A DNA stretch of 64,000 nt from Paeniglutamicibacter sulfureus (GTDB lineage: Bacteria > Actinomycetota > Actinomycetes > Actinomycetales > Micrococcaceae): contig NZ_JAULBL010000002.1 in NCBI RefSeq assembly GCF_030512175.1, positions 494,149 to 558,148 on the forward strand, written 5' to 3'. The notes beneath the pieces are model-generated. The model had not been told where the DNA came from. It saw only the letters and a program-made list of their open reading frames with translations, and did no database searches. This document shows, in pieces, positions 1 to 64,000 of the stretch (its first letter is position 1; each line of letters starts with the position of its first letter). The position numbers were made by a program, and so were the translations under genes.

Positions 1-1118
1 AAGTTGGTGTCGTAGTGGATGGTGCCCAGCAGGTAGAGGCCCGCCAGCTGCAGCACCGAGCCGACGACCATGATGGCCTTCCACTTGCCGTGCTTGGAGA
101 TCATCGCGCCGGCGATCGTGGAGATGATGAGCAACCCGGCCATCATCGGGATGGTCATCAGCCCGGACTGGGTGGCGTTGGCGCCGCGGGCCAGCTGCAT
201 GTACTGGGCCAGGAACACCGAGGTGCCGAACATCGACACGCCCACGGAAATTGAGGCGATGACCGAAAGGGTGAAGGTGCGGTTCTTGAACATCGTCAAC
301 GGGATGATCGGCTCGGAGGCCTTGAACTCGACGATCACGAAGGCGGCCAGGGAGGCAACGGCGCCGCCGACCATCCATGCGGTGGTCGCCGAGGCCCACT
401 CGAAGTCCTTGCCGGCCAGGGAAACCCAGATCAGCAGCGACGAGACGCCGGCCGAAAGCAGGACGATGCCCGCGTAGTCGATGGAGACCTTGCGCTTGGC
501 CTGGGCCGGAAGGTGAAGCGTCTTCTGGATCAAGATGATCGCGACTGCAGCGAAGGGCAGGGCGATGAAGAAGTTCCAGCGCCAGTTGATGGCGTCGGTG
601 ATGAAGCCGCCGATCAGCGGGCCGCCCACGGTGCCCAGCGCCATGACGGCGCCGAAGAGCCCCATGTACTTGCCGCGTTCGCGCGGGGAGATGATGTCGG
701 CCATGACGATCTGGGTCAGCGCGGTCAGCCCGCCGGCGCCCAGGCCCTGGAACACGCGCATGGTGATGAGCATGTTGGTGTCCTGCGAGAACCCGGCGAT
801 GGCCGAGGCGATTACGAAGAGGAGCAGGGTAAGCTGCAGCAGCAGCTTGCGGTTGGCCAGGTCGGCCAGCTTGCCCCAGATCGGGGTCGAGATCGTGGTG
901 GCCAGCAGAGTCGCGGTGACGACCCAGGTGTAGGAGGTCTGGTCGCCGGCCAAGTCCGAAACGATGACAGGAAGGGACGTTGAGACCACGGTTCCGGCGA
1001 GGATCGAGACGAACATGCCCATGAGCAGTCCGGTCAGTGATTGCATGACCTGGCGGTGAGTCATGCCCGATTCGGACTTCTCCGGTTCCGCCTTCGTGGG
1101 GGTGGGTGTCTGGGACAA
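1..1118 (-). CDS. DHA2-type MFS drug/metabolite exporter, 3' end outside the window
   Basis: Read on the minus strand this is an open frame that runs off the left edge. It encodes a multi-spanning major facilitator protein of the EmrB/QacA (DHA2, 14-helix) type: after a short polar N-terminus comes a helix with VSTSLPVIVSDL, then WVVTATLL and the loop GRVFQGLGAG-like MRVFQGLGAGG. The family exports drugs or organic anions by proton antiport at the cytoplasmic membrane. The start is taken as TTG at 1118-1116 because GGAGCCCC (1128-1121 on the minus strand) sits just upstream; an internal ATG at 1064 is the alternative. Palindromic sites directly upstream suggest control by a local MarR/TetR-type repressor, but no such gene is in the window. 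The substrate is unknown. Confidence 0.85.
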   Translation of the reverse strand, partial: MSQTPTPTKAEPEKSESGMTHRQVMQSLTGLLMGMFVSILAGTVVSTSLPVIVSDLAGDQTSYTWVVTATLLATTISTPIWGKLADLANRKLLLQLTLLLFVIASAIAGFSQDTNMLITMRVFQGLGAGGLTALTQIVMADIISPRERGKYMGLFGAVMALGTVGGPLIGGFITDAINWRWNFFIALPFAAVAIILIQKTLHLPAQAKRKVSIDYAGIVLLSAGVSSLLIWVSLAGKDFEWASATTAWMVGGAVASLAAFVIVEFKASEPIIPLTMFKNRTFTLSVIASISVGVSMFGTSVFLAQYMQLARGANATQSGLMTIPMMAGLLIISTIAGAMISKHGKWKAIMVVGSVLQLAGLYLLGTIHYDTN

Positions 1119-1146
1119 AAGGGGCTCCAAAAACAGCAGGAATATG

Positions 1147-1195
1147 GTTGATTGATATCAACTATATGGAATTGGTTGCCAAAGTGCAACCAATT
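1147..1195. promoter_or_regulatory. two adjacent palindromes in front of the DHA2 exporter (candidate repressor operators)
   Basis: Two inverted repeats lie 30-80 bp upstream of the exporter start. The first contains the perfect palindrome TTGATATCAA (1152-1161), inside a wider repeat GTTGAT/ATCAAC (1147-1152 and 1157-1162). The second has 10-bp perfect arms, AATTGGTTGC (1170-1179) and GCAACCAATT (1186-1195), around a 6-bp spacer. AT-rich palindromes of this kind are typical MarR or TetR operators in front of exporters. Which protein binds is not visible here. Confidence 0.6.
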
Positions 1196-1420
1196 TGGCT
1201 GTGATGTGAAGCTCGGCCCGCGGGTCGATGGGACGGTTCAGGTCCACTCGTCAATGGGTGGCATCGAGACCGGACCCGACATGGCACTGCATAGAGGTCG
1301 CCACTCACGTAGGGGTCTGAATGATATTGACGGCCGTGTCGTCCGGCCTTGGCTTGAGGTAAAGGTAACCCCCATGTCACGGTTGCCTTTCAGCCAGTAG
1401 CATGCTGGAAAAGCGATCAC

Positions 1421-1705
1421 ATGGAGGTCCAATTGCCATACCCCAAGAACCACCACAAGATGTTCCTGACGTGTTACACAGACACCTTTAACTATGGGTG
1501 GCACCACGTAGACCTGTTTGTTCACGATGAAAACGATCTTGAAGTGAACTGGGTTCACTGGGGCGTGAGTGCGGATGGCCCCGACGCAGCGGACAAGTCG
1601 CTGGTGACGGTTGAGCCAAAGCTGGAACGGACGGGCGAATGGAAACACGGCGTGAGCGAGGCCGGCCTGGAGTACTGGACCGCCGACGCCGCCTGGGTCG
1701 ACTAG
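1421..1705 (+). CDS. hypothetical protein, possibly a remnant
   Basis: This is a 94-residue frame with protein-like composition: many aromatic and acidic residues (HHKMFLTCYTD, VNWVHWG, EYWTADAAW) and no long low-complexity runs. I do not recognise a family. The frame is open upstream to 1358 without a better start, and the ATG at 1421 has no clear ribosome binding site. The plus-strand frame just upstream (about 1230-1370) also looks faintly coding in another phase. The gene could therefore be the 3' part of a frameshifted or truncated gene rather than an intact one. Confidence 0.35.
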   Translation: MEVQLPYPKNHHKMFLTCYTDTFNYGWHHVDLFVHDENDLEVNWVHWGVSADGPDAADKSLVTVEPKLERTGEWKHGVSEAGLEYWTADAAWVD

Positions 1706-2162
1706 GATCCGCCCGGAAAGCGCCACCAGCTCAACGGTGCCGTCACCGTCCTCGAGCCCCGAGCAACTACCGAAGGAAAGCGACAAGTTCGCTGGCCTTC
1801 GGTTGCGCCGGGGCTCGAGTGCGTTTCGCAACGACTAACTCCGATGCATGTTTGGGGCCCTAGAACTTCGGGCGAGGGCTCGACCATTCAGCCAGTTCCG
1901 TTTCCGACGTGAATTCTCCCGCGGGAAGTTGGATTGGGTGCGGGATCGGCAGCGCCATGACGCCGTCGACTTCCCGTGTCTCATGCTTCAGGTTCCCAGC
2001 GCAAGGAGGCGGTTGCCGCCGTCACCGAATAGAACCGGAAACAGCCGCAACCGCCTACGCCAGTCCTCAAGGGACTGTATTTTATTTGTGGTGCCGGTCG
2101 GGATCCCAGTCAGCAGGAATCTATCCCACCGCTGTCATGCCCCGAACTGCGGCGGACGTTTC
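1706..2162. other. gene-free stretch with an inverted repeat
   Basis: No convincing coding sequence is seen between the possible small gene and the MFS gene that ends at 2163. The stretch contains a 10-bp perfect inverted repeat, AGGCGGTTGC (2007-2016) and GCAACCGCCT (2047-2056), with a 30-nt loop and no T-run. It may be a weak terminator or simply a degenerate remnant. Confidence 0.4.
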
Positions 2163-3614
2163 TTAGCTGTTGCTCTTCTGGGCGAGGCGTCGCTGCAGGC
2201 GCTGGCCGGTCTTGTCCGGGTTGAAGAAGATGACAGAAAGGATGCCTGCCGCCAACAGCAGCCCACCGGCGATGGTAAGCGACTGGTTTACGCCGGAGAT
2301 CATGTTGCCGATCATTTCGGCCGTCTCCGGGGTGCCCTTGGCGGCGGTCCGGTAGCCGGCCTGCTGCATGAACATGCCGACGGCTGTCGGTGAAATGATG
2401 GCACCAATCGAAGCGACTCCACCGAGGGTTGCCATGATCACCGGTCGCTGTCCGGCACCGACGGCGAAAGCCATGGCCGAGGGAGCCATCGGATAGATGA
2501 CACTGAAACCGGCACCGAGTGTCAGCAGCACGACGACCATCGGTCCAGAGACGAAGGGCAGGGCCAGGAAGCAGGCCCCGGCCAGGACGAGGCAGATGCC
2601 GAACGGTGCGGCGAGTGCAACGCGTACCGACTTGCCACGGCGCATTTGGTTTCGGCCCATAAAACCGAGGGCCAGCAGGACAACCGCGCCGAAAATCCAC
2701 GGGAAGGTGGTGATCAGTGCAACCATTTCCGGGGACATATTGACGACGCCGGCCAGGTACTTCGGCGACCAAGTGGTGAGGAAGCCTTGCGTCCAGAAGT
2801 TGGTGAAACCGCCGAAAGCGGCAACGAGGAACGATGCGCTGAGCAGGATCCAGGTGACCTTGACCGGCTTTTGGTCTTCATACTGCTTGGTCCGCTGGTC
2901 CGAGGCTATTTCGGCGGCGGTCTTCTCGCGGACCGGGGCATTGGCAACCGCTTCGGCTTCTGGTTCGGCCGTTTCCTTGTTCTTTGAGCTGCCGAATGGT
3001 CCGTCGGCACCCAGGATGAACCAGGCGATGACCCACGCCAGGCCTACCAGGCCGAGGGCGCCGAAGGCCCATCGCCAGCCGAAGTTGCTGATGATAAAGG
3101 CGAGGAACGGGGCTGCCAGAACCGGTCCCAGCGTGGAACCGATGGCAATGAGGTTGCTGGGCAGCGCCCGGTCGGCCGGTTTGAACCATGAGTGGGCCGA
3201 AGAGAGTGACATGGCAGTGGCTGGGCCTTCGGCGCCGCCTAGCAGGATGCGGGTGACCAGAAGGATAGCTGCACCGCCGCCGAAGAGCATCGGGAACTGG
3301 AGCACGGCCCAGGCAAGACCCATGGCGAAGATGACCCACTTGACAGAGGTGCGGCCCGCGATCAGGCCGAGGAGCACGGAGCCGATGGCATAGAGGAAGA
3401 AAAACGCACTGCCTATCATGCCGAACTGAACGGTGCTGATGCCTAGTTCAGGGATCGCCTTGTAGGCAACGAGACCGAGTACTGCTTTGTCGGCGAAGGC
3501 AACGATCTGGAAGAGGACCAGCATGATCGTGATGATCCATGCGCGGCGGTTCATTCGCCCGTTGCGGATTGCACCGCCCAGGGTTCGGTCGCTCTGGAGC
3601 TGTGTTGAAGACAT
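2163..3614 (-). CDS. MFS permease of the anion/aromatic acid symporter type, distal gene of the iacG-iacH operon
   Basis: A 483-residue protein with about 12 membrane helices in two halves, joined by a charged cytoplasmic loop (around residues 215-265) rich in E, K and A. The N-terminal half, with FADKAVLGLV in helix 1 and the GGAEGPATAMSLSSAHSWF stretch, fits the anion:cation symporter branch of the MFS that carries organic acids. ATG at 3614 is chosen because TTGAGG lies 7 nt upstream; an upstream in-frame start at 3677 has none. It follows the amidase iacH on the same strand, so uptake of indole-3-acetate or a pathway intermediate is the natural guess. Export is not excluded. Confidence 0.85.
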   Translation of the reverse strand: MSSTQLQSDRTLGGAIRNGRMNRRAWIITIMLVLFQIVAFADKAVLGLVAYKAIPELGISTVQFGMIGSAFFFLYAIGSVLLGLIAGRTSVKWVIFAMGLAWAVLQFPMLFGGGAAILLVTRILLGGAEGPATAMSLSSAHSWFKPADRALPSNLIAIGSTLGPVLAAPFLAFIISNFGWRWAFGALGLVGLAWVIAWFILGADGPFGSSKNKETAEPEAEAVANAPVREKTAAEIASDQRTKQYEDQKPVKVTWILLSASFLVAAFGGFTNFWTQGFLTTWSPKYLAGVVNMSPEMVALITTFPWIFGAVVLLALGFMGRNQMRRGKSVRVALAAPFGICLVLAGACFLALPFVSGPMVVVLLTLGAGFSVIYPMAPSAMAFAVGAGQRPVIMATLGGVASIGAIISPTAVGMFMQQAGYRTAAKGTPETAEMIGNMISGVNQSLTIAGGLLLAAGILSVIFFNPDKTGQRLQRRLAQKSNS

Positions 3615-3723
3615 TGGCACCTCAAGGTGTGTGTGGGAGTAGGGTGGCCGGAAATCCGGCAGATTTCGAGTGACCATTGAAGACTATGTGGTGTGCAGCA
3701 CAGCCGATAATTGCTGATTCCCG

Positions 3724-3758
3724 CCCCTGAATACGGGTAATCCTCGCCCGAGTAGGGG
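3724..3758. promoter_or_regulatory. GC-rich inverted repeat between iacH and the MFS gene
   Basis: The 150-bp gap between iacH and the MFS permease contains nested inverted repeats: CCCCT (3724-3728) with AGGGG (3754-3758), and inside them CGGG with CCCG. The hairpin could be an attenuator, a processing site or a regulator binding site. A GGTAAT element within it resembles the GGTAGT elements of the two iac promoter regions. Confidence 0.35.
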
Positions 3759-3764
3759 AAAGCC

Positions 3765-5075
3765 TTAGTGCTGGGCCAGGGAAGGCTCAAGCCACTCTGC
3801 GATGTCCAGCAGGCCACCGGGATGCCCCGGGTTGCCGATGACCTGGATGCCCAGCGGCATGCCCGCTGCATCGCGCAGCCCGGCCATGGTGACCGCCGGT
3901 AGACCGAGGGCCTGCCACGGGCGGCTGAGGATCGGGTCGCCAGTCTTGGCCAATCCTGCGGGTGCCGATCCGGGTGCCGCGGGGGCGATGATGGCGTCGA
4001 AGTGCTGGAGCCGATTAAGGATGTCCTTGCGGGCTGCAGCGAGTCCTGCCATGGCCCGGTGGAAATCGGCGTCGGCCAGAAGGTCGCCACTGGACAGGAG
4101 ATCGGCCAGCGGACCACTGACCTCATTCTTCCGCGACAGCAACCATTTGTGCGTGCAAGCGGCCTCGTATGCCATCACGCTCATATGCAGCGGGACCAGG
4201 TCCCGCACGGCTGCGGCCGAGCCCAGCGACTCGACCAATGCGCCCCGCGTTCTGGCGGCGGATATGGCCAAGTGCAAGCCCGAAAGCATGTCACCGGAGA
4301 CAGGGGCGATGTCGGTACCGTCCCAAACCAGCAACCTGGGTGGGCGCCTTGCCCCCTGGGCGGGTGCCGGAGTGCCGGAGATCGCGGTGTAGGCAATCCG
4401 CAGGTCCGCGGCAGTGGCGGCCAGAAAGCCGATCGAGTCCAGGCTGTGGCTCAGCCCGGTGACGCCGTCCGTTGGGATCGCGTGGATCGGGGCGACCAGG
4501 CCGGCCACCCCGCAGTAGGAAGCGGGACGGGTGAGGGAGCCAGCTGTCTGCGTGCCGAAAGCGAACGGGACCATGCCACTGGCCACCGCGACGGCCGATC
4601 CGCTGGATGATCCGCCCGGAGTGTGTGGTGCGGTTCCACGGGTCGGCCGGTGAGGGTTGATGGTGGGCCCGGGTGCGAAGTATCCGAACTCGGTGGTGAC
4701 CGTCTTGCCCAGCACGATGCCCCCGGCACCCCGCAGGGCGGCGACGCAGCCGGCATCGGCGCTTGCCGGTGGTGCCTGGTCGAAGATCGCCGAACCGCAG
4801 CCAGTGCGCATCCCTGCCACGTCGATGATGTCTTTCACCCCCGCCGGGGTGCCCCATAGTGCCCCCCGCGATCCCTCCGGGATGTCGGTCAAGCCGTGGG
4901 CCGCGGCGATGGCAGAGTCGGCATCGACGCTTACCCAGGCCCGGAGCTCCGGATCCAGCGCCTCGATCCGTGCCAGCGATTCGCCGACCAGATCCAGCGG
5001 TGTGGCCACTCCGGTGGCCAGGCGCTGGATAGAGGCTGCAAGCGATACGGGAGCGGCGGCTTCAACTGCTGTCAT
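3765..5075 (-). CDS. iacH: amidase-signature hydrolase IacH of the auxin degradation set
   Basis: A 436-residue amidase-signature protein. The expected Ser-cisSer-Lys layout is visible: Lys in GVKDIIDVAG near residue 80, the serine-rich GGSSSGSAVAVASG near 155, and a nucleophile region GTQTAGSLTRPAS near 180, a mild variant of the usual GTDTGGSIR. Such enzymes hydrolyse amide bonds in the cytoplasm. In known iac clusters an amidase (IacH) always accompanies the ring-opening genes, presumably acting on a nitrogen-containing intermediate; its exact substrate is not settled. It lies 62 nt downstream of iacG on the same strand. Confidence 0.8.
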   Translation of the reverse strand: MTAVEAAAPVSLAASIQRLATGVATPLDLVGESLARIEALDPELRAWVSVDADSAIAAAHGLTDIPEGSRGALWGTPAGVKDIIDVAGMRTGCGSAIFDQAPPASADAGCVAALRGAGGIVLGKTVTTEFGYFAPGPTINPHRPTRGTAPHTPGGSSSGSAVAVASGMVPFAFGTQTAGSLTRPASYCGVAGLVAPIHAIPTDGVTGLSHSLDSIGFLAATAADLRIAYTAISGTPAPAQGARRPPRLLVWDGTDIAPVSGDMLSGLHLAISAARTRGALVESLGSAAAVRDLVPLHMSVMAYEAACTHKWLLSRKNEVSGPLADLLSSGDLLADADFHRAMAGLAAARKDILNRLQHFDAIIAPAAPGSAPAGLAKTGDPILSRPWQALGLPAVTMAGLRDAAGMPLGIQVIGNPGHPGGLLDIAEWLEPSLAQH

Positions 5076-5137
5076 GATGTGGAATCCTTGGTCATCGACG
5101 AATCGCGTATTGGCGGCCCGCTGTGGTTGGCAGTGGG

Positions 5138-5644
5138 CTAGACGGCGACCGGCTGGCCGATGGGGTGGAAGGCGCGGTTGAAGTACACGAGTCCGCTGTT
5201 GTCGTTGTTGACCTCGACCCGGTCAAGCCGGATGAAAAGGACCGAATGCGAGCCTTGCTCGGTAATGGCTTCGATGGTTCCGATGCACTTGACGTGGGCG
5301 TCGGCGAGAACCGGGACGTCGGTGTCTTTCTCCCAGATGTCCCAGGCAAAGCGCTGGTCCATCGGAACTTGGGTCGCACCGGAGAAATGGCGCGCCAGTT
5401 CCTCTTGCTCACCTGCAAGGATGTTGATGCCGACCTTGCCGTTGTTCTTGAATATGTCGTGGGCGGCACTGTTCTTGTTCACGCACACCAGGATGGTGGG
5501 CGGCGAATCGGTGACGGAGCAGACGGCGCTGACAGTGATGCCCAGCCGCCCGTGCGGCCCATCCGTGGTGATGATACTGACCGCGGCCGGAAGGTGGGCC
5601 ATCGCAGTCCGAAAGTCCGTTTGGATTTGGGTTAGCTGGGTCAT
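5138..5644 (-). CDS. iacG: flavin reductase IacG
   Basis: A 168-residue protein of the HpaC-like flavin reductase family, with features such as LPAAVSIITTDG, GITVSAVCSV (flavin site) and GINILAGEQEELARHFSG. It should reduce FAD or FMN with NAD(P)H and hand it to a flavin monooxygenase, here most likely IacA. The start at 5644 is supported by CAGGAGAGCACC directly upstream; the frame extends 12 codons further without a ribosome binding site. It is first in an operon iacG-iacH-MFS, divergent from the response regulator. Confidence 0.85.
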   Translation of the reverse strand: MTQLTQIQTDFRTAMAHLPAAVSIITTDGPHGRLGITVSAVCSVTDSPPTILVCVNKNSAAHDIFKNNGKVGINILAGEQEELARHFSGATQVPMDQRFAWDIWEKDTDVPVLADAHVKCIGTIEAITEQGSHSVLFIRLDRVEVNNDNSGLVYFNRAFHPIGQPVAV

Positions 5645-5896
5645 GGTGCTCTCCTGATCGGATGGTGCCGCCCGCTGCAAGTGGGTGGCTGGGGACTACC
5701 CGGAGGCGTCTTATTCAGACTTCCGCGGGCTTGGTTAGTAATCTATGAACTGAATCACTTCCGGGATATCCCCAGTAGCCCTAGGGTTCGGGGCAACTGG
5801 CCCAATGCGGATAGGTAGTTCCCTTAGTGTCCGGCCGTTGCAGGTCCTTCAGGGAATGGCTATGGTTCCATGTCGTAGCAGTCGAAATTGGAGACC
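5645..5896. promoter_or_regulatory. divergent promoter region between iacG and the response regulator
   Basis: A 252-bp divergent intergenic region. It shares short words with the iacA/histidine-kinase intergenic region: CTGAATCAC (5750-5758, also 15135-15143), and ATAGGTAGTT (5811-5820), whose complement AACTACCTAT is at 15220-15229. A further GGTAGT occurs inverted at 5700-5695. These are candidate response-regulator binding sites; the assignment is inference. Confidence 0.5.
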
Positions 5897-6538
5897 ATGA
5901 CTAACACAACGATGACCACTGAACCGATCGTGTACATCGTCGATGACGACGACGAGTTATGCACCTCGCTGGCTTGGCTTCTGGACTCTGTCGATATTGC
6001 TTCGCAGAGCTACAACGACGTGGCGTCTTTCCTTGATGGGTACGACAGGGAGCGAGCCTCCTGCCTGGTTTTGGATGTTCGGATGCCCCGGACCGGAGGG
6101 TTCGCCCTTCAGGAGACCTTGAACCAAATTGGGGCACCGATCCCGATCATCTTCGTGTCGGCCCACGGCGACGTCCGCATGTCGGTGCGTGCACTGCAGC
6201 AGGGCGCAGTTAATTTCTTCGAGAAGCCCTACGATCCCCAACAGATGCTCGACGCCGTGCAGGAGACACTCGAACTGGCCGAGGTGCGCTTTGCCGAATC
6301 CGCCGAGCGGAAACAGGTACTGGAACGGCTGCGCACCCTGACTCCGCGCGAACGCGAGATCCTGCTGCTGGTCATCGACGGACTGCCCAGCCAGAACATC
6401 GCCCGGAAACTGGGCACTAGCGTGAAGACGATCGACGTGCACCGGGCACGGATCAAGTCAAAGACAAATGCGGAGAGCATATCAACGCTGGTCAGGGACG
6501 TGCTGAGCCAGCGGATCGACCTCGCCGTAGACCTGTAG
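5897..6538 (+). CDS. FixJ/NarL-type response regulator, probable iac regulator
   Basis: A 213-residue two-component response regulator. The receiver domain (residues 10-125) shows the acidic pocket VDDDDE, phospho-acceptor Asp60 in LVLDVRMP, VSAHGD and the conserved Lys in FFEKPYD. The C-terminal LuxR-type helix-turn-helix (about 145-205) carries LTPREREILLLV and GTSVKTIDVHRARIKSK. FixJ, TodT and StyR have the same layout. ATG at 5897 is used, preceded by GGAG with short spacing. It is divergent from iacG and convergent with the ABC permease. Its likely partner kinase lies 9 kb away at the other end of the iac genes, so auxin-dependent control of both operons is inferred. Confidence 0.85.
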   Translation: MTNTTMTTEPIVYIVDDDDELCTSLAWLLDSVDIASQSYNDVASFLDGYDRERASCLVLDVRMPRTGGFALQETLNQIGAPIPIIFVSAHGDVRMSVRALQQGAVNFFEKPYDPQQMLDAVQETLELAEVRFAESAERKQVLERLRTLTPREREILLLVIDGLPSQNIARKLGTSVKTIDVHRARIKSKTNAESISTLVRDVLSQRIDLAVDL

Positions 6539-6600
6539 GGGACTCGGCCCACGGACGGGCCCGCCCGGAGGAGGCATGACCACCGCTTTCCTTCGATTTT

Positions 6601-6648
6601 GACGCGAGAATGGCCCGGTTCCCAAGGAAACCGGGCCATTCTCGCGTC
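6601..6648. terminator. long perfect hairpin between convergent genes
   Basis: Arms of 20 bp (6601-6620 and 6629-6648, reading GACGCGAGAATGGCCCGGTT on the left) are perfectly complementary around an 8-nt loop. They lie between the ends of the convergent response-regulator and ABC permease genes. No T-run follows on either strand, but position and strength suggest a shared bidirectional terminator. Confidence 0.8.
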
Positions 6649-6656
6649 ACAGCCGG

Positions 6657-7478
6657 CTAGCTCTTCACCCCGTAACGGGCAAGGTACCTGCCCGAGGCAA
6701 TGCGCAGGATCCTGTCTATGGTGAAGCCCAACAACCCTAGGGTGATGATTCCAACGAAGGTCCAGTCGATGCGTCCGTAGTTTCTTGCTTGCCAGATCAA
6801 CGCGCCCAGGCCGTGCTGGGCGGCAACGATCTCGGCGGAGACTATGGTGAGGAAGCTGTTTCCCATCGCCAGCCGGGCACCGGTGACGATGCCCGGAATA
6901 GCCGAGGGCAACACTACGGAGGTCATGATCTGGCGCTGGCTGGCCCCCAGATTCGATGCCGCGTTGATCCTGTTCTCCGGGATGGCCAGCACCGCCGCGA
7001 TGGTGCTCACCGTGACGATGAATACCGAGGTGTAGAAGATCAGCACAACCTTTGACGTCTCACCGATGCCGAACCAGATCACGGCCAGCGTCACGAAGGC
7101 GATGGGCGGGATAAACCTGAAGAACTCGATATACGGGTCCAACAGCTGCCGAACGACGTTCAGGCGACCCATGAGGATGCCGATGGGTGCGCCCACCGCG
7201 ACGCCGAGCAGCCAGCCAATCAGGATCCGCTGCGTAGAGGCCCAGATGCTCACCCAAAGTGTTCCGTCGACGGTCAGCTCGACGGCGGCAGCGGCAACTT
7301 CCATCGGCGAAGCCACGGCCGTGGGGCCGTACCACCAGGCCACGACGCTCCACAGCGCGAGACCGATGGCAGCCGATGCGGCCCACCATAGAAGCTGACG
7401 CGCTCCTTGCCAGGCTTTTTTGTTCCGTGGCGGTTCAACGACAGGCTGCACGCGAGGTGCTGTTTCCAGGGCGCTCAT
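6657..7478 (-). CDS. ABC transporter permease, NitT/TauT type
   Basis: A 273-residue inner-membrane permease of the SsuC/TauC family with about six helices and the cytoplasmic coupling loop region ASNLGASQRQIMTSVVLPSAIPGI (near residues 175-198), which contacts the ATPase. Its start overlaps the end of the ATPase gene by 4 nt, so the two are translationally coupled. Such importers carry sulfonates, nitrate, pyrimidine precursors or aromatic acids. It is the last gene of the operon that begins with iacA, so import of indole-3-acetate or a related aromatic acid is the working hypothesis. Confidence 0.88.
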   Translation of the reverse strand: MSALETAPRVQPVVEPPRNKKAWQGARQLLWWAASAAIGLALWSVVAWWYGPTAVASPMEVAAAAVELTVDGTLWVSIWASTQRILIGWLLGVAVGAPIGILMGRLNVVRQLLDPYIEFFRFIPPIAFVTLAVIWFGIGETSKVVLIFYTSVFIVTVSTIAAVLAIPENRINAASNLGASQRQIMTSVVLPSAIPGIVTGARLAMGNSFLTIVSAEIVAAQHGLGALIWQARNYGRIDWTFVGIITLGLLGFTIDRILRIASGRYLARYGVKS

Positions 7479-8308
7479 CCTTCGTCATCCAATCCTTGGG
7501 CACGCAATGACGCGGCGACTTCCTCGCGGATATCAGCGCGCAGTTGTTCGTAGACGGAAACGACCTCAGCGGAGGTGCGCTCGCGGGGGCGGGGTAGATT
7601 CAGGTCGTAGACACTCTTGAGTCCTGCCTTCGGCCCGGAGGACATGACCACGACGCGGTCGGCCAGCGCCACCGCCTCGTCGATATCGTGGGTCACGAAC
7701 ACCACGGTGCAGCCGGTTTCTTCCCAGATCTGGGTCAGCTCCGCCTGCATCACGGCCCGGGTTTGAGCATCGAGGGCACCAAACGGTTCGTCCATGAGCA
7801 CGAGCGGCTGCTCGTTGGCCAGCACCCGCGCGATCTGTACGCGTTGACGCATACCACCGGAGAGCTGGTTCGGGAACTTTGCCCCAGCCTTTCGCAATCC
7901 CACCATGGAGAGGAAACGGTCGGAAATCCTTGACTGTTCGGCCTTAGAAGCGCCGTGCATCTTCGGGCCGTAGGAAACATTGGCCGCCACGCTCATCCAG
8001 TCGAACAGCGCGTCCGATTGCTGGAAGACCATTCCCGCATGCGGGTTGGCCCCAAGCACCGGCTCTCCGGCGCAGGTGATGGTTCCCCCGGTGACTGCCG
8101 TGAATCCGGCAATCGATGACAGAAGCGTGGACTTGCCGCATCCACTGGGTCCCAGAAGGCAAACGAATTCTCCGGGCCTGATGTCGAGGCTGATGCCCTC
8201 CACGATTTCGGTCGAACCGAAGCCGATCGACACCGAATCCAACTGGACGCTGGTTCCCGAGGTTTCACCGCGGGAACCGTCCCTCGGGGCTGTGGCAGTC
8301 GTTGTCAT
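7475..8308 (-). CDS. ABC transporter ATPase, NitT/TauT type
   Basis: A 277-residue nucleotide-binding subunit of the SsuB/TauB family. Walker A is LGPSGCGKSTLL (near residue 57), the signature is LSGGMRQRVQIA, Walker B is LVLMDEPFGALD, and the switch His is in FVTHDIDEAV. ATG at 8308 is preceded by GAGGTTCC; an upstream start at 8344 would overlap the binding-protein gene and lacks a ribosome site. It lies 10 nt after the binding-protein gene and overlaps the permease gene, forming a compact three-gene importer in the iac operon. Confidence 0.9.
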   Translation of the reverse strand: MTTTATAPRDGSRGETSGTSVQLDSVSIGFGSTEIVEGISLDIRPGEFVCLLGPSGCGKSTLLSSIAGFTAVTGGTITCAGEPVLGANPHAGMVFQQSDALFDWMSVAANVSYGPKMHGASKAEQSRISDRFLSMVGLRKAGAKFPNQLSGGMRQRVQIARVLANEQPLVLMDEPFGALDAQTRAVMQAELTQIWEETGCTVVFVTHDIDEAVALADRVVVMSSGPKAGLKSVYDLNLPRPRERTSAEVVSVYEQLRADIREEVAASLRAQGLDDEG

Positions 8309-8318
8309 GGCAGGAACC

Positions 8319-9290
8319 TCATTTCTTGTTGATCCAGTCCACAAGAATGCGCTTGTCCAGCTCCGGCATCTCCTTCAGCACGCCCGTGCCGACAAAGTAG
8401 TCGGCCATGGTATTTCCGGTCTCGAGGTCCTTGCCGGTAAAAGAACGGATCTCGTAGTCGATCTGGTCGATGGCCTGAAGGATCTGCTCCTTGGGGACCT
8501 TCGTGTGCGCCAGGGTGGCCGTCACTGCGCGCTCCGGTTCGGCTTCCACGATTCTTGCAGCCTCGGCCAGGGCCGAGGCGACTTTCTGCGCTGCCTCGTC
8601 ACGGGCGTTGACTAAGTCGGAACGGCCGATCACCCAGTGGTTGTAGAACCAGTCATAGTCGCCGGTGGTTTCTGCCACAGTGCCAGCACCTTCGGCGACG
8701 GCGTTGCTTGGCCACGGCTCCCACATGACGAAGCCGTCGGCGTCGCCGCGCTTCAGCAGGGCGGAGGCGTCATTCGGCGTAGCGGTGATGAACTCGACCG
8801 ATCCGGCATCGATGCCCTTGGCCTCGAGGTACTTGGCCGTGGCGATCTCGCTCAGACCGGGCACGACCACCATTTTCTTGACGTTCTCGGGCTTGACGCC
8901 GTTGCGCAGGACTACCTTGACGTATTCGCCCGAGGTTTGGGTGGCGAACAGCGCAATCAGTTCCGGGCTCTGCTGGAACTGGGTGATGGTGGTGGCGTCC
9001 GAGCTGCCTGCTAGGTGGACCTGTCCGGCAGCGAGTGCGTCGACGGCTTCGCCGCCGCGGCCGAACTGGATCAACTCCACTTCGACACCGGCTTTCTTGA
9101 ACAGTCCCTCATCCTCGGCAACGAAGTAGGGGGCATACGTGGTGTCGATGCCCACGGCGATCTTGACCGGTCCGTTGGCGTCGACCTTGGTGTTTCCCTC
9201 GGCCGGGCGTGAGCAACCAGTGGTTACAGCAAGTGAGAGGGCAGCGACTGTTGCCGCCACGATTTTGAGGTAGCTGACGTGCTTCTTCAT
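8319..9290 (-). CDS. substrate-binding lipoprotein of the NitT/TauT-type importer
   Basis: A 323-residue extracytoplasmic binding protein. The N-terminus has a lysine start, a hydrophobic core and a lipobox-like TTGC at the putative lipidated cysteine, so it should be membrane-anchored. VKIAVGIDTTYAPYFVAEDEGLFKKAGVEVELI is the usual opening of SsuA/TauA/NMT1-like domains. The start at 9290 was chosen for the signal peptide and an AAGG upstream; the much longer frame to 9659 runs antisense to iacF coding sequence. It follows iacF by 28 nt from stop to lipoprotein message start, hence the link to auxin catabolism. Confidence 0.88.
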   Translation of the reverse strand: MKKHVSYLKIVAATVAALSLAVTTGCSRPAEGNTKVDANGPVKIAVGIDTTYAPYFVAEDEGLFKKAGVEVELIQFGRGGEAVDALAAGQVHLAGSSDATTITQFQQSPELIALFATQTSGEYVKVVLRNGVKPENVKKMVVVPGLSEIATAKYLEAKGIDAGSVEFITATPNDASALLKRGDADGFVMWEPWPSNAVAEGAGTVAETTGDYDWFYNHWVIGRSDLVNARDEAAQKVASALAEAARIVEAEPERAVTATLAHTKVPKEQILQAIDQIDYEIRSFTGKDLETGNTMADYFVGTGVLKEMPELDKRILVDWINKK

Positions 9291-9327
9291 GTAGGTGCCT
9301 TTCGAAATGGATGAATTAAGGGCAGAT

Positions 9328-10284
9328 CTAGAAGAGCTCCAATAGCAGGCGCTTGCCGCAGGTCCGGGAAACGCAGGTGGCCATCTGGTCGTTTGCCGCC
9401 TTCTCTGAAGTGGAGAGACAGTTGTCGCGGTGCTCGGGCACGCCATCGAGGACGCCCATGACGCAGGTGCCGCAGATTCCCTCCTTGCAGGAGGTATCGA
9501 CCTCGATGCCGTTTTCCTGGAGCACGTCCACGATTGAGCGATCGGCCGGGATCTCGAAGATCTCGCCGGTGTCCAGCTCCACTTCGAAGGCAGTGTCGTT
9601 GGAGGTGTCGATCTCCTCGGCTTCGAAATGCTCGATGTGGACCTGGTCCTCGCCGACAACCGGGGCGAACGCTTTGCGGACGTTGTCCATGAAGCCCACC
9701 GGGCCGCAGGTGTAGACGTGTACGCCGGTATCGGCGTCCCGGGCGAGCGCAGTCATGATGGTGCCCTGCTCGTTGCGCGGAACCCCGAAGTGGAAGCGCA
9801 CCGATTCGGTGAAGCCGCAGCGCTCCTCGAGCAGCTCCGTGAAAGCTGCCTCCGCGTGGGAGCGGGCGAAGTAGTGCAGCTCGAAGTCGATGCTCGAGCG
9901 GTGCAGGTTGTAGGCGATGCTGATCATCGGGGTGATGCCGATGCCCGCCGCCACGAGGATGTGGCGGTCGGCATCGGTGGCAACCTTGAGCAAGTTGCGC
10001 GGCTCGCTGACCTCAAGTTCGGTGCCCACCGAGACATCGCCGTGTAGCGCGGCGGAACCGCCGCGCGAGGCAGGTTCGAGCTTCACCGCGACCAGGTACG
10101 AGCCCTCGTCAGGTGCATTGCAGAGGGAGTACTGGCGAGTGACCTCCGTGGGGCCGACAACGTCGATGTGCGCCCCCGCCGGGGCCGGGGCAAAGTCCAA
10201 CCCGTCGGCGCGTTCCAAACGAAATGTCTTGATGCTGCTGGTTTCGTCCGAAACCACGGCCACTTTGACCCGGACCTTCTTCAT
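9328..10284 (-). CDS. iacF: oxygenase reductase component IacF (FMN, NAD and 2Fe-2S domains)
   Basis: A 318-residue phthalate-dioxygenase-reductase-type protein. The FMN-binding part has TRQYSLCN (near residue 70), the NAD part has AAGIGITPM and YTCGPVGFM, and a C-terminal plant-type 2Fe-2S ferredoxin has DTSCKEGICGTCVMG plus a later Cys in HRDNCLS. It passes electrons from NAD(P)H to a Rieske oxygenase, here IacC/IacD. VanB-type reductases of this size are the IacF component in known auxin-degrading clusters. The gene is preceded by GAGG and separated from iacE by 69 nt. Confidence 0.88.
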   Translation of the reverse strand: MKKVRVKVAVVSDETSSIKTFRLERADGLDFAPAPAGAHIDVVGPTEVTRQYSLCNAPDEGSYLVAVKLEPASRGGSAALHGDVSVGTELEVSEPRNLLKVATDADRHILVAAGIGITPMISIAYNLHRSSIDFELHYFARSHAEAAFTELLEERCGFTESVRFHFGVPRNEQGTIMTALARDADTGVHVYTCGPVGFMDNVRKAFAPVVGEDQVHIEHFEAEEIDTSNDTAFEVELDTGEIFEIPADRSIVDVLQENGIEVDTSCKEGICGTCVMGVLDGVPEHRDNCLSTSEKAANDQMATCVSRTCGKRLLLELF

Positions 10285-10353
10285 GTCCGTACTCCTCTAA
10301 ATTGGGTGGGGCTTCTAACCTGTGGGGCCGCCATGCGCCGATCGCTGAGGCGA

Positions 10354-11142
10354 TCAGCGCATGAACAGCCCGCCATTGATGTCCCAGCTGGCACCGTTGA
10401 CCGATGCCGCCTCGGGGGAGGCAAGCAGGGCGACTGTTGAGGCGATGAATTCCGCGGAGCCGAGCCGGCCCACGGGAATGTTCGCCTTGACTGCCTCCAG
10501 CTTGTCGGCGGCAACCGTCTCGTAGACCACCGGAAGGTCAAGCGGACCCGGGGAAACCGAGTTCACCGTGACGCCGCCGGAGGCCAGGTCGCGGGCAAAC
10601 ACCTTGGTGAGCGTGCCCACCCCGCCCTTGGCCGCGGCGTAGTGGGCGCCGGTGGCCGTGCCGCCGTTCTGGCCGGCCAGCGAACCGATGTTCACGATGC
10701 GACCATAGCCGTTTCCGGCGAAGTGCTTGCCGAAGACCTGGCAGCCCAGGAAAACGCCGTCGAGGTTCGTGGAAACGATCTCGGAGAAGTCCTCCGGGCT
10801 GATGTCCATCAGCGGCTGGACCTGGGAACGGCCGGCGTTGTTGATCAGCACGTGTGCAGCTCCCCAACGCTGCACCGCGGACTGAAGGGCCGCCTCGAAG
10901 TCCTCCTTGCGGCGGACATCGAGGACCGCGGCTGCTGACGTCTTGCCGCTTGGATCCAGCTCGTCGGCCAGTTCCTGGACCGGTTCGATTCGGCTGCCGG
11001 TGGCGAGCACCGAGTAGCCGGCAGCGTGCAGGGTGCGCGCAATGACGGCGCCCAGGCCGCGGGTGGCGCCGGTGACGATGGCGACCTGGCCGTTGTCGAC
11101 CCGTTTCCCGGCGGTCGTCTGATTGTCTGTCGTCGTAGTCAT
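10354..11142 (-). CDS. iacE: short-chain dehydrogenase/reductase IacE
   Basis: A 262-residue classical SDR. The NAD(P)-binding glycine motif TGATRGLG is near residues 25-32, NNAG near 103, and the catalytic YAAAK (Tyr-x3-Lys) near 170. The C-terminus ends in a substrate loop and DINGGLF. In iac clusters IacE is an SDR that acts on an oxidised indole-acetate intermediate early in the pathway. It lies 9 nt after iacD in the same operon. Confidence 0.85.
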   Translation of the reverse strand: MTTTTDNQTTAGKRVDNGQVAIVTGATRGLGAVIARTLHAAGYSVLATGSRIEPVQELADELDPSGKTSAAAVLDVRRKEDFEAALQSAVQRWGAAHVLINNAGRSQVQPLMDISPEDFSEIVSTNLDGVFLGCQVFGKHFAGNGYGRIVNIGSLAGQNGGTATGAHYAAAKGGVGTLTKVFARDLASGGVTVNSVSPGPLDLPVVYETVAADKLEAVKANIPVGRLGSAEFIASTVALLASPEAASVNGASWDINGGLFMR

Positions 11143-11151
11143 TCCGGGGCC

Positions 11152-11685
11152 CTAGAGCAGGAATCCGGAGGCGGTGACGGCCCCGTCGGAGTTGACCAGG
11201 CGCACGACCTTCAAATCCAGGCGCGGTTTGCCGTCGGCGAAACTGATCCGGTGCTCCAAGTCGGCTGCCAGCAGCAGGTGCTTTTCGCGCTTGAATCCGA
11301 CGATGATCTGCGCCGAGCGCAGCGTGACCGACTCACCGTCGTTAGACGTGACGGTGAAGCGGGAGATGGTGCGTGCGGTGCGAGCCGATGCGACCGCCGA
11401 CATGGAATAGCCCTCGGTTAGCCGGGTCACGCGCATCCGGCGCATCCGGGCATCGTCGTAGACCATGTTCAAGCCGGACTCGAAGTCATCGGTGTCCGGA
11501 TCGATCGGGATCACATACTTGCCGTCGGGGGTCCACAGGCCCTCCCAGGCCACGTAGTCCTTGGCGTCGAGCAGTGTCGCCTCGTGCCAGATTAGCGCGA
11601 TGGCCTTGGAGACCAGCGGATCGAGCAGCGCGTCGGATGCGAAGCCGTTTTCAAGGGGGGCGGTCAGCGTGCTTTCGCTAGTCAT
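11152..11685 (-). CDS. iacD: ring-hydroxylating oxygenase beta subunit IacD
   Basis: A 177-residue protein of the small-subunit family of ring-hydroxylating dioxygenases (cystatin-like alpha+beta fold), with FWHEATLLDAKDY-like IWHEATLLDAKDY, WEGLWTPDGKYVIP and RMRRMRVTRL. It has no metal of its own and assembles with the Rieske alpha subunit. Its start overlaps the end of iacC by 8 nt, indicating translational coupling and fixed stoichiometry. Confidence 0.87.
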   Translation of the reverse strand: MTSESTLTAPLENGFASDALLDPLVSKAIALIWHEATLLDAKDYVAWEGLWTPDGKYVIPIDPDTDDFESGLNMVYDDARMRRMRVTRLTEGYSMSAVASARTARTISRFTVTSNDGESVTLRSAQIIVGFKREKHLLLAADLEHRISFADGKPRLDLKVVRLVNSDGAVTASGFLL

Positions 11686-12955
11686 CGCTCATCATCTTCT
11701 TCCACTGTGAGTAGGATTCGCGCATGCCCGATTCGTCGGTCACGTGCGAGGTTTTCCAGCCTTCGTCCACCGTCTTTTCGCGGCCCAGGCCGCGGTTGAC
11801 CATGATGGGCATTTCGGGGTTGGCGTAGGCGCCGCGCTGCACGCGGTCCCAGGCCTCGGAGTCATCCGGGGTGCCGAAGCCGAACGGTCCCTGGAAGTGC
11901 TCGTGGATGCGCAGGCGTTCGCGGTTGACGCTTTCCGGTCCGCCGTCCAGGCCCAGGGCCAGGTGCTGGATCTCGGTCTCGTTGACCGAGATCGGGCGCA
12001 GGACGCGGAAGAAGGACATTGACATGGCAACGTTCGGGAAAAGGTTCAGGTTGAACCCCGCGCCGTGCATCGAGCGCACGACGCGGCGGACCTGATCTGC
12101 CGGCATCGTCTCGGAGAGCTCGTCGATGATGTGGCGGAAGCGTTCTTGCAGTTCCTCGGTTCCGTCATCGGCATCCAGATCGACGTGCTCCGGGACCATG
12201 ATGGCGACGCTGTGGCCATTGCCCAGCGCATGGGTCACCGCGTTCTCGTCGGTCATGAAGGAGAGCATGTCGGCCGTTTCGGCGTCAACGGAGGCCATCC
12301 ACGAACGGTGCACGATCGGGAAGTGGTAGCCGTCGGTGGTGTTTTCCAGCTGGATCTTCCAGTTGCCGTCGAAGCGGAACTTGTGCTCGCCCTGGACCTT
12401 GATCCCGTAGCCGGCACCCTGCATCATGAAGCGGTCCATCCAGAGCTTTGCGTCGCCCAGGAAGTCCTCGAGCGGTTCGATGTCCGCGTTGAAGGAGGCG
12501 AAGATCATCCCGGCGTAGCTTTCGACGCGCAGTTTCTGCAGCGGCATGTCCTTCTTCTCGATGACGCCCTCGTAGCCCTCGGGGTACGGGATACCGCGCA
12601 GCTGGCCGTCGAGCGAGTAGGACCAAGAGTGGTACGGGCAGGTGAAGCCGTTGGCCTTGCCCTTGTCCGGCTCGCAGACCGAGGCGCCGCGGTGGCGGCA
12701 GCGGTTGAGCAGGACATTGAACGACCCCTTGCGGTCGCGGGTGACGATCACCGGCTGGCGACCGATCATGGCCTTCTTGAAGCTGCCCTTGTCCGGGATC
12801 TCGCTTTCGTGGGCCACCCAGACCCAGGTCTTGTAGAAGATCTTCTCCAGCTCGGCTTCGAAGATATCCGGATCGGTGTAAAGCTGCCCGGCGACCCTGT
12901 CGGTCGAGGCAAGTGCGGAGAAGCCGTCTTGGTTCTCCATGATGGGGGTGCTCAT
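11678..12955 (-). CDS. iacC: Rieske oxygenase alpha subunit IacC
   Basis: A 425-residue ring-hydroxylating oxygenase large subunit. The Rieske 2Fe-2S ligands are Cys86-x-His88 and Cys106-x2-His109 (CRHRGASVC and CPYHSW). The mononuclear iron site follows in ENTTDGYHFPIVH near residue 205. Fed by IacF, it should add oxygen to the indole-derived ring on the route to catechol, as proposed for iac clusters of Pseudomonas, Acinetobacter and Paraburkholderia. AAGGAGT upstream of ATG 12955 fixes the start. Confidence 0.88.
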   Translation of the reverse strand: MSTPIMENQDGFSALASTDRVAGQLYTDPDIFEAELEKIFYKTWVWVAHESEIPDKGSFKKAMIGRQPVIVTRDRKGSFNVLLNRCRHRGASVCEPDKGKANGFTCPYHSWSYSLDGQLRGIPYPEGYEGVIEKKDMPLQKLRVESYAGMIFASFNADIEPLEDFLGDAKLWMDRFMMQGAGYGIKVQGEHKFRFDGNWKIQLENTTDGYHFPIVHRSWMASVDAETADMLSFMTDENAVTHALGNGHSVAIMVPEHVDLDADDGTEELQERFRHIIDELSETMPADQVRRVVRSMHGAGFNLNLFPNVAMSMSFFRVLRPISVNETEIQHLALGLDGGPESVNRERLRIHEHFQGPFGFGTPDDSEAWDRVQRGAYANPEMPIMVNRGLGREKTVDEGWKTSHVTDESGMRESYSQWKKMMSDD

Positions 12956-12978
12956 CAGTGACTCCTTGGGGATGGTGG

Positions 12979-13488
12979 CTAGTGTGGGGTGGCGAGGTTC
13001 GCCGGGGAGAGCGCCACGAGGCGCTGCGTGCGGAAGGTCTTGATCCGGGCCATGGCCCCGTCTAGTTCGAAGTCCACCGTGATGCGGGCGGCAACCACTT
13101 CCTGGCGGCCGTCCGTGTACGCGGAGACCTGTTGCATGATCCAGCTGCCCGATGCCGTGGGGAACGAGATGTTGATGCGCCCCTCGCCCAGCACATGGGC
13201 GTTTGCGGTGAACGGGCCGCCGGGCAACAGGTGGCTGCCCAACATGCGGACGATGGCGTCCCTGCCGTTGTAGCTGCCGAACTTCTCGCCGTATTCAGGC
13301 CCGATGCCCTGCCAAGTCGCGTCCTCGGTGAACAGCGCGCCGAGTTCGGCTAGGTCGAATTCCGGCTGCGGAACGTCGCACAGTTCCATGTAGCGGGCGA
13401 TGATCCAGCGGATCGATTCACCGGCCTCCAGCAGTTGAAGTCGTGTTTCAAACCCGGCGACGTTCGTGGTGGCACTGATTCCTGCCAC
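12979..13488 (-). CDS. iacI: SnoaL/NTF2-like protein IacI
   Basis: A 169-residue protein with an NTF2/SnoaL-like fold signature: an N-terminal helix pair (RWIIARYMELCDV), then FTEDATWQG and a long C-terminal beta sheet region. A protein of this fold, IacI, belongs to the conserved auxin-degradation set; its role is not established. It starts with GTG at 13488, 2 nt after the iacB stop, with only a weak ribosome site, so it probably depends on coupling to iacB. Confidence 0.78.
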   Translation of the reverse strand: MAGISATTNVAGFETRLQLLEAGESIRWIIARYMELCDVPQPEFDLAELGALFTEDATWQGIGPEYGEKFGSYNGRDAIVRMLGSHLLPGGPFTANAHVLGEGRINISFPTASGSWIMQQVSAYTDGRQEVVAARITVDFELDGAMARIKTFRTQRLVALSPANLATPH

Positions 13489-13490
13489 GG

Positions 13491-13877
13491 CTACTTGGCT
13501 ATCTCGACATCGCTGCGGATGGTCAGGGCACGGCCCATGCGGGCCTCAATGTGCGCATAGGTCCACAGCGCGTGGTCGTCGTCGACCATCGTGGTGCGGA
13601 ACAGGTTGCACACGGCCTTGACCGTTTCCTGTGTGTCGACATCGGCCATCACGTAGCAGGTCCAAGGCCATCCGGCAGAGGGACCGACCATGTGGGAGTC
13701 GTCGTCCATGTTGCCGATGACATCGACACCGGGCATTGCGGCCATGGCCGAAAGCATGCTGGAGAAGGCGACCCACACCGGGCCGATTTCGTTCTTGGGC
13801 AGGCTGAAGAAGTTCTGGTTGATGCCGATGCAGAACAAGGTGCGCAACGGTTCGGGGCGGGCATCGCTCGCTGTCAT
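13491..13877 (-). CDS. iacB: small conserved protein IacB
   Basis: A 128-residue protein with no catalytic motif that I recognise; it has an aromatic-rich centre (WPWTCYVMADV, ALWTYAHIEARMGRAL). Position and size match IacB, a small protein of uncertain function in auxin-degrading clusters. It is preceded by AAGGA and sits between iacA and iacI. The assignment rests mainly on synteny. Confidence 0.7.
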   Translation of the reverse strand: MTASDARPEPLRTLFCIGINQNFFSLPKNEIGPVWVAFSSMLSAMAAMPGVDVIGNMDDDSHMVGPSAGWPWTCYVMADVDTQETVKAVCNLFRTTMVDDDHALWTYAHIEARMGRALTIRSDVEIAK

Positions 13878-13924
13878 GGTTGTTCCTTCGAGGGGTTCGT
13901 GCGGTGGGTGAGCAGGTGGTCTGG

Positions 13925-15067
13925 TTAGATGAAGCCCGGGATGACCGGGGGCTGGCCCATCAGGACCGAGCCAGTGCCGTCATACATGCCATCGCCGAGG
14001 AACGCGTGCTGGGTGACGACGGCCGAATCGCGCAGATGACGCTGCAGCGGGTTCCCGTCGTAGATGGCCGCTGTCCCGGAGAGCGAGTAGGCGGTGTTGA
14101 CGGCTTGGGCGCCGGCCTTGGCGACGTGGGTGGAGGCAAGGCGAAGCAGAGCCTTTTGGGAGTCGGTGGCCTGTCCGTTGGCCACTACCGTGGCATAAGT
14201 TTCTTCGGTGATCTCATAGAAGAAGGCCCGTGCCGAACGAAGCTCGGCCTCGGCCTTTGCCAGATCGATCCGGTAATACGCGCGATCGGCGAGCTTCGGG
14301 GCTCCGGTGATGCCCGTCCGTCCGGCGCCGATCTGTGTCGCATAGTCAAGCGCGGCACGGCCCACACCGAGGTTCACGACGGCCAAGACCTGGGCGGCGT
14401 AGGCGATCGTGGGGTAGTGGTAGAGCGGCTCATCAATCATCGGTTCGCCGCCGCGGATGAAGGTCCAGTCCTGATCCACATCGACCCCGTTAACGACAAG
14501 GTCGTGGCTGCCGGTTCCGTGCAGGCCAATGACGTCCCAGTTGTCTTTGATGATGACCTGGTCCGGGCGCAGCAACGCGGTGCGCGGCTTGCCTGCGGCG
14601 GTCTCGCCACCGGCGATGCCGACGCCAAGCACGTCGGCGCCCTTGCAACCGCTGGCGAACTTCCAGGTGCCCTTGATGTGGAACTTCCCGTCCTTCACCG
14701 GTGCCTTCTGGACCGGAAAGAGTCCGCCGGCGAAAGCCAAGTCGGGTCCGTCCTTGTACAATTCGGCCTGCGTGTCGACGGGCAGTGCGGCCAAGTACAC
14801 GAGTGCTGAGCCGAAGCTCGCTACCCAACCGCTCGAGGCATCGACGGTGGAGATCAGTTCGATCTTGCGGAGAAATTCCGCGGGCGGGAGCGCGTCGCCA
14901 CCGAACTGGAGCGGGGTGGCAGCGCGGTAGATTCCGGCCGCCTTGAATGCGTCGATAACGTCCTTGGGTACGAAGCGGTTCGTGTTGAACTCCTCGCGTC
15001 GCCGGTCGATGAGTTCCAGGACCGTGGTCAGCGCGTCCTGCGCGGGTGCTTCGGCAACGGTCGTCAT
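13925..15067 (-). CDS. iacA: flavin-dependent indole-acetate monooxygenase IacA
   Basis: A 380-residue member of the acyl-CoA dehydrogenase/HpaB-like flavin monooxygenase group, with GWVASFGSA, the beta-domain motif GTWKFASGCKGADV, WDVIGLHGTGSHDLVV and a helical C-terminal domain ending in AFLGDGMYDGTGS. It lacks the usual dehydrogenase context, and with the reductase IacG it should form a two-component oxygenase for the first attack on the indole ring. ATG at 15067 has AGGAG 8 nt upstream; the further start at 15103 does not. It is the first gene of the ten-gene operon. Confidence 0.86.
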   Translation of the reverse strand: MTTVAEAPAQDALTTVLELIDRRREEFNTNRFVPKDVIDAFKAAGIYRAATPLQFGGDALPPAEFLRKIELISTVDASSGWVASFGSALVYLAALPVDTQAELYKDGPDLAFAGGLFPVQKAPVKDGKFHIKGTWKFASGCKGADVLGVGIAGGETAAGKPRTALLRPDQVIIKDNWDVIGLHGTGSHDLVVNGVDVDQDWTFIRGGEPMIDEPLYHYPTIAYAAQVLAVVNLGVGRAALDYATQIGAGRTGITGAPKLADRAYYRIDLAKAEAELRSARAFFYEITEETYATVVANGQATDSQKALLRLASTHVAKAGAQAVNTAYSLSGTAAIYDGNPLQRHLRDSAVVTQHAFLGDGMYDGTGSVLMGQPPVIPGFI

Positions 15068-15264
15068 GGAGAGGGCTCCTAGCTTGTAGCTTTTCTGAGG
15101 CAAGTACGGATGTCGAGGGTCTTGCTGGTGTTGTCTGAATCACGGTATTTACCCAATTACTGCCCTTCAATGGGTGTTTACGTGCCTCCAGACAAAGAAA
15201 GATTGATTCCAACTGAAGTAACTACCTATTGCGGCGAAGCCGGACTGGGGTAGAACTGGAAGCC
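15068..15264. promoter_or_regulatory. divergent promoter region between iacA and the PAS histidine kinase
   Basis: This 197-bp region drives iacA leftward and the kinase rightward. It holds an imperfect inverted repeat, CACGGTATTTACCC (15141-15154) facing GGGTGTTTACGTG (15172-15184), with inner ACCCA/TGGGT. It also carries CTGAATCAC (15135-15143) and AACTACCTAT (15220-15229), both shared with the iacG/response-regulator region. Confidence 0.5.
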
Positions 15265-16749
15265 GTGAATACGCAAAATTACGAACCTTCCGAGGCCGAT
15301 GCCCGGATTCTGCTCACAGGGCTGGACCACTGCCTCCTGATGCATGACGCGGAGTCGAAGGACATCCTCTGGGCCAACCCGGCGGCGTGCCGGGTGCTCG
15401 GCTTCACGCTGGAGGAGTTGCGACCGCTGAAAGCTGATGACATGAGCAGCCTGGCCGAACCCTACAGCCGGACCGTCGGGCGCCGCTGGCTGCAGGATGC
15501 CGTGGTGCACGGTGCCAGCCGCACGCAATGGATGTACCGGAACAAGGAAGGGCAGGATTTCCTGACTGAGGCGCTGGCCCGGCACGTAATTCTGCCCGAG
15601 CGCGAGGTGGTGCTCGTTGAATTCAGGGACATGGAACGCGAGGAGCAGCTCAAGAGCGGGCTGGAGCGGACCAAGGGACGGCTAAACGCCTTCATCGGGA
15701 ACATGGGCGAGGCCATTCTCGTCGTGGGTTCCGACGGGCTGATTTCTTATGCCAGCAATTCGGTCTTTCCGCAGTTGGGTGTGCACCCGGACGAGGTTGT
15801 TGGGCGGTATTTCACTGATTTGTGCCTTGGCGGTGCGGCTATAACCTTTGCCCGGGTGTCGGCCGAATGCGCTGCGGATGCCGGCATGGTCAGCTGCCGA
15901 CTGGAACTGCGCACGCCGCAGGGTGAATCACGCTGGTTCGGGGCCGCCTGCCAGAGCATCGACCTGAAGCATGACCTGTCCGGGACGTTGATGTTCCTCC
16001 ACGACATCACCGATCGCGTGTCTGCGGACATCGAACGCGAGCGGGACCAGGAACACCTGAACTACCTGGCCCGCTACAACGTCATGGGCGACATGGCGAT
16101 GGCCCTTTCGCACGAGTTGGGCCAGCCCCTCGGCGCGGCGACGAACTTTCTGGACGGGGTCAAGCGTCGATACCGGGCGGGCAAGATGAGCGCGGTCGAC
16201 CTGGAGTTCGGGCTGGAGAACGCGCAGCGCCAAATTGAGCGCGCCAACCAGATCCTGCGCAGCTTGCGTGGATTCGTGGGCACGCTGGAAACGTCCGAAC
16301 AGCACGTTGACCTGAACGCCGTGGTGCGGGACTGCATGTACTTCGTTGAGCTCGTGGCCTCGCGGCACTCCGCAACGCTAGAGATGGCACTGGATCCCGG
16401 AGAACTTCCGGTGCTCTGCGAGAAGGTGCTGATCGGCCAAGTCGTGCTAAACCTGTGCCGCAACGCGATAGAGGAGATGTCTCGCTTCCCAGAGGAACGG
16501 CGCGTGGTGACTCTTGAAACGGCATGCGAAGATGACTCAGCGGTCTTCCGGGTCATTGACCGCGGATCGGGACTTTCCGGCTTCCCCGACGGAAGGATCT
16601 TCGATGGCGCATTCACCACGAAGGCCGATGGGAGCGGCCTCGGGCTGGCACTCAGCCACCGGATCGTTACCCGGCACAACGGAACCATCAATGCAGTGGA
16701 AAACCCTGGTGGCGGGTCGACCTTCGCGTTCAGGTTGCCGTTGTGCTGA
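15265..16749 (+). CDS. soluble double-PAS sensor histidine kinase, probable iac sensor
   Basis: About 494 residues with no membrane segment or signal peptide. Two PAS domains (about residues 10-130 and 145-265) precede the kinase core. The phospho-acceptor is His283 in ALSHELGQPLGAATN, the N box is NLCRNAIEEM, and the G boxes are DRGSGLSG and TKADGSGLGLALSH. The architecture is FixL/TodS-like, fitting direct cytosolic sensing of a small aromatic ligand. It is divergent from iacA and probably pairs with the response regulator at 5897. The GTG at 15265 is preferred; a TTG at 15229 would add 12 residues without a ribosome site. Confidence 0.85.
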   Translation: MNTQNYEPSEADARILLTGLDHCLLMHDAESKDILWANPAACRVLGFTLEELRPLKADDMSSLAEPYSRTVGRRWLQDAVVHGASRTQWMYRNKEGQDFLTEALARHVILPEREVVLVEFRDMEREEQLKSGLERTKGRLNAFIGNMGEAILVVGSDGLISYASNSVFPQLGVHPDEVVGRYFTDLCLGGAAITFARVSAECAADAGMVSCRLELRTPQGESRWFGAACQSIDLKHDLSGTLMFLHDITDRVSADIERERDQEHLNYLARYNVMGDMAMALSHELGQPLGAATNFLDGVKRRYRAGKMSAVDLEFGLENAQRQIERANQILRSLRGFVGTLETSEQHVDLNAVVRDCMYFVELVASRHSATLEMALDPGELPVLCEKVLIGQVVLNLCRNAIEEMSRFPEERRVVTLETACEDDSAVFRVIDRGSGLSGFPDGRIFDGAFTTKADGSGLGLALSHRIVTRHNGTINAVENPGGGSTFAFRLPLC

Positions 16750-16930
16750 CGCCTGAACTGCCAATCGACAAATGAGACGGCGTGGCCGCGGACCCGAGGG
16801 GGCGGCACCGAACCTTCTGCGACAGCAGAAGATTTACCTCACACACCGCCATGGGGGCATGGAACGTGGCCGCGCAGCTGGGTGCCCGGAAGTCAACATG
16901 CAACCAACCGCATTGGCTCCCAATGCTAAC

Positions 16931-16969
16931 GAGGGCCGGTACCGGTGCGAAGCACTGGAACCAGCCCTC
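16931..16969. terminator. hairpin between the kinase and the convergent MFS gene
   Basis: An 18-bp stem with two mismatches and one G-T pair closes on a GAA loop (left arm GAGGGCCGGTACCGGTGC). It lies between two convergent genes and has no T-run. It is probably a bidirectional terminator. Confidence 0.55.
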
Positions 16970-16995
16970 GAAAAGTCTGCTCAATCAGCTGACGC

Positions 16996-18534
16996 CTAGT
17001 TGCCGAATGCCGGGGGAGCGACGTCGTGCGGCTCCTTGGGTTCGGGCTCCGGCACCCGGTCCTTGGGCTCTGCCGGAACGGTGACGATGATGGCGGCAAT
17101 GGCGATGACCACCATCAACACGTTGAACAGCAGGCCGATGGCCCCTCCGAAGCGCAACGCCACGTTGTCTTGCCGGCCGATGAACAGGCCCCAGGACTGG
17201 ATCAGTTCCGGGTTGACCGCCTGCCCGGCGACGTACAGGGCCGCGGAAATCGCGACGCCGATCGCGTTGCCCAGCGAGGAGGCCATCTTGTAGATGCCCG
17301 AGGCCGCGCCCACCTGGTTGTCCGGGACGCTGGAGAGCGCCGCGTCGGTGGACGGGGTGGCGTAGAATCCCAGCCCGACTCCGAAGAGCGTGAAGCCGAT
17401 AACGGAGAGCACGATGTACTGGTCGATGTACAGGAACGTCATCGAGCACAGCAGGATGCCCACGCCGGTGATCATCGAGCCCCAGAGCATCGGTTTTTTC
17501 GGCCCGAAGCGCTGCAGCAGTTTCTCGCCCACCCGGATGGTGGACAGGATGGCGATGAGGTAGCCAAGCGTGAGCAGGCCCGATTGCAGGGAGCTCATGC
17601 CCGCGGCGATCTGCACCAAGCCCAGGGAGACGATCAGCGTGCCGGCCGCGCCGTTGAGCAGGAAGTTGGAGAGCGTGGCGCCGGTGAAGGTGCCGTTGGC
17701 GAACAGCTTCAGGTTCACGAAGGCACCCGCGCGATGCGTCTCGATGTACAGGAAGACCAGTCCCGAGACCGCGGCGAGGGCGATCAGTCCCAGTCCGCGC
17801 AGGCTTAGCCAGCCCAGTGCCGGGCCCTGTGAGATGTAGACGTTGATCGAGACCAGCAGCACGATGAACGCGACCAGTCCGCCCCAGTCAAAACCGCGCT
17901 TGGCGGCGGCCGGGTCGCTTTCGGCCTTCGACTCCGGGGTGCCGCGCAGCAGCACCAGCGCCAGGATCGAGAGCACCACGGAGATCCAGAAGATCGAGCG
18001 CCAGCCCAGTGCGCTGGTGGCCATCAGCCCGCCGAAGAGCGAGCAGAAGCCGGACCCGCCCCAAGAGCCGATCGACCAGAAGGACAGGGCACGCTGCCGT
18101 GCCTTGCCCTCGTAGAAGGTCTTCACCAACGCCATCGAGGAGGGCATGATGCAGGCCGCGGATAGCCCCTGGACCACCCGGCCACCCAACAACATGGTGC
18201 TGGTCAGCCCGCCGAGGTTCTCCGGGGTCAGGGCGATCAGCAGCGATCCGGCGATGGAGAGCCAGATGCCGGCGTAAAGGACCTTGACCCGGCCCAGGCG
18301 GTCCGCCAGTCCGCCGGCCACCACGATGAAGATGCCGGAGAACAGCGAGGTGACGGACACCGCCAGGTTCGCCAGGGTCTCCTCGACGCCGAGTTGGCCG
18401 CGGATGCCGGGGATGACATTGAGCAGGGTCTGGGCGAAGAGCCAGAAGTTGATGACCGCCAGGACGATGCCCAGCAGCCACTTGTCGGTGGGTTTCCAGG
18501 CGGTGGTTGTCGGGGAGTGGGTCTCAGCGCCCAT
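16996..18534 (-). CDS. DHA2-type MFS exporter, downstream of the M20D hydrolase
   Basis: A 512-residue, 14-helix major facilitator protein of the EmrB/QacA type, with LLNVIPGIRGQLG in helix 1, GGLADRLGRVKVLY and GGRVVQGLSAACIMPSSMALVKTFY in the N-terminal half. The C-terminus is long, charged and proline-rich (EPKDRVPEPEPKEP). It begins 20 nt after the M20 amidohydrolase gene on the same strand, so the two are almost certainly co-transcribed. It may move the conjugate or the product of the hydrolase; substrate and direction are unknown. Confidence 0.88.
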   Translation of the reverse strand: MGAETHSPTTTAWKPTDKWLLGIVLAVINFWLFAQTLLNVIPGIRGQLGVEETLANLAVSVTSLFSGIFIVVAGGLADRLGRVKVLYAGIWLSIAGSLLIALTPENLGGLTSTMLLGGRVVQGLSAACIMPSSMALVKTFYEGKARQRALSFWSIGSWGGSGFCSLFGGLMATSALGWRSIFWISVVLSILALVLLRGTPESKAESDPAAAKRGFDWGGLVAFIVLLVSINVYISQGPALGWLSLRGLGLIALAAVSGLVFLYIETHRAGAFVNLKLFANGTFTGATLSNFLLNGAAGTLIVSLGLVQIAAGMSSLQSGLLTLGYLIAILSTIRVGEKLLQRFGPKKPMLWGSMITGVGILLCSMTFLYIDQYIVLSVIGFTLFGVGLGFYATPSTDAALSSVPDNQVGAASGIYKMASSLGNAIGVAISAALYVAGQAVNPELIQSWGLFIGRQDNVALRFGGAIGLLFNVLMVVIAIAAIIVTVPAEPKDRVPEPEPKEPHDVAPPAFGN

Positions 18535-18554
18535 GGTGTTCCACGTTCCTTCGG

Positions 18555-19784
18555 TCAGTTGGACTTGCCCAGGTACGCCAGGGCGGCGAGGACCATGGTG
18601 CGGGTTGCGGTTTCCAGGGTCGGGTCGATGGCGGGGGCGAAGAAGGGGGAGTGGTTCGCCGGGATGTCGGAGGACACCGTCCCGTTGGCCACCGCCTTGC
18701 GGTAGTCGTCGGCCGGGACGCAGCCGACCATCCAGTAGCTGTAGGGGATGCCGAAGGCGCCGGGGATGGCGCCGAAATCCTCGGATGCCGTCGCGGGGGT
18801 GGCCTGGTAGACCTGTCCCGCAGGGAAATGCTCGGTGAAGACCGTTGTCACACGCGCATTCACCTCTGCGTCGTTGTCGGTGAGCGGGAACTGGTCGTAG
18901 TACTCGAAGTCAGGCTCCCGGGGCGAGCCGGCGGCGGCGCATTCGCCGCGCACGATCCGCTCGATGGAGGCCATGATGTGCTTGCGCAGGGCGAGGTCGT
19001 AGGTGCGGATGTTCAGCCGAAGCTCGGCCTTGGCCGGGATGATGTTGGCCGCGGTCCCGGCGTTGGAGGACCCGACGGTCACCACGGCGAACTGTCCGGG
19101 CATGGTTTCCCGCGACACGATGGTCTGCAGCTTCAGCACGATCGAGGCCGCAAGCACCACGGGGTCCACGGAGTTGTGCGGCATCGAACCGTGGGCACCG
19201 CGGCCGTGAACGGTGATTTTCAGGCTGTCCCCGGCGGAGAGGATCGGCCCGGCGGCGGTGCCGACGAGTCCAGCCTCCACTGGCATGACGTGTTGGGCCA
19301 GCGCGACGTCCGGACGCGGCAGCTTGTCCACCAGCCCGTCGGCGACCATCGCCCTGGCCCCGGCGGCGGTTTCCTCGGCGGGCTGGAAGAGCGCGATGTG
19401 GGTGCCGGACCAGGCTTCCCGGTTCTCCGCGAGCACCTTCGCGGCGCCCAGGAGGGTGGCCATGTGCATGTCGTGGCCGCAGGCGTGCATGACGCCCTCG
19501 ACCGTGGAGGCATAGTCCAGTCCGGTGTCCTCGGTGACCGGAAGCGCGTCGATGTCGGCGCGGGCCAGGACCACGGCCCCTTCGCCGTTGGCCAGCACCC
19601 CGACCACGCCCGTTCCGCCGATGCGCTGCACGTCGTAGCCCAGGGCCGCGAGCTCCGTCTCGAGGCGTGCGGCCGTCTGGTGCTCCTGGAGGCCGAGCTC
19701 GGGGTTGCGGTGGAAGTGCTTGTAGAGCTCCCGCTGCCACTCAAGTTGGCCGTCCAGGGAGTCAAGAAGTGAGGGGTCAACCAC
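18555..19784 (-). CDS. M20D amidohydrolase, candidate IAA-amino-acid or hippurate hydrolase
   Basis: A 409-residue zinc-type peptidase M20D family member. Metal-binding motifs are ACGHDMHMATLLGAAK (near residue 100), QPAEETAAGA (near 135), a His in LAQHVMP and a C-terminal NHSPFF. The central dimerisation domain starts near GRGAHGSMPHNSVDP. The family includes plant ILR1 and bacterial hydrolases that release auxin from amino-acid conjugates, plus hippurate and N-acetyl amino acid hydrolases. GTG at 19784 has GGAAAGG at good spacing and is preferred to GTG 19820. Its closeness to the auxin-degradation genes makes an auxin-conjugate role attractive but unproven. Confidence 0.85.
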   Translation of the reverse strand: MVDPSLLDSLDGQLEWQRELYKHFHRNPELGLQEHQTAARLETELAALGYDVQRIGGTGVVGVLANGEGAVVLARADIDALPVTEDTGLDYASTVEGVMHACGHDMHMATLLGAAKVLAENREAWSGTHIALFQPAEETAAGARAMVADGLVDKLPRPDVALAQHVMPVEAGLVGTAAGPILSAGDSLKITVHGRGAHGSMPHNSVDPVVLAASIVLKLQTIVSRETMPGQFAVVTVGSSNAGTAANIIPAKAELRLNIRTYDLALRKHIMASIERIVRGECAAAGSPREPDFEYYDQFPLTDNDAEVNARVTTVFTEHFPAGQVYQATPATASEDFGAIPGAFGIPYSYWMVGCVPADDYRKAVANGTVSSDIPANHSPFFAPAIDPTLETATRTMVLAALAYLGKSN

Positions 19785-19994
19785 GGGGATCGCCTTTCCG
19801 TTCTGGCCGCGCACAGGCACTGCGGGTTGCCATAGCCTGGTTGCGGATCCGGTTATTCAACGTATCCCCGCAGGTCAGCGCTTGTCCATGTCGTGACGCG
19901 ATATTCATTTAGTGTTCCCCGCAGGAGACCCCATCCCCGGAATGGCCAGGTGCGTCCGTCCCAGACTGAAGTAGCAGTTAGCGGACCCAGTGAT

Positions 19995-20855
19995 CTATGA
20001 GTGTTCGCCGTTTCCCCGGATTCGGTAGTCCTGTGCGGCGTAGACGCCCAGGATCTTGATTTCGGATGTGAAGAACGCCAGCTCCTCCAGTGCAGTCTTC
20101 AGGGGCCCGTCCTCCGGGTGTCCTTGAAGATCCACCAAGAACATGGTCGCCGCAAATTCCGCGCCCACCATGTAGCTTTCTATGCGCGTCATGTTGACTC
20201 CACAAGTGGCAAATCCACCGAGGGCCTTGAAGAGCGCCGACGGAACATTTCGAACCCGGAAAACCAGCGTCGTGATGACATTTTCGGGCAATTCGTGGCG
20301 CGCGGGCAGCGGTTTTTCCCTGGCAAGGACCACAAATCGCGTGGTGTTGGTGGGGTCGTCCTCCACTCCGGAGGCAAGCACGTCAAGACCATACATTTCA
20401 GCGGCCCGCGGTGGTGCGAGGGAAACCTTGGACGGGTCGTTCCAGGAACTTACCTCCCGCGCCGAACCGGCGGTGTCCCCGGCGATGACCGGAGTCAACT
20501 TAAGCGACCGGATTATTCCACGGCATTGCCCCAGCGCGTGGATGTGACTGTGCACTTCCCTTGCATCCTCGAGTTTGCTGCCCCGGATTCCGAGCAGGTC
20601 GAAGCGTATGCCCAGAAAGTATTCCCCAACGATCTGGAGGTTGGAAGCCGGCAGAAGGCTATGGATATCCGCAACGCGACCCGCTATCGAATTTTCGATG
20701 GGGATCATCGCCAGCTCCGCCGAACCGTCGGCCACGACGGCAAAAACCTCCTCAAAGCTGGAGCAGGCCAGGGGCTCGAAATCCGGGTACATCTCCTGGC
20801 AGGCAACGCTCGAATTGGATCCAGGTTCCCCCTGATAGGCAATTTTTTGATTCAC
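19995..20855 (-). CDS. pheA: prephenate dehydratase
   Basis: A 286-residue monofunctional prephenate dehydratase that converts prephenate to phenylpyruvate in phenylalanine synthesis. The catalytic domain has YQGEPGSNS, PIENSIAGRV and the NTTRFVVLA motif with the essential Thr; the C-terminal ACT domain has GVNMTRIESYM for phenylalanine feedback. The usual SHPHALAQC segment reads SHIHALGQC here. It starts with GTG. It stands alone and is divergent from the RraA-like gene with only 46 bp between. Confidence 0.88.
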   Translation of the reverse strand: MNQKIAYQGEPGSNSSVACQEMYPDFEPLACSSFEEVFAVVADGSAELAMIPIENSIAGRVADIHSLLPASNLQIVGEYFLGIRFDLLGIRGSKLEDAREVHSHIHALGQCRGIIRSLKLTPVIAGDTAGSAREVSSWNDPSKVSLAPPRAAEMYGLDVLASGVEDDPTNTTRFVVLAREKPLPARHELPENVITTLVFRVRNVPSALFKALGGFATCGVNMTRIESYMVGAEFAATMFLVDLQGHPEDGPLKTALEELAFFTSEIKILGVYAAQDYRIRGNGEHS

Positions 20856-20901
20856 GCTTGAGAAATATCCTTAGGTCTTCAGGCTTATAAGGAGCCGACG
20901 A

Positions 20902-21606
20902 ATGTCTATACGACGAAACTTGGTGGTCAACAGGGACTGCAAACAAAATAGCACCGGAAACGAGTTTCAGATGATCATCACCGCACCCACGGAGTCCCTC
21001 CACTTCAGCCCGCAATGGGAGCGACCGGACCTGCACGGTGTCAGGCAGCTGGCCCAATTCCCTGTCGCCCTGATCGGCGATGCCCAGGGGCGCATGGGCG
21101 TCATGCACTCGGCCCTGCGCTCGGTGACCCCCGGGCTGAAAATGGCCGGCACGGTTCTTCCGATCAACACCCGCGAAGGGGACAACCTCGCCATTCATCG
21201 GGCCCTCGATGACGCACGCGAAGGCGACGTCCTGGTCATCAACGCAAACAGTGACACCGGCAGGGCGTGCTTCGGCGACATTCTGGGCGAGATCTGCATC
21301 AACAGGGGTATTGCAGGAGTCGTGATTGACGGAGCGACCCGTGACATCGATGAATTGCTGGCCATGGGGCTTCCGGTCTTCGCGCGCGGGATCAGCCCCG
21401 CGGGCCCCTTTAAATACGGACCGGGAACCATCGGCGCTCCGGTGGCCTGCGGCAATGTTGTTTGCCACCCGGGGGACGCAATCCTGGGGGACAACGACGG
21501 CATCGTGGTGGTGCCGCAGGGGCGCATTGCCGCGGCACTGGAGCGAACCGCAGCGCAAGCGAATAGCGAAGACTACATGCGGGCACTGATTCCGTCGCGC
21601 GCCTAA
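20902..21606 (+). CDS. RraA-family protein (HMG/oxaloacetate aldolase-like)
   Basis: A 234-residue member of the RraA/4-hydroxy-4-methyl-2-oxoglutarate aldolase family. The ligand-binding motifs are GDVLVINANSD and VIDGATRDIDEL, where the Arg-Asp pair binds pyruvate-type substrates and the metal. Members either act as class II aldolases/oxaloacetate decarboxylases or bind RNase E. The AAGGAG ribosome site before ATG 20902 gives an N-terminal extension of about 23 residues ahead of a second Met (20971). The pathway is not evident from the neighbours. Confidence 0.78.
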   Translation: MSIRRNLVVNRDCKQNSTGNEFQMIITAPTESLHFSPQWERPDLHGVRQLAQFPVALIGDAQGRMGVMHSALRSVTPGLKMAGTVLPINTREGDNLAIHRALDDAREGDVLVINANSDTGRACFGDILGEICINRGIAGVVIDGATRDIDELLAMGLPVFARGISPAGPFKYGPGTIGAPVACGNVVCHPGDAILGDNDGIVVVPQGRIAAALERTAAQANSEDYMRALIPSRA

Positions 21607-22119
21607 ATCCGGGTAAGCGTCCGGCCTTGTCCGATGGCGCAGCCGACGCGGCCTCTGCGCTGATGGAGCCCGAAAAATCCACCGATGTTCCCAACCGCGC
21701 AGGTGACACCAAGGGCTCGGTCCCAACGGACGGGGCCATTCCTGTCAGGGGCGGCAGTTGCCGTGTTCCCGCGGCACGATCACGGCATCGCGGGCAGGAT
21801 CGCCAAGCGCACTGGCGATTTGGTAAAAACTGTCCCGTTACCTTGTTGCCCGCGGCTCGGGCGCACCCATTGGGCGGGCGCGGAGACCTCGCCTGTCTGA
21901 ATCGGCTCCATGGACGGGCCTCCGCGGACTCGCCTGACCATCGTCGGAAGGCCGCCCCGATCCCGCCCGGGAACTAACTGCGCGCGCTGTGGTTCCACAA
22001 GACGCCGCGCCTGAATCTGCGCCTTGACGGGCATGTTTGTGGCGCCCCCGGTGCAGGGTGAGAGTGGATCCCGACGGGGCCGCCGGGCGGCGCCTTGACA
22101 GCACTTTGTGAGGAGTGAC
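21607..22119. other. gene-free region upstream of the asparagine regulator
   Basis: About 500 bp without a convincing gene on either strand; open frames here have arginine- and proline-rich composition typical of shadows. It must contain the promoter of the FadR-type regulator operon. I see no clear operator or terminator. Confidence 0.4.
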
Positions 22120-22839
22120 ATGGTTCAACGCATGAACCTGTCAGACAGCCGGACGGCCGGACCGCAGCCCATCGTCCGGGTCAGCGCGGCCGAGGCCGTA
22201 TTCACTGCCATCCGCGATGCCATCGAGTCCGGGGAGCTGCCCGTGGGGCACAAGCTGAGCTCCGAATCGGTGCTCGCCGGAAAGTTTGCGGTCAGCCGTT
22301 CGGTCGTTCGCGAGGCCCTGCGCTCCTGCGCCGCCCTTGGCCTCACCGAGACGCACACCGGCAAGGGAACCTTTGTCATCGCGGGCAAGGCCAGCGACGA
22401 CCTGGTGCTGGGCAAGTTCTCCGCGCGCAGCCTCATGGAAGCGCGCCCGCACATCGAGATCCCCGCGGCCGAACTCGCCGCCACCCGCGCCACCCCCGAC
22501 CAGCTCGAGGAGCTGCGCGGCATCATCGAAGCCATGGAGGACGAGGACGACGCCCAGCGGTGGGTGGCCCTCGATGCAAGCTTCCATGCCACGATCGCCG
22601 CGGCCAGCGGCAACGGGGTCTTTGAACGGGTCGTGGGCGACATCCGCGAGGCCATGGTCAACCAGTCCGAGACCATCAACCTCATCACCGGCCGCCAGCA
22701 CCCTTCGCACGCCGAACACCGCGATATCCTCGCCGCCATCGAGGCGCGCGACGGCGCCGCGGCGGGCAAGGCCATGGCCGGGCACCTGGCCGCGGTCGAC
22801 GAAGCGCTGACCAAGATCCTCGGAGCAGAAACCGCATGA
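22120..22839 (+). CDS. FadR-subfamily GntR regulator of asparagine utilisation
   Basis: A 239-residue regulator: an N-terminal winged helix (residues about 15-85; LPVGHKLSSESVLAGKFAVS and SVVREALRSC recognition helix) and a C-terminal all-helical FCD ligand domain with the metal-type His residues (LDASFHATI, HPSHAEHRDI). ATG at 22120 follows AGGAG closely; GTG at 22108 is the alternative. Its stop overlaps the asparaginase start (ATGA), and asparaginase, aspartase and permease genes follow. It probably controls this operon in response to asparagine or aspartate. Confidence 0.85.
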   Translation: MVQRMNLSDSRTAGPQPIVRVSAAEAVFTAIRDAIESGELPVGHKLSSESVLAGKFAVSRSVVREALRSCAALGLTETHTGKGTFVIAGKASDDLVLGKFSARSLMEARPHIEIPAAELAATRATPDQLEELRGIIEAMEDEDDAQRWVALDASFHATIAAASGNGVFERVVGDIREAMVNQSETINLITGRQHPSHAEHRDILAAIEARDGAAAGKAMAGHLAAVDEALTKILGAETA

Positions 22840-23801
22840 GCACTTCCACCTTCCCGGCCCACGCCCCGCTGGCCGTGCAGACCCGCGGCGAACTGGTTGA
22901 AAGCGTCCACTACGGCTCGCTCGTGGCCCTGGGCGCCGATGGCAGGACCGTGCTCACCCGCGGCGAACCGACGGCTCCTATCTATCCGCGCTCGGCCCTG
23001 AAGCCGCTGATGGCAGTTGCCATGGTGCGCGCCGGACTACGGCTCTCCGCCGAGCAGCTGGCACTGGCCTCCGCCAGCCATTCGGGCTCCGTCGATCACC
23101 GCGACCTGGCCGCGAAGATCCTCGCCGACGCCGGGCTGGAACCCGGCGCGCTGCGCAACTCCACCGACCTGCCCTACGGGGTGGCCGAACAGCGGGCCTG
23201 GCTCCGCGAAGGCAACGGTCCCACCCAATTGGCGCAGAACTGCTCGGGCAAGCACGCCGCGATGCTCGCCACCTGCCTGCTCAACGGCTGGGACACCGAG
23301 ACCTACCTGCACCACGACCACCCGCTGCCCACCCTGATCCGCGAGGTCGTCGCCGAACTCACCGGCGAACCCATCACCGTGGTGAGCGCCGACGGCTGCG
23401 GCACCGAGGTCTTCGCGCTCTCCCTTTCTTCCATGGCCAGGGCCTTCGGCAAACTTGTCACCGCACCCGTTGGCACGGCGGAGTACGAGGTCGCTGCAGC
23501 CATGCGCGCCCATCCCCTGATGGTTGCCGGGCTGGGGCGCGACGTCACCGCCCTGATGGAAACTTTCCCCGGCGTGCTGGCCAAGGACGGGTTTGAGGGC
23601 ATCCAGCTCATCGCCCTGCCCGACGGCTCCGCCGTGGCACTGAAGATCTCCGACGGAGGCGACCGGGCCCGGATGCCCGCCGCCGTCCCCGCCCTGCTGG
23701 CCCTGGGATTGGATCCTGGCAGGCTGGCCGCATTCGACCACCTCCCCGTGCTCGGCGGCGGAAAGCCCGTCGGCACCCTGGCCGGTCTGCCCTTCCCCTA
23801 G
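22836..23801 (+). CDS. ansA: Rhizobium-type L-asparaginase (AnsA/asparaginase II family)
   Basis: A 321-residue asparaginase of the Rhizobium etli type, unrelated to the E. coli enzymes. Conserved motifs are PRSALKP (Ser53, Lys56), SASHSGS, NCSGKHAAML and ADGCGTEV, which carry the Ser/Lys/Cys active-site set of this family. It hydrolyses asparagine to aspartate and ammonia in the cytoplasm. The next gene encodes aspartase and the last an asparagine permease, a complete route from external asparagine to fumarate. Confidence 0.86.
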   Translation: MSTSTFPAHAPLAVQTRGELVESVHYGSLVALGADGRTVLTRGEPTAPIYPRSALKPLMAVAMVRAGLRLSAEQLALASASHSGSVDHRDLAAKILADAGLEPGALRNSTDLPYGVAEQRAWLREGNGPTQLAQNCSGKHAAMLATCLLNGWDTETYLHHDHPLPTLIREVVAELTGEPITVVSADGCGTEVFALSLSSMARAFGKLVTAPVGTAEYEVAAAMRAHPLMVAGLGRDVTALMETFPGVLAKDGFEGIQLIALPDGSAVALKISDGGDRARMPAAVPALLALGLDPGRLAAFDHLPVLGGGKPVGTLAGLPFP

Positions 23802-23904
23802 CAACCTCCCTTCCTCGCTCCACCGCACTCCCGCCCGCACTGGCGCGCGCCCAAAAACTTCCACCCCCTTGCATATCCGCCTCACCGCCACCCCTAGGAG
23901 AGCC

Positions 23905-25338
23905 ATGTCCGAATCCACCGCCACCTTGCAGGTCGCCGCGCCCCGCGCGGTCCGCAGCGAACACGACCTGATCGGGGATCGTGACATTCCCGCGGAGGCA
24001 TATTGGGGCGTGCACACGCTGCGCGCCGTGGAAAACTTCCCGATCACCGGCCAGCCGCTGTCCACCAACACGCACCTGGTCACGGCGCTGGCCATGGTCA
24101 AGCAGGCCGCCGCCCAGGCCAACCTGGAACTGGGGCTGCTCGACGCGACCCGCGCCGCCGCCATCATCGAGGCCTGCCGCGAAATCATCGCCGGGAACCT
24201 GCACGAGCAGTTCGTGGTCGACGTGATCCAGGGCGGCGCCGGCACCTCCTCGAACATGAACGCCAACGAGGTCATCGCCAACCGTGCCCTGGAGATCATG
24301 GGCCACGCCAAGGGCGAGTACCGGTACCTGCACCCCAACGACCATGTCAACCTCAGCCAGTCCACCAACGACGTGTACCCCACCGCGGTGCGCGTGGCCA
24401 CGATCTTCGGCGCCGCCTCGCTGGTGGCCGCCATGGAGCACCTCGGCGCGGCCTTCGCCGCCAAGGCCGTGGAATTCCGCACCGTGGTGAAGATGGGCAG
24501 GACCCAGCTGCAGGACGCCGTCCCGATGACCCTGGGACAGGAATTCAACGCCTACGCCGTCACCCTCGGCGAGGACCGCGCGCGCCTGGCCGAATCCACG
24601 CTGCTGATCCACGAGATCAACCTGGGCGCCACCGCCATCGGCACCGAGCTGAACGCGCCGGTCGGCTACTCGGCCCTGGCCTGCACGCACCTGGCGGCGA
24701 TCTCCGGGCTGAAGCTGGAAACCGCCTTCGACCTGATCGAGGCCACCGCCGACGTGGGTGCCTTCGTCCACCTCTCCGGGGTGCTCAAGCGCGTGGCGGT
24801 CAAGCTCTCCAAGGTCTGCAACGACCTGCGCCTGCTCTCCTCCGGCCCGCGCGCCGGGCTGGGCGAGATCGACCTGCCGGCCGTGCAGTCCGGGTCCTCG
24901 ATCATGCCCGGCAAGGTCAACCCGGTGATCCCCGAGGTCGTGAACCAGGTGGCCTACGAGGTCATCGGCAACGACGTGACCATCACGATGGCCGCCGAGT
25001 CCGGGCAGCTGCAACTCAACGCCTTCGAGCCGATCATCGTGCACAGCCTGACCAAGTCGATGCGCCACCTGGAGGCCGCCTGCATCACGCTGGCCGACAA
25101 GTGCATCGTCGGCATCACCGCCCACGAGGAGAAGCTGCGGGCCCAGGTGGAGAACTCCATCGGCCTGGTCACCGCGCTCACTGTGCAGCTCGGCTATGCG
25201 GCTTCGACGAAGATCGCGCTCGAGGCCCTTTCCACCGGCCGCGGCGTGGCCGAGCTGGTTCTGGAGCACGGGCTGCTCACCGAGTTGCAGCTCAACGAGC
25301 TGTTGCGTCCCGAGCGACTGGCCAACCTCAGCGAATAA
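23905..25338 (+). CDS. aspA: aspartate ammonia-lyase
   Basis: A 477-residue fumarase/aspartase superfamily enzyme that converts aspartate to fumarate and ammonia. Signatures are QGGAGTSSNMNANEVIANRA, SQSTNDVYPTA, GRTQLQDAVP and the flexible catalytic loop SGSSIMPGKVNP (near residue 330). ATG at 23905 follows TAGGAG; the upstream frame to 23869 is not needed. It is the third gene of the asparagine operon. Confidence 0.93.
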   Translation: MSESTATLQVAAPRAVRSEHDLIGDRDIPAEAYWGVHTLRAVENFPITGQPLSTNTHLVTALAMVKQAAAQANLELGLLDATRAAAIIEACREIIAGNLHEQFVVDVIQGGAGTSSNMNANEVIANRALEIMGHAKGEYRYLHPNDHVNLSQSTNDVYPTAVRVATIFGAASLVAAMEHLGAAFAAKAVEFRTVVKMGRTQLQDAVPMTLGQEFNAYAVTLGEDRARLAESTLLIHEINLGATAIGTELNAPVGYSALACTHLAAISGLKLETAFDLIEATADVGAFVHLSGVLKRVAVKLSKVCNDLRLLSSGPRAGLGEIDLPAVQSGSSIMPGKVNPVIPEVVNQVAYEVIGNDVTITMAAESGQLQLNAFEPIIVHSLTKSMRHLEAACITLADKCIVGITAHEEKLRAQVENSIGLVTALTVQLGYAASTKIALEALSTGRGVAELVLEHGLLTELQLNELLRPERLANLSE

Positions 25339-25417
25339 GCCCCCCAAGCGTTCCCACCGTTTCAACCCGTTCCACCCTTGAGCAAGCCCCCAGACACTCC
25401 CCGAGAGGCACCTGCGC

Positions 25418-26947
25418 ATGACACGTGAAATCCCAGAAACCCGCACCACGCACCGACCCGACACCCCCAACTCGGCGTTGACCGCCGAGGACAAGGGAAT
25501 GCACAAGGGGCTCAAATCCCGCCAGATCCAGATGATCGCGATCGGCGGGGCCATCGGCACCGGCCTGTTCATGGGCGCCGGCGGCCGGCTGGCCGGCGCC
25601 GGACCGGCATTGATGTTCAGCTATGCGGTCTGCGGGTTCTTCGCCTTCCTGATCCTGCGCGCCCTGGGCGAACTGGTCGTCCACCGTCCCTCCTCGGGTT
25701 CCTTCGTCTCCTACGCCCGGGAGTTCTTCGGGGAGAAGGCCGCATTCGTGACCGGCTGGCTGTACTGGCTCAACTGGGCCATGACGGCCATCGTGGACAT
25801 CACCGCGATCGCGCTGTACATGAACTTCTTCGCCAAGTACGTGCCCTGGATCGGTTCGGTCCCGCAGTGGGTGTGGGCGCTTGCGGCGCTGCTGATCGTG
25901 CTGGGCCTGAACCTGGTCTCGGTGAAGGTCTTCGGCGAGCTCGAGTTCTGGTTCGCGCTGATCAAGGTCCTCGCATTGGTCGGGTTCCTGGCGGTGGGCA
26001 TCTACTTCGTCATCTTCGGGTCCCCGATTCCCGGGCACGAAGTCGGCTTCAGCCTGATCGCCGACAACGGCGGGTTCTTCCCCAACGGCCTGCTGCCGGT
26101 GGTCGTGGTGATGCAGGGCGTCGTGTTCGCCTACGCCTCGATCGAGCTGATCGGCACCGCCGCAGGCGAGACGGAGAATCCCGAGAAGGTCATGCCCAAG
26201 GCCATCAACACCGTGATCATCCGCATCGCCATCTTCTACGTCGGATCGCTGGTGCTGCTCTCGCTGCTGCTGCCCTACACCGCCTACAAGGCCGGCGAGT
26301 CCCCGTTCGTGACGTTCTTCGGGTCCATCGGAGTTTCCGGCATGGACTCAATCATGAACCTGGTGGTGCTCACCGCGGCGATGTCCTCGCTGAACGCGGG
26401 CCTGTATTCCACCGGGCGCATCCTGCGCTCGATGGCGCTGGCCGGATCCGCTCCGCGCTTCACCGCCAAGCTGAACAAGCAGGGTGTGCCCTACGGCGGC
26501 ATCGCACTGACCGCCGCGGTGGCTGGCCTCGGCGTGGTGCTCAACGCGATTGTTCCGGCCAATGCCTTCGAGATCGTGCTGAACATGGCAGCGCTGGGCA
26601 TCATCGCCTCTTGGGGCATGATCGTGCTCTGCCAACTGGCGCTCTATCGCCTGGCCAAGCGTGGGGGAGCGGTGCGTCCGGCCTTCCGGATGATCGGGGC
26701 GCCCTACACCGGGTACCTGACCCTCGCCTTCCTGGCCGCTGTCATCGTGCTGATGGCCTTCGATTCCCCGGTGGGCACCTGGACCGTTGCCTCGATCATC
26801 GTCATCATCCCGGCGCTGATGATCGGTTGGTACGCCTCGCGCGGGCGCATCCGGGACATTGCCGCGGCGCGGGCGAACGCCGATGCGCTCTCCGACCCGA
26901 CGGAGAACCACGAGTTCTCTGTCAACGGGGCTTCCGACTCTCAGTAG
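25418..26947 (+). CDS. ansP: asparagine/amino acid permease (AAT family, AnsP-like)
   Basis: A 509-residue amino acid permease of the APC superfamily with 12 predicted helices. The first helix carries [16 protein letters not shown] and the next loop [29 protein letters not shown], both typical of the AAT family; [15 protein letters not shown] and [12 protein letters not shown] fit AnsP-type permeases. It closes the asparagine operon and is followed by a strong terminator. Asparagine as substrate is inferred from the neighbours. Confidence 0.88.
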
Positions 26948-26956
26948 GAAGACGGG

Positions 26957-27000
26957 GGCGGCACCGGCGCGGACACGATCCGCGCCGGTGCCGCCTTTTT
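26957..27000 (+). terminator. rho-independent terminator of the asparagine operon
   Basis: A perfect 17-bp GC-rich stem (26957-26973 with 26979-26995), a 5-nt loop and TTTTT at 26996-27000, directly after the permease stop. An ACCGGC repeat follows at about 27012-27030. Confidence 0.95.
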
Positions 27001-27064
27001 AACCGCCGTGGCACCGGCACCGGCACCGGCGCCGGGACCGCGGAGCCGGTGCGCGGGTGGCTTC

Positions 27065-27541
27065 CTAGACCCCGAGTTCCTCGCGCAGGCGGGCCACATG
27101 GCCGTCGGCGGCGACGTTGTATTCGACCAGGGCCACCTTCCCGTCCGGGTCAACCACCACGGTGCTGCGCAGGGCGCCGGAGTACTTCTTGCCGTTGACC
27201 TCTTTCTGCCCGTACGAACCATAGGCAGTGGCCACCGCAAAATCGGGATCCGAGAGCAGCGGGAAATTCAGCGACTCGGCCTCGGCGAACGAGGCCAGCG
27301 CATCGCCCTCATCCGGGGAAATGCCCAGGACCTCGTAGCCGGCGGCCCGCAGCGAGTTGAGGTTGTCCCTGAAATCGCAGGCCTCCGTTGTGCATCCCTT
27401 CGTCGCCGCCTTGGGGTAGAAGTACACCACAACGTTCTTGCCCGCATAGTCGTCCAGGGCTACCTGCGTGCCGTGCGCGTCGGCCAGTGTGAACTTGGGT
27501 GCGCGCTCGCCGGCGGACAAGGGTGTTGAAGTCAAGGACAT
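27065..27541 (-). CDS. bcp: thioredoxin-dependent thiol peroxidase (BCP/PrxQ)
   Basis: A 158-residue peroxiredoxin of the BCP/PrxQ group that reduces hydrogen peroxide and organic hydroperoxides with thioredoxin. The peroxidatic Cys50 and resolving Cys55 are seen in YPKAATKGCTTEACDF, followed by the usual Arg. GGAG 6 nt before ATG 27541 sets the start. It converges with the asparagine operon. Confidence 0.92.
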   Translation of the reverse strand: MSLTSTPLSAGERAPKFTLADAHGTQVALDDYAGKNVVVYFYPKAATKGCTTEACDFRDNLNSLRAAGYEVLGISPDEGDALASFAEAESLNFPLLSDPDFAVATAYGSYGQKEVNGKKYSGALRSTVVVDPDGKVALVEYNVAADGHVARLREELGV

Positions 27542-27670
27542 GAAATTCTCCATTCGATCAAGCAAATTGTTGATGTCGTTTCCAGCCTAGGGTTTTCTCG
27601 CGGACACTGAAAGGGAATCGGAGAAAACCGTGCGCTGCAAGGCATGATGGTTGTCGTCGCCGTTTCACCC

Positions 27671-27688
27671 CTACATCCTGCGATGTAG
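27671..27688. promoter_or_regulatory. inverted repeat upstream of the ABC exporter pair
   Basis: CTACATC and GATGTAG are perfect 7-bp arms around CTGC in the 300-bp gap between bcp and the ABC exporter genes. The shape suits a dimeric repressor such as a BlaI- or TetR-type protein. No regulator gene is adjacent, so the ligand and target are open. Confidence 0.4.
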
Positions 27689-27843
27689 ACCCTTTGGAAA
27701 AATCAGTCTTTGGGAGGGTCAAACCGGGGGACATCGAGGGTAGAGTGACCAATGCTTGGCTGAAAAATGCCATGTTGCCGCCCTCGAAGGGCCACCAAAC
27801 CATGGTGGATTCGTGCGGCTAAAAATCATGAGGACACTGCCTG

Positions 27844-29577
27844 ATGCTCTTAAAGCTCATACTTAGACATTCGAAACCCTACAAGTGGTGGATTGCCGCC
27901 GTGCTGTTCTTCCAGCTCGCCACCACCATCGCCACCCTCTTCCTGCCCAGCCTCAACGCGCGCATCATCGACACCGGCGTGGTCAAGGGCGACACCGACT
28001 TCATCTGGCGCACCGGCGGCGTGATGCTTGCCGTCGCGTTCGTCCAGGTGCTCACGGCCATCGCCGCCGTGTACTTTGGCGCGAAGACCGCCATGGCCAT
28101 CGGCCGGGACCTGCGCCATTCCGTCTTTGACGCGGTCACCGCGTTCTCCGCGCAAGACGTCAACAAGTTCGGCGCCGCAACGCTGATCACCCGCGGCACC
28201 AACGACGTGCAGCAGGTTCAGATGCTGGTGCTGATGGGCCTGAACTTCATGGTCTCGGCCCCCATCATGTGCATCGGCGGCATCATCATGGCGCTGCGCG
28301 AAGACGTCGGCCTGTCCTGGCTGGTCTGGGTCTCCGTGCCCGTGCTGCTAGTGGTCGTCGGCGTCCTGGTCATCTTCCTGATGCCGCTCTTCCGCCAGAT
28401 GCAGGACCGCATCGACGGAATCAACGGGGTGCTGCGCGAGCAGATCACCGGCATCCGCGTGGTGCGTGCCTTCGTGCGCGAACCCCACGAGACCGAGCGC
28501 TTCGAGGAGGCCAACGCCAAGCTCACCCGCGTGGGCGTGAAGGTCGGCAACCTCTTCGTGTTGATGTTCCCGCTGATCGGCATGATCCTGCACATCGCCA
28601 CCGCCTCCGTGCTGTGGTTCGGCGGACACCGCGTGGAGACCGGCGAAATGCAGGTCGGTGCGCTGACCGCGTTCCTGCAGTACCTGCTGCAGATCCTGAT
28701 CGCGGTGATGATGGGAACCTTCATGGCCATGATGATCCCGCGCGCCATCGTCTGCGCCGAGCGCATCGACGAGGTCACCACCATGGTCCCGTCGCTCACC
28801 GACCAGACCGAGCGCGTCGCCGAGATGGACGCCCCCGGAACCATCGAGTTCCGCAACGTCACCTTCGGCTACCCGGGTGCCGAGGCGCCGGTGCTCAACA
28901 ACATCTCATTCACCGCCCGACGCGGCGAAACCACCGCCATCGTCGGGTCCACCGGCTCGGGCAAGACCACGCTGCTGAACCTGATCCCGCGGCTTTACGA
29001 CGCCAGGCAGGGCCAAGTGCTGGTGGGCGGGGCTCCGGTCACGGAGCTGACCCGCGCGCAGATTTCCGCCGCGGTGGCCACCGTGCCGCAGCGTCCCTAC
29101 CTCTTCTCCGGAACCGTTGCCTCCAACCTGCGCTTCGGCGCGGAACACGCCAGCGAAGAGGACCTGTGGGATGCCCTGCGCACCGCACAAGCCGAAGACT
29201 TTGTCGCAGCACGCGAGGACGGCCTCGGCTCGAAGATCTCCCAGGGAGGCACCAACGTCTCCGGAGGACAGCGCCAGCGCCTGTGCATCGCCCGGGCCCT
29301 GGCCGCGAAGCCGGAGATCTACCTCTTCGACGACTCCTTCTCCGCACTCGACGTGGCAACCGACGCGCACCTGCGGGCCGCGCTGAAGGAACCCACCAAG
29401 GATGCGGCGGTCATCATCGTCGCCCAACGCATCTCAACGATCACCGCCGCCGACCAGATCCTGGTCCTGGACCACGGCGAAATCGTTGCCCGCGGAACGC
29501 ACGAGGAACTCCTGGAATCCTCGGAAACCTACCAGGAAATCGTGACCAGCCAGCTGGCAGTGGAGGAGGTGGCCTAA
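27844..29577 (+). CDS. heterodimeric ABC exporter subunit 1 (degenerate Walker B)
   Basis: A 577-residue half-transporter: a six-helix membrane domain (residues about 15-310) and an ATPase domain. Walker A is GSTGSGKTT and the signature is NVSGGQRQRL. Walker B reads YLFDDSFSALD, so the catalytic Glu is replaced by Asp. This is typical of one partner in heterodimeric exporters of the TM287/288 or LmrCD kind. The stop is immediately followed by the start of the second subunit (TAAATG). Substrates of the family are drugs, lipids or peptides; none is indicated here. Confidence 0.9.
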   Translation: MLLKLILRHSKPYKWWIAAVLFFQLATTIATLFLPSLNARIIDTGVVKGDTDFIWRTGGVMLAVAFVQVLTAIAAVYFGAKTAMAIGRDLRHSVFDAVTAFSAQDVNKFGAATLITRGTNDVQQVQMLVLMGLNFMVSAPIMCIGGIIMALREDVGLSWLVWVSVPVLLVVVGVLVIFLMPLFRQMQDRIDGINGVLREQITGIRVVRAFVREPHETERFEEANAKLTRVGVKVGNLFVLMFPLIGMILHIATASVLWFGGHRVETGEMQVGALTAFLQYLLQILIAVMMGTFMAMMIPRAIVCAERIDEVTTMVPSLTDQTERVAEMDAPGTIEFRNVTFGYPGAEAPVLNNISFTARRGETTAIVGSTGSGKTTLLNLIPRLYDARQGQVLVGGAPVTELTRAQISAAVATVPQRPYLFSGTVASNLRFGAEHASEEDLWDALRTAQAEDFVAAREDGLGSKISQGGTNVSGGQRQRLCIARALAAKPEIYLFDDSFSALDVATDAHLRAALKEPTKDAAVIIVAQRISTITAADQILVLDHGEIVARGTHEELLESSETYQEIVTSQLAVEEVA

Positions 29578-31653
29578 ATGGCAAAACGCACCAAGAAGGA
29601 AACAACGGCAGTCGTGGAACCGACCGACGAGATCGACGAGTTCGACACGGCCGGGGCCTCCGACATGTTCGGCGACTCGCTCCCGGTCCGCAAGGCCAAG
29701 CACTTCTGGCCCTCGGCCAAGCGCCTGGTGGGGCTGCTGGCCCCGCAAAAACTCGGCATGACCGTGGTCCTGCTGCTGGCGGCCGCCGGAGTGGTTCTCT
29801 CGGTGATCGCACCGAAGATCCTGGGCCAGGCCATGGACGTAATCTTCGCCGGCGCCATTGGCGGGAACATGCCCGCAAATGTCCCGGTGGAGCAGGTCAT
29901 TGAGGGGCTGCGTGCCTCCGGGCAGAATGACCTGGCCGAGATGATGTCCAAGATGAACCTCGTCCCGGGCGTCGGCATCGACTTCCCCCTGCTCAGCCGC
30001 TACATCCTCATCGTGCTCTCCATGTACTTCGTGGCCTCGCTGTTCATGTGGGCCTCGGGCTGGTTGCTGAACCGCCTGGTCATGAAGGTCGTCTACGGCC
30101 TGCGGCGCGACGTGGAGCACAAGCTCAACCGGTTGCCGCTGAATTACTTCGACACGCGCCAGCGTGGCGACCTGCTCAGCCGCGTCACCAACGACGTGGA
30201 CAACATCCAGAACGCGCTGCAACAGGCGATCAGCCAGCTGGTGCAATCGCTGCTGACGGTCATCGGCATCATCATCATGATGTTCATCATCTCCTGGCAG
30301 ATGGCGCTGATTGCGCTCATCGCACTGCCGCTCTCCGCGGTCGCCGCGGGCGTCATCGGCTCCCGCGCCCAGGGGTTGTTCACCGCGCAGTGGAAGAACA
30401 CCGGTGCACTGAACGGGCAGATCGAGGAGTCCTTCTCCGGCCACGACCTGATGAAGGTCTTCGGGCGCGAGCAGGACATGCTGGACCGCTTCCACGAGAA
30501 GAACGAGGAGCTCTACAAGGCCTCCTTCGGCGCCCAGTTCGTCTCCGGCATGATCTTCCCGGTCATGAACTTCATCTCCTACCTGGCCTACGTCGGCATC
30601 GCCGTGGTCGGCGGCCTGCGCGTGGCCTCGGGGCAGATGTCCCTGGGAGATGCGACGGCGTTCATCCAGTACTCGCGCGAGTTCACCCAGCCGCTGGGGC
30701 AGATGGCCGGCATGGCCAACATGCTCCAGTCCGGCGTTGCCTCCGCGGAGCGCACCTTCGAGCTGCTGGATGCCGACGAGCAGGACGAGGACACCGTGAC
30801 CGCGTCGCTGCCGGCCCGCACCGACGGCCACGTCGAGTTCGAGCACGTCACCTTCTCCTACTCGGAGGACAAGCCGCTGATTGAGGACCTGTCCTTCGAG
30901 GCGCACCCGGGGCACACCGTGGCCATCGTCGGCCCCACCGGCGCGGGGAAGACGACCCTGGTGAACCTGGTCATGCGCTTCTACGAGCTGAACTCCGGGC
31001 GCATCACCCTGGACGGGGTGGACGTGACCCGGATCAGCCGGGCCGACCTGCGCTCCAAGGTCGGCATGGTGCTCCAGGACGCCTGGCTCTTCGGCGGTTC
31101 CATCCTGGAGAACATCCGCTACGGGCGCCTGGAGGCCACGGACGAGGAGGTCATCGAGGCGGCCAAGGCCACCTTCGTTGACAGGTTCGTCCGCGCCCTG
31201 CCCGAGGGCTACGACACGGTCATCGACGAGGAAGGCACCAACGTGTCGGCCGGCGAGAAGCAGCTGATCACGATCGCCCGCGCGTTCGTGGCCAACCCGT
31301 CGCTGCTGATCCTCGACGAGGCGACCTCCTCGGTTGACACCCGCACGGAACTGCTGGTGCAGAAAGCCATGGCGGCGCTGCGCAGCGACAGGACCAGCTT
31401 CGTGATCGCCCACCGTCTCTCCACCATCCGCGATGCCGACACCATCCTGGTGATGGAGGAGGGCAGGATAGTGGAACAGGGCAACCACGAGGTGCTGCTG
31501 GCCGCCCGCGGTGCGTACTACCGGTTGTACCAGTCGCAGTTCGCCGGCCCGGCCGAGGTTCTCGACGCGGAAAACGCCCCCGGCGGCGCCCCGGTGCTCG
31601 AGGGCAGCGAGCCCGCCCTTGAACAGGACGCCGAAGCGGAGTTGAAAGGCTAG
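29578..31653 (+). CDS. heterodimeric ABC exporter subunit 2 (non-canonical signature)
   Basis: A 691-residue half-transporter with an N-terminal charged extension, a six-helix domain containing a large first external loop (GNMPANVPVEQVIEGL region) and a C-terminal ATPase. Walker A is GPTGAGKTT and Walker B is LLILDEATSSVD with the catalytic Glu. The ABC signature is altered to NVSAGEKQLI instead of SGGQ. Paired with subunit 1, this gives one intact and one degenerate ATP site. A strong hairpin follows. Confidence 0.9.
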   Translation: MAKRTKKETTAVVEPTDEIDEFDTAGASDMFGDSLPVRKAKHFWPSAKRLVGLLAPQKLGMTVVLLLAAAGVVLSVIAPKILGQAMDVIFAGAIGGNMPANVPVEQVIEGLRASGQNDLAEMMSKMNLVPGVGIDFPLLSRYILIVLSMYFVASLFMWASGWLLNRLVMKVVYGLRRDVEHKLNRLPLNYFDTRQRGDLLSRVTNDVDNIQNALQQAISQLVQSLLTVIGIIIMMFIISWQMALIALIALPLSAVAAGVIGSRAQGLFTAQWKNTGALNGQIEESFSGHDLMKVFGREQDMLDRFHEKNEELYKASFGAQFVSGMIFPVMNFISYLAYVGIAVVGGLRVASGQMSLGDATAFIQYSREFTQPLGQMAGMANMLQSGVASAERTFELLDADEQDEDTVTASLPARTDGHVEFEHVTFSYSEDKPLIEDLSFEAHPGHTVAIVGPTGAGKTTLVNLVMRFYELNSGRITLDGVDVTRISRADLRSKVGMVLQDAWLFGGSILENIRYGRLEATDEEVIEAAKATFVDRFVRALPEGYDTVIDEEGTNVSAGEKQLITIARAFVANPSLLILDEATSSVDTRTELLVQKAMAALRSDRTSFVIAHRLSTIRDADTILVMEEGRIVEQGNHEVLLAARGAYYRLYQSQFAGPAEVLDAENAPGGAPVLEGSEPALEQDAEAELKG

Positions 31654-31696
31654 AACCGGTGCGCCGGTAGCGCGCCGGGCACTGCCAGCGCGCAGA

Positions 31697-31743
31697 TGGC
31701 CCCGAAGGGTGCGGATCCCAAGGATCCGCACCCTTCGGGGCCA
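31697..31743. terminator. 22-bp perfect hairpin after the ABC exporter operon
   Basis: Perfect arms at 31697-31718 and 31722-31743 (left part TGGCCCCGAAGGGTGCGGAT) close on a 3-nt loop. There is no T-run, but it sits 44 nt after the operon stop and before a new promoter. Confidence 0.8.
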
Positions 31744-31806
31744 CCGCCATTTGTTGGAAGTATCAACTTGTGGCCCCACGACGGATCGAGGGTTCGGGTG
31801 GTGGGA

Positions 31807-31812
31807 TAGGCT
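31807..31812 (+). promoter_or_regulatory. -10 element TAGGCT of a leaderless gene
   Basis: TAGGCT lies 7 nt before GTG 31820, and no ribosome site is present. Transcription would start at or next to the start codon. Confidence 0.6.
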
Positions 31813-31819
31813 TGCCCGA

Positions 31820-34015
31820 GTGACAGTTCGAACCGGTTCCGCCCCTCAGCCATCCCCGCACGGGACCCCATCTGTGGACGGTCCACGGATCAACACCAAC
31901 GGCTCCTCGGTGGGATTCCGGGCCGATATCCAGGGACTTCGCGCCATCGCCGTGCTGATGGTCATCATCCACCACCTGCGCCCCGGCGCGCTCACCGGCG
32001 GATTCATCGGCGTTGACGTGTTCTTCGTGATTTCCGGCTACCTGATCACCGCGCACCTGTTCCGGGAAATGCGCGCCACCGGGACCATCAAGCTGGCAAC
32101 TTTCTGGGCCCGGCGCATCCGGCGGCTGCTGCCCCTGGCGTTCACCGTGCTCCTGGCCAGCGCCGCACTGGTGTATTTCTTCATCCCTGCCACCGAGCAC
32201 GGCACCATGTTCAAGCATGTTGCCGCCGCCGGGTTCTACATTGAGAACTGGGCGCTGGTGGCCGACGCCACCGACTACTCGGCCGCAGGGCAAATGGCCA
32301 CCGTGGTGCAGCACTACTGGTCGCTCTCCGTGGAGGAACAGTTCTACCTCGCTTGGCCACTGTTGATCCTGGGCGCCGCGTTCGTGGCCGGCAAGCTGGT
32401 GCCGCGGGCGAGCATCGACCGGCGTGGCTTCTCCGGACCAGGGACCCGCAGGCTCTTCCTGGTCGCCATCGGAGCGATCATGCTCCTTTCCTTTGCCTAC
32501 GGGCTCTGGGTCACCACCGCGAACCCCTCGGCAGCCTACTTCGACACGGCCGGAAGGGCCTGGGAGTTTGCCGCCGGCGGCGTGGTCGCTTTGTTCTGCG
32601 TGAATCGCGGGGTCGGTGGACTTCGCGGCGCGCTGCTGGGTTGGGGCGGGCTCGCACTGTTGCTGGCCGGTGCCCTGCTGATCCCCACCGAGACCCGCTT
32701 CCCCGGAACCATGGCCTTGGTTCCGGTGCTCGGCACCGCCGCGATGCTCGCCGCCGCAGGCACGCAGCGCCCGGGCATGCGCTGGTTCTCCCACGCCAGC
32801 TGGCTCTCGATCCACCCCGTGCGCCGGGTCGGGGACGTGAGCTACGGGGCCTACCTGTGGCACTGGCCGCTGATCATCGTTGCACCCTTCGTGCTGCACG
32901 CCGAACCAAAGTGGTACCACGAGGCAGGCATCCTGGGACTGGCAATCCTGCTGGCCTGGCTATCGCAGTTGCTGATCGAGGATCCGCTGCGCTTCGGGAA
33001 AATGCTGAAGCCGGTGCGCAACACGTTGGTCTTTGCGCTGGCAGGGATGATGCTGCTGGCATCGATCGCGTGGGCGGGCACCACTGCGTCGGCGCAGAGC
33101 GCGAACCTGCCGCGGATGGACACCGCCTCCACGTGCTACGGCGCCGGGACGCTGGAACACGCGGCCGACTGCCTGCCCGTCGCCTCGGACTTCGCACCCT
33201 GGCCCTCGGCGGTTGCCGTCTCCCAGCAGGTGCGCAGCCCCTTGTTCCCGGGCTGTGAAACCGACACCCTGCAGGTGGCGGAATCCAGCTGCCGTCTCGG
33301 CAAGACCACTGACCCCAGGTTGCGCGTTGCCGTGGTGGGGGACTCGCACGCCTCGGCCTGGCTGCCGGCGCTGGTGGAAATCGCCGAGGAGCGCGACTGG
33401 GAACTGGTGACCCACATCCGCTCCGGCTGTTCGCCCTCGGTCGCCGCGCTCAAGGGCTCCGAAAAGCTCAGCGGCACGGCCGAGCGCCTATGCACCGAAT
33501 CGGTGCGTGCCCTGGGTCCGCGGCTCGCGGCGGATCGGGACATTGACGCCGTGATCGTGGCCGCGCAGGGCAACAAGCGCTCTTGGATCTCCTCCCCGGG
33601 CTACGAATTCGCCGACCCGGCCACCGAGGGTTTCACCAGCCTGTGGCAATCCTGGATCGATGCCGGCAAGACGGTCGCGGTGATCCACGAGGTGCCGCGG
33701 CTGGGAAACGTGAACGTGCCCACGTGCGTGGCCTCGAACCCCCGCGACCCGCTGGCCTGCGCGGTGCCCCGCAAAGAGGGCCTGTCGATCAGGGAGAACC
33801 TGCAAAAGGCGCTGGACAGCGATGCCGCCCCACGCGGCATCGTGCGCGCGGACCTCACCAATTCCATCTGCTCGCAAGAGACCTGCTTCGCCGTCATCGG
33901 TTCGCTGATCACCTACTACGACCAGTCACATCTGTCCCACGACTTCTCGGCGTCCCTGGCGCCCATGCTCGCCAGGGAACTGGACCAAAACCCGGTCTTC
34001 GGCACCGGCGGCTAG
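31820..34015 (+). CDS. acyltransferase-3 membrane protein with C-terminal SGNH domain (OafA-like)
   Basis: About 731 residues. The N-terminal acyltransferase-3 domain (residues about 25-400, ten or so helices) starts with FRADIQGLRAIAVLMVIIHHL and has VDVFFVISGYLIT and the catalytic-type SVEEQFYL. A periplasmic SGNH-hydrolase-like domain follows, with GDSHASAW near 510 and a late HLSHDF holding the Asp/His pair. Such fusions O-acetylate surface glycans or peptidoglycan. GTG 31820 is chosen because it is preceded by a leaderless-type -10; the frame upstream runs into the terminator. Confidence 0.88.
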   Translation: MTVRTGSAPQPSPHGTPSVDGPRINTNGSSVGFRADIQGLRAIAVLMVIIHHLRPGALTGGFIGVDVFFVISGYLITAHLFREMRATGTIKLATFWARRIRRLLPLAFTVLLASAALVYFFIPATEHGTMFKHVAAAGFYIENWALVADATDYSAAGQMATVVQHYWSLSVEEQFYLAWPLLILGAAFVAGKLVPRASIDRRGFSGPGTRRLFLVAIGAIMLLSFAYGLWVTTANPSAAYFDTAGRAWEFAAGGVVALFCVNRGVGGLRGALLGWGGLALLLAGALLIPTETRFPGTMALVPVLGTAAMLAAAGTQRPGMRWFSHASWLSIHPVRRVGDVSYGAYLWHWPLIIVAPFVLHAEPKWYHEAGILGLAILLAWLSQLLIEDPLRFGKMLKPVRNTLVFALAGMMLLASIAWAGTTASAQSANLPRMDTASTCYGAGTLEHAADCLPVASDFAPWPSAVAVSQQVRSPLFPGCETDTLQVAESSCRLGKTTDPRLRVAVVGDSHASAWLPALVEIAEERDWELVTHIRSGCSPSVAALKGSEKLSGTAERLCTESVRALGPRLAADRDIDAVIVAAQGNKRSWISSPGYEFADPATEGFTSLWQSWIDAGKTVAVIHEVPRLGNVNVPTCVASNPRDPLACAVPRKEGLSIRENLQKALDSDAAPRGIVRADLTNSICSQETCFAVIGSLITYYDQSHLSHDFSASLAPMLARELDQNPVFGTGG

Positions 34016-34147
34016 GGCCGGCGGTGGGGAACCCCCTCCACCGTCGCGTCGACACTGCCCCGGACCTCCCGTCAAGTTGTCACCGAGGTGAGAAAGCCAA
34101 CGTGCGCCTACCCACGCCCCTGCCCGGTGCCGGCGTGGTGTGCGGCA

Positions 34148-34153
34148 TAAAAT
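34148..34153 (+). promoter_or_regulatory. -10 element TAAAAT of a leaderless gene
   Basis: TAAAAT lies 7 nt before ATG 34161. Two nearer ATGs (34152, 34155) fall within or directly behind the -10 and are unlikely starts. Confidence 0.6.
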
Positions 34154-34160
34154 GATGCCC

Positions 34161-34817
34161 ATGCCTGCATCCGTGAAAGCCCCCCGCCTGCCCGCCTTCA
34201 AGGAACCGGCCACCACCGGGTCCGGGGACCTGACCGGGCTGGAAACCGACGGGCGCGCCGAGGGCCTGCTCTTCGAATCCGACGACGCGGCGGGGGTGGA
34301 CCTGGAGGACGCGGTCTTCACCGAATGCATCTTCCGCTCGGTTTCACTGCAGGGCGCACCCATGGCCAGGGTGACCTTCGGGGATTGCCGCATCGAGGAG
34401 GTCAATGCCCCGGTGCTCGAGGCACCCGACTCCGGATGGTGGAACACCGCAGTGGTCGGTGGACGCATCGGATCGGCCGAGCTCTACGGAGCCACGTTCC
34501 GCTCGGTGAAGTTCGAGCGGGCCAAGCTCGGCTACCTGAACCTGCGCCGCGCGAGGATCAAGGACGTGGAATTCCGCGACGTGCACATCGAGGAGCTCGA
34601 TGCAGGAGGCGCCAACCTGGAACGGGTCACCTTCATCGACTGCACCATTGACACCCTGGCCCTGAACGGCGCCAAGCTCAAGGACGTGGACCTGCGCGGG
34701 GCGCGCCTGCGCACGCTCTCCGGAATCACTGCGCTCAAGGGCGCCACGGTGAGCTACGAGCAGCTCCTGGACCTGGCCCCGATCCTCGCCAACGAACTGG
34801 GCCTTCGCGTCGAGTGA
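34161..34817 (+). CDS. pentapeptide-repeat protein
   Basis: A 218-residue protein whose second half is built of A(D/N)LxX-type five-residue repeats (AKLGYLNLRRARIKDVEF, GANLERVTF, AKLKDVDLRGARL), which form a right-handed quadrilateral beta helix. Some relatives protect DNA gyrase, most have no known role. It has no signal peptide. The start follows a leaderless -10. Confidence 0.85.
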   Translation: MPASVKAPRLPAFKEPATTGSGDLTGLETDGRAEGLLFESDDAAGVDLEDAVFTECIFRSVSLQGAPMARVTFGDCRIEEVNAPVLEAPDSGWWNTAVVGGRIGSAELYGATFRSVKFERAKLGYLNLRRARIKDVEFRDVHIEELDAGGANLERVTFIDCTIDTLALNGAKLKDVDLRGARLRTLSGITALKGATVSYEQLLDLAPILANELGLRVE

Positions 34818-34864
34818 GAAGTGTGCGGGGCGCGGAAGTGGATTCCGGACCTGGGAACGCTCGG

Positions 34865-34870
34865 TAGGCT
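34865..34870 (+). promoter_or_regulatory. -10 element TAGGCT of a leaderless gene
   Basis: TAGGCT lies 7 nt before ATG 34878 with no ribosome site between them. Confidence 0.6.
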
Positions 34871-34877
34871 GGAAACC

Positions 34878-35642
34878 ATGCAGCAAACTCCTGTCCCATA
34901 CCCATACGCCCCGCTGCCGCGCAAGCGGCAACCGGTCTTCGAGGCCGGGCCCATGCGGCGCGGGGACGTGGTGGTGCTGGGCACCTACCTGGTGCTCTTT
35001 GTCCTAGGCGCCGGTGGACTGCTGGCGCTGGTCCCGGGTTTCGTCGAGGCCTTCAAGAACCAGGATTCGGCGCAATTCGGCGTTAACCTCATCATCTACG
35101 TCGTGGTGTTCACCGGGGCGATCATCATGGGCTTCGAGGCGCTGCGTTCCTCATTCGCCACGTTCAAGTACCACCCGTGGGCCAAGGCCCTGATGGTTCC
35201 CGGGGGCTGGCTGGGGTCCCTGATCGTCAGCGCCATCGTGCTGGTTGCCATGGGGAATCCGGTCAAGAGCGAGAACCAGCTGGCCATCGAGGGCATGACC
35301 CGGTCGGTGCCGTTCGCGACCATGTTCGTTGTCACCGTGATCCTGGGCCCCTTCGTGGAGGAATACATCTTCCGCCACCTGCTGATCGGCAAGCTCAGCC
35401 GCAAGCTCAACGTCTGGGTCTGCGTGCCGATCTCGGTGGTGCTCTTCACCTCGCTGCACTTCATTGGATCCGGTTCCTTCGACCTGACCAGCGCGATTCC
35501 CTATACGACGCTGGGGATCATGATGTCGCTCGCCTACGTTGTCACCGGAAAGTCGCTGGCCTACTCCTACGTCCTACACGTCTTCAACAATGCCGTGGCG
35601 CTGATCCTGTCCTATACGCTGCTGCCGCTGTTCCAGCAGTAG
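34878..35642 (+). CDS. CPBP-family intramembrane metalloprotease
   Basis: A 254-residue membrane protein of the CAAX-protease/bacteriocin-processing (Abi) family. After four or five helices come the family motifs: EEYIFRHLL (Glu-Glu-x3-Arg), LFTSLHF (Phe-x3-His) and HVFNNAVAL. These residues form the metal site of Rce1-like proteases. Bacterial members process or protect against peptides, but no substrate gene is next to it. The N-terminus is proline-rich and cytoplasmic. Confidence 0.88.
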   Translation: MQQTPVPYPYAPLPRKRQPVFEAGPMRRGDVVVLGTYLVLFVLGAGGLLALVPGFVEAFKNQDSAQFGVNLIIYVVVFTGAIIMGFEALRSSFATFKYHPWAKALMVPGGWLGSLIVSAIVLVAMGNPVKSENQLAIEGMTRSVPFATMFVVTVILGPFVEEYIFRHLLIGKLSRKLNVWVCVPISVVLFTSLHFIGSGSFDLTSAIPYTTLGIMMSLAYVVTGKSLAYSYVLHVFNNAVALILSYTLLPLFQQ

Positions 35643-35668
35643 ATATCCAACGAAAGACCGTCGCACAG

Positions 35669-36889
35669 GTGAGTAGCGTTCCCGAAGATTCAGCGCACTG
35701 GCACGGCCATGCCCATGGCAGCCGCGGCTACCGCAAGATGATCCTGGCGCTGTTCGCCGCCGGGGTGGCAACCTTCTCCCAGCTGTACTCGGTCCAGGGC
35801 GTGCTGCCCGAACTGGCCCGCGACCTGTCGGTGAGCGAAGCCGATGCGGCGCTTGCGGTTTCCGCCGCGACGCTGGGCCTGGCCGCTTCGGTGCTCTTCT
35901 GGTCGCTGCTGGCCGACCGGATGGGACGGCTGCGCGCCATGACCATCGCCGTGACGGCGGCCGTGGCGCTGGGGCTTGCGGTGCCATTTTCCCCTGGCTT
36001 CGAATGGCTGCTGGCCCTGCGTTTCATCGAGGGCCTGGCCCTGGGCGGGATCCCCGCGGTGGCGTTGGCGTACCTATCGGAGGAGGTGTCGCCCCTGCAT
36101 TCGGCGGTTGCCGCCGGGACCTATATTTCCGGGACCACCCTTGGCGGGCTTGCCGGACGCCTGGTGGCCGGGCCGCTGAGTGAATTTGTTTCCTGGCGCC
36201 TGGGCACCCTGGTGGTGTCGGTGATGGCAGCCGTCGCCGCGGGCGTTTTCATCGCGGTGGCTCCCAAGCCGCGCGGTTTCACTCCCGTGCCCTGGCGCAG
36301 CCCGAACCGGATTCCCTTGTGGAAAAAGCTGTGGATGAACCTGCGAAAGGGGCCGCTGCTGGTGCTCTATGCGCAGGGTTTCCTGCTCATGGGCGGCTTC
36401 GTGGCCGTCTACAACTACCTGGGATTCCGGCTGGAGGCCGCGCCCTTCCTGATCCCCGCCTCGCTGGCCTCGCTGGTGTTCGTCGCGTACCTGTCGGGAG
36501 CCTGGTCATCGCGCCAGTCCGGGGCGATGGTGGCGCGCTTTAACCGCCTGCCGGTGCTGCTGACCTCCATTGCGTTGATGGCCGCGGGCCTTGTGATGAC
36601 ACTGGTCGATTTCCTGCCCACGGTCGTCTTCGGGCTTTTGGTGTTCACCGCCGGGTTCTTTGCCGCCCATTCGGTGGCCAGCGGCTGGATTCCAATGCTC
36701 GGCGTCGGTGGGCGGGCACAGGCCGCCAGCCTGTACAACCTGGCCTACTATTCCGGGTCTTCGCTCTTTGGCTGGGCCATCGGCATGGCGTTCAACGCCG
36801 CCAACTGGCCGGGGTTGGTGGTTTCGGTGGTTTCCCTGTTGGTGCTGGCGGCGCTGCTGGCACTCGGGGGCCTGCGTCGGCACCCCTAG
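35669..36889 (+). CDS. MFS transporter, YnfM/AraJ-like
   Basis: A 406-residue, 12-helix MFS protein with VATFSQLYSVQGVLPELARDLSVS in helix 1 and SLLADRMGRLRAMT as the loop 2-3 motif, close to the YnfM/CynX-type exporter group. It has a histidine-rich N-terminal stretch (HWHGHAHG). GTG 35669, 26 nt after the CPBP stop, is the likely start; the frame upstream overlaps the protease gene in another phase and is not used. Confidence 0.85.
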   Translation: MSSVPEDSAHWHGHAHGSRGYRKMILALFAAGVATFSQLYSVQGVLPELARDLSVSEADAALAVSAATLGLAASVLFWSLLADRMGRLRAMTIAVTAAVALGLAVPFSPGFEWLLALRFIEGLALGGIPAVALAYLSEEVSPLHSAVAAGTYISGTTLGGLAGRLVAGPLSEFVSWRLGTLVVSVMAAVAAGVFIAVAPKPRGFTPVPWRSPNRIPLWKKLWMNLRKGPLLVLYAQGFLLMGGFVAVYNYLGFRLEAAPFLIPASLASLVFVAYLSGAWSSRQSGAMVARFNRLPVLLTSIALMAAGLVMTLVDFLPTVVFGLLVFTAGFFAAHSVASGWIPMLGVGGRAQAASLYNLAYYSGSSLFGWAIGMAFNAANWPGLVVSVVSLLVLAALLALGGLRRHP

Positions 36890-37037
36890 GCTTGGCGGGG
36901 AAAGCGGGCCCGACGACGGGTTTCCCGGCGAGTCTGTGCAAATCGTGCTGGCTCCGGCGCCGCCACCCGTTATGCTAAAGAAGTTCTCTGTATACCCATA
37001 TTGAGAAGTAACAACGAAGAGATTGGAAGTGGACCAC

Positions 37038-37121
37038 ATGCGTGGAAGCAACCTTGTATGGACAATCGTAGGCGTTCTCGTCGCCGTTGCCTTGGTAATC
37101 TGGATCGCTTCTGCGATCTAG
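37038..37121 (+). CDS. 27-residue single-span membrane protein
   Basis: A very short gene: four polar residues (MRGS), then a hydrophobic helix (VWTIVGVLVAVALVIWI) and a short tail. GGAAGTGG precedes ATG 37038 at normal spacing, AT-rich promoter-like sequence lies around 36970-37010, and a perfect terminator follows 24 nt after the stop. The complete transcription unit argues that it is real. It may modulate a larger membrane protein; no function is known to me. Confidence 0.7.
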   Translation: MRGSNLVWTIVGVLVAVALVIWIASAI

Positions 37122-37145
37122 GGCATCGTCTCTGAGTAGTTAACG

Positions 37146-37177
37146 GCAAGCCCCGTCCAGCAATGGACGGGGCTTGC
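37146..37177. terminator. hairpin after the 27-residue protein
   Basis: 13-bp perfect stem, GCAAGCCCCGTCC (37146-37158) with GGACGGGGCTTGC (37165-37177), and a 6-nt loop. It also lies at the end of the convergent regulator gene. Confidence 0.85.
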
Positions 37178-37197
37178 TGCATGCGGGGAAAGCGCAG

Positions 37198-37482
37198 TTA
37201 AAGCAGTTGGATGAGCTGGGCCTTGTAGGCCTCGAACGCGGCGACGCCCCGAGCGGTAATGCCGACATAGGTGGCAGGGCTTCGGCCCTCGATGACCTTC
37301 ACCTGGGAGATGTACCCGGCGTCCTCCAGCTTGCGCAGGTGCGTGGAAAGGTTGCCCGCGGTCATCGACAGGATTTCGCGCAACTTGGGGAAAGCCATGG
37401 ATTCCTTCGGCCCCAGGGTGTTCAGCGCCGACATGACCCGCAACCGGGCATCCGCGTGGATGAGTGGATCCAACTCGGCCAT
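37198..37482 (-). CDS. small winged-helix regulator (MarR/ArsR-like, HTH_34 type)
   Basis: A 94-residue protein that is almost only a winged helix: LRVMSALNTLG, then SMTAGNLSTHLRKLEDAGYI (recognition helix) and the wing KVIEGRSPATYVGITARG. It begins 2 nt after the stop of a membrane-protein gene, so the two are coupled. Regulators of this type commonly repress their own operon; the double palindrome at 38197-38229 is the likely target. Confidence 0.85.
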   Translation of the reverse strand: MAELDPLIHADARLRVMSALNTLGPKESMAFPKLREILSMTAGNLSTHLRKLEDAGYISQVKVIEGRSPATYVGITARGVAAFEAYKAQLIQLL

Positions 37483-37484
37483 GG

Positions 37485-38141
37485 CTACTTCGCCGCCGGG
37501 GAGGAAGCGCGGCGGCGAGCCAGTGCGAGGAGCCCGGCGGCGATGAAGAGGACCGGGCCGCCGATGGCGAAGATGGAAATGAAGGTCCCGGGTCCGGCGA
37601 CAAGCCCGGCGACGTTCAGCGCGGTGAAGCAGGCACCGAGGATGAACATGTCTCGGTCCTGGAAGATTGCGGCCCCGGCCATGTACATCAGGGAGACGAC
37701 CAGGATGGCCACCGCGTTGATCAGCCAGCCGGTCGCCAGCTGCGCGGAGTCCGGCATGAGCCTGGCGAAGGCGATGCTGAATATGGCCACGGTGGCGAAG
37801 CCGCCCATCCAGCTCATGCCGTAGGCCATGCCCGCGAACTTGGAATCCCCACGCACCTGGGATCCGGAACGGATGCCCAGAACCGCGGTGTAGGCCACGG
37901 CGGCGAGCAGGATTATCCCGCCGAGGACCAGCGCGGTCGTGTAGGCCAGTGGAATCCAGCCGAACGTTGCGCCGTGCAGCAGCCCGTAGCCGGCCAGGTA
38001 GGCGAGGGCCCACACGAAGTAGATGAGCGCGACGTTGGGTTCAATGGAGGCGCGGGTTGCCGCGATGGTCTGGTTGATCGCCGCCAGTGCGGCGCGCGGA
38101 TCAAGTTGCTGGTGGGAGTCGGGGGCAGGGTTCGTGTTCAT
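37485..38141 (-). CDS. integral membrane protein, partner of the small regulator
   Basis: A 218-residue protein with five or six helices (VALIYFVWALAYLAGYGLLHG, LVLGGIILLAAVAYTAVLGI, GLVAGPGTFISIFAIGGPV) and a polar N-terminus. I recognise no enzyme motif. Membrane protein plus tiny winged-helix regulator is a recurrent actinobacterial gene pair of unknown role. ATG 38141 follows GAAGGAAAGG. Confidence 0.8.
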   Translation of the reverse strand: MNTNPAPDSHQQLDPRAALAAINQTIAATRASIEPNVALIYFVWALAYLAGYGLLHGATFGWIPLAYTTALVLGGIILLAAVAYTAVLGIRSGSQVRGDSKFAGMAYGMSWMGGFATVAIFSIAFARLMPDSAQLATGWLINAVAILVVSLMYMAGAAIFQDRDMFILGACFTALNVAGLVAGPGTFISIFAIGGPVLFIAAGLLALARRRASSPAAK

Positions 38142-38196
38142 GGTGATGCCTTTCCTTCGCGGTGCCGGGGGATGGAATGAAACGACAATCGATCTG

Positions 38197-38229
38197 CAAA
38201 CAAGTTTGTGACACAAACCTGTTTGTGTC
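38197..38229. promoter_or_regulatory. double CAAAC-N2-GTTTG operator
   Basis: Two copies of CAAACNNGTTTG lie 17 bp apart (38197-38208 and 38214-38225). The second extends to the perfect palindrome GACACAAACCTGTTTGTGTC (38210-38229), and GTTTGTG-A-CACAAAC (38204-38218) links them. They are 55-88 bp upstream of the membrane-protein start and also 50-85 bp upstream of the divergent MATE gene. Confidence 0.7.
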
Positions 38230-38269
38230 AATGGCTTCTGGGGGACATCGTGGGCGAGACCGTGCCCGG

Positions 38270-38275
38270 TAGGCT
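38270..38275 (+). promoter_or_regulatory. -10 element TAGGCT of a leaderless gene
   Basis: TAGGCT lies 6 nt before GTG 38282, the start of the MATE transporter gene. Confidence 0.6.
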
Positions 38276-38281
38276 GGTGGG

Positions 38282-39637
38282 GTGAAAGAAGCAGGCAGGA
38301 AACAGGTCGTCACCCCCGATGCGTCCCGCGGGTTGGGCCGAACCATTCTGGCACTGGCGGTTCCCGCGCTGGGCGCTCTCATTGCGGAGCCGCTCTTCCT
38401 GCTGGCCGACATGGCCATCGTCGGGCACCTGGGCATCAACGAACTTGCCGGCGCGGGGCTGGGGACCACGGTCCTGCAAACCGCGGTGGGACTCATGGTC
38501 TTTCTGGCATACTCCACCACCCCCGCCGTAGCCCGGGCCATCGGCGCCGGCGACCTCGGGCGGGCCATGGCCGCCGGGCGCGACGGGATCTGGCTTGCCC
38601 TCGGCCTGGGCGTGGTCCTGGGCCTGGCCGGGTTCTTCGGTGCACCCATGCTGGCGGCCGCCATGGGAGCCCAGGGCGAGGTGCTCCGGTTCGCGGTGGA
38701 CTACATCCAATATTCCACCTTCGGCATACCCGCGATGCTGCTGGTGCTCGCCGCAACCGGGGTGCTTCGCGGCATGCAGGACACCAAGACCCCGCTCTAC
38801 GTGGCGGGGATAGGCTTTGCCGCAAACATCGCGCTTAACCTCATCCTGGTCTACCCGCTGGGGATGTCCGTTGCCGGTGCCGCGCTGGGCACCTCGATCG
38901 CCCAATGGGGGATGGCCGCGGTGTACCTGTGGATGCTCATTCCACGGATCCGCAATGCCGGACAGTCGCTGGCGCCGCACGGACGCGGGGTGCTGGGCAC
39001 CGGCCAGGTCGGATCCTGGCTGATGCTGCGCACGCTGTCGCTGCGCCTGGCCTTGCTTGCCACCGTCTGGGTGGCCACCGGACAGGGTGCACTCACGCTC
39101 GCCGCCCACCAGCTGGTCTTCACCATCTTCACCTTCATGGCCTTTGCGCTGGATGCGCTGGCCATTGCGGCGCAGGCGCTGATCGGCAAGGAGCTGGGGG
39201 CCGGGAACGCGGTGCGGGCCAACCTGCTGACCAGGACCATGTGCCGCTGGGGCCTGTACTTCGGCGCGGCAACCGGCGCGCTGCTTGCGGTCATCGCCCC
39301 GTTCGTCGGCGCGCTGTTCACCACGGATGACTCGGTGCGGCAGGCGACCATGGTCGGGGTCTGGATCCTCGCCGCGTCCCAACCGGTCTGCGGGCTCGTG
39401 TTCGTGCTGGACGGGGTGCTCATCGGCGCCGGGGACGCGCGCTACCTGGCGGTAGCCGGCGTCCTCACGCTGCTGGTCTACCTGCCGCTGCTCTTCATCG
39501 TCACGCTCTTCGAGCACGCCGGCGTCTCCGCCGTCGCCTGGATCTGGGTGGCATTCGGCCTGGGCTTCATGCTCGCCCGCGCCGCGACGCTCACATGGCG
39601 GGTGCGCACCGACAAGTGGATGCGCCTGGGCGCCTGA
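38282..39637 (+). CDS. MATE-family efflux transporter (DinF-like)
   Basis: A 451-residue, 12-helix MATE protein: LALAVPALGALIAEPLFLLADMAIVGHLG, then RGMQDTKTPLYVAG and VYPLGMSVAGAALGTSIAQW in the first half, with the matching second half. It exports cationic compounds by Na+ or H+ antiport at the cytoplasmic membrane. The GTG start follows a leaderless -10. The palindromes upstream may place it under the control of the small regulator. Confidence 0.9.
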   Translation: MKEAGRKQVVTPDASRGLGRTILALAVPALGALIAEPLFLLADMAIVGHLGINELAGAGLGTTVLQTAVGLMVFLAYSTTPAVARAIGAGDLGRAMAAGRDGIWLALGLGVVLGLAGFFGAPMLAAAMGAQGEVLRFAVDYIQYSTFGIPAMLLVLAATGVLRGMQDTKTPLYVAGIGFAANIALNLILVYPLGMSVAGAALGTSIAQWGMAAVYLWMLIPRIRNAGQSLAPHGRGVLGTGQVGSWLMLRTLSLRLALLATVWVATGQGALTLAAHQLVFTIFTFMAFALDALAIAAQALIGKELGAGNAVRANLLTRTMCRWGLYFGAATGALLAVIAPFVGALFTTDDSVRQATMVGVWILAASQPVCGLVFVLDGVLIGAGDARYLAVAGVLTLLVYLPLLFIVTLFEHAGVSAVAWIWVAFGLGFMLARAATLTWRVRTDKWMRLGA

Positions 39638-39650
39638 ACCGCGGGGAGAC

Positions 39651-40310
39651 TCAGGCCCAGAGGCTCCCGGGGTCGGTGAACTGCTGGGCCATGGCGGTGC
39701 GGATGGAACGCAGGTGCACGCGCATGGCTTCCTCCGCCGCCCGCGCATCCGCCGCGGCGATCGCGGCGTAGATGGCCTCGTGCTCGGCAAGCTCGGTGGG
39801 GGCACCCATGTAGTGCTGCAGCCCCGGCAGCACGTGGTGGGCGCGGGCGGTTTCGTCGAAACAGCGCCGCAGGGAATCGGCCAGGCGTGAATTGCGCGAG
39901 GCGTCCGCGATGGCCTGGTGGAAGTCCTGGGCCGCCTTCATGGCCCCCAGCGGGTCGGCGGCGGAGAGCGCCGCCTGGGCATCGAGCAGCTGGCGCAGCT
40001 TCACGGTGAGTTCCTGCGGCAGGAATCCGGCGGCGGCGGCCGCCGCGTGCGGTTCCAGGAGCATGCGCAGGTCAAGGGTTTCCTGCACGTCGTGCAGGCC
40101 CATGGTGCGCACCAGATAGCCCTTCTTGGGCAACACGGTCAGCAGGCCCTGGGAGGTCAGCAGGCGCAGCGCCTCGCGGACCGGCGTCTTGGAAACGGAG
40201 TACTCCTCGGCCAGGCGCGGCTCGACCACGATGCTGCCCGGGGCGATCCTTCCCGAGAGGATGGCCGCGCGCAATTGCACGACCAGGCGATCGGTGAGCG
40301 ATGGACTCAT
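39651..40310 (-). CDS. GntR/FCD regulator of the hydroxyacid operon
   Basis: A 219-residue regulator: an N-terminal winged helix (IAPGSIVVEPRLAEEYSVSKTPVREALRLLTSQGLL) and a C-terminal FCD domain with His residues for a metal-bound organic acid (MKAAQDFHQAI, LAEHEAIYAAI). It is divergent from the MHS transporter and hydroxyacid oxidase genes and probably represses them until a hydroxyacid is present. GGGAG precedes the ATG. Confidence 0.88.
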   Translation of the reverse strand: MSPSLTDRLVVQLRAAILSGRIAPGSIVVEPRLAEEYSVSKTPVREALRLLTSQGLLTVLPKKGYLVRTMGLHDVQETLDLRMLLEPHAAAAAAGFLPQELTVKLRQLLDAQAALSAADPLGAMKAAQDFHQAIADASRNSRLADSLRRCFDETARAHHVLPGLQHYMGAPTELAEHEAIYAAIAAADARAAEEAMRVHLRSIRTAMAQQFTDPGSLWA

Positions 40311-40382
40311 CGGTGAAACTCCCTCGGGTCGGCGGGCGTCGGTGCCCGCGTCACATTGGGCCGGATGCTTCCGCGGCCCTTG

Positions 40383-40418
40383 TGAAAGATACTACCTCCC
40401 TGTTAGAAATATCTTTCA
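40383..40418. promoter_or_regulatory. inverted repeat between the GntR and MHS genes
   Basis: TGAAAGATA (40383-40391) and TATCTTTCA (40410-40418) are perfect 9-bp arms separated by 18 bp in an AT-rich stretch of the divergent promoter. It is a candidate operator of the GntR protein. Confidence 0.5.
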
Positions 40419-40446
40419 GGGATTTTTCAGGATTTTGGACGGATGG

Positions 40447-41790
40447 ATGTCAACGATGACCACTAACCCCGGGCTTCGCGCCGAGGAACAGCGCGCCGAG
40501 AACCAGCGGCTCACTCCGGCCGGACGCCGGGCAGTCTTCGCCGCGGTTCTCGGCACGGTCATCGAGTGGTACGACTATGCGCTCTATGGAGCGGCGGCCG
40601 GCCTGGTCATCGCCCCGCTCTTTTTCTCCGAGGCGGTGTCCTCGGCCGCCGCCATGATGGCCTTTGCCACCTTCGCGGTGGGGTTCGTCGCCCGACCGCT
40701 GGGCGGGGTCATCGTCGGGCACATCGGCGACAAGTACGGCCGGCGCCCGGCCATGATGCTCACCATCGTCCTGATGGGCGTGGCCACCGTCGGCGTGGGG
40801 CTGCTGCCTACCAGCGCGGCAATCGGGGCGGCCGCCCCGCTGCTGCTGGTCATCCTGCGGCTGCTGCAGGGCTTCGGGGCCGGAGCCGAGCTGGCCGGGG
40901 CCATGACCCTGGTGGCCGAATTCGCCCCGCCGAAGCGCCGCGGCTTCTACACCTCGCTGGTGCTCTCCACCCCGCCGGCCGGCATCGCGCTGGCCACCTT
41001 CGCCTTCTTTGCCGTGTCCTCGCTGGGCACCGAGGCGTTGCTGGACTGGGCGTGGCGCGTCCCGTTCCTCGTTTCCGCGGTGCTCTTCCTGTTGGCCCTG
41101 TACATCCGCAACCGGCTCGAGGAAACCCCGGAGTACTCCCGGGCCGTCGAGAAGGCGGCGGCCGAACGCACGAAGTCGCGGCTGCCGCTGCGCGACGTGC
41201 TGGCCCGCGACTGGCGCCAGGTCCTCATCGGGTTCTTCTCCATCACCGGGCACAATGCCATGAACTACATCCTGGCCGTCTACGCGCTGAGCCTGATGAC
41301 CTCCCCGCTGGTGGGGCTGGCCAAGTCCGACGCGCTGTTGGCCGTCACCCTCGGCTCGCTGGTCTCCGTCGCGCTGACCCCGGTGGGTGGCCGACTTTCG
41401 GACAGGTTCGGCGCCGCGAAGGTGCTGCTTTTCGGCTCCGTCATGGGCGCGGTGCTGGCCTACCCGATCTTCGGGCTGCTCAGCGCCGGCAGCTTCGCCC
41501 TGGCCTTCACCGCGATCGCGCTGGGCTACGGGCTGGTCATCCCGGCCACCAGCGGTGCGCAGGGTGCATTCCTCACCAACCTCTTCCCGCCTCAGCGCCG
41601 ACTCAGCGGAATCGGCGTGGCTCGCGAGACCAACGGGGCCGTGGTTGCCGGGCTCAGCCCGCTGATAGCCGCCGCCCTGGTCAACGCCGCGGACGGCAGC
41701 ACGCACCTGGCCGCCGGCTACCTGCTGGCATGCTGCCTGCTCTCGGCGATCGCCGTTCTGCTCTCCCTGAGGGTTCCCGCCAACCACTGA
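40447..41790 (+). CDS. MHS-family metabolite:H+ symporter
   Basis: A 447-residue, 12-helix MFS protein of the metabolite:H+ symporter family (ShiA, KgtP, ProP relatives): VLGTVIEWYDYALYGAAAGLVI in helix 1, GHIGDKYGRRPAMM in loop 2-3 and RLLQGFGAGAELAGAMTLVAEFAP in helix 4. It should take up an organic acid, given the hydroxyacid oxidase downstream. The ATG at 40447 is chosen; the open frame further upstream is antisense to the regulator. Confidence 0.88.
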   Translation: MSTMTTNPGLRAEEQRAENQRLTPAGRRAVFAAVLGTVIEWYDYALYGAAAGLVIAPLFFSEAVSSAAAMMAFATFAVGFVARPLGGVIVGHIGDKYGRRPAMMLTIVLMGVATVGVGLLPTSAAIGAAAPLLLVILRLLQGFGAGAELAGAMTLVAEFAPPKRRGFYTSLVLSTPPAGIALATFAFFAVSSLGTEALLDWAWRVPFLVSAVLFLLALYIRNRLEETPEYSRAVEKAAAERTKSRLPLRDVLARDWRQVLIGFFSITGHNAMNYILAVYALSLMTSPLVGLAKSDALLAVTLGSLVSVALTPVGGRLSDRFGAAKVLLFGSVMGAVLAYPIFGLLSAGSFALAFTAIALGYGLVIPATSGAQGAFLTNLFPPQRRLSGIGVARETNGAVVAGLSPLIAAALVNAADGSTHLAAGYLLACCLLSAIAVLLSLRVPANH

Positions 41791-41858
41791 CCCGCCCTTC
41801 CCCGTGCCCCACGCACCATCCCCCCACGCACGATCCACAGAAAGCCGGACACCCCCCC

Positions 41859-43079
41859 ATGAAGCGCCGCCTGCCGCAGATATCCGAACTTCGCTCGCTG
41901 ATGAACTTCGAGCCCGTCACCCTGGACAGGCGGGCGGCACGACTGGCCAAGGCCGCCGACGTGTGGGACCTGCGCGCCATCGCCAAGCGGCGCACCCCCA
42001 CACCGGCGTTCGACTACGTCGACGGCGCGGCCCAGCGCGAGCTGACCTACCGCCGCTCCCGGGAGGTACTCGACTCGATCGAGCTGATTCCGCGCATCCT
42101 GCACGGCACCGCGAAGGCGGATTTGTCCACCACCATTGCCGGTGCGTCCTCGGCACTGCCCTTCGGCATCGCCCCGACCGGGTTCACCCGGTTCATGCAT
42201 GCCGAGGGGGAGACCGGCGCGGTGCGCGCCGCCGCGGCCGCCGGCATCCCGTTCTCCCTGTCCACCATGGGCACCCGCTCGCTGGAGGAGGTCGCCGAGG
42301 CGGCACCGGAGTCCCGCCGCTGGTTCCAGCTCTACCTGTGGAAGGACCGCGAGAAGTCGCGCCAGCTGCTGGAGCGTGCCAGGACCGCGGGCTATGACAC
42401 CCTGCTGGTCACCGTCGACACTCCCGTGGCCGGCCAGCGCCTGCGCGATGCCCGCAACGGCATGGTCATCCCGCCCAAGCTGAACCTTAAAACGGTGCTG
42501 GATGCCTCCTACCGCCCCGAATGGTGGTTCAACTTCCTGACCACCGACTCGTTGAAGTTCGCCTCGCTGTCCAACAGCGCCACCGACCTGCCCACCCTGA
42601 TCAACTCGATGTTCGACCCGACGCTCTCCTTCGCCGACCTGGAATGGATCCGCTCGATCTGGGACGGCAAGCTCTTCGTCAAGGGGGTGCTCACGACCGA
42701 GGACGCGCGCAAGTCCGTTGACGCCGGGGCCGACGGACTGGTGGTCTCCAACCACGGCGGTCGCCAGCTGGACCGTGCCCCGGTCTCCTTCGAAGCGCTG
42801 TCCGAGGTGCGTGCCGAAGTCGGTGCGGGGGTGGAGATCATCCTAGACTCGGGCATCATGTCCGGTGCCGACATCGTCGCCTCGCTCTGCGCCGGGGCCG
42901 ACTTCGTCCTCATTGGCCGCGCCTACCTCTACGGGCTGATGGCAGGTGGCGAGCAAGGCGTCGCGCGGGTCATCGAACTGCTGGCCAAGGAAATCGAGGT
43001 CAACATGCAGCTCATGGGAGCGGCCACGATCGCCGACCTCGGCCCGGGGTTGATCCGTCGGCGGCCCGGGCGCGAATGA
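41859..43079 (+). CDS. FMN-dependent alpha-hydroxyacid oxidase/dehydrogenase (LldD-like)
   Basis: A 406-residue TIM-barrel enzyme of the lactate dehydrogenase/glycolate oxidase/mandelate dehydrogenase family. The catalytic His-Arg motif VSNHGGRQLDRAP is near residue 290, and FMN-site segments are PTGFTRFMH, FQLYLWKD, VTVDTPVAGQR, KGVLTTEDA and DSGIMSGADI. It oxidises an L-2-hydroxyacid to the 2-oxoacid at the membrane face. The exact acid (lactate, mandelate or other) cannot be read from the sequence. It forms a unit with the MHS symporter and GntR regulator. Confidence 0.88.
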   Translation: MKRRLPQISELRSLMNFEPVTLDRRAARLAKAADVWDLRAIAKRRTPTPAFDYVDGAAQRELTYRRSREVLDSIELIPRILHGTAKADLSTTIAGASSALPFGIAPTGFTRFMHAEGETGAVRAAAAAGIPFSLSTMGTRSLEEVAEAAPESRRWFQLYLWKDREKSRQLLERARTAGYDTLLVTVDTPVAGQRLRDARNGMVIPPKLNLKTVLDASYRPEWWFNFLTTDSLKFASLSNSATDLPTLINSMFDPTLSFADLEWIRSIWDGKLFVKGVLTTEDARKSVDAGADGLVVSNHGGRQLDRAPVSFEALSEVRAEVGAGVEIILDSGIMSGADIVASLCAGADFVLIGRAYLYGLMAGGEQGVARVIELLAKEIEVNMQLMGAATIADLGPGLIRRRPGRE

Positions 43080-43100
43080 GGCCGGAGGTTCCATCGCCGG

Positions 43101-43106
43101 TAGACT
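43101..43106 (+). promoter_or_regulatory. -10 element TAGACT of a leaderless gene
   Basis: TAGACT lies 7 nt before GTG 43114 with no ribosome site. A GTG at 43108 is too close to the -10. Confidence 0.6.
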
Positions 43107-43113
43107 TGTGGAC

Positions 43114-43686
43114 GTGCCTGCAGTAAAAATCCCCGCAACCATTGCCGCCGAAGTAGCCACCCCAGTGATGGGGCGCGCCGCGACGGCCGCCGGTTTTGCG
43201 CTCGTGTCCATATTCTGGCCCGCCGCCAACAACCAGGTGCTGGCCTACTCGTTGGCTGCCTTCATGGTGATCAGCGCAAAGTTCCTCTGGGACTATGCCA
43301 GCGTCCCGAGCGCCCCGAAGTCCGTGCGCGGGCTCTATGCGGGTTCCGCGGTGGCCATGATCCTCGCGGGCCTGGTCATGGCGTTCCGTCCCGAGACCCT
43401 TGTGGTCGCGATCGCCGGGGCCGCCGCGTGGATCCTCGCCGGCGCACTGGAAATCGTGGTCTTCATTCGGCACCGCGCCGAGTTCGTCCCGTTCAAGGAT
43501 CAGCTGGTCACCGGCTTCGTGTCCCTGGGCGCGGGGGCGTCGCTGCTGATGGGTCTGCACTTGGACGCCCACGGATTGCTCGGTCTGGCAGGCGGTGGCG
43601 CCATTATCCTGGCGGTGTTCGTACTGATCTCGGCCTTCGGCCTGCGCCATGCCGCGAAGGAACCCGAGACCGGGCTTTGGAGCTAG
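43114..43686 (+). CDS. integral membrane protein, function unknown
   Basis: A 190-residue protein with about six short helices, including VLAYSLAAFMVISAKFLW, AGSAVAMILAGLVMAF and GLAGGGAIILAVFVLISAFGL. Spacing and composition resemble HdeD/DUF308-type proteins but I cannot assign it firmly. The next small membrane gene follows after 38 nt. Confidence 0.75.
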   Translation: MPAVKIPATIAAEVATPVMGRAATAAGFALVSIFWPAANNQVLAYSLAAFMVISAKFLWDYASVPSAPKSVRGLYAGSAVAMILAGLVMAFRPETLVVAIAGAAAWILAGALEIVVFIRHRAEFVPFKDQLVTGFVSLGAGASLLMGLHLDAHGLLGLAGGGAIILAVFVLISAFGLRHAAKEPETGLWS

Positions 43687-43724
43687 AATAAATGTTGAAC
43701 CAAAAACCTGTAGGAGGGCCTTTC

Positions 43725-44027
43725 GTGGGCAACACCCCAGCCGAGAAAAAATCTTGGCAGCAGAGCATCAAGGCACCCCTTTCCTTCTCCTTGGTCATGG
43801 GCATCGTTGCCGGCGTCATTGCCACCATTTCGTCAACCGGTGGCTCGGATAACCCGTTGCGTATCGACATCGGGCTTGTGGCCTTTGGCGTCGCCTTCGT
43901 CGCGTGCTTGTTGATTATTTCCGTGATGACCATGGCGGGCAAGGAAAACCCCGAGGAAATGGGAACCGGATCCGGAGTCAACCGCTCGTCGGAAACCCCG
44001 GACGCGAAGCCCAAGAAGAAGAACTAG
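43725..44027 (+). CDS. small two-helix membrane protein
   Basis: A 100-residue protein with two hydrophobic helices (LSFSLVMGIVAGVIATISS and IGLVAFGVAFVACLLIISVMTMA) and a lysine-rich tail (KPKKKN). GTG 43725 has AGGAGG 7 nt upstream, clearly better than ATG 43692. A strong hairpin follows. Function unknown. Confidence 0.8.
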   Translation: MGNTPAEKKSWQQSIKAPLSFSLVMGIVAGVIATISSTGGSDNPLRIDIGLVAFGVAFVACLLIISVMTMAGKENPEEMGTGSGVNRSSETPDAKPKKKN

Positions 44028-44044
44028 ATAAACCACGCTTTTGG

Positions 44045-44077
44045 ACGATGCCGCCCGGGAATCCCGGGCGGCATCGT
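44045..44077. terminator. hairpin after the small membrane protein gene
   Basis: 16-bp complementary arms, ACGATGCCGCCCGGGA (44045-44060) and TCCCGGGCGGCATCGT (44062-44077), then TTGG. The inner pairs must open to form the loop. Confidence 0.8.
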
Positions 44078-44089
44078 TGGTTAACCGGC

Positions 44090-44304
44090 GGTGGCGGTGA
44101 AGAAAGTGCGGGCGTCGATTTCTTGGCAACCTTGTTGCAACAAGGCTTCTTCCCAGTCCCTCACGGCGACCGGACGTACATCGCTTCCGCACGGCGGCGC
44201 TGACGGGCGCCTTCATTTTCGCGCTTGGTCTTTTGGTGTTTGTCCCGATGATCAAGGGCTCCGAGCACAGGTTCAGGCGCCGGCAAGGCTTTCCCGCAGG
44301 ATAG
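44090..44304 (+). pseudogene. possible frameshifted remnant of a small membrane protein
   Basis: One frame reads DFLATLLQQGFFPVPHGDRTYIASARRR and stops; an adjacent frame continues with ALTGAFIFALGLLVFVPMIKGSE, a good membrane helix, and ends at 44302-44304. Joined at the CGGCGGCGC run the two give a plausible short protein. No good start codon is seen. It may be a decayed gene, a sequencing error or chance. Confidence 0.25.
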
Positions 44305-44357
44305 ATCCGTGAAGGCCAGGTGGTTGCCTCCACGGCATGGCTTGTGCTGCTGACGGG

Positions 44358-44687
44358 CTAGAGCGCGGGCTCGGCGCCGTCGCGCCCGCCCCAGCGATCC
44401 AGGAATTCGTCGTGGTCCAGCTCCTCGAGGTCCGAGCGGACCATCGCCACCATTGACTCGGCATCCTCGATGCTGCCCGCATTGATGCGCAGCACCTCGG
44501 CTTTGTTGTCGATCCGGTGGACGACGACGGCAGCACCGACTGCGTCGGATCCGGCTCCGCCGAAGAAGCCATTGACCAGCGCGGCGGCCCAGCGGGCGGC
44601 GGCTCTTGCCGGGCCGTCATGGGACTTCTCCAGGTCGACTTCGTACTCGTCAGCGGCGTGTGGTTGCGGGGCTTCTTCGCTGTTCAC
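44358..44687 (-). CDS. hypothetical acidic protein
   Basis: A 109-residue soluble protein, acidic at both ends (ADEYEVDLEKSHDGP, DLEELDHDEFLDRWGG) with a hydrophobic middle (ALVNGFFGG, AVGAAVVVHRID). No family recognised. It starts with GTG and has AGGAG in front. It is separated from the CGNR regulator upstream by 57 nt on the same strand. Confidence 0.65.
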   Translation of the reverse strand: MNSEEAPQPHAADEYEVDLEKSHDGPARAAARWAAALVNGFFGGAGSDAVGAAVVVHRIDNKAEVLRINAGSIEDAESMVAMVRSDLEELDHDEFLDRWGGRDGAEPAL

Positions 44688-44744
44688 GGTGGCTCCTCCG
44701 ATCGGCGGGCCTAATACACTTTCGGCCCTGGCTCCAGTGTATGT

Positions 44745-45299
44745 TCACAGCCCGGGTTTTTGCTCGGATTTTCGCTGGCGGTATGCGCGCACGTGCTCCC
44801 GGTTGGCACAGTTGCCGGTGTCGCAATAGCGCTTCGAACGATTCCTCGAGAGGTCCAACAGCACCGCCTCGCAGTCCTCGGCCGCACAGGCCCGCAGGCG
44901 CGACAATTCGCCCGAACGCAACACATCCACCAGGGCCATGGCGGCTTCCACCGCCATGCGCTCGCTCAGTGGCGCCTCCGGCGTGGTGGCGTGGATGTGG
45001 TATTCCCACCCGTCGTGCTTGACCAATTGCGGCAGGGCGCGGGCGTTGCGCAGGATGTTGTTGACCCTGTCCACGGCCTCCTCCTCGGAGGCGGACCACA
45101 GCTTGCGCAGCTGGGAGCGCAGTTGGCGTACCGAGCGCAGCTCCGCGTCATTGTGGGTCCGAGAGCCGGTGAACCCCTGCTCGTTGAGGAACTCGTTGAG
45201 GTCGGCACGCGTGAGCAGCCCGTCGGAAGCTTGGACTGATGAGTTGATGAGGGCAACGACAGTGCCCAGGGCAACCTCTGTGTCAGGGGCAAAGATCAA
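44745..45299 (-). CDS. CGNR zinc-finger regulator
   Basis: A 184-residue protein with an N-terminal ABATE-type helical domain (VALGTVVALINSSV, LRSVRQLRSQLRKLW) and a C-terminal CGNR zinc finger: CAAEDCEAVLLDLSRNRSKRYCDTGNCANR, with the Cys pairs and the Arg-rich DNA-contact segment. Such proteins are usually repressors of small-molecule-responsive genes. The start is TTG 45299 with AGGAG 5 nt upstream. It is divergent from the EamA transporter, its likely target. Confidence 0.85.
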   Translation of the reverse strand: MIFAPDTEVALGTVVALINSSVQASDGLLTRADLNEFLNEQGFTGSRTHNDAELRSVRQLRSQLRKLWSASEEEAVDRVNNILRNARALPQLVKHDGWEYHIHATTPEAPLSERMAVEAAMALVDVLRSGELSRLRACAAEDCEAVLLDLSRNRSKRYCDTGNCANREHVRAYRQRKSEQKPGL

Positions 45300-45444
45300 T
45301 GTGACTCCTGTGGTGCACTGTGGATTGACGGGGAAACCCCCGTGGATCTAGTGTCATGATCATACATAATTTTACTCCTGACAGTCGTTGCGGCCACAAG
45401 CCCCCTTCGCGCGTCGGGCCGACTTTGCCAAGGAGCGTATCGCC

Positions 45445-46419
45445 GTGCCAAGAGAAGAAATCCCCACACAGTTGGCACAGCTGTCACCCCCTGCAGTCCC
45501 GGTGTCGTCCTCGCGCCCACGCCTGGGCGGCGTCGGCATTGCGCTGTTTTCATCGGCGGTCTTCGGCCTGTCTGGTTCGTTCGCCAAGTCGCTGCTGGAG
45601 GCGGGCTGGAGTCCCGCCGCGGCGGTGACGCTGCGCATGGCAGGCGCAGCACTGGTGTTGCTGATTCCCACGCTGCTGATCATGCGTGGCAAGTGGTCGC
45701 TGCTGGCCCGCAACTGGAAGTCGATCCTGCTCTTTGGGCTTTTCGGCGTCGGCGCCTGCCAATTCTGCTATTTCCTGGCCGTCGAAAGACTCGATGTGGG
45801 AGTGGCGCTGCTGCTGGAGTACCTGGCCCCCGTGCTGATCGTGCTCTTTCTGTGGGTTCGCCACCGCAGGACTCCCAAGGCCATGACGATCGGTGGCGCG
45901 CTCCTTGCCCTCGCCGGCCTGGTCGCCGTCCTGGATCTGGCGGGTGAGACGCGCGTTGACCCGATTGGGGTGCTCTGGGGACTGGGTGCTGCCGTAGGTT
46001 TGACGGTCTACTTCTTCGTCAGCGCCCGAGCCGATGGCGCACTGCCTCCAATCGTGCTGGCCACCGGCGGGCTGCTTGTGGGGGCAGCGGCCATGGGAAT
46101 TCTGGGTGTGGTCGGCCTGCTGGACATGCAGGTGAGGTTCGTGCCCGTGAAGCTGGCCAGTTGGGAAACCCAGTGGTGGGTGGCACTGGGCGGACTGGTG
46201 CTGTTCTCCACGGTCATCGCTTATGTCACCGGCATCATGGCAGCCCGGACACTGGGCTCGAAGCTTGCTTCCTTCATCTCGCTCACCGAGGTGCTTTTCG
46301 CCGTGCTGTGGGCGTGGCTTCTGCTGGGTGAGCTGCCCGCAGGAGTCCAGTTGCTCGGAGGACTGTTGATCGTCGGCGGCGTGCTGCTGGTACGGGCCGA
46401 CGAATTGCGCAGCCGGTAG
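45445..46419 (+). CDS. EamA/DMT-family transporter
   Basis: A 324-residue transporter with ten helices in two EamA repeats (SAVFGLSGSFAKSLLEAG and TVYFFVSARADGALPP halves; LEYLAPVLIVLFLW and SLTEVLFAVLWAWLLLGE at the repeat ends). Relatives export amino acids or other metabolites. GTG 45445 has AAGGAG 9 nt upstream. The divergent CGNR regulator probably controls it. Confidence 0.88.
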   Translation: MPREEIPTQLAQLSPPAVPVSSSRPRLGGVGIALFSSAVFGLSGSFAKSLLEAGWSPAAAVTLRMAGAALVLLIPTLLIMRGKWSLLARNWKSILLFGLFGVGACQFCYFLAVERLDVGVALLLEYLAPVLIVLFLWVRHRRTPKAMTIGGALLALAGLVAVLDLAGETRVDPIGVLWGLGAAVGLTVYFFVSARADGALPPIVLATGGLLVGAAAMGILGVVGLLDMQVRFVPVKLASWETQWWVALGGLVLFSTVIAYVTGIMAARTLGSKLASFISLTEVLFAVLWAWLLLGELPAGVQLLGGLLIVGGVLLVRADELRSR

Positions 46420-46438
46420 CCAGCGCGGCCAACACGCA

Positions 46439-46496
46439 AGGCCGGTGTGCAGCCGCAGTGCCCCAGACGGGAAGCGCTGCCGCCACACACCGGCCT
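46439..46496. terminator. large hairpin between eamA and copA ends
   Basis: AGGCCGGTGTG (46439-46449) pairs with CACACCGGCCT (46486-46496), with partial inner pairing (GCAGC/GCTGC). It lies between convergent genes without a T-run, so it is a probable bidirectional terminator. Confidence 0.55.
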
Positions 46497-46515
46497 CGTC
46501 GTGGCTCGGACGTTG

Positions 46516-48798
46516 CTACTTGCGCCCAAAGCTGCGCAGTCGCAGTGAGTTGGCGACCACCAGCACGGAGCTGGCGGCCATGGCAGCCCCGGCAATCATC
46601 GGGTTCAGGAACCCGAGTGCCGCCACCGGGATGCCGGCGGTGTTGTAGACGAAGGCCCAGAACAGGTTCATCTTGATGGTGCCCAGCGTCTTGCGGGACA
46701 GCTCGATGGACTGGGCCACCTGGTTGAGGTCATTGCCCATGATGGTCAGGTCCGCAGCCTCGATGGCGACGTCGGTTCCCGATCCCATGGCGATCCCGAG
46801 GTCCGCCTGGGCGAGTGCCGGAGCGTCGTTGACCCCGTCGCCGACCATGGCAACGACCCGGCCCTCGGCCTGCAGCTTGCGCACGGCCTGGGCCTTGCCC
46901 TCGGGGAAGACATCGGCAAAGACATCGGCCTCGGCAATGCCGACCCGGGATGCAACCTGCGCGGCCACTGCGGCATTGTCGCCGGTCAACAGCACCGGGC
47001 GCAGTCCCAGTTCCTTCAGCCGGGCAATCGCCGCCTCGGAGGACTCCTTGATGGTGTCGGAGAGGTTGACCAGTCCGGCGAAGGCGCCGTCGACACCGAT
47101 CATGATGGCGGTGGCACCGGTTTGCTGGGCCTCGCGCAGTCTCAGGTGGTCTGACTCGTTGAGCTGGACTCCGTTTTCCCGCATCCAGCTCGACCGTCCC
47201 GCAACCACGGTCCGGTCTCCAATGCGGGCCTTGACCCCGCCACCGGGGGCGGAGGTGAACGCTGTGGCCTTTGCCAACGGTGCCTCTGCACGCGCCGCCG
47301 CAACGATGGCGTGGGCAATGGGGTGCTCTGAACCCGATTCCGCGGCGCCGGCCAGGGCCAGCAGCGTGGCGGCATCGAAACCGGCGGCCGGGACGGTGGA
47401 AGTGACCGCGAGGTTGCCCTCGGTGATGGTTCCGGTCTTGTCCAGCAATACGGTGTCGATCTTGCGGGTGTCCTCCAAGACCTGTGGTCCGCGGATCAAG
47501 ATGCCCAGTTGGGCCCCGCGTCCGGACCCCACCAGCAGGCCGATGGGGGTAGCCAGGCCCAGCGCGCAGGGGCAGGCGATGACCAGCACCGCGACTGAGG
47601 CGGCAACCGCGGCGTTGATATCCCCGGTGAATACCAGCCACAACACGAAGGTCAGCACAGCAATGGCCAGCACGATCGGAACGAAGACGGCGGAGATCCT
47701 ATCGGCGAGCCGGGCGATGGGGGCCTTGCCGGTCTGCGCCTGGGAAACCAGTCGGCCCATCTGGGCCAGGGTGGTGTCCTTGCCGACCCGGGTGGCGCGC
47801 ACCAGCAGGCGGCCGGAAGTGTTGATGGTGGCGCCGGTGACGGTGTCTTCCGGTCCGACCTCGACAGGCACCGATTCTCCGGTGACCAGTGCCGTGTCCA
47901 CGGCGGAGTGGCCGGTGACCACGAAGCCGTCGGTGGCGATCTTTTCACCCGGGCGCACCACGAACTCGTCGCCGGGCACCAGTTCGGCGGCGGGGATCTT
48001 CGTTTCGACACCATCGCGCAGCACGACGGCTTCCTTCGCGCCGAGGTCCAGCAGCGTCTTCAGTGCGTCCCCGGCCTTCGACTTGGCGCGCGCCTCCAGA
48101 AAGCGTCCCAAAAGCAGGAACGTCGCCACGACGCCTGCGGTCTCGAAGTACAGGGCGTGTTCGCTCATCGGCATGCCGATGTGGGCGGTCAGCATCGGGT
48201 CAACCGCCAATTGCCACAGGGAGAAGAAGTACGCGGCGAGCACCCCGATCGACACCAGCGTGTCCATCGTGGAGGCCAGGTGCCGCGCATTGATCGCGGC
48301 GGCGCGGTGGAACGGCCAGGCCGACCAGAAGACTACGGGCGTGGCCAGAACCAACGCGACCCAACCCCAGTGGGGGAACTGCGCCGCAGGGATCATGGAA
48401 ATGATGAACAACGGAACCGTGAAGATCGCGGCACCAACCAGTCGCTTCTTCAGGTCGTTTCCGCCGTGCCCGGTGATGTGGTCCGTGCGCGGGGCCTTGG
48501 GCGGTTCGACAGTGCCGATGGAAGCCGACTGCGCCTGGGAAGGCGCGGCGGCATAGCGGTCGGCCTTCAGGCTGGCCTGGTATCCGGCTGACTCCACGGT
48601 CGCAATGATCTGCTCGTCGCTGATGGATTCCGGGACCGTGATCCGCGCCGATTCCAGCGGCAGGTTCACCAGGGCCTCGACGCCGTCGATCTTGCCGAGC
48701 TTGCGCTCAACCCGTCCCACGCACGATGCGCAGGTCATGCCCTGGATATCTAGTTCTATGATGCGTTGGTTGGCGGGGAAGGTTGTTTCGTTGCTCAT
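46516..48798 (-). CDS. copA: copper-exporting P1B-type ATPase
   Basis: A 760-residue Cu(I)-ATPase. It has one N-terminal HMA domain (Cys23-Cys26 in MTCASC), membrane helices, the phosphatase motif TGES, the metal-path motif CPC in VIACPCALG (near residue 400), DKTGT phosphorylation site, SEHPIAHAI and GDGVNDAPAL. It pumps Cu(I) out across the cytoplasmic membrane. ATG 48798 is used, with a GGAAAAG-type site; the frame upstream to 48861 has none. It follows copZ and csoR on the same strand. Confidence 0.95.
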   Translation of the reverse strand: MSNETTFPANQRIIELDIQGMTCASCVGRVERKLGKIDGVEALVNLPLESARITVPESISDEQIIATVESAGYQASLKADRYAAAPSQAQSASIGTVEPPKAPRTDHITGHGGNDLKKRLVGAAIFTVPLFIISMIPAAQFPHWGWVALVLATPVVFWSAWPFHRAAAINARHLASTMDTLVSIGVLAAYFFSLWQLAVDPMLTAHIGMPMSEHALYFETAGVVATFLLLGRFLEARAKSKAGDALKTLLDLGAKEAVVLRDGVETKIPAAELVPGDEFVVRPGEKIATDGFVVTGHSAVDTALVTGESVPVEVGPEDTVTGATINTSGRLLVRATRVGKDTTLAQMGRLVSQAQTGKAPIARLADRISAVFVPIVLAIAVLTFVLWLVFTGDINAAVAASVAVLVIACPCALGLATPIGLLVGSGRGAQLGILIRGPQVLEDTRKIDTVLLDKTGTITEGNLAVTSTVPAAGFDAATLLALAGAAESGSEHPIAHAIVAAARAEAPLAKATAFTSAPGGGVKARIGDRTVVAGRSSWMRENGVQLNESDHLRLREAQQTGATAIMIGVDGAFAGLVNLSDTIKESSEAAIARLKELGLRPVLLTGDNAAVAAQVASRVGIAEADVFADVFPEGKAQAVRKLQAEGRVVAMVGDGVNDAPALAQADLGIAMGSGTDVAIEAADLTIMGNDLNQVAQSIELSRKTLGTIKMNLFWAFVYNTAGIPVAALGFLNPMIAGAAMAASSVLVVANSLRLRSFGRK

Positions 48799-48873
48799 CT
48801 TTTCCGTTCCTGGGGCGGGCGATGGTCCGTGCATCTGGGTGCTCGCCCCGTGCGTTGGCAATCGGGAGTGGGC

Positions 48874-49197
48874 CTAGGCGTCTGTGGAGACGACGGTGTA
48901 GCCGGCCTCCTGGACTGCCTGGGTCAGCACTGCGTTATCCACCTGTGAGTTGGTGGTGACGTTGGCGGTCGAGGTGCCTCCTGCGGAGAGGAAGACCTCT
49001 ACATTGGTGACGCCTTCAACTTCGCGCAGTTCCTCGGTGACGGATGCGACGCAGTGGCCGCAGGTCATGCCGTCGATCTTTAGGGTGATGTTGTTCTGGC
49101 TCATGATGCCCTCCGGTCGCGTGGTGATGGTGAGTCCTTCATTCGAGTTGCATCCGCAGCTCCCGCCGCAGCAACCGCCGTTAGATGTATCGCTCAT
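48874..49197 (-). CDS. copZ: copper chaperone CopZ with Cys-rich N-terminal extension
   Basis: A 107-residue protein. Residues from about 32 on form a standard HMA domain with Cys-x2-Cys in GMTCGHCVASV and act as a Cu(I) chaperone that delivers to CopA. The first 30 residues form an unusual extension with five Cys (GGCCGGSCGCNSNE). ATG 49197 has AGGAG; an internal ATG at 49104 also has GGAGGG, so a short 76-residue form may be made too. Confidence 0.88.
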   Translation of the reverse strand: MSDTSNGGCCGGSCGCNSNEGLTITTRPEGIMSQNNITLKIDGMTCGHCVASVTEELREVEGVTNVEVFLSAGGTSTANVTTNSQVDNAVLTQAVQEAGYTVVSTDA

Positions 49198-49270
49198 GTT
49201 TTCTCCTGGGGAGTGGTTTCTTGGGTGTGTGGAATTCAGGGATCGCGTGTGCCCCCCTAGCGCAGCCCCC

Positions 49271-49600
49271 CTAGCGCAGCAGTCGGCCAATGGCCGTGGT
49301 GACCTCCGCGACCTTCTCGTCCACAAAGGACTGGTCGCCGGTTTCGATGCTCTGCGCTGCGGCGTTCACGACGCAATGGGAGACGTGTTCTTCGACTAGG
49401 CCGAGGCTGACCTTGTGCAGGGCAGCGTTGATGGCGGAGATCTGCGTGAGGATGTCGATGCAGTACTTGTCTTCATTGACCATCCGATTGACGCCGCGGA
49501 CCTGGCCCTCGATGCGGTTGAGGCGCTTCAGCAGCGCTTCCTTGTTGGCTGTGTATCCGTGGCCGACATGCTCGTCGATCGGAAGGGTGATGTTTTCCAT
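49271..49600 (-). CDS. csoR: copper-sensing repressor CsoR
   Basis: A 109-residue all-helical repressor of the CsoR/RcnR family. The Cu(I) ligands are visible as Cys47, His72 and Cys76 (KYCIDILTQ and EEHVSHCV), and the DNA-contact helix carries LKRLNRIEGQVRGVNRMV. Copper binding releases the operator. Two GC-flanked palindromes lie directly upstream. It is first in the csoR-copZ-copA unit. Confidence 0.94.
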   Translation of the reverse strand: MENITLPIDEHVGHGYTANKEALLKRLNRIEGQVRGVNRMVNEDKYCIDILTQISAINAALHKVSLGLVEEHVSHCVVNAAAQSIETGDQSFVDEKVAEVTTAIGRLLR

Positions 49601-49610
49601 ACCCCAAATA

Positions 49611-49651
49611 ATACCCCCTGAGGGTATTAAGTCAAGTACCCCCATGGGGTA
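49611..49651. promoter_or_regulatory. two CsoR-type operators
   Basis: Site 1 is ATACCCCCTGAGGGTAT (49611-49627), site 2 is TACCCCCATGGGGTA (49637-49651). Both match the TACCC...GGGTA palindrome of actinobacterial CsoR operators. Site 1 starts 11 bp upstream of csoR. Confidence 0.85.
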
Positions 49652-49671
49652 TCCGATTTGTGCCGGGTTGA

Positions 49672-49677
49672 TAGTTT
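49672..49677 (+). promoter_or_regulatory. -10 element TAGTTT of a leaderless gene
   Basis: TAGTTT lies 6 nt before ATG 49684, with no ribosome site. It overlaps no CsoR site but is 20 bp from one. Confidence 0.55.
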
Positions 49678-49683
49678 TGGATC

Positions 49684-50952
49684 ATGCAGATCAACGAGAA
49701 CCAGCCCTTCGTCCCTGTCATTTTGGGCGGTGACATCGGCGCGTACTCGTTGGCGCGCGAGTTCCACGAGCAGTACGACGTGCTTTCGGTGGTCGTCCCC
49801 TCGGTGATGACCGGCATTACCGAGCACTCGCGGGTCCTGGTGCCGCGGCCCTTCGCCCGGCAGGACGATCCGGCGGCGTTCGCCGCCTTCGTGTCCGGGC
49901 TGGGACGCGAATTCGGCGGCACCAACGGTGCCAAGCGGCCGCTGTTGCTCTTGGGTGCCGCCGACCAGCACATCCGCTTCATCGCCACCCATGCCCAAGA
50001 GCTCGCCGAATGGTTCACCATCCCCTATGTGGGCAATGCGGAGTTGGACCGGGCCACGGAAAAGGATGCTTTCTACGAACTTTGCCGCGACCTTGGCGTC
50101 AGCTACCCGGCCACCGTGGTCCACGACTGTGCCGGGGCATCCGCGGATCCGGTGGCTCTTGAGGCGGAGCTTGCCGCCGAGGGGGTTCCGTTCCCGGCCA
50201 TCGTAAAGCCCTCGGACGGAGTGGCCTGGGGTGCACTGGAGTTCGCGGGCAAGAAGAAGGTCCACACCGTCGCATCGCTGGCGGAATTGACTGAGCTCAT
50301 CGCCAACGCCTCCAACGCCGGGTACGCCGGCACCTTGGTCATCCAGGACCTGATCCCGGGCGATGACAGCGGCATGCACCTGGCCACGTTCTTCAGCGAC
50401 CGAAGCGGCAAGGTCCGATTTGTCTCCTGCGGGCGGGTCATCGTCGAGGAGCATGCCCCCGGCGCGCTGGGAAACTCCGCTGCCATTGTCACTCAGCCCA
50501 ACGAGACGGCGGTTGCCGAAGGGTCCCGGTTGCTCGACGCCCTCGGCTGGACCGGCTTTTCCATGTTCGACATGAAGTTGGACCCGCGCGACGGGACCTA
50601 CAAGTTCTTCGAACTGAACCCGCGCCTGGGCCGCAACCACTTCTATATCACCGCTGCCGGCCACAACGTGACGCGCTTCTACGTCGAGGAATACCTTCGC
50701 GGCGGATTATCCGGGGGAGCGGAGCTAGAGGTCGCGGAGAACTTCCACCTCTACAACATCCTCCCGCTGCGCCTTTTGCGTCGCTACCTTCCGGGCGACA
50801 TGAAGAACGAGGTCGAGGAACTCATTTCGGCCAAGCGCTATAGCCACCCGCTGTACTACAAGAAAGAAACCAATCCCCGCCGCTGGTTCTACATCCTGGT
50901 GAGCACGGTAAACCACTACCGCAAGTTCAAGCGCCACCACCCGGCATCCTAG
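49684..50952 (+). CDS. ATP-grasp carboxylate-amine ligase
   Basis: A 422-residue ATP-grasp protein: an N-terminal pre-ATP-grasp domain (VPVILGGDIGAYSLAREFHEQY), ATP-binding segments FPAIVKPSDGV and TLVIQDLIPGDDSG, and the metal-binding FFELNPRLGRNHFY. It should form an amide bond with ATP hydrolysis. Enterococcal D-aspartate ligase belongs to the same superfamily, so a role in peptidoglycan cross-bridge or peptide synthesis is possible; the substrate is not shown. It is divergent from csoR. Confidence 0.8.
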   Translation: MQINENQPFVPVILGGDIGAYSLAREFHEQYDVLSVVVPSVMTGITEHSRVLVPRPFARQDDPAAFAAFVSGLGREFGGTNGAKRPLLLLGAADQHIRFIATHAQELAEWFTIPYVGNAELDRATEKDAFYELCRDLGVSYPATVVHDCAGASADPVALEAELAAEGVPFPAIVKPSDGVAWGALEFAGKKKVHTVASLAELTELIANASNAGYAGTLVIQDLIPGDDSGMHLATFFSDRSGKVRFVSCGRVIVEEHAPGALGNSAAIVTQPNETAVAEGSRLLDALGWTGFSMFDMKLDPRDGTYKFFELNPRLGRNHFYITAAGHNVTRFYVEEYLRGGLSGGAELEVAENFHLYNILPLRLLRRYLPGDMKNEVEELISAKRYSHPLYYKKETNPRRWFYILVSTVNHYRKFKRHHPAS

Positions 50953-51018
50953 AGTTCCCCTCCCCTTCGGGCGTAGAGTGATTGCACTTTAGTTCCGCAA
51001 GGTTCAAGGGAGAAAAAC

Positions 51019-51186
51019 ATGGGTGACTACAAGTTGTACACGGATGCCGAGCGCGCCACCTACTTGGCGCCTTCCTGCGAACGATGCGGGCAGCATCGCC
51101 ATATCGTGTGGGAGGACAAGGGCGAGAACGAGGCCCATTGGGCACCACGCGATGCAGGTTGTTCCAACGAGGCCTGCACGGGGTGA
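51019..51186 (+). CDS. 55-residue zinc-ribbon-like protein
   Basis: A short gene with AGGGAG 6 nt before ATG 51019 and a strong terminator after its stop. The protein has Cys20-x2-Cys23 (PSCERCGQ) and a second pair Cys48/Cys53 (GCSNEAC) around a His- and Trp-containing middle, which suggests a single zinc site. It lies 66 nt after the ATP-grasp gene. Function unknown. Confidence 0.7.
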   Translation: MGDYKLYTDAERATYLAPSCERCGQHRHIVWEDKGENEAHWAPRDAGCSNEACTG

Positions 51187-51214
51187 CCCTGGAGGCCCCT
51201 GCACCGGAAACCAC

Positions 51215-51262
51215 GAGGCAGTCGTTCCTTGCGACCTATGGAGCGCAAGGAACGACTGCCTC
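51215..51262 (+). terminator. rho-independent terminator
   Basis: 19-bp perfect stem (51215-51233 with 51244-51262; left arm GAGGCAGTCGTTCCTTGCG), 10-nt loop, then TTCTTTT. It ends the zinc-ribbon gene unit. Confidence 0.93.
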
Positions 51263-51277
51263 TTCTTTTCAGGTTCC

Positions 51278-51694
51278 TTAGGACCCGGGGGCCGATGACA
51301 TGTCCATCCAGCCCACTTCCCACTCGTGGCCGTCGGGATCCAGGAAGGCCACCGAGTACATGCCCGGGAACTCCTCCGCTGCCTCGCGGTAGATGGTTCC
51401 GCCATGTTCAAGTGCGCGGCGTGCGTACTCGTCGACTTCCTCACGGGTTTCCCCGCTGATGGCATTGAGCACCTCACGCGGGCCGGCGCCGTAGGTGGGT
51501 TTGTCTCCGTTGCGCAGGAACGAGGAGTAGAACTCCTCGGTGAGCACCATGACCCAGATGGTCTCGGTGATCATCCATGCGGAGGCCACGTCGTTGGAAA
51601 AGTCGGTGTTCTTTTCAAATCCCAGCCCGGCATAAAACGCATCCGAGGCAGTGAGGTCCTTGGTGGGAAGATTGACGAAAATCATGCGGGCCAT
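51278..51694 (-). CDS. VOC/glyoxalase-fold protein
   Basis: A 138-residue vicinal-oxygen-chelate fold protein: MIFVNLPTKDLTASDAFYAGLGF opens the first beta-alpha-beta unit and FLDPDGHEWEVGWM closes the second with a likely metal-ligand Glu. Relatives include glyoxalases, resistance proteins and many of unknown role. Its ribosome site is GGAGCCGGCCCC. Confidence 0.82.
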   Translation of the reverse strand: MARMIFVNLPTKDLTASDAFYAGLGFEKNTDFSNDVASAWMITETIWVMVLTEEFYSSFLRNGDKPTYGAGPREVLNAISGETREEVDEYARRALEHGGTIYREAAEEFPGMYSVAFLDPDGHEWEVGWMDMSSAPGS

Positions 51695-51963
51695 GGGGCC
51701 GGCTCCTTTGCTTGGGGGAAAGGGGGTGCATGGGCGTGAAGTGCGAAACCGTCACGAACCCATAATGCTCGGGCCATGGGGGTCGGGGCAAGGGTTGCGG
51801 GATCCCTGCGCTTGCACGGGGAATGTGGTGACCGCCGTGGGTGCATTTGGGGTTCAGCTGACCAGGAATCTCACCTAAGCTGGGGAGCGCATGGTGAAGG
51901 GGATCACACTGGGTGTCAGTCGGTACTCCACGCCTTGGCTCCTTGTTCCCCGGAAGGTGAAAA

Positions 51964-53274
51964 ATGCGTCTCAATTCTCCGGCATCGCCGGCACTGCAGC
52001 GCAGTGCGCTGGCGGCCCACGAGACGCTGGGAATCGGGGCGCTCGACCACGTGGCTTGGAAATTGCGCGACGTTGTTCGCGAATCATGGCTGCGGTCCCT
52101 GGAATACAAGGGCAAGGCCGAATCCAACGCCCACACGGTGCTCAGCGACGATGCCCTGCGCGAATTGCGGAGCACCTCGCCGTTGCGGCTTGTTCTTCCG
52201 GTTTTTGACCGGCTCCTTCTCGAACCGGCACGGGAGACCGGGTTGATCCTGGCCATCGGGGATCCCACGGGACGCCTACTCTGGGTCAAAGGAGACAGCC
52301 AGGCCTTGCAGGACGCCGAATCCATGGCTTTTGTGCCCGGTGCCGATTGGTCCGAACGCACAGTGGGTACCTCGGCGCCGGGCACGGCGCTTGCCACCCG
52401 AGGCGGAGTGCAGGTTTCAGGTGCGGAACACTTCGACCCCATTGCCCAACGCTGGAGCTGCACAGCTGTCCCCATCCATGCGCCAGGCACCGGGGAAATA
52501 CTCGGCGTCGTGGACATTACCGGCGGCGAGGAAGCCGTCGCCGCACATTCACTGGCACTCCTGAAAGCGGCGGTGGCGGCGGCCGAGTCCGAGTTGCGCT
52601 GGCACCAGGAAAAAGTCGAACCGTCGCAAAGGTCCTTTATTGTTCCTTCGGCCTCCCGGGTGAAATCCGAACCGGTATCGAGGTCAATGCTTCGGCTGAC
52701 CTCCGGCGCCGGAGCGGAGCTCCACCGCGGCGACAAGGTCATTGATCTAAGTACCAGGCACGCGGAACTGCTCGCGTTGCTGAGTTGGCATCCCCGCGGG
52801 CTAACCGGCGAGGAATTGGTCGAGTTGTTGCATCTCAATCCCGATGCCGCCGATGTGGGAACGCTCCGGGCGGAAATGGTCAGATTGCGCAAGGTCTTGG
52901 CGGAATTCGATCCACTGCTGGTACCCCTTTCTCGCCCGTATCGGCTCGGGAGTATGCCGCAAAGCGACGCCCGGGAGGTGCTGCTAGCCATAGAAGGCGG
53001 TGACCTCGACGCAGCGTTGGCCCATTTTGCGGGTCCGGTCCTCCCGCGCTCGCAGGCCCCGGGCATCGAGGTGATCCGAGACGAGGTCTTTGCCGCCCTG
53101 CGGCAGGGGATGCTGCAGGATGGCACCGATGCGCAACTTCTTCGCTTCCTGGAGCTGCCCGAGGTGCAGGACGACGAGGAGGTCCTCGGAACCACGTTGC
53201 AGGTGCTGCCCGCCCGCTCGCCCCGCCGGGCCATGGTGGTTGCCGCGCTTGAACGGCTCGAAACCCGTTCTTAG
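51964..53274 (+). CDS. GAF-domain transcriptional regulator of the aldehyde/alcohol genes
   Basis: A 436-residue AcoR-like regulator without a sigma-54 domain. Residues about 30-210 form a sensor and GAF domain (SWLRSLEYKG, GLILAIGDPTGRLLWVKGD, WSERTVGTSAPGTALATR, CTAVPIHAPGTGEILGVVDITGG). The C-terminal part carries a winged-helix-like domain (VIDLSTRHAELLALLSWHPRGLTGEELVELL). Similar regulators activate acetaldehyde or acetoin dehydrogenase genes. It ends in a 4-nt overlap with the convergent HNH gene, and the aldehyde dehydrogenase operon is the nearest logical target. Confidence 0.8.
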   Translation: MRLNSPASPALQRSALAAHETLGIGALDHVAWKLRDVVRESWLRSLEYKGKAESNAHTVLSDDALRELRSTSPLRLVLPVFDRLLLEPARETGLILAIGDPTGRLLWVKGDSQALQDAESMAFVPGADWSERTVGTSAPGTALATRGGVQVSGAEHFDPIAQRWSCTAVPIHAPGTGEILGVVDITGGEEAVAAHSLALLKAAVAAAESELRWHQEKVEPSQRSFIVPSASRVKSEPVSRSMLRLTSGAGAELHRGDKVIDLSTRHAELLALLSWHPRGLTGEELVELLHLNPDAADVGTLRAEMVRLRKVLAEFDPLLVPLSRPYRLGSMPQSDAREVLLAIEGGDLDAALAHFAGPVLPRSQAPGIEVIRDEVFAALRQGMLQDGTDAQLLRFLELPEVQDDEEVLGTTLQVLPARSPRRAMVVAALERLETRS

Positions 53275-55067
53275 TCGGTGAACATCGGCGGGGTGTAGCC
53301 GGCGGTGCGCAGTTCGGGGTGCCAGTACAGGTTTCGTTCCGGGTCTCCGCGGGGCTGCCCGGCCCGGGCAATGACGTACGGGATCCCGTTGACCATTCTT
53401 AGGGTGATCAGGCCGGAATGGACCTGCAGATGATGGAAAGCGCAGGTCAGACATCCATTGTCCACGCTGGTGGGCCCGCCCTCCTGCCAGGGCTTCACAT
53501 GGTGGGCCTCGGTGGTTGCGGCAGGACGGTGGCAGCCGGGGACCACGCAGCCGCGGTCGCGGATGGCCAGGGCCTTGCGCTGCGCCGGGGAGAAGCTGCG
53601 TGCCTCCCGTCCCAGATCTAGGATCTCCCCCTCGGTGCCGAGCACCGCGGGGAGGATGTCGCCGTTGCAGGCGAGGCGGCGGATGCTCGCGGCGGAGATC
53701 GGGCGGCCGTGGTCGGTGATCCCGGCGTCCTCGCATTGGCCCAGCAGGGCGCGGTAATCGATCAGCACCCCGACCTTCACGCGCAGGCCCCCGGATTCGG
53801 GGACGCCGGTGCCGTTCAGGGTGCCGCTGATGGCGGCGATTACCCCGTCCAACAGCAGTTGGGGGGCGGTGCGCGGGTCGCGGGCCTCCCACCACGTCGA
53901 GGTGTCCCAGGGTTTGGCGGTGGGGTTCGCAGCATTCGTGCCGTCGGCGGTGGCGGGGGGTCCGCACGCCCATTCGCTTCGCGGGACCAGGTCCGGGCTC
54001 GTGCCCGGGGCCACTGCCCACTCGGGCGCGGGCATGCCGACCGGAGCGGCGGCGTCGGAGACCTGCGCTGCGTCGGGACCCGGGCCGCTGGCGCCCGTGG
54101 TGCCGGTGCCGGGATCGATGGCGAGACCGCCGGTAGAGGCGGAGGCGGGCGGGAGCTTGTCGGAGCGCGGGTTGGTCCAGGCCTCGGCGAAGGCGAGGAT
54201 CGTTTCGGAGTCGATGGGGTCGCAGCGCAACAGGTACTCGTCGCAGCCGTCGCGGTAACCGCGGTAAACCATGCCGCGCTTGGCCAGGATCTCCTCGTCG
54301 GTGATCGGGGCGCCGTTCTCCGCCAGATAGGTGCCCCAGTCGGCGAGAGCCTTGTGGGAGTGCCTCGGCTCCCGGGTGCGGGCCTCGTGGACCAGGGATT
54401 CTTCGATGGCGGTGTTCAGGTTCGCCGCGTCGGGTCGTTCGGCGATGCGCGGCTGCATCGACTCCAGCCGCCCGGCCAGCTGCGCCAGGGTGCCCACGTC
54501 GGCGGACCCGTCGGCCGCGGCCCCGGCCAGCAGCGGGAACAGGGGCGCCGACACGCGTGCTGCGGGTTCATCTGGCGACCGGCGGTCCTGGCCATGGTCG
54601 GGAGACTCCGGCGGGGTGGGTGCCGGTGCGACGAGCAAACGGCCGCCGGTGATCCGGCGGCGGGCTTCGGTGGCCGAGATGTGCAGGTGCGCCTGCAACC
54701 AGGAGGCGGTGTCGCGGTGCGGTGCCATCCCCGGGCATATCCGTTCAGGAGGAACTTCCGCGGTGCCCTCGGCCAAGGCGCCGGGGTCGGCGGCCAGCGC
54801 GTCGATGGCGGCCGCGGTGTCCGGGTCCAGCCGGTGCACCTGGTTCGCATCGGCTCGGAAGGCGGTGCGCAGCTGCTCGTAGGCGATCGCCCGGTTCCCC
54901 TGTTCCAGCAGGCCCAGCAACAGTGCGGCGGATGCCGCGTCCGGCTCCAGCCCGTCGAGCTCCCGCTGCGCGGCACGCAACCGGGCCACCGCGTCGGCGA
55001 GGTGGCGGATCGCGGTGTCGGTGCGCGCATGCCCCCTCGGGGGGATCGGTGCAGCGGAAGTCCTCAT
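53271..55067 (-). CDS. DUF222/HNH endonuclease-domain protein (13E12-like)
   Basis: A 598-residue protein typical of actinobacterial 13E12 families. The DUF222 region fills the first two thirds, with a long Gly/Pro/Ala-rich insert (about residues 330-410). The HNH domain is near the C-terminus: CVVPGCHRPAATTEAHHV, WQEGGPTSVDNG, LTCAFHHLQVH, with Cys pairs for zinc. Such genes are often multicopy and are thought to be selfish or repair-related. ATG 55067 is used; the frame continues antisense through the aldehyde dehydrogenase gene without meaning. Confidence 0.85.
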   Translation of the reverse strand: MRTSAAPIPPRGHARTDTAIRHLADAVARLRAAQRELDGLEPDAASAALLLGLLEQGNRAIAYEQLRTAFRADANQVHRLDPDTAAAIDALAADPGALAEGTAEVPPERICPGMAPHRDTASWLQAHLHISATEARRRITGGRLLVAPAPTPPESPDHGQDRRSPDEPAARVSAPLFPLLAGAAADGSADVGTLAQLAGRLESMQPRIAERPDAANLNTAIEESLVHEARTREPRHSHKALADWGTYLAENGAPITDEEILAKRGMVYRGYRDGCDEYLLRCDPIDSETILAFAEAWTNPRSDKLPPASASTGGLAIDPGTGTTGASGPGPDAAQVSDAAAPVGMPAPEWAVAPGTSPDLVPRSEWACGPPATADGTNAANPTAKPWDTSTWWEARDPRTAPQLLLDGVIAAISGTLNGTGVPESGGLRVKVGVLIDYRALLGQCEDAGITDHGRPISAASIRRLACNGDILPAVLGTEGEILDLGREARSFSPAQRKALAIRDRGCVVPGCHRPAATTEAHHVKPWQEGGPTSVDNGCLTCAFHHLQVHSGLITLRMVNGIPYVIARAGQPRGDPERNLYWHPELRTAGYTPPMFTD

Positions 55068-55268
55068 GCGCTCGAGTGTGCTCCGCCCACGACCCGGGCC
55101 GCTGCCGGAACGGGGAAATGTGGGGGAGAGTGGACGCGGGCAACTGTGGCGGCGGGCGAAACGGGTCATGGTGCAACGTGGATTGCCGGCACATGACGGG
55201 TGCCGGGGATAGTTCGGAGGTGCCCGGCGCCGTGGAAGGGACTGATGCAACCTTGCCGCAACGTTGGT

Positions 55269-55282
55269 GTGAGTAGGCTCAC
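55269..55282 (+). promoter_or_regulatory. candidate promoter of the aldehyde dehydrogenase operon
   Basis: GTGAG-TAGG-CTCAC forms a small palindrome that contains the -10-like TAGGCT (55274-55279). It lies 44 bp before the aldehyde dehydrogenase start. Confidence 0.4.
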
Positions 55283-55322
55283 GTCCAGAGTCGCACCACA
55301 CCACCGATTGCAAGGAGTCGTC

Positions 55323-56846
55323 ATGACGGTCTACGCCAACCCCAACACCGAGGGTTCCCTGGTCCAGTTCAAGTCCCGCTACGAGCACTACATCGGGGGC
55401 CAGTGGGTCGCCCCGATCAAGGGCGAGTACTTCGAGAACATCACCCCGGTCACCGGCAAGGGCTTCTGCGAGGTCGGCCGCGGCACCGCCGAGGACATCG
55501 AGGCCGCCCTTGACGCGGCAGAGGCCGCAGCCGGACCCTGGGGCAAGACCAGTCCGGCGGCACGCGCCGTGATCCTGAACAAGATCGCGGACCGCATCGA
55601 GGAAAACCTGGAGATGCTCGCAGTCGCCGAGACCTGGGACAACGGCAAGGCGGTGCGTGAGACCATCAACGCCGACATGCCGCTGGCCGTCGACCACTTC
55701 CGCTACTTCGCCGGCGCCATCCGCGCCCAGGAGGGCGGCCTCTCGCAGATCGACGAGCACACCACCGCCTACCACTTCCACGAGCCGCTCGGCGTGGTCG
55801 GGCAGATCATCCCCTGGAACTTCCCGATCCTCATGGCCGTGTGGAAGCTGGCCCCGGCCTTGGCGGCGGGTAACGCCATCGTGCTCAAGCCCGCCGAGCA
55901 GACCCCGGTCTCGATCCTGGTGCTCATGGAACTGATCGGCGACCTGCTCCCGGCCGGCGTGCTGAACGTGGTCAACGGCTTCGGCGTCGAGGCCGGCAAG
56001 CCGCTGGCCTCCAACAAACGCATCCGCAAGATCGCCTTCACCGGCGAGACCACCACCGGCCGGCTGATCATGCAGTACGCCTCCGAGAACCTCATCCCCG
56101 TCACCCTGGAACTCGGCGGCAAGTCCCCGAACATCTTCTTCGAGGACGTCGCGGCCAAGGACGACGCGTTCTACGACAAGGCCAAGGAAGGCTTCACCAT
56201 GTTCGCGCTGAACCAGGGCGAGGTCTGCACCGCCCCCTCGCGCGCCCTGGTCCAGGAATCCATCTACGACACGTTCATGGCCGACGTCGTGGAGCGCACG
56301 CAGGCCATCAAGCAGGGCAACCCGCTGGACACCGAGACCATGATGGGTGCCCAGGCCTCCAACGACCAGCTGGAAAAGATCCTCTCCTACCTGGACATCG
56401 GCAAGGCCGAGGGCGCCAAGGTGCTCACCGGCGGCGGCCGCGCCGAACTCGAGGGCGACCTGGCCGGCGGTTACTACGTGCAGCCGACCATCTTCGAGGG
56501 CCACAACAAGATGCGCGTCTTCCAGGAAGAGATCTTCGGCCCCGTCGTCTCGGTCGCCAAGTTCTCCGGCTACGAGGACGCCATCGAGATCGCCAACGAC
56601 ACCCTCTACGGGCTGGGCTCGGGGGTGTGGAGCCGCAACGGCAACACCGCATACCGCGCAGGCCGCGACATCCAGGCCGGCCGCGTCTGGGTCAACCAGT
56701 ACCACGCCTACCCGGCGCACTCGGCGTTCGGCGGCTACAAGTCCTCGGGCATCGGGCGCGAAAACCACAAGATGATGCTGGACCACTACCAGCAGACCAA
56801 GAACCTGCTGGTCTCCTACTCCGAGAACAAGCTCGGTTTCTTCTAA
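55323..56846 (+). CDS. NAD-dependent aldehyde dehydrogenase (acetaldehyde type, ExaC/AldB-like)
   Basis: A 507-residue aldehyde dehydrogenase. The N-terminus ([28 protein letters not shown]) is typical of the ExaC/acetaldehyde branch. [10 protein letters not shown] is the cofactor loop, the general base is Glu in [12 protein letters not shown], and the catalytic Cys is in [13 protein letters not shown] (near residue 302). AGGAGTCGTC precedes ATG 55323. An alcohol dehydrogenase and a DUF779 gene follow, so the unit should oxidise ethanol or similar alcohols to the acid. Confidence 0.93.
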
Positions 56847-56854
56847 ACCGCCCT

Positions 56855-56884
56855 GGGGTCGGCGGCCGGAAAGCCGCCGACCCC
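56855..56884. terminator. hairpin after the aldehyde dehydrogenase gene
   Basis: 12-bp perfect stem GGGGTCGGCGGC/GCCGCCGACCCC with a 6-nt loop, starting 9 nt after the stop. No T-run, so it may attenuate transcription into the next gene rather than stop it. Confidence 0.6.
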
Positions 56885-57021
56885 TCCAATGCGCACCACC
56901 CCCGCACGTGAGCACCACCCGCTTTCCGCCCTGCTTCCGTGGTGCGTGATCAGGGGCCAGTCACCTTCCGGTGCACGAACCCCCTGTCCCCGCGCCATCA
57001 ACCAATGACAAGGAAATACTG

Positions 57022-58050
57022 ATGAGCACCATGCGCGCAGCCATAGTCGAGAACTTCGGCGACGAACTCACCGTTGGAACCACCGAGATCCCCGAGCCAG
57101 GCCCTGGCCAGGCGCTGGTCAAGGTCATCGCCTCCGGCGTTTGCCACACCGACCTCCACGCCGCCGAGGGCGACTGGCCCATCAAGCCGATCCTCCCGCT
57201 GGTCCCCGGACACGAGGGCGTCGGCAACGTCGTGAAGATCGGCGAAGGCGTCACCGAGGTCAAGGTCGGCGACCTGGTCGGCAACGCCTGGCTCGCCAGC
57301 GCCTGCGGCAGCTGCGAGTACTGCGGCACCGGCTGGGAAACCCTCTGCGAGTCGCAGCAGAACGGCGGATACTCTCTCAACGGTTCCTTCGGCGAATACA
57401 TGCTGGTGGATGCGAAGTTCGCCGCACACATCCCCGAGGGTTCGGACCCGTACGAGATCGCCCCGGTGCTCTGCGCCGGCGTGACCGTCTACAAGGGCCT
57501 GAAGCAGACGGAAGTGAAGCCCGGCCAGTGGGTCGTCATCTCCGGCATCGGCGGGCTCGGGCACATCGCAGTGCAGTACGCGGTCGCCATGGGCATGCGG
57601 GTCGCCGCGGTAGACGTCGCCGAGGAAAAACTGGCCCTGGCCCGCAGCCACGGCGCCGAGGTCACCGTCAACGCGTTCGCGCAAGACCCGGCCGAGGCCA
57701 TCCAGGCGGCCACCGGCGGCGCCCACGGGGTGCTCGTCACCGCGGTGCACCCGGCGGCATTCGGCCAAGCCATCGGCATGACCCGGCGCGGCGGAACCAT
57801 CGTGTTCAATGGCCTGCCGCCGGGGGACTTCCCGGCACCGATCTTCGACATCGTCCTCAAGGGCCTGACCATCCGCGGATCAATCGTCGGCACCCGGCAG
57901 GACATGGACGAGGCGCTGGAGTTCTACGCCCGCGGCAAGATCAAGCCCACCTTCCACACCCGCCCGCTTGAGGACGTCAACGCGGTCTTCGACGAAATGA
58001 AGCACGCCAAGATCGATGGCCGCGTGGTCATCGACTACGTCAACAAGTAG
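57022..58050 (+). CDS. adhP: zinc-dependent alcohol dehydrogenase (AdhP-like)
   Basis: A 342-residue medium-chain alcohol dehydrogenase. Catalytic zinc ligands are Cys in ASGVCHTDLH and His in PGHEGVG; structural zinc ligands are the four Cys in CGSCEYCGTGWETLC. The NAD-binding motif is GIGGLGHIAVQYA. AAGGAAATACTG precedes ATG 57022. Together with the aldehyde dehydrogenase it provides the two steps from alcohol to acid. Confidence 0.93.
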   Translation: MSTMRAAIVENFGDELTVGTTEIPEPGPGQALVKVIASGVCHTDLHAAEGDWPIKPILPLVPGHEGVGNVVKIGEGVTEVKVGDLVGNAWLASACGSCEYCGTGWETLCESQQNGGYSLNGSFGEYMLVDAKFAAHIPEGSDPYEIAPVLCAGVTVYKGLKQTEVKPGQWVVISGIGGLGHIAVQYAVAMGMRVAAVDVAEEKLALARSHGAEVTVNAFAQDPAEAIQAATGGAHGVLVTAVHPAAFGQAIGMTRRGGTIVFNGLPPGDFPAPIFDIVLKGLTIRGSIVGTRQDMDEALEFYARGKIKPTFHTRPLEDVNAVFDEMKHAKIDGRVVIDYVNK

Positions 58051-58063
58051 CGGACGCCCAGCC

Positions 58064-58150
58064 CCCTGCCCCGTGGAACCAGGGCAGGGCCAGTGCAGGA
58101 ACCGTTCCACACCTCCCGCCCGGCACCGATCCCCCAAGACGGTGCCGGGC
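58064..58150. other. two hairpins in the adhP-DUF779 spacer
   Basis: Stem 1 is CCCTGCCC/GGGCAGGG (58064-58071, 58082-58089). Stem 2 is GCCCGGCACCG/CGGTGCCGGGC (58118-58128, 58140-58150). Neither has a T-run. They may adjust message stability between the genes. Confidence 0.45.
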
Positions 58151-58198
58151 GGTGGTGTCTGCCATTGGAAACACCCACAAGCACAAGGGAGCACGACC

Positions 58199-58612
58199 AT
58201 GGAAAACGTCATCGAGTCGGCGCCGGCGATTGCCGGCGAGGAATTTTCGCGGGTGGCGCTCGGGCAGGAGGCCGCTGACCTGTTGCGCAAGCTCTGGAAC
58301 CGGCACGGGCCGCTGATGTTCCACCAGTCCGGCGGCTGCTGCGATGGGTCCTCGCCCATGTGCTTCCCGGCCGGGGAGTTCAAGACCGGCGATTCGGACA
58401 TCCTGCTGGGCACGTTCGCGCTGCCGGACGGCGAGGACGGTGCGTTGGGCTCCCTGGACTTCTGGATGAGCCGGGAGCAGTTCGAGTACTGGAAGCACAC
58501 CAAGCTGACCATTGATGTGGTTCCCGGACGAGGCTCGGGGTTCTCCGTGGAAGCGCCCGAGGGCAAGAGGTTCCTGATCCGCAGCGAGATCATCGAGTTT
58601 CCTGAACGCTAA
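58199..58612 (+). CDS. DUF779 protein
   Basis: A 137-residue protein of the DUF779 family, regularly found beside acetaldehyde-type dehydrogenases. The conserved centre FHQSGGCCDGSSPMCF (near residue 45) has three Cys, followed by DFWMSREQFEYWKHTKL. It may help the dehydrogenase or bind a metal or aldehyde; no activity is established. It is the last gene of the alcohol/aldehyde unit. Confidence 0.88.
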   Translation: MENVIESAPAIAGEEFSRVALGQEAADLLRKLWNRHGPLMFHQSGGCCDGSSPMCFPAGEFKTGDSDILLGTFALPDGEDGALGSLDFWMSREQFEYWKHTKLTIDVVPGRGSGFSVEAPEGKRFLIRSEIIEFPER

Positions 58613-59141
58613 AGGCGGCTCCCACCCGCAGGAAAGCACCGCAGCGTACCGTCAGGCACGTATCCCGGAAGCTAGGCCGCGGTTTACGTGCAAGCCTTAG
58701 GGGGGTAAGCGGCGCCCGGTTTGGCCAACTCCATTGGCAGGCGAAAGCGGGGTCGGGATTGACGGCCAGGGTTCCCTGGATCCCGGTGGCCACGGGGAAC
58801 GGGTCTCTGCATACCCGGTGTGGCGTCATACCCGGTGTGGCGTCGATTTCGGGTCTCCGGCGATCGCCCGCAACAGAGGTAGATGCTCCGATGAGCGGAT
58901 TCATTCGGCGACGTTGCAGCTTTCCCGCATGCCAGTCCGCTCCTTCAATGTCGACCACTCTGCCCCCGGATCGCGCCCGGGGCCGTGGGACCCTTCGTAA
59001 TATAACAAAATGATAACGGTATTTCGGGCCTTTTTCGGGTCCCGCTCGACCCCCGCGCTTCCTTAGTCGCCCATGGGATGCCTCCGAATGGGCCGGCAGC
59101 CCCGGCGTTGGCCGATTCTTGTCAAATCCCCGGACTCGGGG
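58613..59141. other. gene-free stretch between the aldehyde and ectoine operons
   Basis: About 530 bp without a credible gene. It contains a 17-bp tandem repeat (58811-58844) and an AT-rich patch at about 58998-59025. Open frames here have no protein-like composition. Confidence 0.5.
58811..58844. repeat. 17-bp tandem direct repeat
   Basis: ATACCCGGTGTGGCGTC occurs twice in direct succession (58811-58827 and 58828-58844). No third copy is seen nearby. Confidence 0.9.
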
Positions 59142-59169
59142 TTGAGTTCTGCTGACATATGGCTACGTT
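59142..59169 (+). promoter_or_regulatory. ectA promoter, leaderless type
   Basis: TTGAGT (59142-59147) and TACGTT (59164-59169) are separated by 16 bp, and ATG 59177 follows 7 nt after the -10. It is the best -35/-10 pair among the leaderless promoters here. Confidence 0.6.
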
Positions 59170-59176
59170 GGAATGG

Positions 59177-59722
59177 ATGGTTGAAGAACTCGAAAACACA
59201 TTGTCCGAGGCAACATTCCGCCAACCAGCAGTATCCGACGGCCGCGCCCTGTGGCAGATGGCCCACGACAGCCAAGTACTGGACGTGAACACTTCGTACG
59301 CGTACCTGCTCTGGGCCCGCGACTTCGCCGAGACGTCGCTCATCGCCGAAATCGACGGTGCCCCGGCCGGCTTCGTCACCGGCTACCTGCGCCCCGAGGA
59401 CCCGGGAACACTCATGGTGTGGCAGGTCGCCGTGGGTGCCGACTTCCAGCAGCGCGGCCTGGCTGCGGCCATGCTCGACGAATTGGCAACACGCAGCGGC
59501 GCGGAACTGCTCGAGACCACGGTCACCGATGACAACGCGCCTTCCAACCGGCTGTTCACCCGTTTCGCCGAACGGCACGGTGCCGAACTGACCCGGACGG
59601 CGTTGTTTACCCCCGAGCTCTACCCGGACGACCACGACACCGAGTACCTGTACAGGATCGGCCCGCTGGGGCATGGCACCAATTCACCGGTGCCTGAACT
59701 GGCTGCCGCCGGAAGCCGCTAG
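59177..59722 (+). CDS. ectA: L-2,4-diaminobutyrate acetyltransferase
   Basis: A 181-residue GNAT-fold enzyme that acetylates diaminobutyrate, the second step of ectoine synthesis. Family features are [19 protein letters not shown], the acetyl-CoA loop [17 protein letters not shown] and [17 protein letters not shown]. The ATG at 59177 fits a leaderless promoter; the ATG at 59159 lies upstream of the -10 and has no ribosome site. It heads ectABCD. Confidence 0.92.
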
Positions 59723-59865
59723 CGGCACCATTTCCTGACCACGCCGTATCCATTGCGGCCAGCGGGCGGCCCGACCTGCCCGCACCACCATCAGTATCTT
59801 CGCACCGAGGCCAGCTCCTTCGAGGACCGGCCGCAGCTTTGTCATACCTATTGAAGGGAAAGACC

Positions 59866-61134
59866 ATGAGCAATATTTTTGAAACCCTGGAATCCGAAGT
59901 CCGCAGCTACTGCCGCAGCTGGCCCGTCGTGTTCACGCACGCCAAAGGCGCCACGCAGACTTCCGAGGACGGGACCGAGTACCTGGACTTCTTCTCCGGC
60001 GCCGGCGCCCTGAACTACGGGCACAACAACCCCGCGCTGACCAAGCCGTTGCTGGACTACCTTTCCAGCGGCGCGGTCGTCCACTCGATGGACATGATGA
60101 CCCCGGCCAAGCGAGAGTTCCTTGTGACGTTCCAGGAACTGATCCTCAAGCCGCGCCACCTTGACTACAAGGTCATGTTCCCGGGCCCGACCGGCACCAA
60201 CACGGTGGAGGCCGCCCTGAAGCTGGCCCGCAAGGTCACCGGGCGCCAGCACATCCTCTCCTTCACCAACGCGTTCCACGGCATGACCCTGGGCTCGCTG
60301 TCGGTCACCGGCAACTCGCTCAAGCGCAAGGGCGCCGGCATCCCGCTGACCAACAGCTCCAAGATCCCCTACGATGACTACTTCGACGGCACCACCGCCG
60401 ACTTCATGTGGCTCGAGCGGGTCCTGGAGGATTCGGGCTCCGGCGTGGACAAGCCGGCCGCCGTGATCGTCGAAACCGTGCAGGGCGAAGGCGGCCTGCG
60501 TGCCGCCCGCATCGAATGGCTGCGCAGCCTCGCGGCGCTGCTCAAGCGCCACGACATCCTGCTGATCGTCGACGATGTCCAGGCCGGATGCGGCCGCACC
60601 GGCACCTTCTTCAGCTTCGAGGAAGCCGGGATCGAGCCGGACATCGTATGCGTCTCCAAGTCGATCTCCGGCTACGGGCTGCCGATGGCGTTGACGCTGT
60701 TCCGTCCGGAACTGGATGTCTGGGAGCCGGGCGAGCACAACGGAACCTTCCGCGGCCACAACCCGGCCTTCGTCACCGCCACCGCCGCGCTGCGCACCTA
60801 CTGGGCCGACGACAAGTTCCAGCAGCAGCTGGCGGGCACCATCGAGACGCTGCACCGCGGACTCGAGGAAATCGCTGGCACCGTCGAGGGCGCGGGCCTC
60901 CGCGGCCGCGGCCTGCTCGTGGGCATCATCTTCCCGGATCTGGAGACGGCTTCCAAGGTCGCCGCCGAGGCCTTTGCGAACGGACTGCTGGTCGAGACCT
61001 CCGGTCCCGATGACGAGGTCGTCAAGCTCATGCCGCCGCTGACCGTCACCGACGAGGAACTGGGCCGCGGCCTGGCGATCCTCGCCGCGGCAGTGCGCAC
61101 CGTCGCCGGCACCCCGGCGCTGGCCTCCGCCTAA
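59866..61134 (+). CDS. ectB: diaminobutyrate-2-oxoglutarate transaminase
   Basis: A 422-residue class III PLP aminotransferase that makes diaminobutyrate from aspartate semialdehyde. [20 protein letters not shown]-like [38 protein letters not shown] and the PLP lysine in [14 protein letters not shown] are visible. GAAGGGAAAGACC precedes ATG 59866. It is second in the operon. Confidence 0.95.
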
Positions 61135-61200
61135 TCACCCCCCCGACTTCCATGGCCGGCAACGGCCGCCGAGTACACTATCGATCCCCTTGGAGGACAC

Positions 61201-61605
61201 ATGCTGGTTACCAACCTGAACGACCTGAACGACACCGACCGCGACGTCAAGTCGGAGACCTGGCGCAGCCGCCGCATGGTGCTTGCGGGGGAGGGCGTCG
61301 GCTTCTCCTTCCACGACACCGTGATCTACGCCGGGACCACCTCGACGTTCCACTATGCCAACCACATCGAGGCCGTGTACTGCGTGCAGGGCGAGGGGAC
61401 GCTGACCAACGAGGAGACCGGTGAGGTGCACCAGTTGGGCGACGGCACCATGTACCTGCTCAACGGCAATGAGAAGCACACCGTGCGCGCCACCACCGAG
61501 CTGCGCATGGCCTGCGTGTTCAACCCGCCGGTGACGGGCCGCGAGATCCACGACGAGAACGGCGTCTACCCGCTGATCGTCGAAGAGGCGGTTTCGGCTT
61601 CCTGA
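61201..61605 (+). CDS. ectC: ectoine synthase
   Basis: A 134-residue cupin enzyme that cyclises N-acetyl-diaminobutyrate to ectoine. The cupin core with iron-binding Glu, Tyr and His is in [40 protein letters not shown] precedes ATG 61201. Confidence 0.95.
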
Positions 61606-61641
61606 CCCGCATCGGGGGGCCATTCGCCCCCCGTGGACTTG

Positions 61642-61722
61642 CCTGCCCCACGGGGCAGGGCAGTGCGATGTGCCGGCCCCGAAGGGTCCGGCACATCCGT
61701 GTCTGCGCGGTACGGCGCAGAC
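61642..61722 (+). promoter_or_regulatory. three consecutive hairpins in the ectC-ectD spacer
   Basis: Stem 1 is CCTGCCCC/GGGGCAGG (61642-61659). Stem 2 is GATGTGCCGG/CCGGCACATC (61667-61697). Stem 3 is GTCTGCGC/GCGCAGAC (61701-61722). They fill most of the 144-nt spacer, with no T-run. They may act as a processing or attenuation element that sets ectD expression apart from ectABC. Confidence 0.6.
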
Positions 61723-61749
61723 AAGTTAAAAAACCGAGGAGGAACGGAC

Positions 61750-62649
61750 ATGACGGAGATATTGCGTCGCCACCACGATGCGTATCCAACACGAACAGGC
61801 AGCAATTACACGGTGCTTGATCGCCCGGGCCCGGTGGCCTGGGGAACCGCCGCCGATGGACCCATTGACGCGCAGACCCTGCAGGGTTTCGAGTCCAAGG
61901 GCTATCTGGCCATCGACCAGCTGGTGGACCCCGAGGAGTTGGAGGTTCTCCGGGTGGAACTGCGCCGGATGTCGGAAGACCCGTCGGTGAGGACCGACGA
62001 GCGGACCATCATCGAGGCGAAGTCCCAGGAGGTGCGCTCGATCTTCGACGTGCATCGGACCAGCGAGGTCTTCAAGAAGATCGCCAACGACCCCCGCGTT
62101 GTGGGCCGGGCCCGGCAGATCCTGGGCTCGGAGGTCTATATCCACCAGTCCCGGGTGAACTTCAAGCCTGGCTTCGAGGGCAAGGAATTTTCCTGGCACT
62201 CGGACTTCGAGACCTGGCACGCCGAGGACGGCATGCCGGACCCGCGGGCGGTGAGCATCTCGATCTCGCTGACCGACAACTACACGTTCAACGGGCCGTT
62301 GATGATCATGCCCGGCTCGCACAAGAAGTTCATTTCCTGCGGTGGCGAAACGCCGGAGGACAACTACAAGAAGTCCCTCATCATGCAGGGAGCAGGAACC
62401 CCTGACAAGGAGACGCTGACCCGGTTCGCCGATGAATACGGGATTGACGTGCTCGAGGGCAAGGCCGGCGGGGCAGTGATGTTCGATTCGAACTGCATGC
62501 ACGCCTCGAACGGCAACGTGAGCCCGTACCCGCGCTCGAACATCTTCATCGTGTTCAACAGCGTCAAAAACACGTTGGTCGAACCGTTCGGCGCGGACCA
62601 GCCGCGCCCGGACTACATCGGGGTCCGGGACTTCACCCCGGCCGGCTAG
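61750..62649 (+). CDS. ectD: ectoine 5-hydroxylase
   Basis: A 299-residue Fe(II)/2-oxoglutarate dioxygenase that turns ectoine into 5-hydroxyectoine. The family signature FSWHSDFETWHAEDGMP gives the His and Asp iron ligands (near residue 150); the distal His is in DSNCMHASNGN, and the oxoglutarate Arg is in SPYPRSNIF. GAGGAGGAACGGAC precedes ATG 61750. It overlaps the convergent glycosylase gene by 4 nt. Confidence 0.95.
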   Translation: MTEILRRHHDAYPTRTGSNYTVLDRPGPVAWGTAADGPIDAQTLQGFESKGYLAIDQLVDPEELEVLRVELRRMSEDPSVRTDERTIIEAKSQEVRSIFDVHRTSEVFKKIANDPRVVGRARQILGSEVYIHQSRVNFKPGFEGKEFSWHSDFETWHAEDGMPDPRAVSISISLTDNYTFNGPLMIMPGSHKKFISCGGETPEDNYKKSLIMQGAGTPDKETLTRFADEYGIDVLEGKAGGAVMFDSNCMHASNGNVSPYPRSNIFIVFNSVKNTLVEPFGADQPRPDYIGVRDFTPAG

Positions 62650-63101
62650 CTCCGGCGTCCGGCTTCGGGCCGTTCCCAGGACTCGATGTCCCCGGGGACG
62701 GCCCCGAAGGCGGGATGCAGCCGGGGCGGATCATCCGCTGCCAACAGGGCCTCGCGATCCGGATCGCGCATCGCCAGCTTGCCCAGCAGGTGCTCGCGCT
62801 CGTAGCCGACCTGACCGGCGGTGACCGTCAGCAGGCGGATCGGGCCGCGGGCAGGCGGGCGCAAAACCAATGCCCGGTTGAAGTTATAGCCGCGCGCATC
62901 TGCCTCCAGGGCGATGCCCTCGAGGTAGTTTCCGACCGCGGCGAGTGGATCTTCCGTGGCCCGGAAACGCTGTAATTGCGGGTGGTTCCGGTAGCCCGTG
63001 GTCTTTCCGTCCAACACCTTTTGCGCCAACAGGGTTTCCCGCCAGCAGGCGAGCAGGCCCTTAGTGTCCAGGTATTGGGGGTGCAGGCTCCATAGGCGCA
63101 T
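62646..63101 (-). CDS. pyrimidine-dimer DNA glycosylase/endonuclease V family protein
   Basis: A 151-residue protein with the family opening MRLWSLHPQYLDTKGLLACWRETLLAQ and KTTGYRNHPQLQRF, as in T4 endonuclease V-like UV repair enzymes. It would cut the glycosyl bond at cyclobutane pyrimidine dimers. It is expressed from a leaderless-type promoter. Confidence 0.85.
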   Translation of the reverse strand: MRLWSLHPQYLDTKGLLACWRETLLAQKVLDGKTTGYRNHPQLQRFRATEDPLAAVGNYLEGIALEADARGYNFNRALVLRPPARGPIRLLTVTAGQVGYEREHLLGKLAMRDPDREALLAADDPPRLHPAFGAVPGDIESWERPEAGRRS

Positions 63102-63107
63102 CCACCC

Positions 63108-63113
63108 ATCCTA
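63108..63113 (-). promoter_or_regulatory. -10 element TAGGAT of a leaderless gene
   Basis: On the minus strand TAGGAT lies 6 nt before ATG 63101, without a ribosome site. Confidence 0.6.
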
Positions 63114-63192
63114 GCGATGCGCCGGAAACACCGGGTCGCCAGGTGCCGTAAACAACAGCGGACTTTCCGCGCGGCTCTGGTGCAATGGTGGG

Positions 63193-63639
63193 ATGAATGA
63201 AGAAACCTCACGCGAAAATGCAGGCCAGGGAACAGGTGAGCCCTTCGAACTCTCCTTGCAGCTGCGCTGGTCGGACATGGACGCACTGGGGCACGTTAAC
63301 AACGCGCGAATCGTGACGCTCATGGAAGAGGCACGGCTGCGTTGGTCACGACCCGATGCGCACACCGGGCGGTTCGAATTCGGTTTGGTCGTGGCCTCGC
63401 TGCAGGTGGACTACCTCCGCCCGGTTCTCTATCGGCCGGAGATCCGCATTCGGGTCGGGGTGGTGCGCATCGGCACCAAGTCTTTCACTGTGCGCCACTC
63501 CGGTTATATGGACGGCCAGCCGGTGTTTGACGGGACCACGGTGATGGTTCCACTAGCCGAGGACGGGGTGTCATCGCGAGCGCTGAGCAAGCCGGAGCGC
63601 GGCTGGCTTGAGAGTTCGCTGATCCAGGCCCGGACCTGA
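63193..63639 (+). CDS. acyl-CoA thioesterase (4HBT hotdog fold)
   Basis: A 148-residue hotdog-fold protein of the 4-hydroxybenzoyl-CoA thioesterase group: RWSDMDALGHVNNARIVTLMEEARLRW holds the catalytic-type Asp, followed by VVASLQVDYLRPVLYRPEI. It hydrolyses acyl-CoA esters in the cytoplasm; substrate unknown. TGCAAT 6 nt upstream of the ATG could be a weak leaderless -10. Confidence 0.85.
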   Translation: MNEETSRENAGQGTGEPFELSLQLRWSDMDALGHVNNARIVTLMEEARLRWSRPDAHTGRFEFGLVVASLQVDYLRPVLYRPEIRIRVGVVRIGTKSFTVRHSGYMDGQPVFDGTTVMVPLAEDGVSSRALSKPERGWLESSLIQART

Positions 63640-63786
63640 TTTTCCGCACCGAAGGTTTACCGTAGCGGATCTCTTGCGCCAGAAGATCTCGGGTTCGGTG
63701 AAGACGCTTGGGCGATATCCTCTCCACGCCCTCGGATTCCGATCTCAAGCATTTTCGTTCGGCGGTACCCGGTGGAGAATTGACCC

Positions 63787-64000
63787 ATGCTTAAGGCATC
63801 CAACAGCTACCTCTGGGCTCTCGTCGTTGCCCTGTATTTTCTGGAGTACGGGGTATGGCAGCTTGCCACTGATGAATTCGGGGCCGGGGTCATTTTCACG
63901 GTGATGGCGCTCGTATGGGTTGCGCTTGCCAGAGTGCAGTATCGCAAAACTCGCGAGAAAAAGCCGAAAATGAATCCGGCGGACCGCAGGTCGGATCGAT
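63787..64000 (+). CDS. small membrane protein, 3' end outside the window
   Basis: At least 71 residues: two hydrophobic helices (YLWALVVALYFLEYGVWQL and GAGVIFTVMALVWVALARV) and a basic C-terminal tail (YRKTREKKPKMNPADRR). The frame is open at the right edge. No family recognised. Confidence 0.65.
   Translation, partial: MLKASNSYLWALVVALYFLEYGVWQLATDEFGAGVIFTVMALVWVALARVQYRKTREKKPKMNPADRRSDR

Follow-up and report, generated by a model that had tools for sequence, protein, structure and literature searches.

A strain-variable, probably acquired iac-type locus of Paeniglutamicibacter sulfureus with a malonamidase-like amidase and an overlooked 94-residue protein

Pseudomonas sp. Root71 has been studied as a degrader of the plant hormone auxin, indole-3-acetate (IAA), and iac-like operons rose with IAA (PMC11630574). 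A MarR regulator, IacR, is usual for iac loci, yet it is absent from the Pseudomonas loci as presented in that paper, where a two-component system is reported instead. In the published pathway, the conversion of DOAA to catechol is an unfilled gap (PMC7225977). A RefSeq survey of auxin-degrading loci, built on an iacC/iacD definition, already includes Actinobacteria (PMC9613470), so that the cluster considered here is in itself ordinary and of a known type. What sets it apart is an amidase that is not IacH and a 94-aa gene that had been overlooked.

The window is the whole 64,000-nucleotide stretch analysed, from contig NZ_JAULBL010000002.1 of the soil bacterium P. sulfureus, with the following features.

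1215..16996, no strand: strain-variable block with the entire cluster inside (comparison with genome G013)
1421..1705, plus: 94-aa protein, start codon uncertain (co-occurrence, alignment, synonymous and non-synonymous differences)
2163..3677, minus: MFS permease (MFS_1, Pfam), possible transporter of IAA or an intermediate
3765..5075, minus: amidase-signature protein assigned the iacH role; resembles malonamidase E2 and is not orthologous to IacH
5138..5680, minus: IacG, flavin reductase (PF01613; 61% to the Root71 locus)
5888..6538, plus: FixJ/LuxR-type response regulator (Response_reg and GerE; 55% to the Root71 locus; best NCBIfam match FixJ, under the cut-off)
6657..9290, minus: ABC importer, 37 bp downstream of iacF (permease 6657-7478, ATPase 7475-8344, NMT1/SsuA-type binding protein 8319-9290)
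9328..10284, minus: IacF, oxygenase reductase (Fer2/NAD_binding_1; 50% to the Root71 locus)
10354..11142, minus: IacE, SDR (64% to the Root71 locus; TGxxxGxG, NNAG and YxxxK motifs)
11152..11685, minus: IacD, dioxygenase beta subunit (PF00866; 52% to the Root71 locus)
11678..12955, minus: IacC, Rieske dioxygenase alpha subunit (PF00355 and PF00848; 75% to the Root71 locus; Rieske motif)
12979..13488, minus: IacI, SnoaL-like (PF13577; 43% to the Root71 locus)
13491..13877, minus: IacB, small protein without a Pfam match (58% to the Root71 locus)
13925..15103, minus: IacA, flavin monooxygenase of acyl-CoA-dehydrogenase fold (PF08028; HsaA-like, under the cut-off; 62% to the Root71 locus)
15229..16749, plus: PAS histidine kinase, FixL-like (FixL under the cut-off; 40% to the Root71 locus)

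Pfam and NCBIfam matches and comparison with the Root71 locus bore out the genes, order, strands and coordinates of the cluster as given in a sequence-only reading of this DNA, although the 94-aa gene was absent from its gene list; none of the listed NCBIfam matches for these proteins carries an Iac name. Eight of the nine Iac proteins match the Root71 locus at 43–75% identity and in the same relative order. Homologues of iacC and iacD are adjacent (75 and 52%), which places the locus within the definition of PMC9613470, and orthologues of IacA, B, E, F, G and I are all present (43–64%). Active-site motifs were found in cluster enzymes (IacE, IacC). By its gene content (A, B, G, I) the locus classes as iac; a further class, iad-like loci, is defined by iad-type genes and by anthranilate as end product. 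Sequence and gene order both lend good support to its assignment as an IAA catabolic cluster of the iac type.

The exception is the amidase. It shows 30% identity to Root71 IacH, with 80 bits in BLASTP and 88.7 bits in phmmer, as against 197 bits to malonamidase E2; in the phmmer run the L007 amidase ORF was overextended upstream and aligned just in its amidase part, and in one other comparison the Root71 amidase carried extra N-terminal residues. Judged by these scores, the amidase is malonamidase-E2-like and not orthologous to the proteobacterial IacH. The claim that all nine Iac types are present thus stands for eight by orthology and fails for H, and the cluster is ‘complete’ only if the amidase performs the job of IacH, a member of the nine-gene set first described that lies outside the iacC/iacD definition. 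Marinomonas loci with a 28.6% identical amidase are nevertheless named iac in print (PMC11373566). An amidase of the malonamidase-E2 type is common to actinobacterial iac loci, and its replacement of IacH warns against naming iacH by position alone.

Of the 65 PF12802 (MarR) matches of the genome, none falls in the window as a possible IacR; the nearest, a MarR gene 0.74 kb to the left of the window, was set aside because the variable block does not reach it. The order A-B-I-C-D-E-F, with a divergent kinase, a response regulator and iacG, also occurs in the Root71 locus (L043) and is therefore not what makes the present locus distinct. The earlier description of a distinct actinobacterial version consequently survives through the non-IacH amidase and the 94-aa gene, and not through gene order and the two-component system, which are common to Pseudomonas.

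Transport genes appear less constant. The binding-protein ORF listed at 8319-9659 overlaps iacF, and a downstream ATG gives a 323-aa protein (8319-9290), for which the 80 related loci searched yielded no counterpart. A place for the ABC importer as a conserved iac component is thus unsupported, and by this comparison it lies outside the conserved cluster. Three Pseudomonas loci (L024, L036, L037) encode, beyond iacG, an ABC ATPase 44–45% and permeases 27–32% identical to those of the window. Several other loci gave generic ATPase matches of 25–39%. The MFS permease has relatives in G002 (90%) and in L115, L118 and L127 (51–74%), located close to iac genes or to the 94-aa gene.

The entire cluster lies in a block of 15.8 kb (window 1215-16996) without counterpart in G013, a genome of the same species. 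The flanks match (window 1-1214 at 97.4%, 16997-22379 at 98.7%), and between them G013 has 93 bp of its own in place of the block; it lacks both IacC and the 94-aa gene. Because the absence from G013 is so precise, we regard the block as a strain-variable catabolic unit, and it was probably acquired. IacC occurs in two of 15 genomes of the genus and seven of 395 of the family, where the iac-negative label is set by one protein, IacC at E<=1e-150. We think it likely that this strain-variable, probably acquired block represents an actinobacterial iac variant serving IAA use by its Arthrobacter-family (Micrococcaceae) host. An M20 amidohydrolase (18555-19820) was considered as a hydrolase of auxin conjugates belonging to the cluster, and rejected: its gene falls beyond the variable block, G013 has it too (98–99%), a search of the 80 related loci gave nothing, and its closest PDB entry is the N-acyl-glutamine aminoacylase 6slf, with the IAA-amino acid hydrolase homologue 1xmb third.

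The 94-aa gene follows actinobacterial iac closely. In the family it occurs in seven of 395 genomes, exactly those with IacC; it was found in all 18 actinobacterial iac-positive genomes and in none of 32 proteobacterial ones, counts that are not independent, as the compared genomes are related and at least one (G158, identical to G789 in contig and coordinates) is counted twice, once with the family and once with the named set. Only three of 72,556 plasmid records carry the gene, all three actinobacterial with IacC, and in six further Rhodococcus genomes, found through the 94-aa gene alone, iacA-G adjoins it in every case. An alignment of 19 sequences has 35 invariant columns, and 25 synonymous against three non-synonymous codon differences from the G002 gene point to strong purifying selection. 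The minus-strand ORF at 1238-1831, which runs antisense to this gene, was discarded as a gene. We conclude that the protein is probably a lineage-specific component of actinobacterial iac, because it co-occurs with actinobacterial iac and is absent from the proteobacterial iac-positive genomes sampled.

The protein has no match in Pfam (E<=10), NCBIfam (0.001), PHROGs (1) or the PDB by phmmer (10), and its profile retrieved from the PDB only an antibody chain (E 0.65). The predicted fold (pLDDT 86.9, pTM 0.75) gave no Foldseek match in the PDB at E<=0.001 and, in a viral library, best matches to uncharacterised phage proteins (TM about 0.5, E 0.003 or worse); as modelled, the fold points to no function.

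From homology, order, presence or absence, and co-occurrence we infer the enzymatic steps, the substrate and the role of the 94-aa protein as follows. IacA, with flavin reduced by IacG, would oxidise IAA to 2-oxindole-3-acetic acid, by homology and the chemistry of PMC7225977. IacCD with its reductase IacF, perhaps aided by IacB and IacI, would take DOAA to catechol, steps left open in that paper as of 2020, for which the 94-aa protein is a concrete candidate gene product. A catA roughly 480 kb away would pass catechol into the ortho pathway; this catA scores above its curated cut-off, and the expectation that the window itself would hold no such gene was correct, all six PF00775 matches of the genome lying outside it. 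The malonamidase-like amidase would stand in for IacH, and the PAS kinase and FixJ-like regulator for the MarR repressor IacR. Our best guess is that the 94-aa protein acts with the amidase or IacB/IacI on a post-DOAA intermediate; tentatively, it may be a novel enzyme, or the obligate partner of an enzyme, which together with the amidase performs a step between DOAA and catechol by a non-proteobacterial route.

A somewhat doubtful alternative is that the 94-aa protein is no enzyme but a signalling or transport accessory, for instance one that partners the PAS kinase and FixJ-like regulator or helps them bind a ligand. Its gene adjoins the regulator or kinase gene, co-directionally and often within ~150 bp, in L007-L013, L015-L017, L019-L021, L115, L118 and L149-L151, yet its place is between iacI and iacC in L022, L023, L026 and L027 and between the amidase gene and iacG in L116 and L117, and proteobacterial loci have a homologous kinase and regulator without it. 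That the gene is a passenger from one ancestral actinobacterial iac cluster, dispensable for IAA use, is improbable. In the IacC tree, a branch (support 95/58) has the Pseudomonadota to one side, so that the sampled actinobacterial loci may share ancestry, in a tree with paralogue branches of length 10 and hence an unreliable root, from which L001 was left out as too short and in which L010/L022 is a Rhodococcus MAG wrongly labelled Cyanobacteriota, whence the three counted Actinomycetota changes. Against a passenger stand the invariant columns and purifying selection, and retention of the gene through many rearrangements of its neighbours, including on a different contig from IacC in G158 and, in G002, at a distance of ~40 kb from iacC; the three genomes that carry two IacC loci have two copies, though so does G806, with a single known IacC locus. 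That the cluster chiefly serves a different indole or aromatic acid and handles IAA only on the side is quite unlikely given the 75% identity of IacC to its Root71 counterpart, although C. glathei IacA and IacE convert several indole derivatives (PMC7225977) and the amidase and importer are unlike the proteobacterial set.

We retain the reading of the 94-aa protein as a probable component of actinobacterial iac. Root growth is affected when root bacteria remove auxin, and the gene is a candidate marker of actinobacterial IAA degraders.

Among known systems, the Root71 locus has the same order (kinase, A-B-I-C-D-E-F, regulator, G), orientations and eight Iac proteins, but it encodes a genuine IacH, from a gene placed between iacI and iacC, carries an ORF of AraC-like appearance between the genes for IacF and the regulator, and has no 94-aa gene; the window is also like the Pseudomonas strains described in PMC11630574 in having a two-component system and no MarR. 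Pseudomonas putida 1290 (iacABCDEFGRHI) has the same nine-letter set by type and differs, by its published description, in its MarR regulator, its order and an IacH of 374 aa (PMC11373566). The Marinomonas cluster resembles the present one in having iacABICDEFG ahead of the gene for a 429-aa amidase, which shows only 28.6% identity to IacH of P. putida; it differs in a MarR iacR and a hydroxy-acid dehydrogenase gene (PMC11373566). The actinobacterial loci surveyed in PMC9613470 are from the same phylum under the iacC/iacD-based definition, and the survey text consulted describes none of them gene by gene and mentions no 94-aa protein. The Rhodococcus, Arthrobacter and Streptomyces loci (L005-L023, L026, L027) differ in variable gene order, other transporters and no binding-protein match to the importer of the window, but share its proteins, the malonamidase-like amidase and the 94-aa protein among them.

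The iacA, B, I, C, D, E and F genes form a single minus-strand run that is followed by an ABC importer and, beyond it, by iacG, the amidase gene and an MFS permease gene; the plus strand carries the genes of a PAS-domain histidine kinase and of a response regulator of FixJ/LuxR type (ORF listing with Pfam and NCBIfam scans). Since no family among the listed NCBIfam matches of the cluster proteins bears an Iac name, the Iac assignment rests on comparison. Relative gene order and orientation agree with those of L043, a locus of Pseudomonas sp. Root71 that is tied to the published strain through its strain name, and Rieske, SDR and amidase motifs were found in the window proteins.

Identity of the window proteins to those of the Root71 locus
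IacA, 62%
IacB, 58%
IacI, 43%
IacC, 75%
IacD, 52%
IacE, 64%
IacF, 50%
IacG, 61%
PAS kinase, 40%
response regulator, 55%

The sequence-only reading had counted all nine Iac types. Eight of them stand on these matches; the ninth, the amidase taken for IacH, is not an IacH orthologue. In phmmer comparisons it scored 88.7 bits against Root71 IacH and 88.3 bits against Acinetobacter IacH, as opposed to 197 bits against malonamidase E2, in an alignment that spans almost the whole protein. Root71 IacH itself is 51% identical to Acinetobacter IacH and scores higher against another amidase, 2dc0 (164 bits), than against malonamidase (107 bits). In proteobacterial loci the best match of the window amidase does not exceed 98 bits. 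Its relatives in actinobacterial loci are 40–51% identical over most of the length, that in G002 is 85% identical, and one partial match reaches 53%. In the plasmid collection, the three actinobacterial records with IacC give amidase matches of 44–47% identity, and the other matches listed fall below 42% (25 listed of 925 records).

One gene had been overlooked, at the left edge of the strain-variable block:
1421–1705, plus strand, ORF of 94 aa
The protein, annotated as hypothetical in plasmid records, has no match in NCBIfam, Pfam, PDB or PHROGs. Its codons compared with G002 comprise 66 identical, 25 with synonymous and three with non-synonymous differences, and third positions hold 25 of the 29 base differences. 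The start is uncertain, because the ATG used here is missing in G002. In an alignment of 19 sequences 35 columns never vary, with W, H, D and Y frequent among them; the predicted fold, beta-beta-beta-alpha-beta-beta-beta, found no structural match in the PDB.

Related loci were taken from an IacC scan of genome contigs, in which the best 80 of 100 confirmed loci were retained. Arthrobacter, Rhodococcus and Streptomyces contribute 21 of these, spread over 18 genomes, and the remaining 59 belong to Pseudomonadota. By tblastn 18 actinobacterial loci have the 94-aa gene, all of the 21 but L005, L014 and L018, and the 59 proteobacterial loci gave nothing save one chance piece (E 0.73); a profile search of the latter with L093 and L095 gave a best E of 2.4. 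At whole-genome level every one of the 18 actinobacterial iac+ genomes has it, even those behind L005, L014 and L018; the 32 proteobacterial iac+ genomes searched, which represent 32 of the 59 loci, all lack it (Fisher, 5.5e-14). Seven of 395 family genomes carry it, the same seven as IacC by the listed handles, with 368 negatives outside that list (Fisher, 3.5e-15, kinship ignored). The family and named genome sets overlap, as G158 is apparently the A. hankyongi genome that also figures as G789. Of 396 genomes sampled across the phylum, the source genome of the window is the sole carrier of either gene, and this sample adds little to the link. In the genus of R. koreensis, the gene was found in 10 of 28 genomes, and iac content was established for these 10 carriers; four were already known to be iac+, and the other six, picked by the 94-aa protein alone, have iacA–G alongside. 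Among 72,556 plasmid records three carry it, namely the three actinobacterial ones of the 30 with IacC at E<=1e-140; at E<=10 two further partial Streptomyces matches appeared (E 2). Genomes G794, G797 and G798, which have two IacC loci each, also have the gene twice, and G806 has two copies with one known IacC locus.

The position of the gene shifts between loci, from the iacI/regulator, iacI/iacC, amidase/regulator, amidase/iacG and regulator/kinase gaps to places beside the kinase or the MFS gene. Such unvarying iac company combined with shifting position favours a functional tie. The gene is not tied to the two-component pair alone: proteobacterial loci have the pair without the 94-aa gene. 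PMC7225977 describes both the gap from DOAA to catechol and the role of IacB as open; given that gap, action at the step between DOAA and catechol is the most attractive guess for the 94-aa protein, a tentative one and not a result.

The same-species genome G013 aligns to window 1–1214 and 16997–22379 at 97–99%; the stretch between is missing, with 93 bp of its own sequence at the junction. This comparison establishes presence or absence of the block, without direction. Gain is likelier than loss, since IacC occurs in only 2 of 15 genus and 7 of 395 family genomes. G002 holds the cluster in two parts, kinase and iacA–F at ~912–920 kb and regulator–iacG–amidase–MFS–94-aa gene at ~954–960 kb, with ~34 kb between iacF and the response regulator (G002:C1 ~919.7–954.1 kb, partly in L097 and L112). 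The block has a G+C content of 62.8%, compared with 65.7% on its right and 62.4% in the 1.2 kb on its left; a search for tRNA genes across the window found none. Features near the edges are:
16930–16970, strong terminator-like hairpin (z -5.84 as single-stranded DNA) at the right block edge, between the kinase and DHA2 permease genes
18555–19820, minus strand, M20 amidohydrolase outside the block, nearest to N-acyl-glutamine aminoacylase (6slf), then to YxeP and an IAA-amino acid hydrolase homologue
G000:C9:493250–493408, minus strand, MarR-type regulator in the flank, 0.74 kb left of the window

The statement that cat genes are absent from the window held for the PF00775 dioxygenase, the family searched: all six matches in the source genome lie outside it. 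Among them, ~480 kb from the cluster, is a catechol 1,2-dioxygenase of the actinobacterial family (467.9 bits; cut-off 404.4), adjoined by a muconate-cycloisomerase-like ORF that scores below its own cut-off.

In a tree of 91 IacC sequences (11 without group label), Pseudomonadota fall on one side of a branch with support 95/58, and the window IacC falls together with the sequences of G002, A. hankyongi and Arthrobacter sp. AZCC_0090. In the locus of the last, a 1155-aa ORF, rhamnosidase-like by look alone, occupies the iacF–regulator slot (L006:13712–17179), and a muconate-cycloisomerase-like ORF, again by look, follows the amidase (L006:20425–21276).

Among the titles and abstract starts listed by searches of an open-licence library, none dealt with actinobacterial iac gene content or the 94-aa protein. 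One survey counts 221 genera with auxin-degrading loci, distributed over five phyla that include Actinobacteria (PMC9613470), and another paper names Arthrobacter and Rhodococcus as genera that catabolise IAA (PMC7481731); Actinobacteria as an iac phylum are therefore not new, and neither is two-component regulation of iac loci. Rhodococcus PBTS2 grew on IAA despite no iac homologues being detected (PMC7002392), so a second actinobacterial IAA route may exist. A 429-aa Marinomonas amidase is reported to be just 28.6% identical to P. putida IacH (PMC11373566), so IacH replacement extends beyond Actinobacteria. What remains of the proposed distinct actinobacterial version, once the published phylum and regulation are set aside, is the malonamidase-like amidase and the 94-aa gene in the actinobacterial iac sets examined.
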